The notes beneath the pieces were generated by a model, which was not told where the DNA came from, ran no database searches, and saw only the letters and a program-made list of their open reading frames with translations. The position numbers were made by a program, and so were the translations under genes. From positions 1,612,001 to 1,676,000 of the forward strand of contig NZ_CP010976.1 in NCBI RefSeq assembly GCF_000949425.1: a stretch of 64,000 nucleotides of DNA. The letters run 5' to 3'. Shown one piece after another: positions 1-64,000 of this stretch; position 1 is the first letter of the stretch, and each line of letters starts with the position of its first letter. The DNA is from Paenibacillus sp. IHBB 10380 (GTDB lineage Bacteria; Bacillota; Bacilli; Paenibacillales; Paenibacillaceae).

Positions 1-1
1 G

Positions 2-1255
2 CCACGTATTGTTGATTTTTTTCCACCGGATGGGTCGGGCGTTACCTATTTGGTGATGGACTATATCCAAGGCATGACACTGGAGAAATATTTCAACGAT
101 CATAACGGAAAAGTGAAGAGCGCTTTTATTCTACATTTGGCTGATCAGTTGCTTGAAGTCCTTGATTATTTACATCATCATGATCCGCCCGTTGTGTTCC
201 GTGATCTTAAGCCATCTAACATCATGCTGACTCCTCAGCTGGAGTTAAGGTTAATTGACTTCGGTATTGCACGTAATTATAAACAACATCAAGACCAAGA
301 TACGATGAAGCTGGGTACCGTTGGTTTCGCTGCACCTGAGCAATACGGAAGTGGTCAAAGTGATGCGAGATCAGATTTATATGGATTAGGTGCACTACTC
401 TTATATTTGTCTACCGGAGGGAAGAGAAGCGAATGGTTAACGGGTGTTGATCAATATATACAGATTGATCTTCCAAGTGACATTATTCCCGTCATACGTA
501 AGTTGCTGGAACATTCGCCAGATGATCGGTTTCAATCCGCAAGTGAAGTAAGACAAGCTCTGCCTCATAACCGAAGAATACCTAAGCTAGCTCCACCATT
601 GATTAGTAAGGCAACAATGGGCACATGTGTTATTGCAGTGATGGGTGCATCTGGAGGGACGGGCACTACGCATACAGCTATTGCAATGGCACATTATTTA
701 GCAAGAAACTCAGAGAAGGTTGCCATTGTAGAGATGGATATGCATGCGAATGCTTTTAGCAGAATTCAAGAGATTGCTGAGGGTAATCACACTATGGGAC
801 ATCATCATGATCGAAGATTCTCCATAGAGGGAGTGGATTATTGGGTACAGATGGCTAGAACGAATGTAATAGGTCTTCTTGGGGGGAGCTATCGTTATGT
901 CATTATGGATTTGGGGGCCTATCAGGATAACGATCGCTTGGAAGAATTTCTACGGGCTGATATTCCTATTCTGGTCGGTTCAGGCTCAGAGTGGCGGTTG
1001 CAAGATGTAACCGATGCGGTAATAAGACTATCAGAGCATCCCCAGAGTAAGTGGATTTATTGTCTAGCATTAGCAGCTTCCGAAGCTGTACAACGGTTGC
1101 GAAAGCAGTTAAATACTACAAAGGTATACAGTCTGCCATTGCATCTAGACCCTTTTGACCATTGCGAGGAGATGGAAAGAGTGTGCTCCCAAATATTTCA
1201 AGGCTTCGTTCCAACTGCTGTGAAAAAGAAAAAATTTCGTTTCGGTCTACGTTGA
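2..1255 (+). CDS. Ser/Thr protein kinase fused to a degenerate MinD-like domain (5' end outside the window)
   Basis: The frame is open to the left edge, so the kinase N-lobe lies outside. The visible part holds the catalytic loop (FRDLKPSNIML), the DFG segment (LIDFGIAR) and the APE segment (GFAAPEQYGSG), so the catalytic half of an eukaryotic-like kinase looks intact. After about 190 visible residues a second domain starts (VIAVMGASGGTGTTHTAIA). It resembles the start of MinD/ParA/CpaE ATPases, but the GGTGTT loop has neither lysine of the deviant Walker A motif, so ATP hydrolysis by this half is doubtful. An Asp pair typical of the fold (EMDMH) follows. The gene opens the visible part of a Tad-like export operon; phosphorylation control of that machine is an inference. 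The end of the protein is basic (KKKKFRFGLR). Confidence 0.8.
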   Translation, partial: PRIVDFFPPDGSGVTYLVMDYIQGMTLEKYFNDHNGKVKSAFILHLADQLLEVLDYLHHHDPPVVFRDLKPSNIMLTPQLELRLIDFGIARNYKQHQDQDTMKLGTVGFAAPEQYGSGQSDARSDLYGLGALLLYLSTGGKRSEWLTGVDQYIQIDLPSDIIPVIRKLLEHSPDDRFQSASEVRQALPHNRRIPKLAPPLISKATMGTCVIAVMGASGGTGTTHTAIAMAHYLARNSEKVAIVEMDMHANAFSRIQEIAEGNHTMGHHHDRRFSIEGVDYWVQMARTNVIGLLGGSYRYVIMDLGAYQDNDRLEEFLRADIPILVGSGSEWRLQDVTDAVIRLSEHPQSKWIYCLALAASEAVQRLRKQLNTTKVYSLPLHLDPFDHCEEMERVCSQIFQGFVPTAVKKKKFRFGLR

Positions 1256-1309
1256 TGCAAGGATTGTTAATTATCTTCATTGATAAGTCTATAGAAAAGG
1301 AGAATATGC

Positions 1310-2329
1310 ATGTCAAAAATTAGGCAGCGGAATAAGCACCTTATCTATGCTGGGCTTGCTGGGGCTGCCATCATGGGAATTATTTTTGCAGGATATGTGA
1401 TTTATAACATGAAGCTTGAGCATAATCGCCGTGCGAACCTTAAGCAAGAGTATCAACAAGAAATTAAAGTCTTAAAAGATGCACAGATTGAGCAAGAGAG
1501 GTCAATGATTAGTGGATTTATGTCTGCGCGGAATATTGAACCTGGACAGACGATAGCTTCGAAAGACCTCATTGCTGTGAAATTACCAGGGCTTGTGGCT
1601 CCAGATAATTTGATTAATAATCCACAGGTGATTGTTGGCTCTAGTTCAAAGATTGAGTTGCATAAAGGAACGCCTCTTACGAAAGCGATGTTTAATGAAG
1701 GTCAGATGACTCCCCCTGATCTAAGGAACAAGGAATTAAATGAAATTATGGTTCCAACGGATTTGAAGAAAGGGGATGTCATCGATGTACGGATTCAATT
1801 TCCGACAGGGCAAGATTTCATCATTCTCTCTAAAAAGAAGATTGAAGATTTATTGAGTCCAACGATGTGGATTACCCTTAGTGAGGCAGAAATTTTATCA
1901 TTATCGAGCGCAATGGTGGATGCTTTACTTCATGAAGCTTCGTTATATGCATTGACCTATGTTGAACCTGAGATGCAAGACAGAGCCATACCCACTTATC
2001 CTGTGAATAAAGAAGTACTTAAATTAATGGCGAGTGATCCCAATATTGTGAACAAAGCTGAGAAGCATTTGACTGAATCCGTACGAACTGCTTTAGAGAG
2101 AGACTTAGCAGCTCTGAATCCTTCACAATCTAGAGATACGTCAGTCATTTCGGAGACTGTTCCAACGTACTCCTATCAATCTTCATCACGGCAACCTAAC
2201 GTAGAAAGTAATCTATATGAGGAGAGCAGCAACATAGACAATGGTACACAACAAAGAGAAGATATTCTATCTCAAAATGCTGCGGATGCGTCTACCTTTA
2301 CAGATGTCCAGGAGAAATCTTCACCATAA
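1310..2329 (+). CDS. SAF-domain protein, CpaB/RcpC-like pilus assembly factor
   Basis: 339 residues. One N-terminal membrane segment (about residues 10-33, rich in Ala/Gly/Ile) is followed by a charged linker and a SAF-type domain (about 63-130: ARNIEPGQTIASKDLIAVKL, then LHKGTPLTKAMF). A segment like the usual VPTDLKKGDVIDVRI follows. SAF domains of this kind occur in CpaB/RcpC of Tad pili and in FlgA. The C-terminal ~80 residues are rich in Ser, Gln and Asn and probably disordered. An AAAGGAGAA ribosome site lies just upstream of the ATG. The position after the kinase and before the MinD-like genes fits a Tad-like operon. The exact role in a cell without an outer membrane is unknown. Confidence 0.7.
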   Translation: MSKIRQRNKHLIYAGLAGAAIMGIIFAGYVIYNMKLEHNRRANLKQEYQQEIKVLKDAQIEQERSMISGFMSARNIEPGQTIASKDLIAVKLPGLVAPDNLINNPQVIVGSSSKIELHKGTPLTKAMFNEGQMTPPDLRNKELNEIMVPTDLKKGDVIDVRIQFPTGQDFIILSKKKIEDLLSPTMWITLSEAEILSLSSAMVDALLHEASLYALTYVEPEMQDRAIPTYPVNKEVLKLMASDPNIVNKAEKHLTESVRTALERDLAALNPSQSRDTSVISETVPTYSYQSSSRQPNVESNLYEESSNIDNGTQQREDILSQNAADASTFTDVQEKSSP

Positions 2330-2352
2330 TATGAGGAAGGAGCACTATTGTA

Positions 2353-3063
2353 TTGAAAACATGGATTTTTGCTGGAATATGTGAAAAAAGCGATTTACTT
2401 TTCTATTTGTGTAAATTGTTATCCTCATTAGACAAGCGAGTGTTATTAGTTGATGCAACACAAACCCATAAATATCCTCTCTATATTGGTCTATTGGATA
2501 GACCTTTAGAGGTAACTGAATTTATGAATTTTGATGTAGCGTGTGGTTTTACTTCACAGGTTCATTTGGAAGAACACCTACGAGATGGGGAGGAGAAGTT
2601 AGAGCGATATGATTATGTAATTTATGACGTGGAGAGGTTATCATTCTGTTCTATGGAGATATGGAGAGATGCAGATGTACGGGTCTGGACTACGGACTAT
2701 GGGGTGTGGTCACTAAATGAAGGTAGTCGATGGTTGAATGCTCTTCATCGTCAGCACGCAGAACTTATAAATTTGACGTTTCAACTTGTCTATATACATG
2801 TCGTAGATACTCTCTTAGAGAGTTCTTATATTGAAGGACATGTTGAAGGTTGGCCTGTGAGATGGCAGGGAGAACCTATTATTATTCCTTGGGATGAGAT
2901 GGATATGGCGTTGAAGCTTGAGAACGAGCATCAAAGACAACTTCGCATGAAGCCACTCTCCAGACGTTATAAGAAAGCGTTAAGTACATTAATGAAATTA
3001 ACTCAATTAGATGATGATCATATTAAACGCGCTTTACGTAGCGCAGGAAGGACAAAGATATGA
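2353..3063 (+). CDS. MinD/CpaE-like protein without a P-loop
   Basis: 236 residues, starting at TTG after a good GGAAGGAG ribosome site. The opening strand and helix (MKTWIFAGI..., then KRVLLVDATQ) follow the layout of MinD/ParA proteins, including the VLLVDA strand that usually carries the second catalytic region. The glycine-rich P-loop between them is missing and replaced by CEKSDLLFYLCK. The middle contains YDYVIYDVERL, resembling the DYVIIDxP strand of the family. The stop overlaps the next gene by 4 bases. Family assignment rests on secondary-structure pattern and neighbours, so it is tentative; the protein may be a structural partner of the following MinD-like protein. Confidence 0.5.
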   Translation: MKTWIFAGICEKSDLLFYLCKLLSSLDKRVLLVDATQTHKYPLYIGLLDRPLEVTEFMNFDVACGFTSQVHLEEHLRDGEEKLERYDYVIYDVERLSFCSMEIWRDADVRVWTTDYGVWSLNEGSRWLNALHRQHAELINLTFQLVYIHVVDTLLESSYIEGHVEGWPVRWQGEPIIIPWDEMDMALKLENEHQRQLRMKPLSRRYKKALSTLMKLTQLDDDHIKRALRSAGRTKI

Positions 3064-3908
3064 GTACAGTAGCTTTTTGGAGTCCCCTTCAAGGAGGGAG
3101 CGGAAGTACTGCGCATATAACGTCTGTTGCGACCATGATCGGCCTAGAATACAAAGTTCGTATGTTACTTGGACATGGAGGAGTTGCAGGGGAGCGCGTC
3201 GAGGGGGCATTTCATACGGGGAAAGTAGCTCTGGATGACGCGTTTATTTCATTTAACGACTGCGGTATGGATGCACTTGAACGATTGTGCTTAAATCGAC
3301 GTCTTAATAAAGAGAACATCCGTGATTATACAGTACCTTTAATGCTAGATCGGTTAGATTTTGTGGGTGGGAATGCTAAGCGTGAAGGAACATTACCGGG
3401 ATATCGCGCTCAGTTACTTCAATCTATACTCACACTAGCGAATCAGTATTATGATTTAGTGCTTATGGATGCCGGATGTGGTACTCATGATATTGATGCT
3501 AAAGGAGATGGCGCTATATTAGAGGCGGCCGATCTGATTGTAGTAAGTCTGACACAAAATATTCAAGCCCTAGAGAACTTCTTCTCAGGAAATAACTTAC
3601 CACGAGCGCTACAGAACAAACCTTATATCGTCGTCGTAGGTCGTTATGATCGTCAATCACACTGTACATTACAGAATGTAAAGAGACGGTTCGGATTCAA
3701 AGGACATCTACATGGTATCCCTTATTCAACTGACTTCATGGATGCATGGAATATGAAAGCCGTTTTACCTTTTATACAGAGAAGTAGGCATATGAATAGT
3801 CAACATCCCTCAGCTTCATTCTTTGACAGTATCAGAGGACTCGCAAAGGATATTATGGAGCAGCTGCATCTTACCGCTTCTGTAAAAATAATGGAGAGGG
3901 GCGCCTGA
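3060..3908 (+). CDS. MinD/CpaE-like protein with degenerate Walker A
   Basis: 282 residues. The N-terminus (VAFWSPLQGGSGSTAHITSV) is a MinD/CpaE/TadZ-type loop, but Gln and Ser stand where the two lysines of the deviant Walker A would be. Later it has YDLVLMDAGCGTHD, matching the D-strand of the family, and ADLIVVSLTQN, matching the strand that follows. In Tad systems CpaE/TadZ places the apparatus at the pole and often has atypical nucleotide sites. This is the third MinD-like segment in the operon and the one most like a complete family member. Its start overlaps the previous gene (ATGA), and its stop shares a base with the CpaF start, so translation is probably coupled. Confidence 0.65.
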   Translation: MSTVAFWSPLQGGSGSTAHITSVATMIGLEYKVRMLLGHGGVAGERVEGAFHTGKVALDDAFISFNDCGMDALERLCLNRRLNKENIRDYTVPLMLDRLDFVGGNAKREGTLPGYRAQLLQSILTLANQYYDLVLMDAGCGTHDIDAKGDGAILEAADLIVVSLTQNIQALENFFSGNNLPRALQNKPYIVVVGRYDRQSHCTLQNVKRRFGFKGHLHGIPYSTDFMDAWNMKAVLPFIQRSRHMNSQHPSASFFDSIRGLAKDIMEQLHLTASVKIMERGA

Positions 3909-5794
3909 TGCTTTTCGGGAATGGTGTCAATTTACTTATCATTGGACTTATTCTATTATTCGCAGGACTGTTTATTTACATTAAATACTTAGAACTTCGA
4001 AACCCCGTATTAACGAATGTATCGGCAAGGGATAAATATACGATTGATTCCATGACAGATTTTGTGAAAACAACACTGCATGAGCTCACACATAGTCAAT
4101 TGTCAGATCTAGGGCTTCATGAGGAAGAGTACAAACGAAGACTGAATAAACGTAGTGAACTTCGTAAAGCACTCAAGGGATGTATCTCAGGTGATTTATA
4201 TGACAAACAGTATGTGAAACAATTTATGGCTGATTTACTAGTCAAGAGCTATGGATTGGATGCAACTAGTGTCGATGTGGCCATTCCCTTTGAACAAAGT
4301 CATCTACTAAATGTTCAGGATCAATTCGAAATCGTTCTTTATTTGTTCTGTCAGCGTTATCATCAGGATGCGTTCAGTCAACTGCTTGAGAAATATAATC
4401 TGGATAAGCCACGAATCGTACAGGGTTACGGGGATGACCCTATTTATGCCATTGTAGCAGATGATATTCATACCCTATTTCATAGTGAATATCGTGTTCT
4501 GTCTTTTGAAGAAAAGGTGGAAATTGTAGTTCAGCGTATTTATCAGCAATATAAAGGTTTCTCTGTCGTAGATGAGCTTCGTGATCAACGAATTGATGGT
4601 GTAAGTGGGGGCGTGAATGGGGTTTCGGGTTATGAAGCTGAACTAGATGGGTACGTTTCACAAAACGTAAATCGAGTTGATCTTCCGGTAAAAGGGATTG
4701 AAAGCGTATGGGTCTTTTACAAAGGTAAATCTATTCATTTGGGATTCCTTTCGTTCGGATCAGAGCTTGAATTAAAGCGTGTCTGTCAAAATATTTATAA
4801 ATATAATTACCCTGGGCAATTATCCGAGGCAGCTAGTTATAAGGTTAATGAAATGAAGGATGGATCACGAGTCGTGGTAGTCAGACCTCCTTTTGCAGAG
4901 AGCTGGGCATTTTTCGTTCGTAAATTTGATGTTCCTAATGCATCACTTTCCCAACTTATCAACGGAGTAAATGCGGAACTTCCAATAACCTTAATATCTT
5001 ATCTTATGAAAGGGAGTCGCATTACAGCCGTAACCGGAGCGCAAGGCTCAGGTAAAACCACATTATTAATGGCTATGATCCAACACATTTATGCTTCATA
5101 CACACTTCGTGTACAAGAGATGGCATTCGAACTTCATTTAAGAAAAATATATAGTAGGCGTAATATTCTGAGCTTTCGAGAAACGGAACACATCTCCGGC
5201 CAAGCTGGATTGGATCTACAGAAGAAAACGGATGGTACTGTTAATATCCTTGGAGAAGTGGCAAGTGATGAAGTGGCATCTTGGATGATTCAAATGTCTC
5301 AAGTGGCCAGTCTATTTACCGTATTTACGCATCATGCGAAGACCTTCAAGGATCTCATTCATTCCTTACGGAACTCACTACTTAAAAGTGGCGTATTTCA
5401 TAATGAAGCTATTGCAGAGCAACAGGTAGTCAGCGTTATTAATTTTGATATTCATATGAAGCGTGACTCTTCTGGAAATAGATTCATTGAACGGATTACA
5501 GAATGCATCCCTCGGGAACATACTACTTTTCCAGAATGGAAAGATCATGGTGGATCTACGAAACAAATGTTAAGTCAATTCATGAAATTAAGTAGTCAGT
5601 ATTATCAGAAAATGGGGGATCAGACCGCATTCACTTCACATAACATTGTGGAGTACAGAGATGGAGAATATGTCGTAGTTAATGACATATCAGATTGGAA
5701 CCGTGCGGAAATGTTGGAGCACATGAGTTCAGAAGACGCAGCTCACTTTCAGGCATTTACGAGCAATCATTGGGGTGAACGAAATGTCAGTTAA
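3908..5794 (+). CDS. CpaF/TadA-family secretion ATPase with an N-terminal membrane anchor
   Basis: 628 residues. The Walker A motif GAQGSGKTTLL sits near residue 377. Downstream, VNILGEVASDEVASWMIQM takes the place of the Walker B/GEVRG region, and FTVFTHHAKT that of the His box of CpaF/VirB11-type ATPases. This should be the motor that drives assembly or export of the pilin-like proteins encoded downstream. Unusually, residues 6-25 form a strong membrane segment (NLLIIGLILLFAGLFIYIKY); family members are normally soluble and docked to the membrane by partners. A Gly/Val-rich patch (~residues 230-245) separates the N-terminal region from the catalytic core. The start overlaps the upstream stop by one base. 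Confidence 0.85.
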   Translation: MLFGNGVNLLIIGLILLFAGLFIYIKYLELRNPVLTNVSARDKYTIDSMTDFVKTTLHELTHSQLSDLGLHEEEYKRRLNKRSELRKALKGCISGDLYDKQYVKQFMADLLVKSYGLDATSVDVAIPFEQSHLLNVQDQFEIVLYLFCQRYHQDAFSQLLEKYNLDKPRIVQGYGDDPIYAIVADDIHTLFHSEYRVLSFEEKVEIVVQRIYQQYKGFSVVDELRDQRIDGVSGGVNGVSGYEAELDGYVSQNVNRVDLPVKGIESVWVFYKGKSIHLGFLSFGSELELKRVCQNIYKYNYPGQLSEAASYKVNEMKDGSRVVVVRPPFAESWAFFVRKFDVPNASLSQLINGVNAELPITLISYLMKGSRITAVTGAQGSGKTTLLMAMIQHIYASYTLRVQEMAFELHLRKIYSRRNILSFRETEHISGQAGLDLQKKTDGTVNILGEVASDEVASWMIQMSQVASLFTVFTHHAKTFKDLIHSLRNSLLKSGVFHNEAIAEQQVVSVINFDIHMKRDSSGNRFIERITECIPREHTTFPEWKDHGGSTKQMLSQFMKLSSQYYQKMGDQTAFTSHNIVEYRDGEYVVVNDISDWNRAEMLEHMSSEDAAHFQAFTSNHWGERNVS

Positions 5795-7856
5795 ACTCGT
5801 GTTACAGATTATTCTTATCACCGCGTTGATTATGTTTATCCTTTTGTATGGCGTGTTGTCATGGGTACGCAGTAGGGAAAGAAATGATGAGCAATCCGTC
5901 TTATATGGCAAAGGTTGGAATGAGAAGATCAAATTTAGAGAACGGGGTCATTCCTTCTTACAGTCTTCTTATTCGACGAGTCTTAGAATCCCGTTATTAT
6001 CGCGCTATATTCGTAGGATGCGTAAACGTCTATCTGGTGTACATGCTTATGATGAATTTCACCTCCGCCACGAGGTCATGAAAATGACCTATGCGGTGCT
6101 TGGTACGCTTGGACTTTCGATTGTGGTGCTATTTATCGTCAATCAAAGTATCAGCTTTCTCTTGACCGTTATTTTAGCAGCGATTGTGTTAAACAGCTTC
6201 TTGGTTGACTTGTATATCAATTCTTTAGAGAAACGCTTGCTCTCACAGATGGTGGATTTATTCTCCGACGTTCGTCATCGCTATCATCAACATGGCATGG
6301 TAGAAGAAGCACTCTATGAAGCGGCAGAAACAGCTGGTTACGAGGTTTCTCTACATACACATAAGATTTATGAATCTCTTACTTCTAAAAATCCGGATGA
6401 ACAGCTAGAGATGTACTATGAGTCAGCGCCTAATCGCTTTCTTAAGGCATTCGCGGGGATCTCTTATATGATTATGGAGTTTGGTGATAAGACCAAGGAG
6501 CAAGGATCAATATATCTGCAAGGTCTGAGTAGTCTAAGTAAAGAGATCCAACTGGAGATATTGCGTAGAGATAAGCTTGACTATTTGCTAAAAGGGTTGA
6601 ACATCATCGCTCTTGCTCCTATTTTTTTCACGAAGCCCATTGAACAGTGGGCTAGAAATAGCTTTCCTGCAATGGATCAATTCTATATGAGTAAAGTGGG
6701 ATACATCACCAAAATAAGTATCTTTGTCATTATTATTGTGGCTTATATGTTGCTTCAGAAGCTACAACAGTATGACGAGACCACATACCGGACGGGTAAG
6801 GTGTCAAGAACATGGGAGCAGAAGGTATCTTCTATACGTGTTTTGAGTTGGATAACGTCGTTAGTAGCACCTAAGCCTCAAACAAAACCTTATGGGGATA
6901 TTATAAGACTTCTCAAAGATACGAATGGTGTCCTTCGTTATGAATGGTTCTATATTCGAAGAGTTGTCTTCTTCATTGTTGGATTCGCACTGACTTTGAC
7001 GACAGTATTATTCCTTCATCATTCAGCTAGAGAACATATTCTATATGATCCGGTAAAGAATGACTCTTTTTTTGGTCGTCTGTCCATCGAAGAGAAACGG
7101 CAGGGAGATGAGCTTGCAACCCGTGATCGGAAAGTCATGGAGCAGCTAAATGTATCCCCAAATATTAATTATAATCAGGTGGCAGTCAAGGTAACTCAGA
7201 TAAACGAAAAACCTGTTCAGCAAGATCAATTCGTATCCACGGTGCAACGTATAATGGATAAACTTCAGCAATATAACGAGGAATATATCAAATGGTGGGA
7301 AGTTCTACTAGCATTCATACTGGGGGTAATTGGATATCAATTTCCATTATGGATTCTTTATTTTCAAAAAAAAGTACGAACGATGGATATGAGGCATGAG
7401 GTATATCAGTTCCATACGATTATTTCGATGTTGCGGGACATGGATAGGATGTCAGTAGAAACGATATTAGAGTGGATGGATCGATTTGCAGTTATATTCA
7501 AAACCCCGATTCATAAATGTCTCCTTCATTATGATCATGGAGCAGAGATGGCACTTCAGGGACTAAAGGATGAAGTTCTATTTCCTGAGTTCCAAAGAAT
7601 TGTAGATAAGTTATTACTTGCTGTAGAGAAAATTCCAATAACACAGGCTTTTGATGATCTAGAGAGTGAAATGTCATTCTATTTCGAACAACGTAAGCAA
7701 GAATATGAGCGGATTATTGATACGAAGGCTGGATGGGGAAGAATGATCGGCTTTGCGCCCATGTATGCACTGATATTTCTCTATTTAGTCATTCCACTCA
7801 TTAGTATGAGCTTTATGCAAATGAATATGTATTATGAGCAAATTCAACATTTATAA
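5784..7856 (+). CDS. TadB-TadC-like double-length T2SF membrane protein
   Basis: About 690 residues, roughly twice a usual TadB or TadC. The first half has membrane segments near the N-terminus, at about residues 95-145 and at about 315-330, around a soluble region with the helical pattern of T2SF domains. The second half repeats the layout: a segment near 395, a pair near 510, and a last one near the C-terminus. The simplest reading is a fusion of TadB and TadC, the inner-membrane platform on which the CpaF motor acts. The ATG at 5784 is preceded at good spacing by GGGGTG; a GTG at 5775 in the same frame would add three residues. The gene overlaps the end of cpaF. Confidence 0.7.
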   Translation: MSVKLVLQIILITALIMFILLYGVLSWVRSRERNDEQSVLYGKGWNEKIKFRERGHSFLQSSYSTSLRIPLLSRYIRRMRKRLSGVHAYDEFHLRHEVMKMTYAVLGTLGLSIVVLFIVNQSISFLLTVILAAIVLNSFLVDLYINSLEKRLLSQMVDLFSDVRHRYHQHGMVEEALYEAAETAGYEVSLHTHKIYESLTSKNPDEQLEMYYESAPNRFLKAFAGISYMIMEFGDKTKEQGSIYLQGLSSLSKEIQLEILRRDKLDYLLKGLNIIALAPIFFTKPIEQWARNSFPAMDQFYMSKVGYITKISIFVIIIVAYMLLQKLQQYDETTYRTGKVSRTWEQKVSSIRVLSWITSLVAPKPQTKPYGDIIRLLKDTNGVLRYEWFYIRRVVFFIVGFALTLTTVLFLHHSAREHILYDPVKNDSFFGRLSIEEKRQGDELATRDRKVMEQLNVSPNINYNQVAVKVTQINEKPVQQDQFVSTVQRIMDKLQQYNEEYIKWWEVLLAFILGVIGYQFPLWILYFQKKVRTMDMRHEVYQFHTIISMLRDMDRMSVETILEWMDRFAVIFKTPIHKCLLHYDHGAEMALQGLKDEVLFPEFQRIVDKLLLAVEKIPITQAFDDLESEMSFYFEQRKQEYERIIDTKAGWGRMIGFAPMYALIFLYLVIPLISMSFMQMNMYYEQIQHL

Positions 7857-7868
7857 GGAGATGGAACT

Positions 7869-8357
7869 ATGAATAACGCATCATCAGCATTAAAGGTGGC
7901 AGCAGGTATTTTTCTAACCATTGCTTTAATTACCATTGTGGTGATTTTATTTATTTCGGCGCAAGAGGCTACTAAAACGGCACAGAATAATTTCTCGGAT
8001 ATTCAAACCGAATTATCACAAGCTTCTTATACAGTATATGATGGCACAACGATTAGTGGGTCTCAGGTTACCAATGCATTACGTAAATTTAAAGATAAAG
8101 ATCAGTTTGGTATTCAAGTGGAAACTGGTAAAACTCGTAAAGCGGGACATTGGTATGGGAATGCGCTAGATATTACGTCTTCAGCCTCAGAAGATAAGTA
8201 TGGTTCAGTAATTTCTCCGGGTAATCGGCAGGGGGATCTCAAGCTGACAATGGATGAGGCTAGTGATCAATATGTCAATCCTAGTGGTAAATTCAAAGCC
8301 AGTATCGTAAAGGATAGCTCGAATGTAGTCAGAGGACTGTTGTTTGGGCAGTTCTAA
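7869..8357 (+). CDS. Pilin-like single-membrane-segment protein 1
   Basis: 162 residues. A hydrophobic segment at about residues 9-30 is followed by an amphipathic helix (SAQEATKTAQNNFSDIQTEL) and a soluble domain rich in Ser, Gly and Asp, the general plan of a pilin or pseudopilin. There is no clear class III or class IV prepilin cleavage site (no G/xxxxEY and no K/R-G/FxxxE), so processing by a prepilin peptidase cannot be claimed. The segment SGSQVTNALRKFKDKDQFGI resembles SGSQVLYSLSESKRIGTVI in the next gene, so the two are probably paralogues. AAGGAGATGG precedes the start. It is likely the exported or structural component of the upstream machine. Confidence 0.6.
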   Translation: MNNASSALKVAAGIFLTIALITIVVILFISAQEATKTAQNNFSDIQTELSQASYTVYDGTTISGSQVTNALRKFKDKDQFGIQVETGKTRKAGHWYGNALDITSSASEDKYGSVISPGNRQGDLKLTMDEASDQYVNPSGKFKASIVKDSSNVVRGLLFGQF

Positions 8358-8396
8358 GGACATTAATGATTCGAAGAATGGGGGAGGAAGTAGCCG

Positions 8397-8795
8397 ATGT
8401 CAGAAAATGCACAAAGTATGATTATTCTAAGTACCTCCCTAGTCGTATTTGTAGGTGCAAGCTGGATATCCTTGAACATGTTAAAACAAATGGATCGAAC
8501 ATTACAGGGCGTTTCAGATAGAAATCAGGGTCAGTCCCAAAGTATACAGGTGACACTTCGTACAAGTAGTTCTGAAATATACAGTGGTTCTCAGGTGTTA
8601 TATAGTCTTAGTGAAAGCAAGCGTATAGGGACCGTAATTGAAGTGGATGGATACATCTTTTCTGGTATAGAGATATTAGACGCGGATTATACCCGAATTG
8701 ACGTGGGGAAAATGTACAAGGTTAGTTATATAAGAGATGGAAGTGGAAATATTACTAAACTTATATTCACGGTATTGAAGAGGACAAGCACATGA
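8397..8795 (+). CDS. Pilin-like single-membrane-segment protein 2
   Basis: 132 residues with one membrane segment at about 7-28, a short helical linker with Gln and Ser, and a small beta-rich domain. It shares the SGSQV motif and the spacing of secondary structure with the 162-residue protein just upstream, which suggests duplication. GGGGGAGG lies upstream of the ATG. The stop codon overlaps the next start (ATGA), so it is co-translated with the following gene. No function can be assigned from sequence alone; it is a minor pilin candidate by context. Confidence 0.55.
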   Translation: MSENAQSMIILSTSLVVFVGASWISLNMLKQMDRTLQGVSDRNQGQSQSIQVTLRTSSSEIYSGSQVLYSLSESKRIGTVIEVDGYIFSGIEILDADYTRIDVGKMYKVSYIRDGSGNITKLIFTVLKRTST

Positions 8796-9352
8796 CTCAA
8801 TCCGTTTCCAAGTTTGTGAGTGTAATTCTAGCATTGCTTCTCTTGTATATTTATCCCACGGCTGAAGGAGCCAAACGGCAAGATGATTTATCTCAAATTG
8901 TTGTTTACAACGTGGTTACTCAGTTTGTAGACGCTGTAAGAGTGAAAGGGTATGTTACGCCAACGATGTACAATGATTTCTTACAGAGTCTTCACGTAAC
9001 GGGAAATGAATATGAGGTTCAGATGGAACACCGACATAAGAAGTATCATCCTGAGTACTCTGACGCTGCAAATGCGACTACATTTCAAGACAAATATAGT
9101 GTTGTTTATGATGGTTATTATGAAGAGACTATATTAGCTAGATTATTTCCGGAGAGCAGTTTACCAAAGGATAGTGAGTCCCGAATATACAAAATGGTAG
9201 TTGGGGATTTCTTTAAAGTTACGGTTAAGAATATTAATGTTACTCCAGGCACAATCATGTCTGATTTGCTATATGGGGTAAGGGAATTATCCGATGGGCG
9301 TACGGTCATTGTATTTCCTTATGGAGGAATGGTATTGAATGAAGATTACTGA
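8792..9352 (+). CDS. Secreted or membrane-anchored protein of the Tad-like operon
   Basis: 186 residues. An N-terminal hydrophobic stretch (about residues 8-22, ending in YPTAEGAK) may be a signal peptide with an Ala-containing cleavage site or a membrane anchor. The rest is soluble with alternating strands and no motif I recognise. Its start overlaps the preceding stop and its end overlaps the next gene by 14 bases, so it belongs to the same transcript. By position and size it could be a TadE/TadF-like minor component. That is inference from context. Confidence 0.5.
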   Translation: MTQSVSKFVSVILALLLLYIYPTAEGAKRQDDLSQIVVYNVVTQFVDAVRVKGYVTPTMYNDFLQSLHVTGNEYEVQMEHRHKKYHPEYSDAANATTFQDKYSVVYDGYYEETILARLFPESSLPKDSESRIYKMVVGDFFKVTVKNINVTPGTIMSDLLYGVRELSDGRTVIVFPYGGMVLNEDY

Positions 9353-10322
9353 TTTCTCCATTATCTTCGTATGTATGATGTTCCCACTATTTATGATTAT
9401 GGGGTTCCATGTACAAGACCAAAGAGAAGTACAGTTATTAGAAATGAAATACAGATCTGCTCTGCGAACGGCTGTCCAGGATGGGGGGCGAGTTCTCAAT
9501 ATGAATGAACAGCAGGAATTAGAAGCGGGATACCATTCTGAGAAGTATTTCAGAGTTGACAAGGAGCTAGCTTTAAGTACATTTCAGCATACGTTATACA
9601 TGAATATGGATATTGAGGATGATCCTGTTGCTCAGGGGACTCTTCAGACATATATACCTGTAATCGTCATCATGGATTATGATGGGTACTACGTGTATAC
9701 ATCAGGTGAATATCAAGATCACAACGGTAACACTCTCCGAGAGCCACTATGGTTGGCAAAGAAACCATATACCTATAGTGATGCAATGGGGAACAGTATT
9801 CACTTTACACTGGATCAGTATATCGAAGCCTATGATGCAGTCTTGGCTAAGTGGGTAAAGGGACAGGTGGAGGAAATAGGTAAAGACACGGCGATTCCAT
9901 TACTACAAGAACATGACAAGTTCGAGCAAGTGCGGAGAGCTACTATTGTATCCTTGATTCAGGAAGATTTAGCTTATTATATCAACCGTCATAATGAATG
10001 GGCTGCACGTAATGGAATTTCGTATTTATTTACATTACCAACGATTTCTCAAGAAGAATGGAATAATTCGGTGGATGATATCGGGATGATGGCCTTTATA
10101 CAAGGTATACCTGTAGGAGATCGTTACTATAACGATTATGCATTAGGTGGGGGTAGATTAGTGAAGGTACCTGATATTTACGGAGGAGTAGACAAGGTGA
10201 CGGGTATTAAATATTTCTACAGGGCTTCCTGTTCATTTCCGCAGATGCGGATAGATGAGGTATACCATAGTGCAAAGGATGCGGCGGCAGCAGGTTATTA
10301 TGAGAAAACATGTGATAATTAA
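9339..10322 (+). CDS. Large TadE/TadG-like single-membrane-segment protein, last gene of the operon
   Basis: 327 residues. A membrane segment at about 5-22 (DFSIIFVCMMFPLFMIMGFH) leads into a helical stretch (LEMKYRSALRTAVQDGGRVL) of the sort that follows the anchor in TadE/TadG pseudopilins, and then into a large extracellular domain. Two Cys residues near the C-terminus (RASCSFPQM and KTCDN) could pair outside the cell. I recognise no catalytic motif. The ATG lies inside the end of the previous gene. No obvious hairpin terminator follows. Confidence 0.5.
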   Translation: MKITDFSIIFVCMMFPLFMIMGFHVQDQREVQLLEMKYRSALRTAVQDGGRVLNMNEQQELEAGYHSEKYFRVDKELALSTFQHTLYMNMDIEDDPVAQGTLQTYIPVIVIMDYDGYYVYTSGEYQDHNGNTLREPLWLAKKPYTYSDAMGNSIHFTLDQYIEAYDAVLAKWVKGQVEEIGKDTAIPLLQEHDKFEQVRRATIVSLIQEDLAYYINRHNEWAARNGISYLFTLPTISQEEWNNSVDDIGMMAFIQGIPVGDRYYNDYALGGGRLVKVPDIYGGVDKVTGIKYFYRASCSFPQMRIDEVYHSAKDAAAAGYYEKTCDN

Positions 10323-10456
10323 GTTGCACCCTAAACATGAAAATTTAAAATACTTAGTTTCAGCAAGTCTCCTATTTATGTTACAATGAAATCTTGATGA
10401 TCTTCGTGATGAGATTATAATGATTTTTTACTATAGATAGGAGTTAAAGAGGACAG

Positions 10457-12013
10457 ATGAGCTTATTAACTGTAGAAGATGTCTCCCATAACTTTGGAGG
10501 GCGAACGTTATTTAAAGATGTATCTTTTCGTCTTTTGGATGGAGAACATGTTGGCTTTGTTGGTGCTAATGGTGTTGGTAAGTCCACATTAATGAATATT
10601 TTGACGGGTACGTTACTTAAAGATACTGGAAAAGTAGAATGGACTCCTAGAGTTCGTTTTGGTTATTTGGATCAGCATACTAAGTTGACACCGGGTAAAA
10701 CAGTACGCGATGTTCTCAAAGATGCCTTCCTTCCCCTTCTAGTGCTAGAGACGGAAATGCTGGCAATCACAGAGAAGATGGGAGATGCAACTCCTGAGGA
10801 ATTAGAATTACTGTTAGAGCAAATGGGTGATATTCAAGAGCAGCTAGAAATTGGTGACTTCTATTTGATCGATGTGAAAGTCGAGGAAATGGCGAGCGGA
10901 TTAGGCCTTAATGTTATTGGACTTGAGCGTGACGTTACTTCATTAAGTGGTGGGCAGCGTACTAAAGTATTGCTTGCGAAGTTGTTGCTTGAGAAGCCAA
11001 ATGTGCTACTGCTTGATGAGCCTACCAACTATTTAGATGTAGAGCACATTGATTGGTTGACTCAGTATTTGAAGAATTACCCTCATGCCTTCATGTTGAT
11101 ATCCCATGATACAGAGTTTATGAACCAAGTCGTGAATGTGATCTATCATTTAGAATTCTCGAAACTGACAAGGTATACAGCGAACTATGAGAAGTTCCTT
11201 GAAATGTCTAGCCTGAATAAGAATCAACACGTTGAGGCTTATGAGAAACAACAGGAGTTCATTAAGAAACAAGAGGATTTCATTTCACGCAACAAAGCGC
11301 GCGCCTCTACATCTACCCGGGCTAAGAGCCGTGAGAAACAATTAGATAAAATGGAGCGTATTGATAAACCAGAAGAAGCGGTTAAGCCTTCATTCCATTT
11401 CAAGGAATCACGAGCTAGCGCTAAGACTGTATTTGAGGGTGTTGAGTTCGAGATTGGTTATACCCATGCATTACTTCCTAAGATGAGCATGATTATTGAA
11501 CGTGGGGAGAAAATTGCGATTGTAGGTTGTAACGGTGTGGGTAAATCGACATTGCTTAAATCTATTCTTGGTAAAATACCCGTACTTAGCGGAAGAACAT
11601 ACTTGGGTGATTTTTTACAACCAGCTTATTTTGAGCAGGAGGCCATCGCAGAAAATATTACTCCAATCGATGACGTGTGGAATGAATTTCCGTCCCTGAA
11701 CCAAAATGAAGTGCGTGGACATCTTGCGCGTTGTGGACTTAAGAACGAGCATATTACACGTCCTCTAAGTAGGCTTAGTGGGGGAGAACAAGCTAAGGTG
11801 CGTCTTTGTAAGTTAATGATGCATGAGGCGAACTGGATTCTATTTGATGAGCCGACGAATCACTTGGATATCGTAGCTAAAGCAGAGTTGAAACGGGCTT
11901 TGAAAGAGTTTAAAGGAACTGTACTTCTCGTATCCCATGAACCAGAATTCTATGAGGATTGGGTTACGAAAATTTGGGACGTAGAAGAATGGTCTGCTAG
12001 TAAGAAGAAGTAG
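10457..12013 (+). CDS. ABC-F family ATPase, YfmM-like
   Basis: 518 residues, two ABC domains in one chain and no membrane segments. Walker A motifs are GANGVGKST and GCNGVGKST; signature motifs are LSGGQRTKV and LSGGEQAKV. The linker between the domains contains the basic helix (NKARASTSTRAKSREKQLDKM) usual in ABC-F proteins that act at the ribosomal E site. Length and sequence match my recollection of Bacillus subtilis YfmM closely. Members act in translation (ribosome rescue or setting elongation state) rather than transport, and some give ribosome protection against antibiotics; no resistance role can be read here. A possible promoter with TACAAT at 10382 lies upstream, and a ThiF-like gene follows 18 bases downstream. 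Confidence 0.9.
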   Translation: MSLLTVEDVSHNFGGRTLFKDVSFRLLDGEHVGFVGANGVGKSTLMNILTGTLLKDTGKVEWTPRVRFGYLDQHTKLTPGKTVRDVLKDAFLPLLVLETEMLAITEKMGDATPEELELLLEQMGDIQEQLEIGDFYLIDVKVEEMASGLGLNVIGLERDVTSLSGGQRTKVLLAKLLLEKPNVLLLDEPTNYLDVEHIDWLTQYLKNYPHAFMLISHDTEFMNQVVNVIYHLEFSKLTRYTANYEKFLEMSSLNKNQHVEAYEKQQEFIKKQEDFISRNKARASTSTRAKSREKQLDKMERIDKPEEAVKPSFHFKESRASAKTVFEGVEFEIGYTHALLPKMSMIIERGEKIAIVGCNGVGKSTLLKSILGKIPVLSGRTYLGDFLQPAYFEQEAIAENITPIDDVWNEFPSLNQNEVRGHLARCGLKNEHITRPLSRLSGGEQAKVRLCKLMMHEANWILFDEPTNHLDIVAKAELKRALKEFKGTVLLVSHEPEFYEDWVTKIWDVEEWSASKKK

Positions 12014-12031
12014 TACGGAGAGGGGATAAGA

Positions 12032-13093
12032 ATGGCGAGCGGAGGAAATGATCGTAAAGGTACATCTGATGTATTTGAACGTTACTCAAGGCAGGAGAGA
12101 TTTGCTCCGCTAGGTGTCCAAGGTCAGACAAAGCTAGGTGAAAGCCATGTTCTTATAGTTGGTGCAGGTGCGCTCGGAACTTCCATTGCTGAAACTTTAG
12201 TTCGTGCAGGCGTAGGACACATCACCCTAGCTGATCGGGATTATGTGGAATGGAGCAATTTACAACGGCAACAATTGTTCACTGAACATGATGCAGCTGA
12301 GCGACTCCCCAAGGCGATAGCTGCGAAACGTCGATTGGAACAAATAAATTCATTAGTAATTGTGGACACCTATGTGTTAGATGTACGAGTGGAGGAGATG
12401 GAAAGTTTAATCTCTGATGTAGATCTAATCATGGATGGTACGGATAATTTCGATACACGTCTGATGATTAATGATATTTCACAGAAGTACAAGATCCCTT
12501 GGATATATGGAGGATGCGTCGGTAGTTATGGGATTACCTATACCATTCTTCCTGGAGATACACCCTGTTTGAATTGTTTACTTGGTGCTGTTCCGCTCGG
12601 TGGTGATACTTGTGATACATCTGGCATCATACCGCAGGCTGTTCAGATGGTGACTGCGAATCAGACGGTAGAAGCGTTAAAGCTTCTTAGTGGTCATCCA
12701 GAAGCTCTACGGCGTAAGTTGCTTTCCTTTGACTTGTGGCGTAATGAATATGTTACGATTGGTGTGGATAGCGCGAAGAAAGAAGATTGTCTCTCTTGTG
12801 GTAGCCAAGCGACGTACCCTTATTTGTCTGCATCCAATTTAGAAAAAAGCGATGTGTTATGTGGACGAGATAGTGTGCAGATTCGCCCAGCTCAGCGCCA
12901 GTCATTAAATCTGGAGACGATAGCATTACGCTTATCTAATCTTCGAGAAGGACAAGTACAGAGTAATCCATTTTTAGTGTCGTTTACAGTGGGTTCTTTT
13001 AGACTTGTTATATTCCCAGATGGTAGAGCCTTGGTGCATGGGACGAAAGACGTTACTGAAGCCAGAACCCTATATCATCGTTATTTTGGCTAG
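12032..13093 (+). CDS. ThiF/MoeB/HesA-family E1-like adenylyltransferase
   Basis: 353 residues. The nucleotide-binding start (GAGALGTSIAETLVRAGVGH) is followed by DRDYVEWSNLQRQQLF, with the conserved Asp, Asn and Arg residues that hold ATP, and later by DGTDNFDTR. Two Cys pairs (CLNC and CLSC) probably bind zinc. The family adenylates the C-terminal glycine of a small sulfur-carrier protein (ThiS or MoaD), activating it for thiamine or molybdenum cofactor synthesis. The sequence does not decide between ThiF and MoeB use. A C-terminal extension of about 80 residues resembles a small independent domain. The terminator at 13135 ends the unit shared with the ABC-F gene. Confidence 0.85.
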   Translation: MASGGNDRKGTSDVFERYSRQERFAPLGVQGQTKLGESHVLIVGAGALGTSIAETLVRAGVGHITLADRDYVEWSNLQRQQLFTEHDAAERLPKAIAAKRRLEQINSLVIVDTYVLDVRVEEMESLISDVDLIMDGTDNFDTRLMINDISQKYKIPWIYGGCVGSYGITYTILPGDTPCLNCLLGAVPLGGDTCDTSGIIPQAVQMVTANQTVEALKLLSGHPEALRRKLLSFDLWRNEYVTIGVDSAKKEDCLSCGSQATYPYLSASNLEKSDVLCGRDSVQIRPAQRQSLNLETIALRLSNLREGQVQSNPFLVSFTVGSFRLVIFPDGRALVHGTKDVTEARTLYHRYFG

Positions 13094-13134
13094 AAAATGT
13101 ATAAAACAAACAATTATTAAATTAAATCTACCGC

Positions 13135-13167
13135 ATCCATTCCTTATATTAGGGAATGGATTTTTTG
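13135..13167 (+). terminator. Intrinsic terminator after the ThiF-like gene
   Basis: ATCCATTCC pairs with GGAATGGAT across a 9-base loop and is followed directly by a run of six T. It ends the ABC-F/ThiF unit. Confidence 0.85.
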
Positions 13168-13271
13168 GATTTGAGCAAAATACATAGAAGCTGTTTACTT
13201 AGGTTGGATTGTATGACAGGGTTTCGTAATATGGCATCAGAAGTCACATTGTAAAAGAATGGGGGTACCCA

Positions 13272-13961
13272 GTGAATGAGAAAATTTTGTATGTGGGATA
13301 CAACGGTGAGCGAACGAATCAGACGGTCGAAGCTTTGAATGCTCAAGAATACGAAGTATATCTTGTACATCATGATTCAGAGGGAATCAAATATGCTGAG
13401 GAGTATGAAATAGACATGCTTCTATTAGATAAGACAGAGATGGACTCAGACTATAAGGTGGTAAGTCGGATTAGAACAGGAGGGAGACGATTTCCTGTCA
13501 TTATCTTATCTGATCTTACTAGGACAGAGGATGTAGTGGATGGCTTTGCCGCGGGTGCTAATGACTATATAACTAAGCCTTTTGAAATTGCAGAATTGAT
13601 AGCACGTATTCAGAACTTATTGGACATCTTCTCCACAGAAAGGGATAGTTATAAGGCTCCTATTGTTGTTGGGGATTTACGCTTAGAACCAAAAAGTAGA
13701 AAGGTAATGCGCGGTGATGATGTTATTTCATTGTCTCCAAAGGAATATGAGCTACTATTATATTTAGTAAGGAATGTGAATCAAGTATGTAGTCGAGAGG
13801 ATATCCTTACACATGTTTGGAATTACGATTTTATATTCGGAACCAATGCAGCAGATGTGTATATATGGCATTTAAGACTTAAATTAGATAAAAGATATAA
13901 TCATAAACTGATTCATACCGTTCGTGGTGTGGGTTATATATTAAAAGAGCCTGAATCGTAG
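13272..13961 (+). CDS. Atypical OmpR/PhoB-family response regulator
   Basis: 229 residues: a receiver domain (1-120) and an OmpR-type winged helix (about 130-225, with the wing segment RGVGYIL). GTG start after AATGGGGG. The receiver has the phospho-acceptor Asp (D53, in MLLLD) and the conserved Lys (in DYITKPF). The acidic pair that normally holds Mg2+ at the end of the first strand is replaced by Gly-Tyr (ILYVGYNGE), so ordinary phosphorylation is doubtful. No histidine kinase gene is adjacent. It may act as an orphan regulator that does not depend on a kinase. Its targets are unknown, though a Fur-type promoter region follows within 300 bases. Confidence 0.85.
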   Translation: MNEKILYVGYNGERTNQTVEALNAQEYEVYLVHHDSEGIKYAEEYEIDMLLLDKTEMDSDYKVVSRIRTGGRRFPVIILSDLTRTEDVVDGFAAGANDYITKPFEIAELIARIQNLLDIFSTERDSYKAPIVVGDLRLEPKSRKVMRGDDVISLSPKEYELLLYLVRNVNQVCSREDILTHVWNYDFIFGTNAADVYIWHLRLKLDKRYNHKLIHTVRGVGYILKEPES

Positions 13962-14130
13962 ACAACTTCGCAGAGTGAATTTGTCTCCCTTGATAGTATA
14001 GACGAACCCGGGCTGACCATTATAAGAAAGTAAAAGTATTCCTATACTTTGCTTATATTTCTATGAAAAAAGAGAAGGAAGAGATCTGTAAGTACCATCA
14101 TTAACACCTCATAAATGCAGCCTACATTTA

Positions 14131-14155
14131 AACTATTCTTCGGAGTAGTTGTTTT
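14131..14155 (+). terminator. Possible intrinsic terminator downstream of the response regulator
   Basis: AACTATTC pairs with GAGTAGTT (one G-T pair) over a TTCG tetraloop, then GTTTT. A weaker hairpin (AAAGTAT/ATACTTT, 14033-14050) lies just before it. Between 13961 and 14326 I see no gene; the stretch holds these hairpins and the Fur box. Confidence 0.6.
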
Positions 14156-14237
14156 AGTCTGACAAAATTTATCCGTTTAACCAGTATCGTATTCCGCCTA
14201 CTGGTAGAAGTCTGACTTATAAACATAGTATCGTTTT

Positions 14238-14264
14238 ATTTGATAATGAAAATCATTATCAAAT
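14238..14264 (+). promoter_or_regulatory. Fur box
   Basis: A 12-base arm ATTTGATAATGA and its exact inverse TCATTATCAAAT are separated by AAA. The core matches the TGATAATnATTATCA consensus closely. It lies 62 bases before the lipoprotein gene and should give repression when iron is plentiful. Confidence 0.85.
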
Positions 14265-14325
14265 AAACGTAAAACACTCATGAATCTGTGTTGATAAGTG
14301 GCTAAAAAGGGAGGAATGGAAGAAG

Positions 14326-15297
14326 ATGCGCGGAATTAGAACGCTTTGGATGATAGTAGCATTTTCAATGATTTTGTTGCTGGTAGTGGGCTGTGCTGAG
14401 GGGAATTCGGGTAATGTGGTGAAGGGAGAAGATGCGAAGGAGACTTCAAGTAACAAAGAGAATATCGTTTCTTCACTGTTCCCTAGAACGATCAAGCATA
14501 TGAAGGGCGAGAGTGTGATTCAATCTAAGCCGATTAAAATTGCGACACCGTACATCGCATTTGTCGATTATCTAGCAGTTTTGGATGAATACCCGATTGC
14601 TGCGCAAGGAGTTGAGACAATCCGAGATAATTTCCCGAGTTTGAGCGCACGTGTGGCAGGGAAAGAGATCATAGATCTTGGTATGGAGGTTGATTTGGAG
14701 AAGTTGCTGGCTTCACAGCCGGATTTAATAATTGCAGCGGATGATATGACGGATCAATATGATAAGCTAAGCCAGATTGCACCGACTGTTATTCTGCCGC
14801 AAGCGGATGATTGGCGGAAGACGCTGCAGCAAATTGCTGAAGTCATTGGTAAAGAGGACAAGGCCAAAAGCGTATTGGCTGAATTTGACCGCAAGTCTGC
14901 GGATTATAAAGAGAAGTTAGCTTTTCGAAGTCATGAGTCTGTTCTGTTCATGATGTACACCGGTAAGGAACAGTTTATCACTTGGAATGATGGGAGGTTC
15001 GATCCTTTTTACAATGGACTTGGACTCAAGCCAGTGAACGGTGGATCAATAAAGGGGCAACTATCTATGGAAAGCCTAGCCGCGTTGAATCCGGATCATC
15101 TCTTTGTTATCAACAATTGGCAAAACCCAATTCAAGGAGGTGTTCTGAAGGCTTTGAAAGACAGTAGGGTCTGGAATAGCATGAATGCGGTGAAAAATAA
15201 CCATGTGTATGAACTAGATGATCCATCGCTCCCCGGACCGATGGCACTCGCCAAAATCGACGGAATCGAAGAAGTTATGAAAGCACTGGGCAAATAA
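14326..15297 (+). CDS. Iron-siderophore substrate-binding lipoprotein
   Basis: 323 residues. The signal segment ends in LVVGC, so Cys23 should be lipidated. The mature part has the features of class III periplasmic-binding proteins (FecB/FhuD/BtuF): ASQPDLIIAADD, QIAPTVILP, and a long helix joining two lobes. Family members capture Fe3+-siderophores at the outer face of the membrane and hand them to a FecCD-type permease. No permease or ATPase gene is near, so it must share one encoded elsewhere. A strong Fur box lies upstream. GGGAGG precedes the ATG. Which siderophore is bound cannot be read from the sequence. Confidence 0.85.
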   Translation: MRGIRTLWMIVAFSMILLLVVGCAEGNSGNVVKGEDAKETSSNKENIVSSLFPRTIKHMKGESVIQSKPIKIATPYIAFVDYLAVLDEYPIAAQGVETIRDNFPSLSARVAGKEIIDLGMEVDLEKLLASQPDLIIAADDMTDQYDKLSQIAPTVILPQADDWRKTLQQIAEVIGKEDKAKSVLAEFDRKSADYKEKLAFRSHESVLFMMYTGKEQFITWNDGRFDPFYNGLGLKPVNGGSIKGQLSMESLAALNPDHLFVINNWQNPIQGGVLKALKDSRVWNSMNAVKNNHVYELDDPSLPGPMALAKIDGIEEVMKALGK

Positions 15298-15437
15298 ACC
15301 ATGTTTTCGAGCAAACTGGGAAAGATATAAGGCAAGTGTTCGAGAACATCTTGCGAAGGAGATAGACGTCGGAAGATGGAACGTCTGCCAATTCTGGCCT
15401 AAGTACTGATCGATAGGCAAAGATACATTCAAATTTG

Positions 15438-15468
15438 ACGGTGGACGATGATTTTAATTGTCCACCGT
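15438..15468 (+). terminator. Hairpin after the first siderophore lipoprotein
   Basis: ACGGTGGAC pairs with GTCCACCGT over a 13-base loop. The following T-run is weak (GTTCTATAT), so its strength as a terminator is uncertain. The rest of 15298-15495 holds no gene I can support. Confidence 0.5.
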
Positions 15469-15498
15469 GTTCTATATCCGATCTTGGGCATAAAATAA

Positions 15499-15528
15499 TT
15501 GACATTGAGAATGGTTATCATTTATTAT
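15499..15528 (+). promoter_or_regulatory. Fur-controlled sigma-A promoter of the AraC-lipoprotein unit
   Basis: A -35 TTGACA (15499-15504) and a -10 TATTAT (15523-15528) are 18 bases apart. A Fur-type palindrome, TGAGAATGGTTATCA (15506-15520, two departures from consensus), sits between them, so Fur binding would block the promoter. Confidence 0.75.
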
Positions 15529-15657
15529 ACTTGTTAATACGTGCTGCGCGGGAATCTATATGGAAGTAATTGAGCTTCTCATCAATCGGTTGGATTTTTC
15601 TCGCCACCGCGTTGTACGAAAGCGCTAAGAAAGCGTTTGAGGAGTTGAAGTGAGAAG

Positions 15658-17613
15658 ATGGAATGGAATGACCAGATCATGTTATGGAACCACGCTTCCA
15701 TCAAGGTCTTGGATGTACGTCGTGAAATGATGAAGTTTGGTGAGGAATTGCGCTCCTATCGACTGCCAGCCAGCGGATTTCTATACACGACGAGAGGTAG
15801 TGCCAAAGTGTGGTTGGACGACATAGAGTATGATATGAAACGATTTAACGTGTTGCATGGGGGCAAGGGGATGTGCCTGGACATTTTTTTGGCAGAAGAT
15901 GAGTTTGAGTATTATTTAATCTTCTACAAGGCGATCATACCTCTTCCGTGCAGGCAAGAGATTCTGTCTCTTATTGAAAGAACTAGCCCGTTTCACATTC
16001 AATATGGCTTTGCGCCGCATTACCCAATTCCTTTATTTAATATAGTCGAAATGATGGATCAGGAGTGGCAAGTGTCGAATACGTTGGAACGGTTTCATGT
16101 CAATACGTTATTCTATCAATTTTCTTATGATATATTTCGGCAACTTCAAAAACAAGGAATACATACGATAAAACCAGATCTTGTAGCACAAGCGCTTCGT
16201 TACATACATGAGCATTATATGGAGCAAATTACACTCGATCAGTTGGCACAAATATTGAATTATAGCGCCAAAAATTTATCTAAAGTGTTCAAGAAGCAAA
16301 CGGGTTACAGTCTGATTGATTACGTGATTCAAGTCAGAATCAATAAAGCCAAGGAATTATTGATTCAAACGGATGCGACGATCCAAGAAATTGCCGAAAG
16401 TGTCGGTTACCCGGATCGATTATACTTCACCCGAATCTTTAAGAAACATTCCGGAGTTTCGCCTGGGAGTTTTAGAGAGATGACGAAAGAGAGCAGGAGT
16501 GGGGCAGATCGTCTATATAGATCGAGCAGATCGTCCATTGTTCCGAGTAGACTCCGGCGTTATATTGGTGATGGTTATGATAATCATTATCAATATAAAG
16601 GGGAGAGAAATTTACCTATGTACAGAGATTTGAAATTTTCAATGGCAGCAACATTATTGTTTTGTTTTGCATTATTTATGAGTGCTTGCTCTACGGGGAC
16701 AATTAGCTCTAATACAACAACCGTGGAATCGAAAGTGCCTTCTAATGGGGAATCAACGCCAGCCAAGATGGCTGAGACTCAAGCTCAGACGAGAGTGATT
16801 TCTACAACTAAAGGGGATATTACAATCCCTGATCACGCCGAGCGAATTGTTGTAGATTTATATTTAGGAAGCTTCATTGCGCTAAATGTTAAGCCAGTTG
16901 GAACACCAGAATTGAATTTGAGGAATCCATATTTCGCGGAGGCACTTAGAGGTGTGGAGAATATTGGGGAATATGAAAGTGTGTCATTAGAAAAAATATT
17001 GGCATTGCAGCCAGACCTGATTGTTACGGGGAATGAAGAGGCATATGATCAATACAGCAAAATTGCACCTACGATTCTTGTTCCGTTTGGTGAACTAAAA
17101 AATACGCATGAAGAAATTAATTATTTTGGTAAGGTGTTGGGGAAAGAAGCTGAGGCGGAAGCTTGGTTAACTGAATACGATCAGCGTATTGCAGCCGCCA
17201 AAGAGAAGGTTGAGAACGTGATTTCACAAGATGCTACGTTCTCTGTTATGCAAGATTGGGGGAAAAGCACGGGAGTATTCGGTGATAATTTTGGCCGGGG
17301 CGGTCAAGCTGCATATCAAGCCCTTGGCCTTAAGCCTCCTGTTAATAAAGGTGAAGAAATAATGAAGGATCAGATTCTAGAAATATCTGGAGAATCATTG
17401 CCAGACTATGCAGGCGATTATATTATATTAACATCCGCTACGAAAACTCTTGCAGATTTGAAGATAGATCCAATCTGGAAAACGCTTGATGCCGTTAAAA
17501 ATGATCATGTATATATTTGGAAGCGTGAGCGCTCATGGTATTTTGACCCGATTGCCACACTATCTCAGTCGGAGGAGCTTGCGGCTTGGTTGGTAGGAGA
17601 GAAAAAGGAATAG
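15658..17613 (+). CDS. AraC-family regulator reading in frame into a siderophore-binding lipoprotein
   Basis: One open frame of 651 codons holds two complete proteins. Codons 1-~280 are an AraC-type regulator: an N-terminal sensing region, then the double helix-turn-helix (about 180-280, with ITLDQLAQILNYSAKNLSK and IQEIAESVGYPDRLYFTRIF). From codon 321 a lipoprotein starts with its own signal peptide and lipobox (MSAC), preceded by its own ribosome site and Fur box. Bacillus Btr/YbbB shows that AraC plus a cytoplasmic binding-protein domain is a known fusion, but there the binding domain has no export signal. Here the layout looks like two genes whose stop codon was lost. The AraC part probably activates iron uptake genes. 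Whether the full-length product is made, and where it goes, is unknown. Confidence 0.75.
   Translation: MEWNDQIMLWNHASIKVLDVRREMMKFGEELRSYRLPASGFLYTTRGSAKVWLDDIEYDMKRFNVLHGGKGMCLDIFLAEDEFEYYLIFYKAIIPLPCRQEILSLIERTSPFHIQYGFAPHYPIPLFNIVEMMDQEWQVSNTLERFHVNTLFYQFSYDIFRQLQKQGIHTIKPDLVAQALRYIHEHYMEQITLDQLAQILNYSAKNLSKVFKKQTGYSLIDYVIQVRINKAKELLIQTDATIQEIAESVGYPDRLYFTRIFKKHSGVSPGSFREMTKESRSGADRLYRSSRSSIVPSRLRRYIGDGYDNHYQYKGERNLPMYRDLKFSMAATLLFCFALFMSACSTGTISSNTTTVESKVPSNGESTPAKMAETQAQTRVISTTKGDITIPDHAERIVVDLYLGSFIALNVKPVGTPELNLRNPYFAEALRGVENIGEYESVSLEKILALQPDLIVTGNEEAYDQYSKIAPTILVPFGELKNTHEEINYFGKVLGKEAEAEAWLTEYDQRIAAAKEKVENVISQDATFSVMQDWGKSTGVFGDNFGRGGQAAYQALGLKPPVNKGEEIMKDQILEISGESLPDYAGDYIILTSATKTLADLKIDPIWKTLDAVKNDHVYIWKRERSWYFDPIATLSQSEELAAWLVGEKKE
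16538..16592 (+). promoter_or_regulatory. Internal promoter with a perfect Fur box inside the AraC-lipoprotein frame
   Basis: TTGTTC (16538-16543) and TATATT (16561-16566) are 17 bases apart. Just downstream lies TGATAATCATTATCA (16578-16592), a perfect 7-1-7 Fur palindrome. It precedes the ribosome site and ATG of the internal lipoprotein start. Confidence 0.75.
16618..17613 (+). CDS. Siderophore-binding lipoprotein from the internal start
   Basis: 331 residues if translation begins at the internal ATG, which has AAAGGGGAGAG upstream. The signal peptide ends in the lipobox MSAC, giving a lipidated Cys24. The mature protein has binding-protein motifs parallel to the first lipoprotein (IPDHAERIVV, LQPDLIVTGNEE, KIAPTILVPFG), with a basic and aromatic C-terminal region (IWKRERSWYF). 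It should deliver an Fe3+-siderophore to a FecCD-type permease encoded elsewhere. Its own Fur box and promoter imply that it is expressed as a separate protein in low iron, whatever happens to the longer reading frame. Confidence 0.8.
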   Translation: MYRDLKFSMAATLLFCFALFMSACSTGTISSNTTTVESKVPSNGESTPAKMAETQAQTRVISTTKGDITIPDHAERIVVDLYLGSFIALNVKPVGTPELNLRNPYFAEALRGVENIGEYESVSLEKILALQPDLIVTGNEEAYDQYSKIAPTILVPFGELKNTHEEINYFGKVLGKEAEAEAWLTEYDQRIAAAKEKVENVISQDATFSVMQDWGKSTGVFGDNFGRGGQAAYQALGLKPPVNKGEEIMKDQILEISGESLPDYAGDYIILTSATKTLADLKIDPIWKTLDAVKNDHVYIWKRERSWYFDPIATLSQSEELAAWLVGEKKE

Positions 17614-17678
17614 TTACTTTGTTGTTAGCCATTTTTAAGCTGTGAAGTTTTGAGACAATAATCTGTGAATAATAAAAA

Positions 17679-17701
17679 CCGACAATCATAAAGATTGTCG
17701 G
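17679..17701 (-). terminator. Terminator of the NlpC/P60 gene
   Basis: CCGACAATC pairs with GATTGTCGG over ATAAA. Read on the minus strand the stem is followed by GGTTTTTATT. It may also stop transcription from the lipoprotein on the plus strand. Confidence 0.8.
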
Positions 17702-17719
17702 AGTATTATTTAAAATTGC

Positions 17720-18232
17720 CTAAAGAACGCGACGTGCTTTCAAGTAAGTTTTTTTCCAGTTACCTTTGTTTATATCAGAGACAGTAACTCCAGGGGAACC
17801 GTAAGTATGCAGCATTTTTCCGCTTCCCATGTATATACCAACGTGAGTAACATTTCTGCCGTTAGCCCGGCTACCGCTAGAGAAGAATACTAAATCTCCA
17901 GCTTTAAGATTAGCTTTGGATACAGCGTAACCCATTTTTGATTGTTGGACAGATGAACGAGGTAAAGTCACGCCATATTTGCCGTAGATGCGCTTCATAA
18001 GTGAAGAACAGTCAAAGTTACGAGTTGTAGAAGTTGAAGCACCGAACTTGTAGGGTCTACCCATGAATGTTTTACCGTAGTTAATTATATTTTTTGCTTT
18101 AGTAGTAGAGACAGAAGCAGCTTGAGTTGTAGCAGCTTGAGTAACCTCTGTACCTACTGCGAGCATAGAAGACATTGCAATAGTAGAACAAATTCCTATA
18201 GTAGTGATTTTTTTAATCCATGTGTTATTCAT
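17720..18232 (-). CDS. Secreted NlpC/P60 cell-wall endopeptidase
   Basis: 170 residues. A signal peptide with Lys near the start and a hydrophobic core ends near residue 33 (TQA-A). The NlpC/P60 domain follows directly with the catalytic Cys75 (in FDCSS), His130 (in THVGIY) and third-position His142 (in LHTYG). Such enzymes cleave D-Glu-diamino acid bonds in peptidoglycan stem peptides. There is no SH3b or LysM wall-binding domain, so this is a minimal secreted form. ACGGAGGT precedes the ATG on the minus strand. The region 18233-18420 upstream is AT-rich and holds a possible -10 (TATACT on the minus strand) but no gene. Confidence 0.9.
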   Translation of the reverse strand: MNNTWIKKITTIGICSTIAMSSMLAVGTEVTQAATTQAASVSTTKAKNIINYGKTFMGRPYKFGASTSTTRNFDCSSLMKRIYGKYGVTLPRSSVQQSKMGYAVSKANLKAGDLVFFSSGSRANGRNVTHVGIYMGSGKMLHTYGSPGVTVSDINKGNWKKTYLKARRVL

Positions 18233-18421
18233 GATGTTGTACCTCCGTAAATATAGTTTCTAGTAATAGTTTCTTTAAGGTGATGGACTGAGTATAACAG
18301 TTTTGTAATGACCTAAAATTTGGTTTGTATCACACAAAACCTTACATACCACTACTTTGAGTAGGTTTATTAAAAAATGATTAAAAGTTACAAAATATTA
18401 ATCATTGATATAAAAATATAA

Positions 18422-18469
18422 CTAAAAAGCCGAAGGATCCTGATGGAATAGGAATCTTCGGCCTTTTAG
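18422..18469 (-). terminator. Terminator of thiN
   Basis: GCCGAAG pairs with CTTCGGC, extended inward and by A-T pairs on the outside, over a loop of about 10 bases. The minus-strand tail is CTTTTTAGT. It lies just past the thiN stop. Confidence 0.8.
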
Positions 18470-18503
18470 TTAGAGAAACAATTAGTTACAAAATTGTTGT
18501 TCT

Positions 18504-19148
18504 TTAGTCTTTACTCTGGATGACAAGAAGAAGCCCATCCTGAATAGATACAGTTCCTTTATGTGTCATCAGACGGTTACTAACGCCTAACGAGTGTCCC
18601 ATTGTCAGTGTTGCATTGCTTAGCGGGTAGGCGAAACCATTCAATGTAACGCCATTTACTTCTAAAGTAAGTGGGAGGAGAGATACATATGTATATTCCT
18701 TACGTTGCTGCACTTCAATCGTTGAATTCGTTATAGTGATATAGTTGTTGGTGTCAAGAATAACGCACGAAATGTTATGTTCTAATGAAAGTTTTAACAT
18801 TTGAATGTTTGCCAAGGTATGATCAAGACGTGTACCGGTTCCTCCGATAAGGAGAATCTGTTCTGGCTGCTCTTTCAAAGCTATTTCAAATGCAAGCTCT
18901 GTATCTGAAAGTGCTTTGTCAATAGGATCACAGGAAATGATATTTCCACTGTATGATCTGACCTTTTCTTGTTCTTCTACTGTAATAGAATCGAAGTCAC
19001 CTACAGATATATCTGGGTGTAGTCCATGTTCTATAAGAAAAAGAGCTCCTCGATCAGCTCCAATGATGAAGTCATTGTGTTGAATTTCGTTCAAAAAATC
19101 ATCAGATAAGCTTCCACCTGAGAAAATGACAACTCGTTTTTGTTTCAT
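18504..19148 (-). CDS. thiN: Thiamine pyrophosphokinase
   Basis: 214 residues. It makes thiamine diphosphate from thiamine and ATP. Family marks are seen in order: GADRGALFLIEHGLHPDISV, GDFDSI (metal and ATP binding), DKALSDTELAFEIAL and GGTGTRLDHTLANI. A C-terminal thiamine-binding beta domain follows (GFAYPLSNATLTMGHSLGVS, with the conserved SNR after it). The length is usual for ThiN of Bacillales. AAGGAGAG precedes the ATG on the minus strand. The gene stands alone between its terminator and the divergent membrane-protein gene. The product supplies the cofactor needed by the nearby pyruvate dehydrogenase, but I see no sign of shared control. Confidence 0.9.
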   Translation of the reverse strand: MKQKRVVIFSGGSLSDDFLNEIQHNDFIIGADRGALFLIEHGLHPDISVGDFDSITVEEQEKVRSYSGNIISCDPIDKALSDTELAFEIALKEQPEQILLIGGTGTRLDHTLANIQMLKLSLEHNISCVILDTNNYITITNSTIEVQQRKEYTYVSLLPLTLEVNGVTLNGFAYPLSNATLTMGHSLGVSNRLMTHKGTVSIQDGLLLVIQSKD

Positions 19149-19292
19149 TAGTTTCTCTCCTTAACGTTCTTCGATAGTCTACATATAATTAACTGGTTGA
19201 AATTCTAGTATAATTCAGATTTTATAGTTGTACAATTTCGCCAGTCGCGGCTACAATAGTGACAGCGTCATGTTAGGGAAGAGGTAGCTACT

Positions 19293-19943
19293 GTGGATAT
19301 GCATGTTTTTGAAGTGTTAAGTATCATCGGTACGGTTGCTTTTGCCATGTCAGGAGCTTTCGTTGCGATGGAAGAAGAGTATGACATTCTAGGGATTGTC
19401 GTGTTAGGACTTGTAACCGCCTTTGGCGGCGGAATTATCCGTAACGTTCTAATAGGCGTACCTGTAACTTCCCTATGGAGTGAAGGTCTGCTTATTCGTT
19501 TGGCGCTGATATCGATTGGTATCGCTTTTGTACTACCTCTTGCTTGGATTAAACACTGGAAGAAGACGGAGGCATTATTCGATGCCATTGGTCTATCCGC
19601 ATTTGCAATACAAGGAGCTATTTATGCGACTGAAATGAAACATCCTCTTATCGCAGTCATTGTGGCAGCTGTGATGACGGGAAGTGGTGGTGGGATTATT
19701 CGAGACATACTTGCAGGTCGCAAGCCGCTGGTCTTACGAGATGAAATCTATGCTGTATGGGCCATGATAGCTGGAGCAGCGGTTGGTCTCAACTGGATAC
19801 ATAGCACATGGCAGCTCTTAGGTTTATTTGTAGCGGTAGTTGTATTTAGAATGTTCTCGGTATTTTTTAAATGGAGATTGCCCAGACGTTCATTACACAG
19901 CAAGAAAAATGTTGATGCTGATAACAATCAATTGCAAGCTTAG
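19293..19943 (+). CDS. UPF0126/TRIC-type membrane protein
   Basis: 216 residues, GTG start after GGGAAGAGG. Two homologous repeats of three membrane helices each contain the family glycine motifs (TAFGGGIIRN near residue 45 and TGSGGGIIRDILAGR near 130), ending in a seventh helix. This is the UPF0126/YicG family, related in fold to TRIC cation channels; some members have been linked to glycine uptake. The substrate here cannot be told. The C-terminus is basic and cytoplasmic. The gene is followed after 14 bases by a phosphatase gene and probably shares its transcript. Confidence 0.85.
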   Translation: MDMHVFEVLSIIGTVAFAMSGAFVAMEEEYDILGIVVLGLVTAFGGGIIRNVLIGVPVTSLWSEGLLIRLALISIGIAFVLPLAWIKHWKKTEALFDAIGLSAFAIQGAIYATEMKHPLIAVIVAAVMTGSGGGIIRDILAGRKPLVLRDEIYAVWAMIAGAAVGLNWIHSTWQLLGLFVAVVVFRMFSVFFKWRLPRRSLHSKKNVDADNNQLQA

Positions 19944-19957
19944 AAAGGAAGATAGAC

Positions 19958-20422
19958 ATGATTAACGTTGTATTTGTATGTCTTGGCAACATTTGTCGTT
20001 CTCCGATGGCGGAGGCAGTACTTGGCAACAAAATCGCTGGCAAAAATTTACAAGATCGAATTAAGGTGGATTCAGCTGGAACAGGGGACTGGCATATTGG
20101 TCACCCGCCGCACGAGGGAACTAGAAAGATTTTGGATGAATATCAAATTAGCTATGAAGGTATGGTAGCCCGTCAAGTAACGAGTAAAGATTTCGAACAG
20201 TTTGATTATGTGCTGTGTATGGATCAAGCTAATCTTGGGAATCTCCGTAAATTACCAGGTGGAGAGAATGCCGTAATTATTCCTTTTATGGAGCTTTTAC
20301 CTGATGAAGTATTGCGGGAAGTGCCAGATCCGTACTTCACAGGTAATTTTGAAGAAGTCTATGCCCTGATCAACGCAGGTTGTGATGTGTTACTGGACAT
20401 GATTGTCAAAGATAAGCTATAA
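19958..20422 (+). CDS. Low-molecular-weight protein-tyrosine phosphatase
   Basis: 154 residues. The P-loop CLGNICRSPMAEA (Cys8, Arg14) is at the N-terminus and the catalytic Asp lies in VPDPYF near residue 125. VDSAGTGDWHIGHPP matches the conserved substrate-side loop. Family members remove phosphate from phosphotyrosine, or from phosphoarginine in the YwlE type. Residue 12, next to the Cys-Arg loop, is Ile, as in tyrosine-type enzymes; in the arginine phosphatases this position is usually Thr, so a phosphotyrosine role is more likely. It resembles Bacillus YfkJ. A terminator at 20435 ends the unit. Confidence 0.85.
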   Translation: MINVVFVCLGNICRSPMAEAVLGNKIAGKNLQDRIKVDSAGTGDWHIGHPPHEGTRKILDEYQISYEGMVARQVTSKDFEQFDYVLCMDQANLGNLRKLPGGENAVIIPFMELLPDEVLREVPDPYFTGNFEEVYALINAGCDVLLDMIVKDKL

Positions 20423-20434
20423 TTTAGTCACATT

Positions 20435-20459
20435 GGCATGTAAATTCATGCCGTTTTTT
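20435..20459 (+). terminator. Terminator of the TRIC/phosphatase unit
   Basis: GGCATG pairs with CATGCC over TAAATT, followed by GTTTTTTA. Confidence 0.8.
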
Positions 20460-20500
20460 AGCGAATATAATGTAAACGCATTCAATAGATAAAAGAAACA

Positions 20501-20545
20501 AAGGTGAACGAATAACCTGAGAAACGATTATCATATGTTCACCTT
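20501..20545 (-). terminator. Terminator of the esterase gene
   Basis: AAGGTGAAC pairs with GTTCACCTT over a 27-base loop. On the minus strand the stem is followed by a T-rich stretch (TGTTTCTTTTATC). Confidence 0.6.
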
Positions 20546-20554
20546 CTTCAAGAT

Positions 20555-21286
20555 TTATGAGTTTAAAAAATACATCAGCGCATCGGGTAATTCATTCTGC
20601 CAAAAACCCCATTGATGCCGGCCTTCTTTTTCTTCATAGTGCACTGTTGCTCCACGTGTCTCAAGTAATTCCTTAGTATCGCGATTAAGTTGTACAAAGT
20701 TATAGGTTCCCGTATCTGCTACGAATTCTGTCTCCTGAAGTCCTACTATCATGTAGATACTCAGCCAAGATAAATCTTGCTCTGAGGTAATTATTTCTTG
20801 GGAGGCATCATAATAAGCGCCAGACATACTAATGACGCGTGTAAATAAATGTGGATATAGTAGTGCCAAATGAAGAGAGACACTACCTCCGAGAGAGTCA
20901 CCAGCAATAATTCGTTCTTCGGGCGTTTGACGCGCGTTATATCTCTGTTCTACGTAGGGAATAATCTCTTCAGCAAAGCAAGACACATAAGCATCGAAAC
21001 GGCTACCGAAAGGAGCATATTCTTGTGTTCGAATGGAGGTGTTTACTTCTACTCCTACTATAATAAATGGTTCTGTACCCTCGTCTAGAATGAGACGATT
21101 AGCATGAGTAGCTATTCTACCAAAATTGAAAAATTCTTCTCCATCTTGGCAGTAAACGACGGGATAGCTAATAATTTCGTTATATCCAGGAGGTAAATAG
21201 ATTCGCAGATTTCGAGTATCATTCAGATACTTACTCTGTATTTGTTCTTTTACTATTGTGCGCTTTAGATAACGAGACTCAGTCAT
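20555..21286 (-). CDS. Alpha/beta-hydrolase, putative esterase of the YjcH/Fes type
   Basis: 243 residues from the ATG at 21286, which has GGTGG at good spacing; a TTG start 12 codons further upstream is open but lacks such a site. The nucleophile elbow is GDSLGGS, and the catalytic His is in GRHQWGFW near the C-terminus, as in esterase-D/enterochelin-esterase-like proteins. There is no signal peptide, so it acts in the cytoplasm. Similar genes include Bacillus YjcH and, more remotely, the siderophore esterase BesA. Because iron-uptake genes lie 4 kb away, a siderophore substrate is possible, but no Fur box precedes this gene. Confidence 0.75.
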   Translation of the reverse strand: MTESRYLKRTIVKEQIQSKYLNDTRNLRIYLPPGYNEIISYPVVYCQDGEEFFNFGRIATHANRLILDEGTEPFIIVGVEVNTSIRTQEYAPFGSRFDAYVSCFAEEIIPYVEQRYNARQTPEERIIAGDSLGGSVSLHLALLYPHLFTRVISMSGAYYDASQEIITSEQDLSWLSIYMIVGLQETEFVADTGTYNFVQLNRDTKELLETRGATVHYEEKEGRHQWGFWQNELPDALMYFLNS

Positions 21287-21462
21287 TAATTTCCACCATC
21301 CATAGAGGTTATTTTTTTGCAATCAAGAAAACAATAAGTTAAGATAGGTTAGTCATAGGTTGGTAAATTTTCCATTCCACATTGTTGAAACTGTTATACA
21401 ATTGTTGTTATCCTGTTATACATAACAAAATTTCGATTATTTAAATTAAATGTGGATTATCT

Positions 21463-21492
21463 TTGACGTATCGAATAGAACAGGTGTATAAT
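21463..21492 (+). promoter_or_regulatory. Sigma-A promoter of the pdh operon
   Basis: TTGACG (21463-21468) and TATAAT (21487-21492) are 18 bases apart. The motif AACAGGTG occurs on both sides of the -10 (21479 and 21501), and TGTTATAC occurs twice further upstream (about 21392 and 21414). These could be regulator sites, but I recognise no known one. Confidence 0.75.
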
Positions 21493-21545
21493 AATCCTAT
21501 AACAGGTGCACATGATAATCAAATTTTTTTGTTGAGGTGAAGAAA

Positions 21546-22613
21546 ATGAGCAAGGTTCCTTATGAAGTGTATACAGAGGAAGTAGAAGCCCTATCGGTTC
21601 TTTCTCCAGATGGTGAAATTATTAATAAAGATATGATGCCGAAGCTTACCGATGATCAATTGAAAGAAATTATGTACCGTATGGTTTTTACCCGTACTTG
21701 GGATGACCGTGCAGTAAATTTAGGCCGTCAAGGTCGACTAGGTTTCTATGCTCCTGTATCTGGTCAAGAAGCGACTATGGTCGGAAGTGAATTTGCTCTT
21801 GAGAAAGAGGATTTCGTATGTCCTGGATATCGTGATATTCCACAGCTAGTATGGCATGGTTTACCACTTTATCAAGCATTTCTTTATTCCCGTGGTCACC
21901 AACATGGAGGTCAAATTCCAGAAGGTGTCAACGTATTGATGCCACAAATCATTATCGGTGCACAAATTCTGCACGCTATGGGTATTGCAATGGGCTTCAA
22001 ATTGAAGAAACAAAAACAAGTAGCAATCGCATACACCGGTGACGGTGGTTCATCTGAAGGTGATTTCTACGAAGGTTTGAACTATGCAGGAGTATATAAA
22101 TTGCCTGTTATTTTCTTTGTTCAAAACAATGGTTATGCCATTACTACACCTTTTGCTAAGCAAACAGCTGCTCTTTCTATCGCTCACAAAGCTGTAGCAG
22201 CAGGTATTAAAGGTATTAAGATTGATGGTATGGACGTATTTGCTGTTATTAGTGCCGTTCAACAAGCAGCAGAACGTGGCCGCAATGGCGAAGGCGCAAC
22301 ATTGATTGAAGCAGTAACGTATCGTTTCCGTCCACATTCTTTGTCTGATGATGCTAGTAAATATCGGACTAAGGAAGAGGAAGTAGAGTGGAGCGAGAAG
22401 GATCCGATTGCACGTCTTGCTAAGTATTTGGCGAAAAAAGGTCTTTGGACTGAGGAAGATACAGCACGTGTAAGAGAAGAAGCTAAGGCTGAAGTCAATG
22501 AACAAATCAAAAAAGCAGAAAAAACCGAAAAAATGACTGTATCCGGCCTAATTGACAGCATGTTTGAGAACACTCCGGAACATCTGGAAAAACAAAAAGC
22601 CGATTTTGAATAG
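21546..22613 (+). CDS. pdhA: Pyruvate dehydrogenase E1 component, alpha subunit
   Basis: 355 residues from the ATG at 21546, chosen because GAGGTG stands seven bases before it; a GTG at 21537 would overlap that site. E1-alpha binds thiamine diphosphate and decarboxylates pyruvate with E1-beta. The ThDP motif is present as YTGDGGSSEGDFYEGLNYAG through QNNGYAI, and the phosphorylation-loop region as YRFRPHSLSDD. Other family marks are GRLGFYAPVSGQEA and PGYRDIPQLVWHG. It is the first gene of pdhABCD behind a strong promoter. Confidence 0.95.
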   Translation: MSKVPYEVYTEEVEALSVLSPDGEIINKDMMPKLTDDQLKEIMYRMVFTRTWDDRAVNLGRQGRLGFYAPVSGQEATMVGSEFALEKEDFVCPGYRDIPQLVWHGLPLYQAFLYSRGHQHGGQIPEGVNVLMPQIIIGAQILHAMGIAMGFKLKKQKQVAIAYTGDGGSSEGDFYEGLNYAGVYKLPVIFFVQNNGYAITTPFAKQTAALSIAHKAVAAGIKGIKIDGMDVFAVISAVQQAAERGRNGEGATLIEAVTYRFRPHSLSDDASKYRTKEEEVEWSEKDPIARLAKYLAKKGLWTEEDTARVREEAKAEVNEQIKKAEKTEKMTVSGLIDSMFENTPEHLEKQKADFE

Positions 22614-22679
22614 TATTAATTGAGTTTTTGATTTTGTAATGATACGTGAACCGTGAATGTTTAAGGAGGATACGAAGCA

Positions 22680-23657
22680 ATGGCACAAATGAACATGAAA
22701 GAAGCAATTCGTGATGCGATGCGCGTTGAATTGGAACGCGATCCTAACGTTATAATCTTCGGTGAAGATGTAGGTAATGTTGGTGGTGTTTTCCGCGTAA
22801 CAGAAGGTTTGCAAAAGACGTTCGGTGAAGAACGTGTATTTGATACACCACTAGCTGAATCCGCTATTGGTGGTTTGGCAGTAGGATTAGGAATTCAAGG
22901 ATTCCGTCCAATCGCTGAAATTCAATTCGTTGGATTTATATTTGAAGCACTTGATCAAATGGTGATCCAAGCTGCTCGTATGCGTTACCGTTCAGGTGGA
23001 CGTTACAACTCACCAATCGTTTTCCGTACACCTTTTGGTGGCGGGGTTAAAGCGGCAGAACTTCACACAGATTCCTTGGAAGGTTTGTTTACTCAAACTC
23101 CGGGTATTAAAGTAGTAGTACCATCTAATCCTTATGATGCAAAAGGACTTCTAATCGCAGCAATTCGCGATAATGATCCTGTATTCTTCATGGAGCATTT
23201 GAACCTTTATCATGCTTTCCGTGCAGAAGTACCAGAAGGTGAATATACAGTTGAACTTGGTAAAGCTAACATCGTTCGTGAAGGATCCGATGTGACGATT
23301 ATTTCTTATGGAATGACGGTTCATACAGCTACTAAAGCTGCGGATGAATTGGAGAAATCAGGCATTAAGGCTGAAATTATCGACTTACGTACGTTGAATC
23401 CACTTGATATTGATACTATTGTTGCATCTGTTAAGAAAACTAACCGTGCAATTGTTGTACAAGAAGCGCAAAAGAGTGCGGGCATCGCTGCTGAAGTTAT
23501 TGCACAAATTAATGAAAATGCAATTCTACATTTGGAAGCTCCAGTTCTACGTGTTGCTGGTCCAGATACGGTATATCCATTTGCTCAAATTGAAGATACG
23601 TGGCTTCCAACACCGGCTCGTATTATTGCTGCTGTTAACAAAGTGTTGGAATACTAA
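22680..23657 (+). CDS. pdhB: Pyruvate dehydrogenase E1 component, beta subunit
   Basis: 325 residues, the normal length. Family marks in order: [53 protein letters not shown], and [20 protein letters not shown]. The Glu of GED contacts the ThDP ring in this family. The C-terminal domain has the transketolase pattern ([18 protein letters not shown]). AAGGAGGA precedes the ATG. It forms the alpha2beta2 E1 enzyme with PdhA, and the conserved sequence gives no sign of damage. Confidence 0.95.
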
Positions 23658-23690
23658 GCGTTTGCAGTCATTTTAAAGGAGGTAATATCA

Positions 23691-25001
23691 TTGGCTAAAT
23701 TTGAATATCGTTTTCCTGAGCTAGGCGAAGGCTTACATGAAGGCGAAATCATCAAAATGCATATTAAAAAAGGCGACAAAGTTACAGATGATGATATCGT
23801 TATGGAGGTACAGAATGACAAGGCAGTTGTTGAAGTTCCCTGCCCAGTTAATGGTACTGTACTAGAAGTTCTTACCAAAGACGGACAAGTGTGCCGTGTT
23901 GGTGAAGTAGTAGCTATCATTGATGCTGAAGGTGACGTTCCTGAACAAGAAGCGCCTGCTGAAGATCATTCTACACAAGAAGCAGATGCTGCTAAAGGTA
24001 GTGCAGATACAACTTCTTCTCCAGCACAAAGTAGCCCAGCTGATGCAAAAGAAGGTGCAGCATCTTCAACTCCAGCAGCACCTAACAAAGATGTTCTAGC
24101 TACGCCAAGTGTACGTAAATTCGCACGTGAACAAGGTGTTGATATTGCGAACGTTAATGGTACAGGTAACAATGGCAAAATTACTAAAGAAGATGTAGAA
24201 GCATTCAAGAATGGTGGAAGCGTTAAAGCTGAAGCGGCTCCAGAAGCTGTACAATCTACATCATCGACTTCATCAGTTGCTGCTGAGGTTAATGTTAGTG
24301 CAGAAGAAGATCGCGTACCTTTCAAAGGTGTTCGTAAAATCATCGCAAATGCAATGGTTAAATCTGCATACACAGCTCCTCATGTAACGATCATGGATGA
24401 AGTAGATGTAACTGAATTGGTAGCATTCCGTACGCGTATGAAACCAACAGCTGAGAAAAAAGGAATAAAAGTAACTTATCTTCCATTCATCGTTAAAGCA
24501 TTGGTTGCCGCTAGTCGTCAATTCCCTGCTCTTAATGCTATGATTGACGAAGAATCAAATGAAATTGTCTACAAGAAATACTATAATATCGGTATTGCTA
24601 CAGACACAGAAGGCGGATTAATCGTTCCAGTTATTAAAGATGCTGATCGTAAGAGCATTTGGATGATTGCTGATTCCATTCGTGATTTGGCTACTCGTGG
24701 TCGTGACGGTAAGTTATCTCCGACTGAGATGAGAGGAAGTACGATTTCAATCTCTAACATTGGTTCTGCTGGCGGTATGTTCTTTACACCAATCATCAAC
24801 TTCCCTGAAGTTGCGATCTTGGGTACTGGACGTATTTCTGAAAAAGCGGTTGTCAAAAATGGTGAAATTGTAATTGCTCCAGTTATGGCTCTATCCCTAA
24901 GCTTTGACCACCGTATTATCGATGGTGCAACAGCACAAAACTTTATGAACTACATTAAATCGCTGCTCAATAACCCTGAGCTGCTAGTTATGGAGGTCTA
25001 A
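23691..25001 (+). CDS. pdhC: Dihydrolipoamide acetyltransferase, E2 of pyruvate dehydrogenase
   Basis: 436 residues from a TTG preceded by AAAGGAGGT. One lipoyl domain (1-78, lipoyl Lys in [10 protein letters not shown]) is joined by an Ala/Ser/Pro linker to a peripheral-subunit-binding domain (about 120-160: [31 protein letters not shown]). The catalytic acetyltransferase core follows and ends with [10 protein letters not shown], which holds the active-site His and Asp. It carries the acetyl group on its lipoyl arm from E1 to CoA and forms the core of the complex. A single lipoyl domain is usual for Bacillales E2. Confidence 0.95.
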
Positions 25002-25007
25002 TCAATC

Positions 25008-26429
25008 ATGGTAGTAGGAGACGCTTCTCTAGATATTGATACGCTAGTCATTGGTGCCGGTCCTGGTGGTTATGTAGCAGCTATACGTGCTGCACAACTG
25101 GGTCAAAAAGTATTAATCGTGGATAAATCAACAGTTGGTGGTGTATGTCTTAACCGTGGATGTATTCCATCCAAGGCATTGATTGCAGCAGCTCATCAAT
25201 ATGAGTCTGCTCAACACGGCGCTGCATTCGGTGTTACTGCTGAGAACGTAAAAGTTGATTTCGGAAAAACACAAGAATTCAAAAACAGTGTTGTTAAGAA
25301 ATTAACGGGCGGCGTTGCTGGTCTACTTAAAGGTAACAAAGTAGAAGTATTCAATGGTGAATGTATGTTCATCAGTGAGAATGAAGCACGTGTCTTTAAC
25401 GACCATGAATCTCCTCGTTACCGTTTCAAGAACTGTATTATTGCAACAGGATCACGTCCGATCGAACTTAAACCATTTCCATTCGGTGGACGTATCATGT
25501 CCTCAACTGAGGCACTAGATCTTCCAGAAATTCCGAAGAGCCTAATCGTTATTGGTGGAGGATACATCGGAGCTGAGCTTGGCCAAATGTTCTCTAAATT
25601 TGGTAGTAAAGTTACGATCATCGAAGGTCTTGAGTCTGTACTTAACGGATTCGATCCAGATATGACGAAGCTTGTTGTTAAGAACATGAATAAAACAGGT
25701 ATCGAAATTATCACGAGTGCAAAAGCAGAAAGTGCTACACAAACAGATAAAGACGTTACTGTGAAATACAGCGTAGGTGGAGAAACCAAAGAAGTAACAG
25801 CTGATTATTTACTTGTTACTGTTGGACGTCGTCCAAATACAGATGGTGAACTTGGCTTGGATCTAGTTGGTATCGAAATGGATGAACGTGGATTTGTAAA
25901 AGTAGATCATCAAGGACGTACTAACTTCCCTCACATTTTCGCTATTGGTGATATCGTTGCAGGTCTTGCATTGGCTCACAAAGCTTCTTATGAAGCTAAA
26001 GTGGCTGCAGAAGCGATTGCTGGTCATCCTTCCGTAGTAGACTACAAATGTATCCCTGCAGTAGCCTTTACAGACCCTGAATGTGCAAGTGTAGGTTACA
26101 CGGAAAAAGAAGCGAAGGATAAAGGCTATAAGGTTGCTGTATCTAAATTCCCATTCGCAGGTAACGGACGTGCGTTATCTTTGAATAGCCCAGACGGTTT
26201 CGTGAAACTGATCTCTGAAGAAGGTACAGATCTTGTACTAGGATGTCATATCGCGGGTCTAGAAGCTTCCAATCTGATTTCTGAGCTGAGCTTGGCAATT
26301 GAAATGGGTGCTACCCTTGAAGACATCGCGTTGACTATTCATGCTCACCCAACCTTGGGTGAAATCGTGATGGAAACTGCCGAATTGGCACTAGGAAATC
26401 CGATTCATATGATGGCACCGCGTAAATAA
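25008..26429 (+). CDS. pdhD: Dihydrolipoamide dehydrogenase, E3
   Basis: 473 residues, starting six bases after pdhC. FAD-binding motif [11 protein letters not shown], redox disulfide [18 protein letters not shown]-binding [20 protein letters not shown]-binding [13 protein letters not shown], and the C-terminal HAHPTLGE with the active-site His and Glu. It re-oxidises the lipoyl group of E2 and makes NADH, and may also serve other 2-oxoacid dehydrogenases and glycine cleavage. It ends the pdh operon, with a strong terminator 20 bases on. Confidence 0.95.
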
Positions 26430-26445
26430 GAACTTATATAATATC

Positions 26446-26486
26446 AAAAGAAGGAGGGGCATCTAATGCTCCTCCTTCTTTTTTAT
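26446..26486 (+). terminator. Terminator of the pdh operon
   Basis: GAAGGAGGGGCAT pairs with ATGCTCCTCCTTC (one mismatch) over CTA, followed by TTTTTT. It is flanked by A on the left, so it may work in both directions. Confidence 0.9.
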
Positions 26487-26660
26487 TAAAAAATTCCTAA
26501 CCTAATCTTGTGAATATCCATGATTTGTTGTTATCAGATTGGCGTGAACATGTTACACTTATAGGTACGTTAGAAGTTAGATGGTTCATTTTTTATGATA
26601 AGAAATTATGATTTTTATATGTATTTACTTGTGAATTAGATGAAAGGTGAGTGCTTTAGA

Positions 26661-27455
26661 TTGAAGAATTATTTAGAGCTATTGCAGGATATATTAGATC
26701 ATGGATCTGTAAAAGAAGATCGAACAGGTACAGGTACAACATCTGTATTTGGGCGTCAACTTCGTTTCGATCTATCGCAGGGCTTTCCACTTTTGACAAC
26801 GAAGAGAGTTCATATCAAATCTGTGGTGCATGAGTTGCTTTGGTTCCTTAGTGGGGATACAAATACTAGGTACCTAAAGGAGAATGGCGTCTCTATTTGG
26901 GACGAGTGGGCAGATGAGAACGGTGAGTTAGGTCCTGTCTATGGTTCGCAGTGGCGAGCTTGGGAAGCGCCGAATGGTCAGAGCATTGATCAAATTGCTA
27001 ATGTTATTGAGGCCATTAAGAATAATCCCGATTCAAGACGTCACATCGTTAGTGCTTGGAATGTTGCTGAAATAGACAATATGAAATTGCCGCCTTGTCA
27101 TTTTGTATTTCAATTTTATGTAGCGAATGGGAATTTATCTTGTATGCTAACAATGCGGTCTGTGGATACCTTCTTAGGGCTTCCATTTAACATTGCCTGT
27201 TACGCACTCTTGACTCACATGGTGGCTCAGCAGTGTGGACTAGAGCCGGGAGAGTTTATATGGTCTGGTGGAGATGTGCATATTTATTCAAACCACATGG
27301 AGCAAGTTCAGACTCAATTAGAGCGTGAGCCATTTGAGTTACCTGTTCTAGAAATAAACCGCAAGCCTGAATCAATATTTGATTATCAGTTTGAAGATTT
27401 CGAATTTCACAATTATAAGCATCATCCAGGGATAAAAGCACCAGTAGCTATATAA
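26661..27455 (+). CDS. thyA: Thymidylate synthase
   Basis: 264 residues from a TTG at 26661. This start is chosen because AAAGGTGAG stands nine bases before it and because 264 residues is the classical length; an ATG at 26640 would overlap that site. The enzyme methylates dUMP with methylenetetrahydrofolate. The catalytic Cys is in [12 protein letters not shown]. Other marks are the phosphate-binding Arg in [11 protein letters not shown], the segment [18 protein letters not shown], and the C-terminal PVAI closing the active site. The gene is paired with dihydrofolate reductase 16 bases downstream, which recycles the dihydrofolate it makes. Confidence 0.95.
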
Positions 27456-27471
27456 GAGGAGGACAAGTGCA

Positions 27472-27963
27472 ATGAGGATCACAATGATCTGGGCTATGGG
27501 GCATAATGGTATCATGGGTAAAGATAATGATATGCCGTGGCGTCTGCCGCGTGATATGGCATTCTTTAAGCAGCAAACACTCGGGAAATCTATAGTTATG
27601 GGAAGACGGACTTGGGAATCCTTTGGAGGTAAGCCGCTGAAGAATCGGACTAACATTATTATGACTCGTGACCTTGAGTATACAGCACAAGGTGCGCATA
27701 TCATTCATACACTAGAAGATGCAAAGACATTTGCACAAAATGATGAACTTATGATTATTGGTGGAGCTCAGATTTATGAGGAATGGTTGCCTTTAGCGGA
27801 CCGACTCATTGTAACTAAGATCGATGAAGATTTCGAGGGAGATATTGTATTCCCTGTGATAGATTGGTCAAAATGGACGCTAATCGAACAAATAACAGGT
27901 GTACGTGATGATAATAACCCCTATGATTATAGTTTCAATTTCTATGAGTTCATTCAAGAATAG
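27472..27963 (+). CDS. dfrA: Dihydrofolate reductase
   Basis: 163 residues. It reduces dihydrofolate with NADPH, completing the thymidylate cycle with the upstream thyA. Marks: IWAMGHNGIMGKDNDMPWRL (folate site), KSIVMGRRTWESFGGKPL (NADPH site), and MIIGGAQIYEEWL. The catalytic acidic residue is Asp in DMPW. GAGGAGG precedes the ATG. No resistance-type change can be judged without alignment. Nothing follows in the same operon; the AT-rich gap to 28140 holds no gene. Confidence 0.95.
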   Translation: MRITMIWAMGHNGIMGKDNDMPWRLPRDMAFFKQQTLGKSIVMGRRTWESFGGKPLKNRTNIIMTRDLEYTAQGAHIIHTLEDAKTFAQNDELMIIGGAQIYEEWLPLADRLIVTKIDEDFEGDIVFPVIDWSKWTLIEQITGVRDDNNPYDYSFNFYEFIQE

Positions 27964-28139
27964 CATCCCAACAACGTGTGAACTATATGTTAAATAGTAC
28001 AAAAAATTAGGCGGATAATCCATTTAACATTCAAACTTCTAAATGCTAAGATAATTTAAATTAGATTTTTATATTGATGTATATTTATGTGACATTATAT
28101 ATAGTTATGCTGACATTTGAGAAGTGGGGGAATGGGTTC

Positions 28140-29627
28140 ATGTCTACACCAACAGGATTTATGGAATATAACCGTCAACTGCCTATTGACCGGGATCCAG
28201 CAGAGCGGATTAAAGACTGGGAAGAATTCCACAAACATATGTCAGACGAAGAGCTTCGGACACAGGGATCACGCTGCATGGATTGTGGTACACCCTACTG
28301 TCATTCAGGAATTGATATGGCGGGTGGAACCTCCGGATGCCCAGTAAATAATTTAATTCCAGAGTGGAACAATCTTATTTATCGTGGATTGTGGAGAGAA
28401 GCACTCGATCGTCTGCACAAAACGAATAATTTCCCTGAATTCACGGGTCGCGTATGTCCAGCCCCGTGCGAAGGATCTTGTACTGTTGGATTAATCGGCG
28501 AGCCAGTGACCATTAAAACCATTGAGCAAGCGATTATTGATAAAGGTTTTGAAGAAGGTTGGGTAACTCCGAACCCTCCTGAGAAACGGACTGGTAAAAA
28601 AGTGGCTGTCGTAGGATCGGGTCCAGCGGGTCTTGCAGCTGCAGCTCAGCTTAACAAAGCAGGTCATTCCGTTACGGTATATGAGCGTGCTGATCGGATC
28701 GGAGGCCTACTTACTTATGGTATTCCTGCGATGAAGCTGGATAAAGATGTTGTACAACGTCGTGTAGATTTACTTGCAGCAGAAGGGATACAATTCATTA
28801 CGAATGCTGATATTGGAGTAAATATACCGGCTCAGCAACTAGTGGACGAGTATGATGCTGTAGTGCTATGCGGAGGAGCTACGAAGCCTCGTCAGTTCGA
28901 GATTGAAGGAAGTCAGTTGAACGGTGTGCATTATGCTATGACTTACTTGAATGGAACGATTAAGAGCTTTTTGGATTCCAATTTAGAGGATGGACAGTTT
29001 ATATCTGCTAAGGATAAAGATGTCATCGTGATCGGTGGCGGAGATACAGGTTCAGACTGTGTGGCCACAGCGTTGCGTCATGGATGTAGTAGCATCACTC
29101 AATTTGGTACCCATGATAAAGCACCGCTAGAGCGGGATCCTATCAATAATCCGTGGCCACAATTTCCGAATGTGTATACACTTGATTATGCACAGGAAGA
29201 GGCTAAAGCGATTCATGGAGAAGATCCACGTGAGTTCTCTATCATGACGACTAAATTCGTTGGCGATGAGCAGGGTAACTTGAAAGAGTTACACACGGTA
29301 CAAATCCAACGGATCGTAGATGATTCAGGCCGAAAAATTTATCAACCTATTCCGGGAACAGAGCGTATTTTCAAAGCACAATTAGCATTTATCGCTATTG
29401 GTTTTGATGGACCTGAGCAAACGTTGATTGAGAAGTTAGGTCTAGATACGGACCGCCGCTCGAACGTAAAAGCTAACAAAGGCAAATACAAGACCAATCT
29501 CGATAAAGTATTCGCTGCAGGTGATATGAGACGTGGACAGAGCTTAGTTGTGTGGGCCATCAATGAAGGCCGGGAGGCTGCACGTGAAGTAGATAAATAT
29601 TTGATGGGTTCGACGGTACTGGTGTAA
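28140..29627 (+). CDS. gltD: Glutamate synthase small subunit (NADPH)
   Basis: 495 residues from the ATG at 28140, which has GTGGGGG upstream; an ATG at 28074 in the same frame lacks a good ribosome site and would add an unusual hydrophobic leader. The N-terminal domain has the Cys motifs for 4Fe-4S clusters (CMDCGTPYC, and CPAPCEGSC). FAD binding is at VVGSGPAGLAAAAQL and NADPH binding at VIGGGDTGSDCVATA. The subunit passes electrons to the large subunit that makes glutamate from glutamine and 2-oxoglutarate. The large-subunit gene is not in the window, which is unusual but seen in some Firmicutes. Confidence 0.9.
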   Translation: MSTPTGFMEYNRQLPIDRDPAERIKDWEEFHKHMSDEELRTQGSRCMDCGTPYCHSGIDMAGGTSGCPVNNLIPEWNNLIYRGLWREALDRLHKTNNFPEFTGRVCPAPCEGSCTVGLIGEPVTIKTIEQAIIDKGFEEGWVTPNPPEKRTGKKVAVVGSGPAGLAAAAQLNKAGHSVTVYERADRIGGLLTYGIPAMKLDKDVVQRRVDLLAAEGIQFITNADIGVNIPAQQLVDEYDAVVLCGGATKPRQFEIEGSQLNGVHYAMTYLNGTIKSFLDSNLEDGQFISAKDKDVIVIGGGDTGSDCVATALRHGCSSITQFGTHDKAPLERDPINNPWPQFPNVYTLDYAQEEAKAIHGEDPREFSIMTTKFVGDEQGNLKELHTVQIQRIVDDSGRKIYQPIPGTERIFKAQLAFIAIGFDGPEQTLIEKLGLDTDRRSNVKANKGKYKTNLDKVFAAGDMRRGQSLVVWAINEGREAAREVDKYLMGSTVLV

Positions 29628-29647
29628 ATAAGGCTTGATATTCCCCC

Positions 29648-29692
29648 AAGATACACAGACACTTTAAACGAAGTGTTTGTGTATCTTTTTTT
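29648..29692 (+). terminator. Terminator of gltD
   Basis: A 17-base arm (AAGATACACAGACACTT) pairs with AAGTGTTTGTGTATCTT (one mismatch) over TAAACG, followed by a T-run. Confidence 0.9.
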
Positions 29693-29832
29693 GTATTGTC
29701 AATCATGGATTAAGGTTGGAAAAGTAATATAAGTAGGATAGTTTAGTAATAATTGTTCTTTACCAAGCTATTATTACATTATTTGGTAACATAAGAATGA
29801 ATTACCTTATCAAGAAAGGGAGGCTTGTCGAA

Positions 29833-31308
29833 GTGAGTGCTAACCTGCAGGAATGGATTGTTGAAGAAGATATTACAAGTATGCAGATAGCTATGGAGGA
29901 GGGGACTATATCCTCAGAAGAGATCGTCCAAGCATACTTAGATCGTATAGATAAGTACGATTTGATCATCAATTCAATATTAGAAATAAATCCAGAGGCG
30001 ATACATATAGCGAGAGCTTTAGACAAAGAACGCAAAGAACAAGGGAGTCGGGGAAAACTGCACGGAATTCCTATTTTATTGAAGGATAATATAGATACAG
30101 AAGATCAGATGCATACGAGCGCAGGCTCAGTAGCTTTAGCTGAGTCATTCGCGGCGAAGGATTCATTCATAGCTTCAAAGCTTCGCATGGCAGGTGCTAT
30201 TCTTCTTGGGAAAACGAATATGTCGGAATGGTCCAACTTTATGTCTAGTTCGATGCCTGCGGGTTATAGTTCACGTGGTGGGCTTGTTCTGAATCCATAT
30301 GGTGCGGGTGAGATATTCATTAGTGGGTCGAGTTCTGGACCTGCGGCTGCTATAGCTGCAAACCTAGGAGCGGCAGCGATCGGAACGGAAACGGCGGGGT
30401 CCATAGTTGGGCCTGCATGTAAAAATTTACTTGTGGGGATCAAATCTACGGTGGGTCTCGCTAGCCGAGCGGGTATTATACCTATTTCTAGTAGTCAGGA
30501 TACCCCTGGCCCTATAGCAAGAACGGTGTCTGATGCAGCCATTATCTTAGGTGCATTAACTGGAGTAGACGACGAGGATAAGGCTACGTTAGCGAGCGCA
30601 AAGAGATCCTTTATAGATTACACACCTTTTTTAGATGCCGACTTTTTACGTCATGCAAGAATAGGTATTCCTAGATATTATTATAAGCATTTGGATGAGG
30701 AAAGACTTGCTATGATGGAAGCTGCCATTACGACTTTGAGAAACGAAGGCGCCACAATGGTAGACCCGATCACGCTTCACGTCGAACAGAATCATTGGAA
30801 CAACGATGTCATTTGTTATGAGTTTAAAAACGATTTAAATCATTACTTATCACAATTAGCTGATTCCGCACCGATTCACTCTTTGAAAGAGTTGATTGAA
30901 TATAATAAGAATCATGCCGAGGTAGCTTTGAAATATGGGCAAGACACGCTAATAAGATCAGAAGGAACCACGCTGACTGAGCACACCTATCTGCAAAAGA
31001 AACAAGAATATGATGAATTAGCGCTTAACCAAGGAATAGATTACGTGTTAGAAAAATATAGTCTGGATGCATTAATGTTACCTGGAGATGTGGACGGCAT
31101 GTATATTGCAGCACGATTGGGTTACCCTTTGATCTCTGTCCCAGCGGGGTATTCATCCCATGGCATTATTGACTCCGATGGCGATTCAACAAAAGGTCCA
31201 TTTGGAGTGGTCTTCTCAGGTAAAGCATTTAGTGAACCTACGTTGATCAAAATAGCTTACGGATTTGAGCAAGCCACACACCATCGTTTTCCACCACAAT
31301 TGGATTAG
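29833..31308 (+). CDS. Amidase-signature family amidase (GatA-like)
   Basis: 491 residues from the GTG at 29833, which has AAAGGGAGG upstream; an ATG at 29797 is open but lies before that site. The Ser-cisSer-Lys triad is visible: Lys in PILLKDNIDT, cis-Ser in SGSSSGPAAA, and nucleophile Ser in TETAGSIVGPA. The family hydrolyses amides. The best-known relative is GatA, but no gatB or gatC is near and the C-terminal region differs, so a stand-alone amidase is more likely. Substrate unknown. No signal peptide is seen. The methyltransferase gene follows after 13 bases. Confidence 0.85.
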   Translation: MSANLQEWIVEEDITSMQIAMEEGTISSEEIVQAYLDRIDKYDLIINSILEINPEAIHIARALDKERKEQGSRGKLHGIPILLKDNIDTEDQMHTSAGSVALAESFAAKDSFIASKLRMAGAILLGKTNMSEWSNFMSSSMPAGYSSRGGLVLNPYGAGEIFISGSSSGPAAAIAANLGAAAIGTETAGSIVGPACKNLLVGIKSTVGLASRAGIIPISSSQDTPGPIARTVSDAAIILGALTGVDDEDKATLASAKRSFIDYTPFLDADFLRHARIGIPRYYYKHLDEERLAMMEAAITTLRNEGATMVDPITLHVEQNHWNNDVICYEFKNDLNHYLSQLADSAPIHSLKELIEYNKNHAEVALKYGQDTLIRSEGTTLTEHTYLQKKQEYDELALNQGIDYVLEKYSLDALMLPGDVDGMYIAARLGYPLISVPAGYSSHGIIDSDGDSTKGPFGVVFSGKAFSEPTLIKIAYGFEQATHHRFPPQLD

Positions 31309-31321
31309 GGAGGAAATGTAT

Positions 31322-32101
31322 ATGTCTTATAGTCATTATGGCAAACTGGGTACAGAGGTTTATGATTTAACCAAGAAAATCGGGGGTTCATTAGATGGCG
31401 ATTTAGAATATTATCGTGATAAGCTAAAAAGTTGCAAGGGGCGTATTCTAGAAGCGATGGTTGGTTCTGGGCGTGTAACCATTCCACTGCTAGAATCCGG
31501 ATTCGTTGTAGATGGTGTTGATTATTCTCCTGAAATGTTAGCTTCCTGTAGCAAACGTTGTGATGAACGTGGACTGAAAGTTAACTTATATGAAGCAGAT
31601 TTGCAAGAACTTTCGTTACCTTATAAATATGAGGCCATTATTATACCAGGCGGCTCATTTTTGTTGATAGAACAACGAAAAGAAGCGATACAAGTATTAC
31701 AACGACTCTATGAACATCTTGAGCCAGGTGGGCGACTTATTCTTGATCTATTCTTACCAGACAACGATTTCAACAGTTCTGAAATAGGCAAGTTTGGTGG
31801 AATAGCAACTTATAACCTTCCCGATGGGGATATGATCACAATGGAGAGTAAAATCTTGGAAGCGGACTTGTTTTATAATCAATACCAAGTGTCACTTTTG
31901 AAATATGAAAAATGGCGCAATGGGAAGCTGATTCAAACGGAATTACAACGCTTTGCGCTACGTTGGTATGGAGTAGAAGAATTCATATATATTTTAGAAA
32001 AAGTTGGCTTTTCAGATGTTGTTGTTTCAGCTGATTTTGTGGATGGAAAAGAACCGACACATGCGAACCAAAAATTTGTTTATGAAGCTGTAAGAAGATA
32101 A
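31322..32101 (+). CDS. SAM-dependent class I methyltransferase
   Basis: 259 residues from the ATG at 31322; GGGAGG stands eight bases before it, while the ATG at 31316 is too close to that site. SAM binding is by a motif I variant (ILEAMVGSGRVTIPLLESG), acidic motif II (VDGVDYSPEML), and YEADLQELSLPYKYEAIIIP, typical of the Methyltransf_11/25 type. The substrate is unknown. Cotranscription with the amidase is likely from the short gap. A hairpin terminator follows. Confidence 0.85.
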   Translation: MSYSHYGKLGTEVYDLTKKIGGSLDGDLEYYRDKLKSCKGRILEAMVGSGRVTIPLLESGFVVDGVDYSPEMLASCSKRCDERGLKVNLYEADLQELSLPYKYEAIIIPGGSFLLIEQRKEAIQVLQRLYEHLEPGGRLILDLFLPDNDFNSSEIGKFGGIATYNLPDGDMITMESKILEADLFYNQYQVSLLKYEKWRNGKLIQTELQRFALRWYGVEEFIYILEKVGFSDVVVSADFVDGKEPTHANQKFVYEAVRR

Positions 32102-32106
32102 TAACT

Positions 32107-32137
32107 GCTGTGTATAGTTTACTATACACAGCCTTTT
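32107..32137 (+). terminator. Terminator after the methyltransferase
   Basis: GCTGTGTATAG pairs perfectly with CTATACACAGC over TTTA, then CTTTTGC. Confidence 0.85.
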
Positions 32138-32265
32138 GCTGTTGTGACGTGAGCATCAAACCCAGCCCAGCATGAGATCATAGGCGTATCTTGGATTAAG
32201 GAGATTATCAACTTTATCTGATTTTTATATATAAGAAATTAATTTGAGAAAAGAGAGTAAATAGA

Positions 32266-33218
32266 ATGAATAATTATGTGATTCGAAACTTATACCGAAA
32301 GACATCTCCAGCATCTATAACGTTCAAGTAGAATACAATAAAGTATTCCCGGAAACATCAGTCATTCCAGGGGAAGCTTACCTTTCCCCCGAGTTTGATA
32401 ACGGAAACAATGTGCTTTGTGCGATGAACCACCAAGGACTGTTGGATGGATATGCATCTATTTATCCTGTAATGGTAGCAGATAGTAACGATAGTGCAGA
32501 AAATGTATTATGGGTGGAAATTAAATTTAATCCATTAACTGCGGACAGTAATGAATTAAGAGAGACGTTATTTCTACATTTAATGAAAAGAGCAAGTGAA
32601 ATAAAGGAAAATGCACTCCATAAAAGCACTAAAATGTGCTTTACATTCTTCCCATCAGAGCAAAAAAGCTCAGAATATGTACTTGCTAATAGCTTTATTG
32701 TCAATGAAGGGATTTATCATATGGCAAGAAATCTTGACCAGCCCATAGAGTTATGTCCATCGCCTGGTAAGATCGAAGTTATCGAGTGGAAAATGAAAGA
32801 GGATAAAGAAATAGACGAGTACGTTCAAGCGTACAATGAAGCTTTTCCTGAGAAGCCATGGAATATAGAGGGGTTAAAACATTTCATGTTATCTGATTTG
32901 TGGGCAGTGGGCACAACATTGTCTGCTTTTGAAAATGGTCAATTAATAGGTAGTGTTATGCTTTATTGGGATGATGAAAAGAATAAAAATGAAGAGAAAA
33001 ACAGTGCTTTTACGGAACAAATATTTGTGTTGCCTGAATGGCGTGGAAAGGGAATAGCTACTTATCTAATTAGCAAAGGATTGGATTATTTAGCAGGTAA
33101 AGGGATGAACGAGGCCCTTCTTGAACTCCGAGCCAATAATGAGCATGCACTAAATATTTATAAGATGCTTGGGTATAAAGTAACAAAAAGCGAAAAAATT
33201 ATTGAATGTGTTATTTAA
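32266..33218 (+). pseudogene. GNAT acetyltransferase with a frameshift near its N-terminus
   Basis: An ATG at 32266 with AAAAGAGAG upstream starts MNNYVIRN and then hits a stop 14 codons later. From 32289 the next frame continues seamlessly (LIPKDISSIYNVQVEYNKVF...) into a 268-codon open region. Restoring one A in the stretch at 32290-32294 would join the two. The C-terminal half is a GNAT domain: IFVLPEWRGKGIATYLISKG is the acetyl-CoA loop and NNEHALNIYKMLGYK the closing motif. If translation can start at the ATG at 32412 a truncated protein with an intact GNAT domain would be made. A single-base sequencing error is an alternative. Confidence 0.75.
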
Positions 33219-33277
33219 CACATGTTTAACTTTTAGAGTAATATTTTATCCGTAGAGCATAAAAAGTGAATATAGAA

Positions 33278-33326
33278 AACCCTACAAGTGAATCTATATC
33301 GTTAGTTATTTACATGTAGGGTTCTT
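33278..33326 (+). terminator. Hairpin after the GNAT gene
   Basis: AACCCTAC pairs with GTAGGGTT over a 30-base loop, followed by CTTTG. A weak terminator. Confidence 0.5.
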
Positions 33327-33388
33327 TGTTGCGTGGACAAATATGTTTCTTGAAGTATTCTGATTGAACAGAAGGAGGTATAAACTAG

Positions 33389-33508
33389 GTGGATTGGGTT
33401 TGGCGCTCACGTTGTAACGGTAAAGGGCTGTTTATCGTTTGTTGGATACAAGTGGACTCCAGCATGCAGAAAATCGCTTTATGCTCGATAGATTACTTTA
33501 TCTATTAA
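33389..33508 (+). CDS. Possible small protein of 39 residues
   Basis: A GTG start with a perfect AAGGAGGT eight bases before it opens a 39-codon frame ([13 protein letters not shown]...). It ends inside the 3' end of the opposed clpP remnant. The strong ribosome site is the only support. It may be the first part of a gene cut off in this rearranged zone, or a chance reading frame. No relative is recognised. Confidence 0.25.
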
Positions 33509-33975
33509 CCCGTAATTTTGTGCTTCAATGGCATCCATAAAGCGATCTCGGTCGGTGTCTTTTGGATTTTTTCAAAAGGTTGGCCGTCTGCTCCGCCGAG
33601 AGGCTGGTGAATCATGATTTCGCTATTAGGGAGTGCAAGCCGTTTTCCCTTCGTTCCGTTGGTCAGTAGAAAGGCTCCCATGGAAGCCGCCATTCCAACA
33701 CATAATGTAGTTACATCAGCTTTGATGATCTGCATCGTATCATAGATTCCCATCCCGGCCGTTATTGAACCTCCAGGGGAGTTGATATACATGCTTATGT
33801 CCTTTTCCGAGTCAGTTGCATCTAAGAATAGAAGTTGTGCTATCACGCTATTTGCCACTTCGTTCGTTATTTCACCGGAAACAAAAATGATTCGGTCTTG
33901 TAGAAGCCTCGAGTAAATGTCGTAAGAACGTTCTCCTCTAGCTGATTGTTCAACAACATAAGGAATTAGATTCAT
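33479..33975 (-). pseudogene. clpP paralogue with internal deletion and frameshift
   Basis: The N-terminal two thirds are a good ClpP: start [20 protein letters not shown], catalytic Ser in GMAASMGAF and His in [12 protein letters not shown]. Then about 30 residues that should follow are missing: the sequence jumps from GGADGQ straight to PFEKIQK, a segment normally found much later. After that the frame shifts by one base; in the other frame the proper ending [20 protein letters not shown] can be read, stopping at 33479. In the main frame the protein ends early at 156 residues and lacks the catalytic Asp segment. GGAGG still precedes the ATG. A functional clpP must exist elsewhere. Confidence 0.85.
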
Positions 33976-34067
33976 GCTATGTCCTCCATTATTTTTAATA
34001 ATCGACTCGATATTTTTTTTCTAAGTATGAAGATTCATTACTTCTTATCTCTAAAACTCTGGGTTGA

Positions 34068-35368
34068 ATAACAACGAGATCCGTTTCCTTTTCAACACCA
34101 AGACCTGAAAAGTCAGCAACACCTGTCAAACCTATCACTACATCACTGCCAGAACGCTTGAAGACAACCTATGTAGCAGCATCGAACGGACAATTCGTGA
34201 CCGAGGTCGATGTGAACTTGGAGCGGATGTTGCAGGAAATCGACCAACTACAGAAGGTGAACGGTTCTGACAAGGTCTTGAATTACTCCATTAATGAGGT
34301 GGAGGATGTCATCTTAGTTAATCTACCTGTTAGCGGGCTAAAGGGTGCAATCGCGGATTTTCCAGGAGGTAGAATGATAATCAAATCTCCCATAGGCAGC
34401 TTCGAAATTCCGTTTGCCGCAGTGCAGTCTGTTCTAACAGAAGGTTTTGCGGAGAAACTGCAGGTAAGAATCGGCAGCCTGCTTGCTGAGCAGGAAGACA
34501 AAATAAACCGTCATTTTAAACTTGAGGGAGCAGTAAAGCTCGGACACACTGTTAAGATTGAATTGCTATGGAGATCGGGTGAGATAGAGAAGCAAGTGAA
34601 AGGTTTGGGCGGGAGCAAAGCAAGTTTCACCTTCCACTTGGCTGACCCCGCTGATCCAACGACAACAACAGTACTCTCACATGATATAGCTGTAGGGAAG
34701 ACCTTCTTCGTTCCAGCTGTGGTGGAGCGCATAGAATCAGGGACGTCGGATATTAAGCTGATCTTATCAGAGACAGGTGTGTTCTCTGTGATAAGCTTAG
34801 ATAAGATATTCGCAGATATGAGTGATCATTGGGCGAAGCAAGAAGTTAGTCTTCTGGCTTCCAAACATCTCATTGAGGGGATGGATGATCTTCATTTTGC
34901 TCCGGATAAACCGATCACCCGAGCTCAATTCACTACGTTGCTGGTTCGAGCGCTAGGCTGGAAGGAAGGGCAGGAGCAGATAACGTTCAGCGATGTGAAG
35001 CAAGATGCTTGGTATGCTGGTGCAGTAGGGACTGCTAGCGCAAGAGGTCTGACCGAAGGGTTCAAAAATGGAAAATTTCAGCCTAACGACCTAATTCGCG
35101 GGAACAGATGAGTGTTCTTGTACTTCGCGCATTGCATATGGCAGGAATGAATCAAGAGGCTGGAAATAAGGAGGAGACGCTGCGTGGTTATCAGGATCAT
35201 GATACCATTGCTTCATGGTCTGAGGCAGCGGTCGTCGCTGTCGTGGATACAGGAATTATCGCAGGCCGTAGTGCTACCAGTTTCGTGCCGCAGGCCTCAG
35301 CAACTCGGGCGGAAGCTGCCGTTGTACTGATGAGAATGCTTCAGCATGTTGGCTATATCAACCCTTAG
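34068..35368 (+). pseudogene. SLH-domain surface protein lacking its N-terminus and frameshifted
   Basis: An open frame begins after a stop at 34065 with a Pro/Thr/Ser linker (RPEKSATPVKPITTSLPER) and no credible start or ribosome site, so the 5' part appears lost. A folded region of about 200 residues follows, then three SLH repeats (from FADMSDHWAKQEV; TFSDVKQDAWYAGAV; and DHDTIASWSEAAVVAVVDTG). The frame breaks between QPNDLI and the next repeat: adding one A would read ITREQMSVLV, joining the piece from 35108 to 35368. SLH domains bind pyruvylated wall polymers in Paenibacillus S-layer proteins. This copy is unlikely to be made or exported. Confidence 0.8.
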
Positions 35369-35440
35369 ATAAAGTAATATTATAACTATTATAAGGCACG
35401 AAGAATAATTAAAAGAAAGGGGTGTCCCAAAAGTGATATG

Positions 35441-35492
35441 CTCCCCTTACGGTAGACAGGTGAAATAATATAACCTGCTACCGTAAGGAGAG
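35441..35492 (+). repeat. Hairpin enclosing the orfA ribosome site
   Basis: Arm 35441-35461 (CTCCCCTTACGG...) pairs with 35473-35492 (ACCTGCTACCGTAAGGAGAG) with few mismatches. The AAGGAGAG ribosome site is inside the right arm, so a transcript reading in from outside would hide it. Confidence 0.7.
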
Positions 35493-35498
35493 ATTTTT

Positions 35499-35639
35499 TT
35501 GTCTAATAAAAAATACAGTGCCTCAGAGAAATTCATTATTCTAAGTGAGATTAAAAGCGGCGAAACTGGTGTTAGTGCAGCGGTCAAGAAATACGGTATC
35601 CCCAAAACGACCTTGGCGAAGTGGCGTCCCAAATATTAG
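35499..35639 (+). pseudogene. Transposase OrfA fragment
   Basis: 46 codons from a TTG six bases after AAGGAGAG. The protein (SNKKYSASEKFIILSEIKSG..., KKYGIPKTTLAKW) is the N-terminal helix-turn-helix of an IS3/IS150-type OrfA, ending abruptly after RPKY. Full-length OrfA is roughly twice this length or more. Confidence 0.65.
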
Positions 35640-35889
35640 TTCCAACACTCAACCGTCATTGGGTTGTTAAGGTTACATAAATTAGTTAATCAACAGGCCT
35701 GTAGTTACTACCGTATTTACTAGCGGGATCGTACCGTATAACCAATAAAGATTTGAGAGAGCTAGTATGACTAACTGTGACAAAAGTCGTGATGTAACCC
35801 AAAAAAGAATCAAATTGTGCTGTGAACGCTGACGACGAAAGTTTTATTCGAAATACGCGGACGAAAATTGATTGATAAAAGTGGAGTAA

Positions 35890-35944
35890 ATGTAAAATAT
35901 AATAAAATATTGACGTATAGAATTATATATGTTAAATTTTACAT
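35890..35944 (+). promoter_or_regulatory. Putative promoter framed by an inverted repeat, upstream of the NRPS genes
   Basis: TTGACG (35910-35915) and TAAATT (35933-35938) are 17 bases apart. ATGTAAAAT (35890-35898) and ATTTTACAT (35936-35944) form an inverted repeat around them, a plausible operator. The region 35640-36390 is AT-rich and holds no convincing gene. Confidence 0.45.
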
Positions 35945-36109
35945 GGAACAAAATATTGTAAAAATTCTATTTTTATCTAATTTATGTTTAGGCAGGTTAG
36001 ATGAATTTAGATGTCATACTTGAGAAAATTCCAAGTAGTATCATTCCACGATACATACTAATGGCGAAGCGTATATTTTTTTAGGATTTTATAAATCTCT
36101 GTACTATAT

Positions 36110-36163
36110 AGATCTCGTTTATTAGCCTTCCGAGGCCTAATAAATTCGGGATCTTTATTTTTC
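36110..36163 (+). terminator. Large hairpin and T-run in the NRPS leader
   Basis: GATCTCG and TTTATTAG pair with CTAATAAA and CGGGATC in a long imperfect stem (8 perfect pairs in the middle, 7 outside), followed by TTTATTTTTCTTTTATTTTA. It is shaped like an intrinsic terminator or attenuator, 230 bases before the first NRPS start. Confidence 0.7.
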
Positions 36164-36390
36164 TTTTATTTTATATCTGAATGAATTTCATAATTCGAAA
36201 CCCTTGCCACATAAGGACTTTTTGGGAATGAAAATATTGTCACCTCCCCAATAGCTACCTTCAGGTTTCAATAAAGCAAAAGATTTGTCATCAAAAAGAT
36301 GTTAAAATCATCGATTTTGGTGGATAATTTCATCGGTTGAATTATGAAATTGGTTCATATTGTAAAATTACGTATTTATTAGGAGTGTTA

Positions 36391-39300
36391 ATGATGAAGG
36401 GGAGTAAAAATTCGAACAATAAAAAAGATATGGCTAGCATTCTCGAAGAGCAATTATGTAGAGTAGAAGGAATTTCTAAAGTAGCTGTCGTATACAAAAA
36501 ACGTAAAGCGCCATTGGCTCGCTATCATACAAATGATCTTTTTATTGATATGAATAAAGTAATCACCACCTCGATAAAAAATACATATGAGCATCCGAAT
36601 GAAAGTCATGATGAAAGTAGCTATGGAAAAATGTCTTTCAGTTCTGGGGAAGCCTTAAATATTAATCCGAACGCCCCCGTGACGCTGCCCGAAATGCTGA
36701 TGAAGGCCGCCTCCCTTTCACCTGATAGGGGGATCGTTTATGTTCTTGAAAATGGCAAGGAAATATTTCATTCCTACGTTTCACTGTTCGAAGAAGCGCA
36801 GCGTATCTGTAAAGGATTACAGCAATTAAATCTTAAATCTGGGGACCCGGTTATTTTCCAATTCAAGCATAACGAAAACTTTATACCAGCTTTTTGGGGA
36901 TGCGTCTTAGGAGGCTTTTTACCGACTCCGCTGGCTGTTCCTCCGGTATACACAGAGAACAATTCTGCGGTTAAAAAATTGTATAATACATGGACGTTAC
37001 TAGAAAAACCTCTAGTGATTACGGAAATGCAGAATCAAGATCAGTTAATAGAGTTAACTCAATTATGGAACGAAAATAAGGCGTTTGTAACCAATATTGA
37101 GGACCTCAGGGAAAATGACGGAGAGCTTGTGGAAAATCGATTTGTAGCGACTGATTTAGTGCTGAATCTTTTGACCTCTGGAAGCACAGGCATCCCCAAA
37201 TGCGTTCAGCATAGTCATCAGAGCTTAATTTCCCGAATACAGGCAACAATCCAATTTAATCAATTTCATCGGCAGGATGTTACTTTAAGTTGGATGCCAT
37301 TAGATCATGTTGGCGGGATCGTAATGTTCCACTTGCTGAGTGTATATTTGGGTTGTTCGCAAGTCGTAGCAACCATTCAAAGCTTTATCGATAGGCCCAC
37401 GATCTGGTTGGATTGGATCGAACGGTTTCGGGCTTCAATTAGTTGGGCTCCTAACTTTGCGTATACGCTAGTTAATGAAGCATTGGAACAACCTCACCCA
37501 AGGCAATGGGATTTAAGCTCAATACGACATATTTTAAATGGTGGAGAGGCTATTGTATCTCAGAACATAAGAAAATTCTTGCAACTTCTTGAACAGCATA
37601 AATTGCCTGCCGATTGTATATTTCCGAGCTACGGTATGTCTGAAACGTCTTCAGGCATCGTGTTCTCTTGTAAAATTAATCGGAATAAAGAGCATGACGG
37701 AATTCATTATCTGAATAAATCGACTATACGATCTAAACCTTATACGGTATCAGCTGATCATATTAATGCCATTGCCTTCACAGAAGTAGGAAAGCCTATA
37801 CCAGGAGTTGCGATTCGAATTGTTAACGAGCACAATCAATTGCTCCAAGAGGGCTGGGTAGGGAGGCTTCAAGTAAAGGGACCGACAATTATGTCCGGTT
37901 ATTACAAAAATCCAGAGGCCAATGCGGAAGTGTTTTGTGGCGATGAATGGTTCAATACGGGGGATTTAGGCTTTATTATTGATGGTAAGCTAACGATTAC
38001 CGGACGTGAAAAAGATATGATCATCATCAATGGGCAAAATCATTATAATTATGAAATCGAGGCTTTTGTCCAGGAAGTTCCTGGAGTCGAGGTTACTTTT
38101 TCAGCAGCTTGCTCTATTGCTCATCCGAGTGGAACTGGCGATCAGTTAGTCATTTTTTTCGTACCTGCAGCACAAACGCTAGATTCGCAAATGAAAATAG
38201 CTATGCGAATTCGCGAGCACCTCATTCGTAAAGTTGGCATAGATCCCACATATATTTTGCCCATCTCGAAAAAGGATTTTCCAAAAACGGATTCAGGAAA
38301 AGTTCAGCGAGCTGAGCTTGACAAAAAGTTTATAAACGGTGACTTTGATGAGATTATTAAAAAAATAGATTTGCACTTTAGCAATGAGAATACCATTCCA
38401 GACTGGATGTATCGGATGCAATGGAACAAAAAGAACTTACTAACGACTGCTGGAAAAAGGAGTGTCAGTGGGACAACGGTCATTTTTTCCGATTCATGCG
38501 GTCTTGTCGAAGAATTTTTGTCCCATGAATGGGATCGAAACAACTTTATACAAGTACAAGTAGGCCAACGATTTGAAAAATTGAATGAAAACGTGTTTAG
38601 AATGAATCCTAAACTTCTCGAAGATTATTATTGTTTATTTAGTGAACTTACCAATAAAGGCGTAATCATTAATGAAATTATACATTTGTGGAATTATGAC
38701 GAGGTATGGATGCCAGTTACAAATGTAGATGCCCTTAGAGAAGCTCAATTTCTTGGTAGCTATAGTCTGCTATTCCTTGCCAAAGCTTTATCCAGGTATG
38801 CACCTGATCATTCTATAAGATTTACTGTTGTGGCTAGTCGCTTGCATGGTGTACTGAAATCAGATGAAGTGTCGTTTGAAAAATCAACATTAGTTGGTAT
38901 TTTAAAAACAATGGAGCATGAGTTAACTGACTTTTCATTTAAGTTAGTCGATGTGTATCCTTCTGAGAACGCTGACTATCGTGCGCTTGCGCAAACTGTT
39001 CGCAACGAATTTTTCAATTATGATGATAACCATATTGTCGCTTTTAGAAATGGAGAACGTTATGTCCCTGTATTAAAAAAAATAAATCCATTGCACTCGA
39101 GTAGAAAACCGTTGCCTTTTGTAAAGGGTGGCTTGTATTTAATTACAGGAGGACTTGGCGGCATCGGCAAACAGGTGGCAGCACATTTGCTCGATAATTA
39201 TAACGCCAAGTTACTGATTATTGGGCGTACCCCGTTGCCTGAAAGAAGATACTGGAACGAAATAGCGCAGCAAAACAATAAATTAGCCGAACGCATACAA

Positions 39301-42300
39301 CATCTTCTGGAATTGGAGAGTCAAGCTAAAGATGGGGCATTTGTTGCTTATCATGCGACTGACTTGTGTGATGCGAATAAATTAAAGCAAATAATTAATG
39401 ACGTTGAGCAAAGCGAAAACACTCGGTTTTCAGGCGTGATCCATTTAGCTGGAATTCTTCATGAAGAACGATTGGCAGACGCCTCTGTAGAAAAACTGGA
39501 AGAAATGTACGAAGCAAAAGTATACGGTACGTTCGTCCTTACCCAATTATTAAAGGGTCAAAAAGAAGCTTTGTTTGTTTCTAGTTCATCCGTTACGACA
39601 TTGAGTGCTCCAATGATGCTCGGGGCGTATTGTTCTGCAAACACCTTCTTAGAAACATTTTCTAGTTTCCAAAGGCAAACACTGAATATGGATAGCCGTT
39701 GTTTTTCATGGAGTCTTTGGGATGGCATCGGGATGAGCCGAGAGACAGCATTTACAGGGGCAACAACGAGCGGGTATTTACATATAACAAATAAGCTTGG
39801 TATGTTTTCCTTATTAAGCGGATTAAAAACCGGACATTCTCAAATTTATGTAGGGCTTGATGGCACTCACCCGAATATCCAGAAGCTATCCGTAACCAAA
39901 TCTCGAAATCAAACCGTGTTCCACGCCTTTTTTAAAGTGGAGACAGGAGTAAATGAACATTCCGTTCAATTGGAACTAGATGAAGCTGCACGAGAATATT
40001 TTGTACAAGAGAATATAAACTCGGAGTCCTTTCATTTTGAATCCGATTTCATGGATGAATTGCCACTCTTAAAGGATGGTTCAATTAATAAAACCCAATT
40101 GAAAGCTGTATTATCATCAAACAACGGAAACGTTCTGTATGCGGAACCTAGGACAAGCACCGAGCAAGTTTTAGTGGGGATTTGGAGTAAATTGCTCAAG
40201 GTTGGTCGTATCGGCGTGTTAGATAATTTTTTTGTACTTGGCGGCCATTCTTTAAAGGCGATACAGCTTTTTTCTATTGTGAGACAGAGTTTTGGAGTAG
40301 ATATCTCGTTTAAGGAATTATTTTCGCAACCGACAATTGAAGGCTTGGCGTATCATATTGATCAAGCAATTCGCAGCTTATCAAAAGAAATTGTTCATCA
40401 TTCACTGATCGGCGAGATACCGCTATCCAATGCGCAAACTAGACAGTGGGTTCTTTATAAGTTAGATCCACTTAATCCTGCGTATAACAACTTGATTTCG
40501 TTACGTTTGAAAGGCAATCTCAGAATAGCTGAACTTCGTAAATCTATACAAGCTCTGGTTGATCGACATGAAATACTGCGTACTCGATATGTCGAGAAAG
40601 AGGACAGTGTATATCAGATCGTGGAGGAACAACGAGTCGTAGATATGCAGATGGTTGATCTAATATCTTTGCCTTTCGAAATGGTGGCGGAGAAAGTGGA
40701 GCATATCGTTGTCGCCGAAGCCCACCAGTTGTTTGATTTATCCAATGGACCCGTAATTCGATTCAAATTGCTGCAAATTGCCGATGATGAGCATGTTCTT
40801 TTAATTTCGATTCATCATATCGCGTTCGATGGCTGGTCGGTGGAGGTTTTACTTCAGGACCTTTCAGCGCTTTATCAATCTTTTTCTACTGATGATGCAC
40901 CAGCTTTACGGAAACTACCTGTTACCTACAGTGACTACGCAATGTGGCAAAATAATTGGCTGACCGAAACACAATTAGAAAGCCAAATTCAGTACTGGAA
41001 GGAACAGCTTCAAGAACGGAATGTTCCGATTATTCAACTGCCTGTTGACTTTCCGCGGCCAAGCATTCAAACCTACAATGGGAAAACAAAGGAAATATGG
41101 CTTGACCCAGAACTATCACAAGCGTTATATGAATTGAGCCAGAAGCATAATGCGACATTGTATATGACAATGCTGTCTGTCTTCGTAACGTTACTTGGTC
41201 GATACACAGGTCAAGAAGAGTTTGTAATAGGTACGATTGCAGCCAATCGTAATCGATCTGAAATAGAAGGATTACTAGGATGTTTTGTAAACACGCTAGC
41301 CCTTTATATTCAGGCAGAAGGTGATTTGACCTTCGTCGAACTATTGGATCGGATCAAGCGCATCACAATCGATGCTTATGATCATCAGGATGTGCCGTTC
41401 GAGAAGATAGTCGATGCGCTTCAAATTGTCCGTGATCCTAGTCACCATGTGTTGTTCCAAGTTCTATTTCTTCTTCAGAATATGCCTGACAATCCAGTTT
41501 TCGCAAATGATCTGCATGCGGAAATGAAGCTTGAGCATTCGAATACTTCTAAATTTGATTTATCCTTCTTTGTTTATGAGTACTCGGGCCGATTAAGTAT
41601 AGCGGTTGAGTATAATACGGACTTATTCACTGAAGAGACCATAGAACGTATGATGGCTAACTACCAAACTTTGTTGAACAGTACGGTAAAGTGGCCCGAC
41701 AAAAAGTTGTTGAGTTTGCCCATAATATCGCTCAAGGAGCAAGAGCAACTACAGACCTTCAAATATACAGGCAAAATTACTAAGATGCATAGAACGATCA
41801 GTGAGCTTTTTGAAGAACAGGCGAAAAAGACACCTGAACAGATAGCTGTTCGTTTTGAAAATCACTCATTGACCTATGATGAATTGAATATGAAGGTCAA
41901 TCAATTGGCAGATGTATTACGCAAAAGAGGGGTCCAGCGTAATCAAATCGTAGGGATTTGTATGGAACGATCTGTAGATATGGTAGTGGGAATCCTCGCC
42001 ATTCTTAAGGCTGGCGGCGCTTATCTTCCGATTGACCCGTCATATCCGATAGATCGAATTGAGTTTATGTTGGAGGATAGCGAGTCAGCTCTACTGATTA
42101 CACAACAGGGAGTGGTCTCATCCTTATCTCGATTCTCCGGCGAATATGTTTATGTAGATGACCCTCTTCTCTTCTTGAACGGACCGATTGACATTAAGTC
42201 GATAAACGATCCACACGATTTAGCGTATGTCATCTACACATCAGGCACTACAGGGAGACCTAAAGGTGTTTTGATTGAACACCATAACGTGATCCAACTA

Positions 42301-45300
42301 CTGTTTAATGTACCGTTTGATTTTAATGAACAGGATATTTGGACAATGTTCCATTCGTTTTGTTTTGATTTCTCGGTTTGGGAAATGTATGGCGCTTTAT
42401 TGTTTGGAGGGAGATTGGTCGTTGTCCCAAAACATATTGCTCAAGATCCATCTCAGTTTTTTCAGCTCCTTGGTGAAGAAAAAGTAACGGTTCTTAACCA
42501 GACTCCTACCTATTTCACCAGCTTATCTAATGCAATTCTATTCCATGAAAAAACGGGACATTGTTTGCGTTACGTTATTTTTGGAGGAGAGGCGCTGGCG
42601 CCAGTTCATTTGAAACCATTTTTTGAGAAGTATCCGGATACCAAATTAATTAATATGTTCGGTATAACGGAGACGACTGTACATGTAACTTTTAAAGAGA
42701 TCACCGAGCACGAAATTGAAAATAATAGTAGCGATATTGGCTCTCCCATTGCAACTTTGTCCGTATATGTATTGGATAACTGCATGAACATGCTGCCCGT
42801 TGGGATTCCTGGTGAGATGTATGTGGGGGGCGAAGGTGTAGCAAGAGGATATCTTAATCGCCCTGATCTGACTCAAGAAAGGTTTGTCCCACACGCGTTC
42901 AAACCTGGTGAGCGGTTGTATAGAACGGGCGACTTAGCCCGTTGGCTGCCTAACGGTTCCCTTGAATACTTGGGCCGTATTGACCATCAAGTTAAAATCA
43001 GAGGTTACCGTATTGAAATTGGCGAGATTGAAGCTCGAATTATACAAAATCCATCGATTAAAGAAACGGTTGTAGTCGAAAGAGCGAATGAGTCAAATGA
43101 AAAATATCTTTGCGCATATATGATTGGGGAGAATTCTCTCGATATTGAGAGCTTGAGAAGCGACCTTAAACATGTATTACCTGATTACATGATACCGGCG
43201 TATTTTGTATTCTTAGAAAAATTCCCAATCACATCTAACGGGAAAATAGATAAGAAGGCTTTGCCGGATCCGACTAATCTGTTTCAATTAGATCAGTACG
43301 CTCCCCCCCGCAACGAGTGGGATCGCAGGTTGGTTGAAATATGGGAAGAGGTTCTCGGTCTACATCGAATCGGGATTAAGGATAGCTTTTTTAACCTTGG
43401 CGGCGACTCCATTAAGGCCATTAGACTCGTTAGTGCGATGAACAATGCGCTTCATTTGTCTCTGCAAATTCGAGATATTTATTCGTTTTCGACAATCGGT
43501 ACTTTAGTTGATAAAATACAAAGTCAACCGGCACCCCAAAAGCAAAATATAGAGTCGTTTATGACCCATCTTAGTGGTCTGAAAACGAGGTATTTGGTCA
43601 ATGGTAAAGAGAATGAAATCGCAAGCACGCCAATTGATTTGTATCCAATGAGCGATATATCAAAAGGAATGATCTTCTATACAATCAATCGGCCGGAAGA
43701 GGCATTTTACCATGATCAATTTGTGTACAGGCTGAAGGATCGTACTTTTGATAGCAAGATATTGGTCAGGTCCCTATATCAAATGATGGAGAAACACTCC
43801 ATCTTGCGCTCAGGATTTTGCCTGGATGAGTTTTCTGAACCGTTGCAATTGGTTTATCCTGAAGTAGAGGTTAAAATCGATGAGCATCTACTAACTGGCA
43901 TTAGCCCAGAAGATCAGGAAAAGTGGATTTCTTCCTATTTGTCTGAAGACCGTAAACAAGCCTTCGAATTCTCAAAGCCTCCTTTATGGAGAATGAGTGT
44001 TGCGCATTTGGATTCTGAGCATGTTTGTTTGCTTTGGCGATTCCATCATTCTATCTTGGATGGATGGAGCGTAGCCTCGTTTATAACAGAACTAATCAAC
44101 CATTATTTTGAATTAAAACAGGACCGTCAAGCTGTACTGCCAAAACTAAAAAGCGACACCAAAGATTTTATTATTGATCAGCACGTCGTTAAAACCAACA
44201 CTGAAATTATTGACTATTGGAAACATGAGCTTATGGGCTATAAACGACTTTCATTGCTTCCTTTTCAAGAGGCTGAATCAGTCAACTTAGAACATACAGT
44301 TATTATTGACACATTGGGAATAGAAGTCATGAATCAAGTGAAAGCTCTATCCAAGTCTTGTCATGTATCAGTGAAAAACTTGTGTTTGACAGCATTCCTT
44401 GTTGCAATCAATATGTTCTCGTATGAAGATGAAGTCGTAGTTGGGGTAGTAGAGAATATTCGACCAGTGTGCGATGACGGGGAAAAAATACTGGGGTGCT
44501 TTTTAAACACAGTTCCGTTTCGCATGATTCTAAAAGACGAAATAAGCTACTTGGATTTAATAAAGCAAGTAAATGCTAAAGTGGCTGATCTCAAATTTAG
44601 CGGACGACTATCGTTAATGGAAGTAAGCAAAGCTGTAGGCGAAACGGCTTCCAGTGAAAATCCTTTCTTTGATGTCATGTTTAACTTTGTAGATTTTCAT
44701 ATTTATAACGAACTAAAGCAAAAGGGTCTGGAATCGATTGTTTCTATTGACATGCATCATCTGTATGAAAAAACGAATACACTTCTAGATTTTACTGTAT
44801 CAACTACAAATGAAGAATGGTTTATTCGCGTTAATACTACTTTTGACGAGAAGGCTATTCGAAAACTACTGCACTATTATAAAGAAATCTTGGATAAAAT
44901 GTGCGTGAGTCCCAAGGTAGCATTGAATAAAGCAGAACTTTTATCTGACAAAGAAAGAAATGATATATTGTACACGTTTAATGCCTCCCAAAAGAAATTT
45001 ACGGAAGGTAGGCCGATACATTCGATTTTTGAAGAGAAAGTTAAGGAAACGCCAAGTCGCGTAGCTTTAATGTTTAAGAATGAAACTCTTACATTCGAAG
45101 AGCTTAATAAAAAGGCAAACCAACTTGCGTATGCTCTGGATCAAAAAGGAATTGGGCGTAACGTTATTGTAGGAATTATGGTCGAACGTTCATTTGAAAT
45201 GGTGATCGGTATTTTAGCTATTTTAAAAGCAGGCGGAACTTATATGCCAATCGATCCAGACTTTCCACAAGATCGGATTTCGTACATGCTGGAGGATAGT

Positions 45301-48114
45301 TGCGCACATTCCGTACTTACCCAAACGAAGTTTAGCGGTAAATTGACTGGGATTACAGAGGACGTTATCCTACTTGATAACGAGGAACTTTATACAGGGG
45401 AAGGAGAAAACTTAGCTGTACCACAAACTATTGGCGACCTAGCGTATGTACTCTATACGTCCGGTTCTACAGGACTTCCCAAGGGAGTCATGATTGAACA
45501 CGGAAGCCTAGTAAACATTTTATTAGATATGGAAGCACGTTATCCGCTTCAACGGGAAGATGCGTATTTATTGAAAACGTCATTTACGTTCGATGTATCC
45601 GCGACTGAAATTTTCGGGTGGATCATAGGCGATGGGAAACTAGTTATTCTTGAACCTAATGCCGAAAAAGAACCGAGCCACTTATTGCTGGCTATTGATC
45701 AATTCAACATAAGCCATATTAATTTTGTCCCATCCATGCTACAAACGTTCTTCTATAACGATGGCGATTGGGAACGTTTAAATAAGCTGAAGTATGTGTT
45801 TGCTGCCGGAGAGGCGCTTCCCGCAGGATTGGCAATGAAGGTATTGAACACATTGCCGCAGGTTTGCCTCGAAAACATATATGGACCGACGGAAGCTTCG
45901 ATTTACAGTACATCTTATTCTGTTACACAATGGAAATCCGATTCAAAACGTATGCCTATCGGAAAACCTTTAACCAATTACTCCGCGTATATTCTTAGCA
46001 GTAAGGGGCAGATTCAGCCCATTCATGTACCGGGGGAACTGCACATAGCCGGTGTAGGAGTGGCTCGTGGTTACCTTAATCGCGATAGTCTTTCCAATGA
46101 AAAATTTATTGAGAATCATATTACACAAGAGGGAAGAATGTTTAAAACGGGAGACCTTGCCAGATGGTTGCCCGATGGCAATATCGAGTATTTGGGAAGG
46201 ATTGATCATCAAGTAAAAGTCAGAGGCTACCGGATCGAAACCATGGAGATTACTGCTCAAATGGTAAAGCATCCTGTTGTTGAAGGAGCAGTGGTTCTAG
46301 CTAAGGAACGCGAAGACGGTACAAATGATCTGGTTTGCTACATTGTTTCGTCAGTTCAGTGGACTTCAGGTGAATTACGTAGTTATCTGAAGCAATTGCT
46401 GCCCGAGTACATGATTCCGTCGTATTTTGTTTCAATTCCAGATATTCCGTTAAATAACAATGGCAAAACCGACGTAGTTGCGTTAAAAAATCTCGATATC
46501 AAAGCGCATTCGGAGGTCTACGTTGTTCCTCAAGATAAACTTCAAGAAGAGATGGCATCGGTTTGGTGCCAAGTTTTGGGGGTATCGGATATTGGTATCC
46601 ACGATAACTTTATAGAATTAGGAGGGGATTCGATTAAAGCAATTCAAATCGTTTCCCGATTTAATGCGTTAGGTCATGCTATCCTGGTAAAAGATATTAT
46701 GGTTCATCGGACGATTGCCGAACTTTGTGAGCATATTCAAACCAATAGATCATGGAAAGTATACGATCAAGGGATCATTCACGGAGATAAGCCAATGCTG
46801 CCTATTGATTGTTGGTTTTTCTGGCTCCCTTGGGCCGAACCTGGTTCCTACACGCAAACGGTTTTACTGGAAAGCCGCGAGCAAGAGTTAGACTTGAATT
46901 TGTTGGAGCAAGCCTTTGACAAGTTAATTACTCATCATGACGGATTGCGGTTAAACTTATCAGAAGACGGAGATCGGCTTTATTATAATAACAACCATTT
47001 ACTTAAGCAGTTTAAAATACAAATCATAACAGTGGATAGTATGCAGGATGCTGTATATGACAATAATTTCGATTTACATGGTGATCTGTTACTATCTGCA
47101 AAATACTATAAAATACCGGATGGAAATCCATTGTTAGAGATCTCGGGTCATCATCTGGTTGTTGACGGAATATCATGGCGCATTTTGTTGGAAGATCTTC
47201 AATACTTATACAAAAAATTATTGGCTGAGGAACCTGAATTGGGTCTGCCAATGAAGACCGCTTCCTTACAAGAATGGGGTTCCTTCCAGAAGGAACAGGC
47301 TCAGTCGGCTGAATTAGAAACGAAAGTGGAGCTTTGGAATTCTATATTGAATACACCATTCCTCATAGAATGCGATTACGAAACGAATGACTGGTCTTAT
47401 CAGCACCAACGCATTAGTAAAGGTTATTTAGAACCGGTTCAGACGACCCAACTCCACAAAGAGGCACTTCGTGTGTTTCATGCAGAGATGGACGATTTGC
47501 TTCTTGCAGCATTAGCTAGAACTTTAAAGGATTGGCAAGGCCACGAGTATATAAAAATTGAAGTAGAAAGCCATGGACGTTATTCCGATAGCATTGACGT
47601 TTCGCGAACCGTCGGTTGGTTGACTTCTTTTCATCCAGTGCTGATCAACGGTCAGCACAGTACAACAAGTGAGTTAATTAAAGTGGTCAAACGACAGTTA
47701 AGAGAGGTGAAAGAAAATAGTAGCGAGTACGGACTTCTAAGCTTCTTGAAAAAAGTTCCGTCGCTAGAATACGAACTCCCCGAAATTCGATTCAATTATC
47801 TCGGAGAGTTTGCTGATGCACAGAACGCCCTATTCGACCTCGAGAGTTTTTCGGCGCAATTGAGTAAGCAGAATACGTTTACGGCAAAACTGGATATTAC
47901 TTGCCAAATTATTCGAGGATCGTTCGAACTCCAGATCGCTTACAGTGATCAAATGTTTCATGAAAATACGATTAACAAAATTAGAGATTTGTATTTGGTT
48001 CATTTGAAAGCGATTACTTCTGATGCGGTAAACCATGGCGAGATGGAGCTTTCTCTTTCCGATTTTGATGCGATTGATCTTGATCATGCAGAGTTTGATT
48101 CTCTTTTTTCTTAA
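36391..48114 (+). CDS. NRPS A: AL-KR-PCP / C-A(Thr)-PCP / C-A-PCP-E
   Basis: 3907 residues from the ATG at 36391 (AGGAG at good spacing). Loading module: acyl-adenylating domain (~90-650; LTSGSTGIPK at 261, C-terminal Lys in GKVQRAEL), ketoreductase (~680-1200; TGGLGGIG from 919, Tyr1080, Asn in YCSAN), PCP (Ser1287). Module 2: C (HHIAFDG, His1475), A (~1780-2310), PCP (Ser2340). Its pocket reads DFWNIGMVHK, the usual Thr code. Module 3: a divergent C (FHHSILDGWS, His2552), A with pocket DVTNFAIIYK (not recognised), PCP (Ser3414) and an epimerisation domain (HHLVVDGISW, His3587; RFNYLG). The end (LSLSDFDAIDLDHAEFDSLF) looks like a docking segment for NRPS B. Likely product: hydroxy-acyl-Thr-D-X held on the enzyme. 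The AL domain resembles that of bacillaene PksJ. Confidence 0.9.
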   Translation: MMKGSKNSNNKKDMASILEEQLCRVEGISKVAVVYKKRKAPLARYHTNDLFIDMNKVITTSIKNTYEHPNESHDESSYGKMSFSSGEALNINPNAPVTLPEMLMKAASLSPDRGIVYVLENGKEIFHSYVSLFEEAQRICKGLQQLNLKSGDPVIFQFKHNENFIPAFWGCVLGGFLPTPLAVPPVYTENNSAVKKLYNTWTLLEKPLVITEMQNQDQLIELTQLWNENKAFVTNIEDLRENDGELVENRFVATDLVLNLLTSGSTGIPKCVQHSHQSLISRIQATIQFNQFHRQDVTLSWMPLDHVGGIVMFHLLSVYLGCSQVVATIQSFIDRPTIWLDWIERFRASISWAPNFAYTLVNEALEQPHPRQWDLSSIRHILNGGEAIVSQNIRKFLQLLEQHKLPADCIFPSYGMSETSSGIVFSCKINRNKEHDGIHYLNKSTIRSKPYTVSADHINAIAFTEVGKPIPGVAIRIVNEHNQLLQEGWVGRLQVKGPTIMSGYYKNPEANAEVFCGDEWFNTGDLGFIIDGKLTITGREKDMIIINGQNHYNYEIEAFVQEVPGVEVTFSAACSIAHPSGTGDQLVIFFVPAAQTLDSQMKIAMRIREHLIRKVGIDPTYILPISKKDFPKTDSGKVQRAELDKKFINGDFDEIIKKIDLHFSNENTIPDWMYRMQWNKKNLLTTAGKRSVSGTTVIFSDSCGLVEEFLSHEWDRNNFIQVQVGQRFEKLNENVFRMNPKLLEDYYCLFSELTNKGVIINEIIHLWNYDEVWMPVTNVDALREAQFLGSYSLLFLAKALSRYAPDHSIRFTVVASRLHGVLKSDEVSFEKSTLVGILKTMEHELTDFSFKLVDVYPSENADYRALAQTVRNEFFNYDDNHIVAFRNGERYVPVLKKINPLHSSRKPLPFVKGGLYLITGGLGGIGKQVAAHLLDNYNAKLLIIGRTPLPERRYWNEIAQQNNKLAERIQHLLELESQAKDGAFVAYHATDLCDANKLKQIINDVEQSENTRFSGVIHLAGILHEERLADASVEKLEEMYEAKVYGTFVLTQLLKGQKEALFVSSSSVTTLSAPMMLGAYCSANTFLETFSSFQRQTLNMDSRCFSWSLWDGIGMSRETAFTGATTSGYLHITNKLGMFSLLSGLKTGHSQIYVGLDGTHPNIQKLSVTKSRNQTVFHAFFKVETGVNEHSVQLELDEAAREYFVQENINSESFHFESDFMDELPLLKDGSINKTQLKAVLSSNNGNVLYAEPRTSTEQVLVGIWSKLLKVGRIGVLDNFFVLGGHSLKAIQLFSIVRQSFGVDISFKELFSQPTIEGLAYHIDQAIRSLSKEIVHHSLIGEIPLSNAQTRQWVLYKLDPLNPAYNNLISLRLKGNLRIAELRKSIQALVDRHEILRTRYVEKEDSVYQIVEEQRVVDMQMVDLISLPFEMVAEKVEHIVVAEAHQLFDLSNGPVIRFKLLQIADDEHVLLISIHHIAFDGWSVEVLLQDLSALYQSFSTDDAPALRKLPVTYSDYAMWQNNWLTETQLESQIQYWKEQLQERNVPIIQLPVDFPRPSIQTYNGKTKEIWLDPELSQALYELSQKHNATLYMTMLSVFVTLLGRYTGQEEFVIGTIAANRNRSEIEGLLGCFVNTLALYIQAEGDLTFVELLDRIKRITIDAYDHQDVPFEKIVDALQIVRDPSHHVLFQVLFLLQNMPDNPVFANDLHAEMKLEHSNTSKFDLSFFVYEYSGRLSIAVEYNTDLFTEETIERMMANYQTLLNSTVKWPDKKLLSLPIISLKEQEQLQTFKYTGKITKMHRTISELFEEQAKKTPEQIAVRFENHSLTYDELNMKVNQLADVLRKRGVQRNQIVGICMERSVDMVVGILAILKAGGAYLPIDPSYPIDRIEFMLEDSESALLITQQGVVSSLSRFSGEYVYVDDPLLFLNGPIDIKSINDPHDLAYVIYTSGTTGRPKGVLIEHHNVIQLLFNVPFDFNEQDIWTMFHSFCFDFSVWEMYGALLFGGRLVVVPKHIAQDPSQFFQLLGEEKVTVLNQTPTYFTSLSNAILFHEKTGHCLRYVIFGGEALAPVHLKPFFEKYPDTKLINMFGITETTVHVTFKEITEHEIENNSSDIGSPIATLSVYVLDNCMNMLPVGIPGEMYVGGEGVARGYLNRPDLTQERFVPHAFKPGERLYRTGDLARWLPNGSLEYLGRIDHQVKIRGYRIEIGEIEARIIQNPSIKETVVVERANESNEKYLCAYMIGENSLDIESLRSDLKHVLPDYMIPAYFVFLEKFPITSNGKIDKKALPDPTNLFQLDQYAPPRNEWDRRLVEIWEEVLGLHRIGIKDSFFNLGGDSIKAIRLVSAMNNALHLSLQIRDIYSFSTIGTLVDKIQSQPAPQKQNIESFMTHLSGLKTRYLVNGKENEIASTPIDLYPMSDISKGMIFYTINRPEEAFYHDQFVYRLKDRTFDSKILVRSLYQMMEKHSILRSGFCLDEFSEPLQLVYPEVEVKIDEHLLTGISPEDQEKWISSYLSEDRKQAFEFSKPPLWRMSVAHLDSEHVCLLWRFHHSILDGWSVASFITELINHYFELKQDRQAVLPKLKSDTKDFIIDQHVVKTNTEIIDYWKHELMGYKRLSLLPFQEAESVNLEHTVIIDTLGIEVMNQVKALSKSCHVSVKNLCLTAFLVAINMFSYEDEVVVGVVENIRPVCDDGEKILGCFLNTVPFRMILKDEISYLDLIKQVNAKVADLKFSGRLSLMEVSKAVGETASSENPFFDVMFNFVDFHIYNELKQKGLESIVSIDMHHLYEKTNTLLDFTVSTTNEEWFIRVNTTFDEKAIRKLLHYYKEILDKMCVSPKVALNKAELLSDKERNDILYTFNASQKKFTEGRPIHSIFEEKVKETPSRVALMFKNETLTFEELNKKANQLAYALDQKGIGRNVIVGIMVERSFEMVIGILAILKAGGTYMPIDPDFPQDRISYMLEDSCAHSVLTQTKFSGKLTGITEDVILLDNEELYTGEGENLAVPQTIGDLAYVLYTSGSTGLPKGVMIEHGSLVNILLDMEARYPLQREDAYLLKTSFTFDVSATEIFGWIIGDGKLVILEPNAEKEPSHLLLAIDQFNISHINFVPSMLQTFFYNDGDWERLNKLKYVFAAGEALPAGLAMKVLNTLPQVCLENIYGPTEASIYSTSYSVTQWKSDSKRMPIGKPLTNYSAYILSSKGQIQPIHVPGELHIAGVGVARGYLNRDSLSNEKFIENHITQEGRMFKTGDLARWLPDGNIEYLGRIDHQVKVRGYRIETMEITAQMVKHPVVEGAVVLAKEREDGTNDLVCYIVSSVQWTSGELRSYLKQLLPEYMIPSYFVSIPDIPLNNNGKTDVVALKNLDIKAHSEVYVVPQDKLQEEMASVWCQVLGVSDIGIHDNFIELGGDSIKAIQIVSRFNALGHAILVKDIMVHRTIAELCEHIQTNRSWKVYDQGIIHGDKPMLPIDCWFFWLPWAEPGSYTQTVLLESREQELDLNLLEQAFDKLITHHDGLRLNLSEDGDRLYYNNNHLLKQFKIQIITVDSMQDAVYDNNFDLHGDLLLSAKYYKIPDGNPLLEISGHHLVVDGISWRILLEDLQYLYKKLLAEEPELGLPMKTASLQEWGSFQKEQAQSAELETKVELWNSILNTPFLIECDYETNDWSYQHQRISKGYLEPVQTTQLHKEALRVFHAEMDDLLLAALARTLKDWQGHEYIKIEVESHGRYSDSIDVSRTVGWLTSFHPVLINGQHSTTSELIKVVKRQLREVKENSSEYGLLSFLKKVPSLEYELPEIRFNYLGEFADAQNALFDLESFSAQLSKQNTFTAKLDITCQIIRGSFELQIAYSDQMFHENTINKIRDLYLVHLKAITSDAVNHGEMELSLSDFDAIDLDHAEFDSLFS

Positions 48115-48149
48115 ACAGGGTTGAGCCGTCAATTCAACCATTCAGTTAC

Positions 48150-48180
48150 ACCTTTCTTGGTAATCAAGAAAGGTATTTTT
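48150..48180 (+). terminator. Terminator-like hairpin between the two NRPS genes
   Basis: ACCTTTCTTG pairs perfectly with CAAGAAAGGT over GTAAT, followed by ATTTTTCTG. A smaller hairpin (GGTTGA/TCAACC) lies just before it. I see no clear promoter between it and NRPS B. Confidence 0.75.
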
Positions 48181-48235
48181 CTGTCGTTTGTTCATTATTT
48201 AGAACCAATTCAATTTAGAAAAGAGTGATAATGAT

Positions 48236-51200
48236 ATGGTTAACTCCAAGATGGATAAGAAAAATGTTGAAGATATAAATTCATTGACTCCAACTCAAAA
48301 AGGAATGCTATTCCATTACCTTCGTAGCCCGGAAGAGCGCTTGTATGGTAATCAGCTCAATTTAAGAATAGCTGGAAATATTCAGCCTCATTTAATTAAA
48401 CAAGCATTTAATCATTTAGTGAGAGAAAATCAAGCTTTGCGAACCGTCTTTCGGTGGAAGAGCATAAAAGAACCAGTTCAGATCATTCTTAAAGAACATG
48501 AGCTTGTATACACGGAGAAAAATTTTATTCATTTTTCGAATAATGAACGTACAGCCCTCTTAGAAGAAGAAATAGAACATGCTCAATCTAATGGATTCGA
48601 TCTCGAAACAGTTCCTTTCCGCGTTACGCTTTGCTTACTGAGTGAAAGCGAATGTGAGGTAATGATTAGTCATCATCATATTTTACTTGACGGATGGAGT
48701 CTTGGGATTTTATTAAGAGATTTTTTTACAATATATCATTCGCTTCATCAAGGCACTGAGGTTATCATTTCAGCTAGAAATAGCATTAAAGATTACGTTA
48801 AACTGCTTCGGTCAAAAGACCAGGCCGACGTGAAGCTGTTTTGGCAGCGTTATTTGGAAGGATATGAGAACGATACGGTTCTTCCTTACGACTTTATTAC
48901 ATTTGACGGAGCTATGAAACATCGCAAGAAGGTATTTTCATTATCAGAGAAGTTTTATAAGGAAATGCTTCATTTTGTGAAGGAACAGAAAGTTACTTTT
49001 GCCGCATTTATTTATAGTGTGTGGGGAATGATTCTACAACGTTACAATAGCGCAGATGATGTGGTGTTCGGTACAACGGTATCCGGACGTTCAGTAAATG
49101 TCAAAGACATCGAAAATACTGTTGGTATGTTCATTAATACGATTCCTTTACGTGTAAAGGCAGATGGAAACCAAACGGTTCGAGACGTTCTGCAGACAGT
49201 CGATCATGCTCTTTCACAACGTGTTGAACATGAGGTTACATCGTTGGTTGATATTAAATCGTATATTCAGTGCAACCCACAAAATCCATTTTTCGATTCC
49301 ATTGTTGTTATTGAAAATTATCCGATTGATGGAATTTGGAACAAAGAGAGTGGGATGCATATTACTTCCCATAGTTCATGGGACAATACAAATTTTCCAT
49401 TGACGTTAGCCGTCTTGCCGAATGACGGATTGAATTTGGAATTTAATTTTAACGAGCGGCAATTTCACGAAGAAACTATTGAAAAAATATCCAATCATTT
49501 TGAACGAGTGGCTCGTGAAATGATTAACAATTCAAGCTTACGTGTTTCTGAATTAGAGTTTCTTTCGGAAGTAGAGAAGACTCAAATTCTTTATTCGTTC
49601 AATGAAACGGAGGCACCGTACCCGAGGGAGAAGACGATTAGCGAGCTGTTCGAGGAGCAGGTGGAGAAAACTCCGGAGCAAGTAGCAGTGGTGTACGAAG
49701 GGCAGGAGTGGACGTACGAAGAGCTGAATGCAAGGTCGAACCAAGTGGCGCGTATGCTGCGTAAGCACGGGGTAGGGGCAGAGACGATCGTAGGCATCAT
49801 GGTGGAACGTTCGCTGGAGATGATGGCAGGAATCTTGGGCATCCTGAAGGCAGGAGGAGCGTATTTACCGATTGACCCGGACTATCCGACAGAGCGTATT
49901 GCGTACATGTTGGAAGATAGCGGGACGAAGGTGTTGCTGACTCAGAAGCGGTTGACAGACCGGGCGGCTTTTGAAGGAAGCATCGTGGTATTGGATGAGG
50001 CGGGCGTATATGCAGAGGAAGAACGTGGGAATATCGCGGGCGAGCATACGGCCGCTAGTTTGGCGTACGTGATTTATACGTCCGGGTCCACCGGTAAGCC
50101 GAAAGGAACCTTGATATCCCATTTCAATATTGCCAGGGTCGTAAAAGACACCAATTATATTGAAATTACAAGCGATGATACCTTGTTGCAACTATCCAAC
50201 TATGTGTTTGATGGATCAACATTTGATATATGGGGTGCGCTACTAAATGGTGCAAAACTTCTGCTAATCAATAGAGATAGCGTATTGGACGCAAGTAAAC
50301 TTTCAACAATCATTCACAAAGAAAACATAACGGTTGTTTTTATGACTACGGCTCTATTCAATGCACTTATTGATGTCAACCCGGAATGCCTCAGTAGGGT
50401 AAGAAAAGTGTTGTTCGGGGGCGAAAAAGTATCGGGAAGTCATGTGGAGAAAGCAATCAAATATTTGGGCGAAACTAAAATCATACACGTATATGGTCCT
50501 ACCGAAAGCACAGTATTTAGCACTTATTATGCGGTGGACGAAGTCTCGTCTTGGACGGACAATATTCCTATCGGTAAGCCTATCAGTAATACGAAGCTGT
50601 ACGTCATGAATAGTAAAAATCAGCTTCAGCCTATCGGAATTGCGGGCGAGCTATGCATAGCCGGAGATGGGTTGGCACGAGGGTACTTGAACCGTCCGGA
50701 GCTGACGAAGGAGAAGTTTGTGGAGAACCCGTTTGTACCTGGAGAGAGGATGTACCGGACGGGGGACTTGGCAAGATGGCTTCCAGATGGGAACTTGGAG
50801 TACTTGGGCCGGATCGATGAGCAGGTGAAGATCCGTGGCTTCCGGATTGAGCCGGACGAGGTGCGTCAGCAGCTCATGAAGCATGAAGCGGTGGAAGACG
50901 CAATCGTCGTAGCCCGGAAGGAAGAAGAAGGCGAAGCGTACTTGTGCGCGTATGTGGTGACGGAAGAGGAGTTGCCGGTGTCGGTATGGCGCAAGCATGT
51001 GGGAGAAAGCTTGCCGGAGTATATGATTCCGTCCTATTTCGTGCGTATGGAGCACTTGCCGCTGACGCCAAACGGGAAGGTGGACCGCAAGGCGCTGCCA
51101 GCACCGGAAGGAGCGGTACACACGGGCGTGGAGTACGTCGCACCGCGAAACGACGTAGAGGCAAAGCTGGCGGACATCTGGTCGGAGGTGCTCGGTTTGG

Positions 51201-54200
51201 AGCGCATAGGGGTCCGGGACAATTTCTTCGAGCTGGGGGGACACTCGCTGAAAGCGATGATACTGGTCTCGCGGATTCACCAGGAGCTGCAGGTGGAGGT
51301 GCCACTGCGCGAAGTGTTCGGGCACGTGACGATCGAAGCGATGGCGGGCTACTTGCAGGAAGCGGAAAAGAAAACGTATACCCCGATAGAACGTGTGGAA
51401 GTGAGAGCATTTTATCCGGTGTCGCCCGCACAAAAACGGATGTATGTGGTCCAGCAGTTGGAAGGAGCAGGAGTCAGCTACAATATGCCGATGGTGCTGA
51501 AGGTGGAAGGAAAGCTGGATCGGGGCCGTCTGGGAGCGGCCTTGCAAACGGTGGTGAACCGGCACGAGGCATTGCGCACGTCCTTTGACATGGCTGACGG
51601 GGAACTGGTGCAGCGAGTACACGCGGAAGTGGAACTGGACGTAGCGTACGAGGAAGCGAGCGTTGCGGAAATGGAAGTGGCCGTAGCGTACGAGGAAGCG
51701 AGCGTTGCGGAAATGGAAGTGGCTGTAGTGTACGAGGAAGCGAGTGTTGCGGAGATCGAGCGTCTGATCGAAACGTTCATCCGTCCGTTTGATCTAAGTC
51801 AAGCACCGTTACTCCGAGCAGGAATCATACAGCTAGGGAAAGAGGAGTATGTGTTGGTGGTGGACATGCACCACATCATCTCCGACGGGGTGTCGATTAA
51901 CGTCTTCATGCAGGAGTTCATGCAGGCGTATGAAGGACGAGAGCTTGGGGAGCGAGGAATCCAGTACAAGGATTATGCGGTATGGCAGCAGGAGCGAATC
52001 CAGAAGGGAGAAATAGAGAAGCAGGAGCAGTACTGGCTGGGAGCGTTCGCAGGAGAAGTGCCCGTGCTGGAACTGCCGACGGATTATCCGCGTCCGGCTG
52101 TACAGCAGTTTGAAGGTGCCAGCGTAGAATGCGCACTGGGAGAGAAGTATAGCCAGAAGCTGGCGAAGCTATCGAGGAAGAGAGGAGCGACGCTGTATAT
52201 GACCCTACTTGCGGCGTATACCGTGCTGCTGTCGAAATATACAGGTCAAGAAGACATCGTGGTGGGAACGCCGATTGCGGGAAGAGGGCACGCCGACCTC
52301 GGTGAAGTAATGGGGATGTTCGTAAATACGTTGGCGCTGAGGAACCGCCCGCAAGGGGAGAAAACGTTCGTATCGTACCTGGAGGACGTGAAAGCGCAGG
52401 TACTGCAGGCGTATGAGAACCAGGAGTATCCGCTGGAGGAGCTGGTGGAGAAGCTGGGGGTACGGAGAGATTTGAGCCGGAATCCGCTGTTTGATACGTT
52501 GTTCGCGCTGCAAAACGTAGAGATGAAGGAGTTCGGTCTGGAAGGACTGAAGGTAAGCCCGTACGGGTACGAAGGAAAGATTGCGAAATTTGATGTAGGC
52601 ATGCAGGTTGTCGAAGGCGAAGGGAAGCTCTACTTCCATGTGGAGTACGGAAGCCGGCTGTTCCGCCCGGAAACGATGGAGAGATGGAGCAGCCACTGGC
52701 TGAGGCTGTTAGAGCAGGTGGCGGACCAGCCGGAGATCAGGCTGTCGGACATCGAGCTGATGACGGAAGAGGAACGGGAGCAGGTGTTGGTGTCGTTCAA
52801 CAAGACGGAGGCACCATACCCGAGGGAGATGACGATTAGCGAGCTGTTCGAGGAGCAGGTAACAAAGACACCGAAGCAAGTCGCGGTAGTGTACGAAGGG
52901 CAGGAGTGGACGTACGAAGAGCTGAATGCCAGATCGAACCAAGTGGCGCGTGTGCTGCGCAAGCACGGGGTAGGGGCCGAGACGATCGTAGGCATCATGG
53001 TGGAACGTTCGCTGGAGATGATGGCCGGCATCTTGGGCATCCTGAAGGCAGGAGGAGCGTATTTGCCGATTGACCCGGACTATCCGTCAGAGCGGATTGC
53101 GTACATGCTGGAGGATAGCGGGACGAAGGTGCTGCTGACGCAGAAGCGGCTGACGGACCGAGTGGTGTTTGACGGAAGCATCGTGGCGTTGGATGAGGCG
53201 GGCGTATATGCAGAGGAAGAGCGCGGGAATATCGCACGCGAGCATACGGCCGCTAGTTTGGCGTACGTGATTTATACGTCAGGGTCCACCGGGAAGCCGA
53301 AAGGGGTACTGGTGGAGCATGCGAGTCTAACCAACATGTTGTCAGCGATGCAGCAACGGTATCCATTACAAGCAACCGGAGCTTATCTATTAAAGACTGC
53401 CTATACGTTTGATGTATCGATCACGGAGTTGTTCGGATGGATACTAGGGAACGGCCAACTGGTGATAGCCAAGCAAGGTGCGGAAAAGGATTGGGCCAAA
53501 CTGGAAGAGGTGATCGATCGTCATTCAATCACGCACATCAACTTCGTTCCCGCGATGTTGCAATTGGTGATGAACGACGGTGTAGAACAAGAGAAGGTTA
53601 GGAAGCTGGAGTACGTGTTCGTGGCAGGAGAAGCGCTCCCTAGCGATTTGGCGAACAAGCTGAACGAATTATGGCCGGACGTCAGCGTGGAAAATATGTA
53701 CGGTCCGACGGAAGCGACCATCTATGCAACGCAATATGCCCTGGGAAGGAAGGAGGGAGTCCACGTCCCTATCGGAAAGCCGCTGCCGAATACACAAGTG
53801 TATGTGCTGAGTGGAGCGAACCGGTTGCAGCCTATTGGAATCGCGGGAGAGCTGTGCATAGCCGGAGACGGGTTGGCACGAGGGTACTTGAACCGACCGG
53901 AGCTGACGGAGGAGAAGTTTGTGGAGAACCCGTTTGTGCCTGGAGAGCGGATGTACCGAACAGGGGACTTGGTCAGATGGTTGCCGGACGGGAACTTGGA
54001 GTACTTGGGCCGGATTGATGAGCAGGTGAAGATCCGTGGCTTCCGGATTGAGCTGGGAGAGGTACGCGAGCAGCTCGTGAAGCATGAAGCGGTGGAAGAC
54101 GCGATCGTCGTAGCCCGGAAGGGAGAAGAAGGCGAAGCGTACTTGTGCGCGTACGTGGTGACGGAAGCGGAGCTGCCGGTGTCGACATGGCGCAAGCATA

Positions 54201-57200
54201 TGGGAGAAAGCTTGCCGGAATATATGATTCCGTCGTACTTCGTGCGTATGGAGCAGCTGCCGCTGACGCCAAACGGGAAGGTGGACCGCAAGGCGCTGCC
54301 AGCACCGGAAGGAACAGTACACACGGGTATGGAGTACGTCGCGCCACGAAACGACGTGGAGGCAAAGCTGGCGGACATCTGGTCGGAAGTGCTCGGTCTG
54401 GAGCGCATAGGGGTCCGGGACAACTTCTTCGAGCTGGGGGGACACTCGCTGAAAGCGATGATGCTGGTCTCGCGGATTCACCAGGAGCTGCAGGTGGAGA
54501 TGCCGCTGCGCGAAGTGTTCGGGAACGCGACGATCGAAGCGATGGCAGGCTACTTACAAGAAGCGGAAAAGACAACGTATACTCCGATAGAGAGGGTGGA
54601 AGCGAGAGCGTTTTATCCGGTGTCGCCCGCACAAAAACGGGTATATGTGGTCCAGCAGTTGGAAGGAGCAGGAGTCAGCTATAATATGCCAACGGTGCTG
54701 AAGCTGGAAGGAAAGCTGGACCGGGGACGTCTGGGTGAGGCCTTGCAAACGGTGGTGAACCGGAACGAGGCATTGCGCACGTCCTTTGACATGGCTGACG
54801 GGGGACTGGTGCAGCGGGTACACGCGGAAGTAGAACTGGCCGTAGCGTATGAAGAAACGAGCGTTGAGGAAATCGAGCGTCTGATCGAAACGTTCATCCG
54901 TCCGTTTGATTTGAGTCAAGCACCGTTACTCCGGGCAGGAATCATACAGCTAGGGAAAGAAGAGCATGTACTGGTGGTGGACATGCACCATATCATTTCC
55001 GACGGGGGATCGATCAACCTCTTCATGCAGGAGTTCATGCAGGCGTATGAAGGAAGAGAGCTTGGGAAGCGAGGAATCCAGTACAAAGATTATGCGGTAT
55101 GGCAGCAGGAGCGAATCCGCAAGGGAGACATCGAGAAGCAGGAGCAGTACTGGCTGGAATCATTCGCAGGAGAAGTGCCTGTGCTGGAGTTGCCAACGGA
55201 TTATCCTCGTCTGGGGCTGCAGCAGTTTGAAGGTGCCAGCGTAGGATGCGAGCTGGGAGAGGAGTACAGCCAGAAGCTGGCGAAGCTGTCGCTTGAGAGA
55301 GGAGCGACGCTGTATATGACCCTATTGGCGGCGTATACCGTGCTGCTGTCGAAATATACAGGGCAAGAAGACATCGTGGTGGGAACGCCGATTGCGGGAA
55401 GAGGGCACGCCGACCTCGGTGAAGTGATGGGGATGTTCGTAAATACGTTGGCGCTGAGGAATCGCCCGCAAGGGGAGAAAACGTTCGTATCGTACCTGGA
55501 GGACGTGAAAACGCAGGTGCTGCAGGCGTATGAGAACCAGGAGTATCCGCTGGAGGAGTTGGTGGAGAAGCTGGGTGTACGGAGAGATTTGAGCCGGAAT
55601 CCGCTGTTTGATACGTTGTTCGCGCTGCAAAATGTGGAGATGAAGGAGTTCGCTCTGGAAGGGCTGAAGGTAAGTCCGTACGGTTATGAAGGAAAGATTG
55701 CGAAATTTGATGTGAGCGTGCAGGCCGTCGAAGGGGAAGGAAAGCTCTACTTCCATGTGGAGTACGGAAGCCGGTTGTTCCGCCAAGAAACGATGGAGAG
55801 ATGGAGCAACCATTGGCTGAGGTTGTTAGAGCAGGTATCGGATCAGCCGGAGATTAAGCTGTCTGACATTGAACTGCTAACAGAAGAGGAACGGGAGCAG
55901 GTGTTGGTGTCGTTCAACGAAACGGAGGCGCCGTACCCAAGGGAGAAGACGATTAGCGAACTGTTCGAGGAACAGGCGGAGAAAACTCCTGGGCAAGTGG
56001 CAGTGGTGTACGAAGGGCAGGAATGGACGTACGAAGAGCTGAATGCCAGATCGAACCAAGTGGCGCGTGTGCTGCGCAAGCACGGGGTAGGGGCCGAGAC
56101 GATCGTGGGCATCATGGTGGAACGTTCGCTGGAGATGATGGCAGGGATCTTGGGCATCCTGAAGGCAGGAGGAGCGTATTTGCCGATTGACCCGGACTAT
56201 CCGGCAGAGCGGATTGCGTACATGTTGGAGGATAGCGGGACGAAGGTGCTGCTGACGCAGAAGCGGCTGACGGATCGAGTGGCGTTTGACGGAAGCATCG
56301 TGGCGTTGGATGAGGCGGGCGTATATGCAGAGGAATATCGCGGGAATATCGCGGGCGATCATACGGCTGCTAGTTTGGCGTACGTGATTTATACGTCGGG
56401 GTCCACCGGGAAGCCGAAAGGGGTATTGGTGGAGCAACGGAACGTCGTTCGTTTGGTGAAAAACACGAATTACGTGGAGTTTGGCGAGGGAGATCGTATC
56501 CTCCAAACGGGAGCGCTGGTGTTCGATGCGTCTACGTTTGAAATTTGGGGTGCGCTGCTCAACGGTTTGCGGCTGTACTTGAGCGCCGAGCACCGTATCT
56601 TGGATCCTCTGCATCTGGGTCAGAGCATTGAGCAATATGGAATCACGACGATGTGGCTGACCGCGTCGTTGTTTAATCAAGTGGTGCAAGAGCGGATCGA
56701 AACGTTTAGCGGTCTGAAGACGTTGATTGTAGGAGGAGAAGCATTATCTGTCGAGCATGTGAACCGGGTAAGAGAAGCGCACGGGGAACTGAAGATCGTG
56801 AACGGATATGGACCGACAGAAAATACAACTTTCTCGGCTTCCTATGTGATCGATGGAGAGCAAGAGGGAACGATTCCGATCGGCAAAGCGATTAACCATT
56901 CTAAGGTCTATGTGCTGGGCGGAGTAAACCGGTTGCAGCCTATCGGAGTGGCAGGAGAGCTGTGCGTGGCCGGAGACGGGTTGGCACGAGGATACTTGAA
57001 CCGTCCGGAGCTGACGAAGGAGAAGTTTGTGGAGAACCCGTTTGTGCCTGGAGAGCGGATGTACCGAACGGGGGACTTGGCAAGATGGCTGCCGGACGGG
57101 AACCTGGAGTACTTGGGTCGGATCGATGAGCAGGTGAAGATCCGCGGCTTCCGAATTGAACCAGACGAGGTGCGCCAGCAGCTCATGAAGCATGAAGCAG

Positions 57201-60200
57201 TGAAAGACGCGGTCGTCGTGGCCCGGAAGGAAGAAGAAGGCCAAGCGTACTTGTGCGCGTACGTGGTAACGGAAGAGGAACTGCCGGTGTCGGCATGGCG
57301 CAAGCACATGGGAGAAAGCTTGCCGGAGTATATGATTCCGTCTTACTTCGTACGTGTGGAGCAATTGCCGCTGACGCCAAACGGGAAGGTGGACCGCAAG
57401 GCGCTACCAGCACCGGAAGGGGCGGTACACACGGGCTTGGAGTACGTCGCGCCGCGAAACGACATGGAGGCGAAGCTGGCGAACGTCTGGTCGGAGGTGC
57501 TCGGTTTAGAGCGCATAGGGGTCCGGGACAACTTCTTTGAGTTGGGAGGAGACTCGATCAAGGCGATTCAAATCAGCGCTCGTTTGCATAAACAACAGTT
57601 GAAGCTGGAGATCGCGAACTTGTTCCTGCATCCGACAATTGAAGACGTGAGTCTGTATGTACGGCAGGTGGAAATGAGCATCGATCAAGGTCAAGTGAAG
57701 GGGCAGGTAGAGCTCACCCCGATTCAGCGATGGTTTTTCGAACAAGACTTCCAAGCGAAGCATCATTGGAACCAGTCGGTGATGGTATATAGGCAAGAGG
57801 GCTTCAACAGCGAGGCACTGAGGGAGGTCTTGCAGGAACTGGTGGCCCACCATGATGCGCTGCGAATGAGGTATGAGGGTGAAGGAGAAAGCGTCCTTCA
57901 AGTTAACGAAGGGATCGAAGGGAACAGAATCGAGCTAAGCGTAGTAGAGATCGTCGGGGATGAAGAGGAAGTGGCAAGGCGGATTGAGGCGGAATCGGAG
58001 CTCCTTCAAAGCAGCCTGAACCTAGAGTCGGGACCGCTGATGAGAGCTGGATTATTCAAGACCGGCAAAGGGGACCACTTGCTGCTGGCGGTCCATCATC
58101 TGGTGATCGACGGAGTCTCATGGAGAATCCTGTTCGAAGATTTGGCGATCGGGTATGAACAGAAGCTGGCGAATGAGGAAGTGAACTTGCCGGAGAAGAC
58201 GAACTCGTACCAACAGTGGTCAAAGGAACTGAAAGAGTATGCAAACAGCAGGAAGTTGCTAAAGGAGAAGCCGTATTGGAAAGCGGTGGAAGAGGCGGAG
58301 ATTGCAAGACTGCCGAAGGACATGGAGGCTGAGGCACAAGGGAATACATGGGGAGAGAGCCGGATCGAAATCGTGGAGTTCACGGAAGAAGAGACGGAGA
58401 AGCTGCTGAGAAACGTGCACCAAGCGTACCATACGGAGATGAATGACATCCTGCTGACAGGACTGACACTGGCCGTGGAAGAGTGGACGGGAGAAGAACG
58501 AGTAGGGCTGACGCTGGAAGGACACGGAAGGGAAGAGGTCATCAAGGGAGTGAACGTGAGCCGGACGGTAGGTTGGTTTACGAGCATGTACCCGGTGGTG
58601 TTGGAAATCAAGGGAAGGGAAGAACTCGGCAATCAAATCAAGCAGGCGAAAGAAACGCTGAGAAGGATACCGAATAAGGGGATTGGGTACGGGATTCTGA
58701 AATACGTGACGGAGAAGGAAAGAACCCAGGACCTGGAATTCAAACAAAGACCGGAGATTAGCTTCAACTACTTGGGGCAGTTTGACGCAGAGATGGGAAG
58801 CGGTGTATTTGAAGGCTCTGGGATGCCGATGGGAAGCGCATTTCATCGAGATTCAGAACGAACATACAAGCTGGACGTGAGCGGCGCCATTGTGGGAGGC
58901 AAGCTGCAGATGAGCATCCAGTATCCGGGAAGAGAGTACCGGGAAGAGACGATCAAGGGATTGCTGGAGAGCTATCGAGATCACCTGTGCCGGATCATCG
59001 AGCATTGTGTGCAAAAAGAGGATGCTGAGAGAACTCCTAGCGATTTTAGTGCGAAAGCATTAAATCTGGAGAGTCTGGAAGTAATTTTGTCCAAGCTGGA
59101 GAAAATACGAGACAGGAACGAGGTAGAAGACGTATATACGCTGTCCTCAATGCAAGAAGGAATGCTGTTTCATGCCCTAGCGGAAAGAGGCAGAAGCGAT
59201 TATTTTGTCCAATTGAGCTTATCGGTCAAGGGTCGGCTTGAAATAGAAGCTTTGACTACGAGTTTCCAGCGGATGGTTGAGAAATATTCGATCTTAAGAA
59301 CGAACTTTTTGTATGAAAAAATAGACCAGCCCTACCAAGTCGTATGGAAAACGAGAAAGGCGAATGTGTATTACGAGGACATCAGGGAGCTTGCAGAGGA
59401 AGAGAAGGAAGCCCGTTTGCAACAGTATGAGAACGGGGAGAAGGAAAAGGGATTCGATCTTAGCAAGGATCTGCTGATGAAGCTGTCGGTGATCCAGACG
59501 GGGGAGGAAACGTACAAAGTCATCTGGAGCTACCATCACATCATCATGGATGGCTGGTGCACGGGGATCGTTCTGGGAGATTTGTTCAAGTATTACGTTC
59601 AATTGAAAAGCGGTCAGCGTGTGGAGTTGGAAAAATCGTATCCGTACAGCGATTACATCCAGTGGCTGGAGGAGCAGGATCAAGAAGAGGCGCTGGAGTA
59701 CTGGGAGAACTACTTGAGAGGGTACGAGCAACAGGCAAGCGTACCGGCGCAGCGGAAAGGCGAAGGAAACGGAGAGTATCGGCAAGAGGAAGTGATCGTC
59801 ACTGTAGGGGAGAAGGAGAGCGGTCAATTGAACAGGCTCGCCCAAAAATACCAAGTGACGATCAACACGATGGTCCAGGCGATCTGGGGGACTTTGCTGC
59901 AAAGGTACAACCAAGCGAGCGACGTGGTGTTCGGTTCGGTGGTCTCGGGAAGACCTGCGGAAATTGAAGGCGTGGAGAAGATGGTGGGGTTATTCGTGAA
60001 CACGATTCCCATTCGAGTGTACGCAGAGCCGACGGAGCGATTTGCAGACCTGGTGCAAGGGATGCAGCACAGAGCGCTAGCCTCGGAGAAATACGACTAC
60101 GTATCGTTAGCGGATGTGCAGGCGAGGAGCCAGGTGAAGCAAGGGTTGCTGGATCACATCATGACGTTCCAAAACTTCCCTATAGGTGAAGAGCTGAAGA

Positions 60201-63200
60201 ATCAAACGGACGGGGAAGGGTTAGGCTTTGAGATAGAGGGAGTCGAAGCGTTCGAGCAGACGAACTATGACTTTAACATCACGGTCATTCCGGGGAAACA
60301 GCTGACGTTTAAAATGAATTACAATGCAAAGGCGCACGATCAGGAGTTTATCCGGAGAATTGGGCAGCATGTGGAGAGAATTATCCAGCAGGTAGTGAAG
60401 CATCCGGAGCTGCGGATTCAAGAGCTTGATATCGTAACAGAAGAGGAACGGGAGCAGGTATTGGTGTCGTTCAACAAGACGGAGGCGCCATACCCGAGGG
60501 AGAAGACGATTAGCGAGCTGTTCGAGGAACAGGTGGAGAAGACTCCAGGGCAAGTGGCAGTGGTGTACGAAGGGCAGGAGTGGACGTACGAAGAGCTGAA
60601 TGCCAGATCGAACCAAGTGGCACGTGTGCTGCGCAAGCACGGAGTAGGGGCCGAGACGATCGTGGGCATCCTGGTGGAACGCTCGCTGGAGATGATGGCC
60701 GGTATCTTGGGTATCCTGAAGGCAGGAGGGGCGTATTTGCCGATTGACCCGAGCTATCCGGTGGAGCGGATCGCGTACATGCTGGAGGATAGCGGGACGA
60801 AAGTGCTGCTGACTCAGCGTCATTTGACGGAAAGGTCTAGTATTGAGCAGAAAGTTTTATTATTGGATGAATGCGTTGATACAGAAGAGAGAAATAACCT
60901 GGATACGATCATTGGCCCACACAACCTAGCTTATATTATGTACACTTCGGGTTCTACCGGAAAGCCGAAAGGCGTTCTCATTGAGCATCAAAGCGTCGTG
61001 AATTTATGCATCTGGTTTGGCCATACCTATAACTTGGATGAGCATCAGCGTATTCTGCAAAACACGAGCATCTCTTTCGATGTTTCAGTAGAAGAAATGT
61101 TTGCTACCCTTCTGCATGGGGGGAGTCTCTATCTTACATCGGACAAGGAATCGTATCATCGGGAAAAATTCCGGGCTTTTATCCGTGAAAACAACATTCA
61201 CATCGTACAGTTGGTTCCCTCGACTATACAGGAATTTATCCTGAATGGGGAAAAATTGGAGAGTATACGAGTCTTGATTTGCGGTGGGGAAGCGTTACCA
61301 CCATCGATAAAACAAGCGGTTGTGGAACTGGGTTATAATTTATACAATTGCTACGGTCCGACAGAAACAACGGTTGACGCCATTACATCCCGTTGCGCGG
61401 ACACGAAGTCTGTTGTTATTGGTAGTCCGATTGCTAATACACGGGTATATATTACAAATTCCTATGGACAGCTCCAACCGATTGGCGTATCCGGAGAGCT
61501 CTGCATAGCTGGGGATGGGGTGGCAAGAGGATATTTTAATCGGCCTGAATTAACTGCCGAAAAATTTGTCGCCAGTTCCTTTATACCTGGAGAAAGAATG
61601 TATAAAACAGGGGATTTGGCCAAATGGCTCCCGGATGGTCATATCGAATACGTCGGACGAATCGATCAACAGGTGAAAATCCGCGGTTACCGCATCGAAA
61701 TCGGTGAAATCGAGGACGTTTTGCTAACCCATCAAGCTGTGAAAGATGCGGTAGTAACTGCTCGTCAAGGTCAGCATGGGGATACTTACTTGTGTGCTTA
61801 TGTGGTGGCAGTGTCGGAGCTAGATATACAGAAACTAAGAGCGCATCTACGGGATCAACTACCTAGTTACATGGTACCATCCTTTTTTATCCAGATCCCT
61901 AGTGTACCGACGACGGAGAACGGAAAAGTTGATAAAATGCGGTTGCCTCATCCTAATGAGGCAAGCTTGGTAAGCAACGAGTACGTCGCTCCAGCCAATG
62001 CGATTGAGGATGGGTTATGTGATATTTGGAAAAATCTTCTCGGTTTGGATCAGGTGAGCGTGACCGAATCATTTACTGATATAGGTGGACATTCATTGCA
62101 TATGATGAGAATGCTCTCTTATATTCATCAGGAGTTCCAAGTAGACATTTCCATTAGGGACCTTTTTGTTTACAACACGATCCGTACTTTGGCTCAGTAT
62201 ATCTCCTCTGCCGAAGTGCGCCTGTATGAAGCTATACCGATAGTGGAATCGCGTGACCTTTACCCTGTTTCGTCGGCGCAGAAAAGGATATATCTTCTGG
62301 AGAAACTGAGTGGCGCGAATTACAATATGTCCGGAGTGTTCCTAGTTGAAGGAGCACTGGATGTCAAATGCCTTGAAAACGCATTGAAGCATTTAATCCG
62401 GCGGCATGATATTCTTCGCACAGCGTTTGTTTGGGGCGATGGCGAACCTATGCAACGCATTGAGGATGAGGTGTCGTTTGAGCTCCATTATCAAGAGGTA
62501 ACGGAAGTACAAATACCGGAATTGATGGCTAGATTCGCCCGGCCGTTCGATCTGATGGACCCTCCATTGTTACGAGTCGGTTTGCTAAAACTGGGGGAAC
62601 AGCGGTATGCGTTGCTGTTTGATATGCATCATATTGTTTTTGACGGGATATCCATGTCAATATTTATTAATGAGCTTGGGAAGCTTTACGCAGGCGAGGA
62701 ACTTGAGCGTTCTTGGATTCAGTACAAAGATTACGCGGTATGGCAGCAAGCAGGGCTTCGCGGGGATTCGTTAAAACGGCAGGAAGCCTACTGGCTTAAT
62801 GTTTTTAAGGATGTTCCGCCTGTTCTGATGCTCCCGACAGATAAGCCAAGGTTTGCATCCCAGCGGTTTGAGGGGAGCTCTTTGATCTTTAAGGCTGACA
62901 AAGAGATCGCGGAACCGTTGTATCGGCTGGCGGCAGAAACTGAAACGACTTTGTATATGGTTTTACTGGCAGCATATAATGTGTTGTTGTCGAAATATAC
63001 GGGTCAAGACGATATTGTTGTCGGATCGGCTTTTGCAGGAAGATCCCATGCAGAGCTAGAAGGACTGATCGGCATGTTCGTTAACACTGTTGCGCTGCGG
63101 AATCGTCCAGAAGGCCGCAAAGGGTTTCGATTGTTTTTAGGCGAAGTTAAGGAATGTGTACTCATGGCTTACGAAAATCAAGATTATCCTTTCGAGGAAT

Positions 63201-64000
63201 TGATTGAGAGACTGAATGTACACAGGGAGGCAAACCGTAATCCGCTTTTCGATACGATGTTGGTATTACAGAACATGGAACACGCGGAATTGAACTTAGG
63301 AGAAGTGACGTTCAGTACGTATCCACATGAGAGCTCCTCGGCGAAATTTGATCTAACTCTAGAAGTACGCGAGGAGAAAGGAGAGCTCGAGTTTCGATTG
63401 GAATACCGAAACTTGTTCCACTCGAAAACGATTGAGCGAATGGCTGTACATTTTCTAAATATTTTGAAAGAAATTGGAAAAGATACAGAGCTACTTCTGT
63501 CGGACATCGAGTTGATGACAGAAGAGGAACGGGAGCAGGTGTTGGTAGCGTTTAACAAGACCGAGGCACCGTACCCGAGGGAGAAGACGATTAGCGAGCT
63601 GTTCGAGGAACAGGCGGAGAAAACTCCTGGGCAAGTAGCAGTGGTGTACGAAGAGCAGGAGTGGACGTACGAAGAGCTGAATGCCAGATCGAACCAAGTG
63701 GCGCGAATGCTGCGCAAGCATGGGGTAGGGGCCGAGACGATCGTGGGCATCATGGTGGAACGTTCGCTGGAAATGATGGCAGGAATCTTGGGCATCCTGA
63801 AGGCAGGAGGAGCGTATTTGCCGATTGACCCGGACTATCCGTCAGAGCGGATTGCGTACATGCTGGAGGATAGCGGAACGAAAATGCTGCTGACGCAGAA
63901 GCGGCTGATGGACCGAGTGGCGTTTGAAGGAAGCATCGTGGCGCTGGATGAGGCAGGCGTATATGCAGAGAAAGAGCGCGGGAATATCGCGGGCGAGCAT
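48236..64000 (+). CDS. NRPS B: C-A(Ile)-PCP / C-A-PCP / C-A(Val)-PCP-E / C-A-PCP / C-A... (cut by window end)
   Basis: The frame is open from the ATG at 48236 to the right edge, 5255 codons. It starts with a docking-type segment (NVEDINSLTPTQKGML). Module 1: C (HHHILLDGWS, His146), A (TSGSTG from 615) with pocket DGFFLGVVFK, one change from the Ile code, PCP Ser1004. Module 2: C (His1212), A with pocket DVTNFAMIYK (unassigned), PCP Ser2071. Module 3: C (HHIISDGGS, His2251), A with pocket DAFWIGGTFK (Val code), PCP Ser3107, E (HHLVIDGVSW, His3287; SFNYLG). Module 4: C (HHIIMDGWC, His3767), A with pocket DVEQIGCVDK (acidic, perhaps for a basic residue), PCP Ser4620. Module 5: C (HHIVFDGIS, His4798) and the first part of an A domain. 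The first C should take a D-residue from NRPS A. No thioesterase or reductase domain is in view. Confidence 0.9.
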   Translation, partial: MVNSKMDKKNVEDINSLTPTQKGMLFHYLRSPEERLYGNQLNLRIAGNIQPHLIKQAFNHLVRENQALRTVFRWKSIKEPVQIILKEHELVYTEKNFIHFSNNERTALLEEEIEHAQSNGFDLETVPFRVTLCLLSESECEVMISHHHILLDGWSLGILLRDFFTIYHSLHQGTEVIISARNSIKDYVKLLRSKDQADVKLFWQRYLEGYENDTVLPYDFITFDGAMKHRKKVFSLSEKFYKEMLHFVKEQKVTFAAFIYSVWGMILQRYNSADDVVFGTTVSGRSVNVKDIENTVGMFINTIPLRVKADGNQTVRDVLQTVDHALSQRVEHEVTSLVDIKSYIQCNPQNPFFDSIVVIENYPIDGIWNKESGMHITSHSSWDNTNFPLTLAVLPNDGLNLEFNFNERQFHEETIEKISNHFERVAREMINNSSLRVSELEFLSEVEKTQILYSFNETEAPYPREKTISELFEEQVEKTPEQVAVVYEGQEWTYEELNARSNQVARMLRKHGVGAETIVGIMVERSLEMMAGILGILKAGGAYLPIDPDYPTERIAYMLEDSGTKVLLTQKRLTDRAAFEGSIVVLDEAGVYAEEERGNIAGEHTAASLAYVIYTSGSTGKPKGTLISHFNIARVVKDTNYIEITSDDTLLQLSNYVFDGSTFDIWGALLNGAKLLLINRDSVLDASKLSTIIHKENITVVFMTTALFNALIDVNPECLSRVRKVLFGGEKVSGSHVEKAIKYLGETKIIHVYGPTESTVFSTYYAVDEVSSWTDNIPIGKPISNTKLYVMNSKNQLQPIGIAGELCIAGDGLARGYLNRPELTKEKFVENPFVPGERMYRTGDLARWLPDGNLEYLGRIDEQVKIRGFRIEPDEVRQQLMKHEAVEDAIVVARKEEEGEAYLCAYVVTEEELPVSVWRKHVGESLPEYMIPSYFVRMEHLPLTPNGKVDRKALPAPEGAVHTGVEYVAPRNDVEAKLADIWSEVLGLERIGVRDNFFELGGHSLKAMILVSRIHQELQVEVPLREVFGHVTIEAMAGYLQEAEKKTYTPIERVEVRAFYPVSPAQKRMYVVQQLEGAGVSYNMPMVLKVEGKLDRGRLGAALQTVVNRHEALRTSFDMADGELVQRVHAEVELDVAYEEASVAEMEVAVAYEEASVAEMEVAVVYEEASVAEIERLIETFIRPFDLSQAPLLRAGIIQLGKEEYVLVVDMHHIISDGVSINVFMQEFMQAYEGRELGERGIQYKDYAVWQQERIQKGEIEKQEQYWLGAFAGEVPVLELPTDYPRPAVQQFEGASVECALGEKYSQKLAKLSRKRGATLYMTLLAAYTVLLSKYTGQEDIVVGTPIAGRGHADLGEVMGMFVNTLALRNRPQGEKTFVSYLEDVKAQVLQAYENQEYPLEELVEKLGVRRDLSRNPLFDTLFALQNVEMKEFGLEGLKVSPYGYEGKIAKFDVGMQVVEGEGKLYFHVEYGSRLFRPETMERWSSHWLRLLEQVADQPEIRLSDIELMTEEEREQVLVSFNKTEAPYPREMTISELFEEQVTKTPKQVAVVYEGQEWTYEELNARSNQVARVLRKHGVGAETIVGIMVERSLEMMAGILGILKAGGAYLPIDPDYPSERIAYMLEDSGTKVLLTQKRLTDRVVFDGSIVALDEAGVYAEEERGNIAREHTAASLAYVIYTSGSTGKPKGVLVEHASLTNMLSAMQQRYPLQATGAYLLKTAYTFDVSITELFGWILGNGQLVIAKQGAEKDWAKLEEVIDRHSITHINFVPAMLQLVMNDGVEQEKVRKLEYVFVAGEALPSDLANKLNELWPDVSVENMYGPTEATIYATQYALGRKEGVHVPIGKPLPNTQVYVLSGANRLQPIGIAGELCIAGDGLARGYLNRPELTEEKFVENPFVPGERMYRTGDLVRWLPDGNLEYLGRIDEQVKIRGFRIELGEVREQLVKHEAVEDAIVVARKGEEGEAYLCAYVVTEAELPVSTWRKHMGESLPEYMIPSYFVRMEQLPLTPNGKVDRKALPAPEGTVHTGMEYVAPRNDVEAKLADIWSEVLGLERIGVRDNFFELGGHSLKAMMLVSRIHQELQVEMPLREVFGNATIEAMAGYLQEAEKTTYTPIERVEARAFYPVSPAQKRVYVVQQLEGAGVSYNMPTVLKLEGKLDRGRLGEALQTVVNRNEALRTSFDMADGGLVQRVHAEVELAVAYEETSVEEIERLIETFIRPFDLSQAPLLRAGIIQLGKEEHVLVVDMHHIISDGGSINLFMQEFMQAYEGRELGKRGIQYKDYAVWQQERIRKGDIEKQEQYWLESFAGEVPVLELPTDYPRLGLQQFEGASVGCELGEEYSQKLAKLSLERGATLYMTLLAAYTVLLSKYTGQEDIVVGTPIAGRGHADLGEVMGMFVNTLALRNRPQGEKTFVSYLEDVKTQVLQAYENQEYPLEELVEKLGVRRDLSRNPLFDTLFALQNVEMKEFALEGLKVSPYGYEGKIAKFDVSVQAVEGEGKLYFHVEYGSRLFRQETMERWSNHWLRLLEQVSDQPEIKLSDIELLTEEEREQVLVSFNETEAPYPREKTISELFEEQAEKTPGQVAVVYEGQEWTYEELNARSNQVARVLRKHGVGAETIVGIMVERSLEMMAGILGILKAGGAYLPIDPDYPAERIAYMLEDSGTKVLLTQKRLTDRVAFDGSIVALDEAGVYAEEYRGNIAGDHTAASLAYVIYTSGSTGKPKGVLVEQRNVVRLVKNTNYVEFGEGDRILQTGALVFDASTFEIWGALLNGLRLYLSAEHRILDPLHLGQSIEQYGITTMWLTASLFNQVVQERIETFSGLKTLIVGGEALSVEHVNRVREAHGELKIVNGYGPTENTTFSASYVIDGEQEGTIPIGKAINHSKVYVLGGVNRLQPIGVAGELCVAGDGLARGYLNRPELTKEKFVENPFVPGERMYRTGDLARWLPDGNLEYLGRIDEQVKIRGFRIEPDEVRQQLMKHEAVKDAVVVARKEEEGQAYLCAYVVTEEELPVSAWRKHMGESLPEYMIPSYFVRVEQLPLTPNGKVDRKALPAPEGAVHTGLEYVAPRNDMEAKLANVWSEVLGLERIGVRDNFFELGGDSIKAIQISARLHKQQLKLEIANLFLHPTIEDVSLYVRQVEMSIDQGQVKGQVELTPIQRWFFEQDFQAKHHWNQSVMVYRQEGFNSEALREVLQELVAHHDALRMRYEGEGESVLQVNEGIEGNRIELSVVEIVGDEEEVARRIEAESELLQSSLNLESGPLMRAGLFKTGKGDHLLLAVHHLVIDGVSWRILFEDLAIGYEQKLANEEVNLPEKTNSYQQWSKELKEYANSRKLLKEKPYWKAVEEAEIARLPKDMEAEAQGNTWGESRIEIVEFTEEETEKLLRNVHQAYHTEMNDILLTGLTLAVEEWTGEERVGLTLEGHGREEVIKGVNVSRTVGWFTSMYPVVLEIKGREELGNQIKQAKETLRRIPNKGIGYGILKYVTEKERTQDLEFKQRPEISFNYLGQFDAEMGSGVFEGSGMPMGSAFHRDSERTYKLDVSGAIVGGKLQMSIQYPGREYREETIKGLLESYRDHLCRIIEHCVQKEDAERTPSDFSAKALNLESLEVILSKLEKIRDRNEVEDVYTLSSMQEGMLFHALAERGRSDYFVQLSLSVKGRLEIEALTTSFQRMVEKYSILRTNFLYEKIDQPYQVVWKTRKANVYYEDIRELAEEEKEARLQQYENGEKEKGFDLSKDLLMKLSVIQTGEETYKVIWSYHHIIMDGWCTGIVLGDLFKYYVQLKSGQRVELEKSYPYSDYIQWLEEQDQEEALEYWENYLRGYEQQASVPAQRKGEGNGEYRQEEVIVTVGEKESGQLNRLAQKYQVTINTMVQAIWGTLLQRYNQASDVVFGSVVSGRPAEIEGVEKMVGLFVNTIPIRVYAEPTERFADLVQGMQHRALASEKYDYVSLADVQARSQVKQGLLDHIMTFQNFPIGEELKNQTDGEGLGFEIEGVEAFEQTNYDFNITVIPGKQLTFKMNYNAKAHDQEFIRRIGQHVERIIQQVVKHPELRIQELDIVTEEEREQVLVSFNKTEAPYPREKTISELFEEQVEKTPGQVAVVYEGQEWTYEELNARSNQVARVLRKHGVGAETIVGILVERSLEMMAGILGILKAGGAYLPIDPSYPVERIAYMLEDSGTKVLLTQRHLTERSSIEQKVLLLDECVDTEERNNLDTIIGPHNLAYIMYTSGSTGKPKGVLIEHQSVVNLCIWFGHTYNLDEHQRILQNTSISFDVSVEEMFATLLHGGSLYLTSDKESYHREKFRAFIRENNIHIVQLVPSTIQEFILNGEKLESIRVLICGGEALPPSIKQAVVELGYNLYNCYGPTETTVDAITSRCADTKSVVIGSPIANTRVYITNSYGQLQPIGVSGELCIAGDGVARGYFNRPELTAEKFVASSFIPGERMYKTGDLAKWLPDGHIEYVGRIDQQVKIRGYRIEIGEIEDVLLTHQAVKDAVVTARQGQHGDTYLCAYVVAVSELDIQKLRAHLRDQLPSYMVPSFFIQIPSVPTTENGKVDKMRLPHPNEASLVSNEYVAPANAIEDGLCDIWKNLLGLDQVSVTESFTDIGGHSLHMMRMLSYIHQEFQVDISIRDLFVYNTIRTLAQYISSAEVRLYEAIPIVESRDLYPVSSAQKRIYLLEKLSGANYNMSGVFLVEGALDVKCLENALKHLIRRHDILRTAFVWGDGEPMQRIEDEVSFELHYQEVTEVQIPELMARFARPFDLMDPPLLRVGLLKLGEQRYALLFDMHHIVFDGISMSIFINELGKLYAGEELERSWIQYKDYAVWQQAGLRGDSLKRQEAYWLNVFKDVPPVLMLPTDKPRFASQRFEGSSLIFKADKEIAEPLYRLAAETETTLYMVLLAAYNVLLSKYTGQDDIVVGSAFAGRSHAELEGLIGMFVNTVALRNRPEGRKGFRLFLGEVKECVLMAYENQDYPFEELIERLNVHREANRNPLFDTMLVLQNMEHAELNLGEVTFSTYPHESSSAKFDLTLEVREEKGELEFRLEYRNLFHSKTIERMAVHFLNILKEIGKDTELLLSDIELMTEEEREQVLVAFNKTEAPYPREKTISELFEEQAEKTPGQVAVVYEEQEWTYEELNARSNQVARMLRKHGVGAETIVGIMVERSLEMMAGILGILKAGGAYLPIDPDYPSERIAYMLEDSGTKMLLTQKRLMDRVAFEGSIVALDEAGVYAEKERGNIAGEH
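49611..50107 (+). repeat. A-domain N-terminal repeat, copy 1
   Basis: Runs from EAPYPREKTISELFEEQ to TSGSTGKPKG. Nearly the same sequence recurs at 52806, 55924, 60481 and 63560. The DNA turns GC-rich here. Confidence 0.9.
50108..50629 (+). other. Variable A-domain core cassette, Ile type
   Basis: About 520 bp between constant repeats, AT-richer than its flanks. It holds the specificity residues of module 1 (FDGSTFDIWG, FMTTALF, VLFGGE, HVYGPTESTVF). Confidence 0.75.
50630..53305 (+). repeat. Long NRPS repeat, copy 1 (A C-terminal part-PCP-C-A N-terminal part)
   Basis: Starts at CCTATCGG and ends at the KPKG motif of the next A domain. It is colinear with 53831-56422 apart from an extra 84 bp, which is the tandem 42-bp expansion. 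Confidence 0.85.
51641..51766 (+). repeat. 42-bp tandem repeat, three copies, in frame
   Basis: Copies begin at 51641, 51683 and 51725. Each encodes 14 residues close to VAYEEASVAEMEVA; the third diverges at its end. The matching place in the next module (about 54840) has a single copy. Confidence 0.9.
53306..53830 (+). other. Variable A-domain core cassette, unassigned specificity
   Basis: About 525 bp between the constant repeats, with the pocket DVTNFAMIYK (FDVSITELFG, INFVPAML, YVFVAGE, ENMYGPTEATIY). It resembles the third A domain of NRPS A in protein sequence. Confidence 0.75.
53831..56422 (+). repeat. Long NRPS repeat, copy 2
   Basis: Starts at CCTATTGG; the same domain span as copy 1 at 50630. 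It contains one copy only of the 42-bp unit. Confidence 0.85.
56423..56938 (+). other. Variable A-domain core cassette, Val type
   Basis: About 515 bp holding the pocket DAFWIGGTFK (FDASTFEIWG, MWLTASLF, LIVGGE, NGYGPTENTTF). Confidence 0.75.
56939..57540 (+). repeat. A C-terminal/PCP repeat, third partial copy
   Basis: Matches the start of the two long repeats from CCTATCGG to the PCP, then diverges just before the PCP serine, where GGHSLKA becomes GGDSIKA ahead of an epimerisation domain. Confidence 0.8.
60481..60819 (+). repeat. A-domain N-terminal repeat, copy 4 (short)
   Basis: Matches the others up to LEDSGTKVLLTQ and then diverges into AT-richer sequence that continues through module 4 and the next C domain to about 63500. 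Confidence 0.85.
63560..64000 (+). repeat. A-domain N-terminal repeat, copy 5 (cut by window end)
   Basis: The same constant segment again, opening the fifth A domain of NRPS B. The window stops before the A3 motif, so its specificity is not visible. Confidence 0.85.

Follow-up and report, generated by a model that had tools for sequence, protein, structure and literature searches.

Probable module amplification and core exchange, and a base composition that tracks copy number, in a repetitive NRPS gene cluster of Paenibacillus sp. IHBB 10380

The window analysed here, a stretch of 64,000 nucleotides, contains part of a 97-kb NRPS cluster. Behind the starter the cluster has 25 A domains, 21 of which share a common scaffold and carry five classes of core. 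Comparison of the sequences indicates that the cluster very probably arose by module amplification and ectopic recombination between the copies, with conversion that would be GC-biased. Third-position GC rises from 0.38 in single-copy sequence to 0.73 at 18 or more copies (rho 0.80), and GC-biased gene conversion appears to be the likeliest cause of this rise. Exchange of A cores and concerted evolution of NRPS have already been published, and the present cluster is an extreme case of both. The unexpected part is a base composition that tracks copy number.

In the proposed explanation, the cluster would have grown by amplification of NRPS modules, mostly in triplets with a 10.7-kb period, a triplet being two plain modules and a third that ends in an epimerisation domain. 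Ectopic homologous recombination between copies would hold the cluster together, with tracts that begin and end in conserved scaffold and often flank the A-domain pocket. A single scaffold may thereby have been spread through 21 modules while the five cores (A3 to A6) changed place. Biased conversion would raise GC3 as copy number grows.

Layout of the locus and its common scaffold

The starter gene nA is single-copy, with a GC3 of 0.38, and was used as the internal control. The features of the locus are as follows, in window numbering.

36337..48114, forward strand: nA, starter gene, A0-KR-T, then C-A-T and C-A-T-E (Pfam and motifs; the E domain was assigned by motif)
48236..64000, on to 80575, forward strand: nB, NRPS gene of 10779 aa with nine A domains
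48236..49561, forward strand: first C domain of nB, single-copy (motifs, GC3)
49611..50107, forward strand: upstream A scaffold of nB1, A3 included
50108..50623, forward strand: core of nB1, class I
50624..53305, forward strand: first constant stretch, A6-A10, T, C, then A1-A3 of nB2; 92.3% identical to the second copy
51623..51753, forward strand: 3.1 copies of a 42-nt tandem unit, within the C domain
53306..53824, forward strand: core of nB2, class X, with the core of nC1 nearest to it
53825..56422, forward strand: second constant stretch, from its alignment to the first copy
56423..56932, forward strand: core of nB3, class V
56933..60840, forward strand: further scaffold, A6-A10, T, E, D-type C, then A1-A2 of nB4 (motifs; E motif at 58094)
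60841..63523 (ends approximate), forward strand: single-copy A-T-C block running from nB4 into nB5
63524..64000, forward strand: start of the nB5 scaffold

The cores of nB1 and nB3 presumably carry Ile-like and Val-like codes respectively, both read by eye against anchor codes. An Rfam scan of the whole window gave no matches.

An earlier note on this DNA had described near-identical constant stretches around cores of different sequence and base composition. The observation is confirmed and was understated; the pattern spans the entire cluster, and both constant stretches lie inside it. Positions 50630-53305 and 53831-56422 are 92.25% identical over 2592 aligned bases, with 84 gap columns, so that 'near-identical' is slightly too strong. 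The 84-base length gap fits two additional copies of the 42-nt tandem unit. The break points lie where they had been placed, with A3 at 50075, 53273 and 56390 and LQPIG at 50624, 53825 and 56933, and GC3 is 0.42-0.61 in the cores as against 0.68-0.76 in the scaffold.

Throughout the cluster the class cores change between motif A3 and QPIG (A6). The five classes occur 6, 6, 4, 3 and 2 times, and core identity within a class is 97.1%. Different-core pairs (n = 170) are 93.7% and 91.2% identical in nucleotides on the two sides and 46.9% in the core; at four-fold sites the same pairs are 84.9% identical upstream, 42.0% in the core and 80.3% downstream. The statistics on 21 modules leave out nA1, nA2, nB4 and nG3, which do not carry the common scaffold. 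Exact repeats of at least 60 bp, the longest of 651 bp, make up 65% of the sequence between nB and nG, both included, and the longest repeats reach 5.9 kb. Mean flank identity between different-core modules is 0.87 in nB, 0.91 in nC and 0.93 in nD, compared with a median of 0.58 and a maximum of 0.79 in 112 other NRPS proteins (119 were retrieved and seven dropped for too few usable A domains); the value for nG, 0.78, lies within the range of that set.

An orthologous cluster was found neither in the 99 other genus genomes nor in one protein search. Scaffold DNA matched, at E 1e-60, only one of 100 genus genomes, its own, and none of the other 99. Relatives of the starter gene, just 33-46% identical, occur in 10 of the 99 (E 1e-100). 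In the protein search with nG, the sole member of its protein cluster, the 120 listed of 2107 matches were nG and 119 further proteins, none above 49% identity, and a core queried against genome contigs reached 53% at most in the best 80 of 214 matches.

Base composition and copy number

GC3 over the seven copy classes is 0.383, 0.446, 0.543, 0.643, 0.614, 0.687 and 0.732, the fifth, which rests on 17 windows, being the sole class out of order. The first C domain of nB has GC3 of 0.30-0.37 across its first four 100-codon windows, and the nB4 A-T-C block has 0.41-0.53 amid an array of 0.6-0.8. Domain type had no effect on GC when 20 A domains from other NRPS loci were examined (two L019 domains of 22 were dropped). 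In 11 clusters the contrast between repeated and unrepeated four-fold sites was also drawn separately for A-up, A-core, A-down and the rest, with the opposite sign in two cells, A-up of G048a (2 repeated windows) and A-core of one own-genome cluster. From these comparisons, neither domain type nor amino-acid use explains the GC step.

Long repeats (800 bp at 85%) have four-fold GC above their surroundings in 15 of 15 informative clusters, 11 of 11 in a first set and 4 of 4 in a new one; 6 of 17 first-set and 13 of 17 new clusters were uninformative without such a repeat, and the own-genome loci L018, L019, L022 and L023 were left out of the count. The relatives' clusters were picked by hand among the matches listed, and the 15 amount to fewer independent cases because G026, G048b, G055 and G053 are orthologous. 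Within a genome, silent sites were richer in GC in the converting sequence than in the non-converting one, though weakly so in G111 (p 0.077) and practically not at all in G199 (0.699 versus 0.695, a difference of 0.004). A window-based test was mixed in G083 (0.555 in single-copy windows, 0.536 for 2-3 copies and 0.599 from 4 copies upwards), had the opposite sign in G046 on 3 repeated windows and lacked significance in one own-genome cluster.

Four orthologous genes from four species contain concerted tandem modules with the same GC step. Copies within a genome are more alike than orthologs between species, with one branch at 83% only. GC4 is 0.80-0.85 in the repeats, 0.61-0.63 upstream and 0.55-0.71 in the unrepeated spacers (31-34 sites each). 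The ratio of W-to-S over S-to-W rates is 2.35 in repeats, counted at sites where both copies agree, and 1.35 upstream (z 2.3); counted per copy, the repeats give only 2.00 and 1.82. A search of 100 genomes for a single-copy ortholog of the G026 tandem module matched five, G030 with one partial match, and gave no clean single-copy case.

It is possible, if rather unlikely, that a GC-rich foreign scaffold module was imported once and amplified, and that cores and blocks of native, low-GC origin entered it by recombination. The GC ladder would then reflect ancestry and no conversion bias. L019, a second cluster of the genome, shares a 3.4-kb stretch with the window cluster, and the six of its ORFs that were examined are all GC-rich (GC3 0.51-0.64); its NRPS gene of 2844 codons has no internal repeat, and GC-rich foreign NRPS DNA may therefore reach the genome. 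Singletons in the window array also drift to A/T (GC* 0.40, with 0.46 and 0.50 for commoner variants on small counts, at a standing GC of 0.79). Low values are also expected from a GC-rich relic; the frequencies of GC alleles in the array do not distinguish it from conversion bias and were not taken as proof. Such an origin is opposed by the climb of GC3 over seven copy classes with one small class misplaced, by the same sign in the 14 other informative clusters (in one by just 0.004) on first-set GC3 backgrounds that varied from 0.34 to 0.67 (one 20-kb stretch per genome), by the lower GC of spacers between GC-rich repeats, and by a seemingly stronger lean of substitutions from W to S inside the repeats than outside them. 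On balance we lean towards frequent GC-biased conversion in repeated NRPS modules of Bacilli, which in the window cluster would lift GC3 within single genes from the 0.34-0.38 of the genome to above 0.7, tracking copy number.

Recombination between modules

The earlier note had suggested a comparison of core and flank trees, and the two are in conflict. The core tree needs 4 changes of core class, which is the minimum, against 8 on the upstream and 7 on the downstream tree, and the conflicting branches have SH-aLRT values of 98-99%. On either side of the core, PHI on the scaffold was matched by none of 1000 permutations, and module painting gave 4.7 switches per module; core and flank thus have different closest relatives by both painting and trees, and recombination tracts between paralogous copies are present in the array. 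Identities of the upstream and downstream flanks correlate at -0.04 in the 170 different-core pairs and at 0.39 in 40 same-core pairs. The signal of triplet position is restricted to C and T/E, and that of class lies in the core, with shoulders.

Nearest relatives show nC1 to be a three-parent module with putative parents in nB and nD. Its core equals that of nB2 at 99.6%, including a 451-bp exact repeat, its upstream part is nD4-like (97.8%) and its downstream part nB1-like (99.6%, with a 446-bp exact repeat); parentage switches at A3 and QPIG. A 3.4-kb copy of this module, x19, lies in another cluster. The two differ at 17 of 1499 sites in five 300-nt bins of the C domain, at 14 of 292 in the sixth bin, closest to the A domain, at 19 of 519 in the upstream A scaffold, 16 of 522 in the core and 57 of 573 downstream, where 54 of the 57 differences have both states in other modules.

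The unit of exchange runs from about A3 to A6, with the C and Asub-T interface kept, and the downstream flank often accompanies the core; the A-T-C block of nB4 and the whole module x19 are other units. Association with class is 0.56 at the upstream edge of the core and falls to 0.1-0.2 at 430-490 nt from it; downstream it is maintained at 0.2-0.5 for about 420 nt, and cores therefore often move with variable lengths of flank. Together with the identities at synonymous sites, these patterns show that modules exchange sequence by homologous recombination and that the break points are not fixed. Of the gene conversion or cassette exchange previously proposed, recombination or conversion between modules stands and cassette exchange with fixed break points does not. 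The further statement that the core is swapped and the scaffold kept gives one possible direction; scaffold overwriting round resident cores yields an identical mosaic in one genome.

Plain tandem duplication and divergence of modules, with purifying selection on the scaffold and positive selection on the core, is very improbable. The repeats of up to 5.9 kb fit it, and class clusters on the flank trees beyond shuffled labels (8 and 7 changes versus shuffled means of 13.0 and 12.9), so that duplication of whole modules accounts for much of the history. It is contradicted by PHI, painting and the tree conflicts, and purifying selection is rejected because selection at the protein level gives no four-fold identity of 85/42/80%. 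Slightly more improbable still is an assembly artefact in which repeats were mis-joined or wrongly polished. Nine single-base indels lie within about 600 bp of the C domain that separates nD5 from nE1; at 92-95% identity to three sister domains, this domain resembles unpolished long-read consensus. Exact repeats of as much as 651 bp also speak for an artefact. Against this, the assembly consists of two contigs, the array frames are open over 10779, 3657, 5776 and 3531 codons, same-class cores in different scaffolds would require precise mis-joins at motif boundaries, and the GC step was found again in other assemblies. Least probable of all is a cassette mechanism, site-specific or dedicated, that acts at A3 and QPIG, since the sharp drop of identity at both motifs and the switches of nC1 there are outweighed by the association of class at least 400 nt into the flanks, the many module switches elsewhere in the scaffold and the other units of exchange.

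Comparison with known systems and meaning

A-core recombination in NRPS was reportedly described in a 2007 study (PMC2174460). It is also the subject of Baunach et al. 2021 (PMC8097286) and of a 2020 paper (PMC7486941). As in these two papers, the pocket region is exchanged here with hotspots right before and behind it, the C domain and Asub are largely unmoved, and partners come from the same cluster or from a different one in that genome. The papers describe single events, chiefly between orthologous clusters, whereas the window cluster has 21 modules on one scaffold with five recurring cores, and its exchanges are deduced from paralogs. Concerted evolution of NRPS and PKS, as outlined in PMC4256081 (2014), likewise homogenises domains in a cluster via internal recombination, and syringopeptin and mycolactone are named there as extreme repetitive cases. 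Unlike in that account, homogenised and divergent parts adjoin within one domain of the window cluster and base composition tracks copy number.

In the wollamide/desotamide NRPS (PMC9205934, 2022), pocket and P-loop similarly came from another locus and the C-A interface was kept; that was one biochemically proven event, whereas many are read from the sequence in the window cluster. The flavodoxin-like subdomain with the pocket was also exchanged in the enduracidin NRPS (PMC8616955, 2021). Those swaps were engineered, with success reported between subdomains more than 55% identical, in contrast to mean amino-acid identities of 28-34% per gene between different cores of the window cluster.

GC-biased gene conversion in bacteria is contested. 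Lassalle et al. 2015 (PMC4450053) argue for it, and Ely 2021 (PMC8153448) disputes it, with an abstract that calls it unobserved. As in the former, recombining sequence here has a higher GC content than the non-recombining parts of its genome. The contrast drawn there is between genes with and without evidence of recombination; here it separates repeated from unrepeated segments of individual genes and grows with the number of copies. Searches of the open-access literature listed no title on GC-biased conversion together with NRPS, PKS or bacterial paralogs.

For NRPS engineering, five pockets that were apparently fitted repeatedly into one scaffold are a natural set of interchangeable cores, and the array reveals tolerated break points. 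Repeated modules also bear on the dispute over biased conversion, and the question is directly testable because they pair converted and unconverted sequence in one gene, at equal expression and function. If the reading is true, repeated NRPS genes would be an intragenomic assay of a disputed bacterial process, and GC3 along a megasynthase would be a readable trace of the segments under exchange.

Cluster layout and shared scaffold

The NRPS cluster was read as far as contig position 1744894 (36337 to 132894 in window numbering), and the window ends inside it. Its seven genes (nA to nG) encode 26 A domains: nA opens with a starter A-KR-T, and 25 others follow. A reductase-type domain (PF07993) terminates the last gene. 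The repeats under study sit in nB (10779 codons), where epimerisation motifs are spaced by 10716 and 10749 bases. By motif, epimerisation is assigned to every third module cluster-wide; nF is the exception, with its motif on the second module. Read from 36337-64000 on to 132894, the order is a KR-containing module first, the reductase last and epimerisation, by motif, on nearly every third module. The predicted product is linear, about 26 residues long and D-configured at almost every third position; judged by eye, its residues are probably mostly hydrophobic. To our knowledge, no product of this cluster is known, and a literature search for one found none. Among the matches listed, Paenibacillus and Brevibacillus are the source of many of the nearest named proteins. 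One C domain is interrupted:

G000:C1:1721214-1721807 (own genome; 109214-109807 in window numbering): C domain between nD5 and nE1, from alignment to its sisters

Nine single-base indels fall within 600 bp, while the rest matches three sister domains at 92-95% identity; this looks more like a consensus left unpolished than like decay.

The two long constant stretches described in the earlier note were recovered, with 92.25% identity over 2592 aligned bases and lengths 84 bases apart. The length gap fits extra copies of a tandem unit:

Window 51623-51753 (C domain of module nB2): tandem repeat with a 42-nt unit in 3.1 copies

The aligned nB3 copy of this C domain is 84 bases shorter. Among 25 aligned A domains, 21 have one scaffold in common. 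Between modules with different cores, mean identity per 15-codon bin is 0.85-0.97 from the A-domain start to A3, 0.37-0.54 over most of the core, 0.79 in the LQPIG (A6) bin and 0.87-0.95 from there up to the T domain. The 21 cores form five classes (6, 6, 4, 3 and 2 members); their codes, compared by eye at anchor positions, we take as candidate readings for Leu, X (no clear match), Thr, Val and Ile. Inside the homogenised array, window positions 60841-63523 (nB4 into nB5) hold a single-copy A-T-C block of lower GC, an exchange unit distinct from the A3-A6 cores.

Recombination between modules

Agreement at four-fold sites among 170 different-core pairs is 84.9% upstream of the core, 42.0% within it and 80.3% downstream. 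Upstream and downstream flank similarities correlate at -0.04 in different-core pairs and at 0.39 in 40 same-core pairs. PHI tests of the two scaffold flanks used 75 and 105 sites; on neither side did any of 1000 permutations give a value as low. The core and flank trees, whose comparison the earlier note had proposed, disagree: built from short alignments by a quick method, they need 4 (core), 8 (upstream) and 7 (downstream) class changes. In the downstream tree, nC1 (class X) groups with nB1 (I) at 99% SH-aLRT, and nB5 (V) with nB8 (I) at 98%. The four-fold sites, the uncorrelated flanks, PHI and the conflicting trees speak for recombination, not selection, as the cause of the pattern. The flank trees still cluster by class (shuffled means 13.0 and 12.9; 0 of 200 shuffles as low), and therefore modules also travelled whole.

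From the core edge outward, the association of class with upstream flank is 0.56, 0.47, 0.39, 0.13, 0.29, 0.20, 0.23 and 0.10, then 0.16 at 489 nt, which looks like uneven linkage decay. Downstream it is a plateau, at 0.22-0.46 to about 420 nt and 0.10, 0.21 and -0.06 beyond. These profiles fit homologous tracts of variable length; exchange between modules stands, but not as a fixed cassette. A triplet-position signal of 0.34-0.83 is found in the C and T/E parts and is absent in the A domain.

Module nC1 is 97.8% nD4-like in its upstream part, 99.6% nB2-like in its core (with a 451-bp exact repeat starting inside A3) and 99.6% nB1-like in its downstream part (446-bp exact repeat), the parentage switches lying at A3 and QPIG. 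A copy of nC1, x19, lies 870 kb away:

G000:C1:2563815-2568602 (L019:1816-6603), minus strand: second NRPS cluster with a 3.4-kb copy, 95.6% identity

The alignment (3394) runs from the 3' part of nB through the first nC module, which in L019 is joined to a different C-terminal part. The copies differ at 17 of 1499 sites over five C-domain bins, 14 of 292 in the sixth bin adjoining the A domain, 19 of 519 in the linker and upstream scaffold, 16 of 522 in the core and 57 of 573 downstream. Both states are found in other modules for 11/17 differences in the five C-domain bins, 15/19 upstream, 11/16 in the core and 54/57 downstream. Because this holds for most differences, the sequence seems to have been rewritten further from the paralog pool after copying; regions are told apart by difference density, not by the both-states measure alone.

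Copy number and silent-site GC

Third-position GC (GC3) averages 0.34 in ten ordinary window genes and is 0.38 in nA, 0.64-0.68 in nB to nF and 0.58 in nG. It correlates with copy number (Spearman 0.80; 0.71 without nA); the windows overlap, and keeping every third gave 0.80.

GC3 by copy number in 150-nt windows, whole cluster
Single copy: 0.383 (315 windows)
2 copies: 0.446 (28)
3-4 copies: 0.543 (92)
5-7 copies: 0.643 (392)
8-12 copies: 0.614 (17)
13-17 copies: 0.687 (345)
At least 18 copies: 0.732 (370)

Domain type as the cause of the step was ruled out by the flat GC3 of 20 A domains from other NRPS loci of the genome, the two of L019 excluded (upstream 0.41, core 0.42, downstream 0.39). 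Four-fold-site GC (GC4) is 0.39-0.51 in the single-copy cores nA1, nA2, nB4 and nG3, 0.44 in the two-copy class and 0.57-0.67 in classes of 3-6 copies.

Other clusters were compared in two sets chosen by hand among the matches listed; a repeat was counted from a length of 800 bp and an identity of 85% upward. In the first (13 cluster sets from 12 relatives rich in NRPS matches) plus four own-genome clusters, 11 of 17 were informative, and GC4 was higher inside repeats in all 11 (mean difference 0.138; 16/16 genes). The replication set (17 further clusters, taken from 16 genomes found by searching across the class) gave four informative clusters, all higher (mean 0.077; 6/7 genes), one by only 0.004 and one with p 0.077. 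Most clusters concur in a window-based test; the exceptions are G083, with mixed values (0.555, 0.536, 0.599), G046, with reversed sign over 3 repeated windows, and an own-genome cluster without significance. When split by domain part, the sign was kept in all filled cells except G048a A-up (2 repeated windows) and the A-core of one own-genome cluster. No such repeat was found in the 40 kb fetched from either of two distant relatives (G203:C1:4944000-4983999, L163 and L164; G236:C1:2842000-2881999, L165 and L166), whose NRPS genes of about 12200 codons have GC4 of 0.34-0.36 in these stretches. Literature searches listed no paper that links the copy number of repeats to silent-site GC in NRPS.

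Two tandem 2.9-kb modules occur in four orthologous genes (G026, G048, G055, G053). The copies are 95.4-98.8% identical within species and 86-95% between, and cluster by species (bootstrap 100, 97, 100, 83). GC4 is 0.61-0.63 in the upstream single-copy part, 0.80-0.85 in the repeats and 0.55-0.71 in the inter-repeat spacer (31-34 sites each). With third-position changes polarised by parsimony, the ratio of A/T-to-G/C over reverse rates is 2.35 in repeats where copies agree (47/672; 67/2252) and 1.35 upstream (92/1772; 89/2312; z 2.3), implying equilibria of 0.70 and 0.57; per-copy counting gives 2.00 and 1.82. From a GC-rich relic alone, equal ratios would be expected. Part of the excess may be relic or parsimony bias, since 0.70 falls below the standing value. 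In the window array, implied equilibrium GC is 0.40 for rare variants and 0.46 and 0.50 for commoner ones, a rise in the expected direction based on few changes (9/50, 11/49, 8/30).

Against biased conversion as the reading of the GC step, GC-rich clusters of foreign origin may be present in the genome, because the six ORFs examined in L019 are rich in GC and no internal repeat was seen in its NRPS gene (2844 codons). Causation may also run in reverse, with GC-rich segments recombining more, since a search for a single-copy ortholog of a repeated module found none.

Degree of homogeneity

The comparison started from 119 other proteins (best 120 of 2107); 112 of them offered three or more usable A domains that differ in core. 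Mean flank identity between their different-core modules has a median of 0.58, a 95th percentile of 0.72 and a maximum of 0.79; the score is 0.87 for nB, 0.91 for nC, 0.93 for nD and 0.78 for nG, whose last module is off the scaffold. PMC8097286 and PMC7486941 describe A-core exchange with hotspots flanking the pocket on both sides, PMC13036774 an example from Paenibacillus, and PMC4256081 NRPS domains under concerted evolution. As both processes are already published, the pattern in the earlier note belongs to a known kind, and its degree is extreme within the 112-protein sample.
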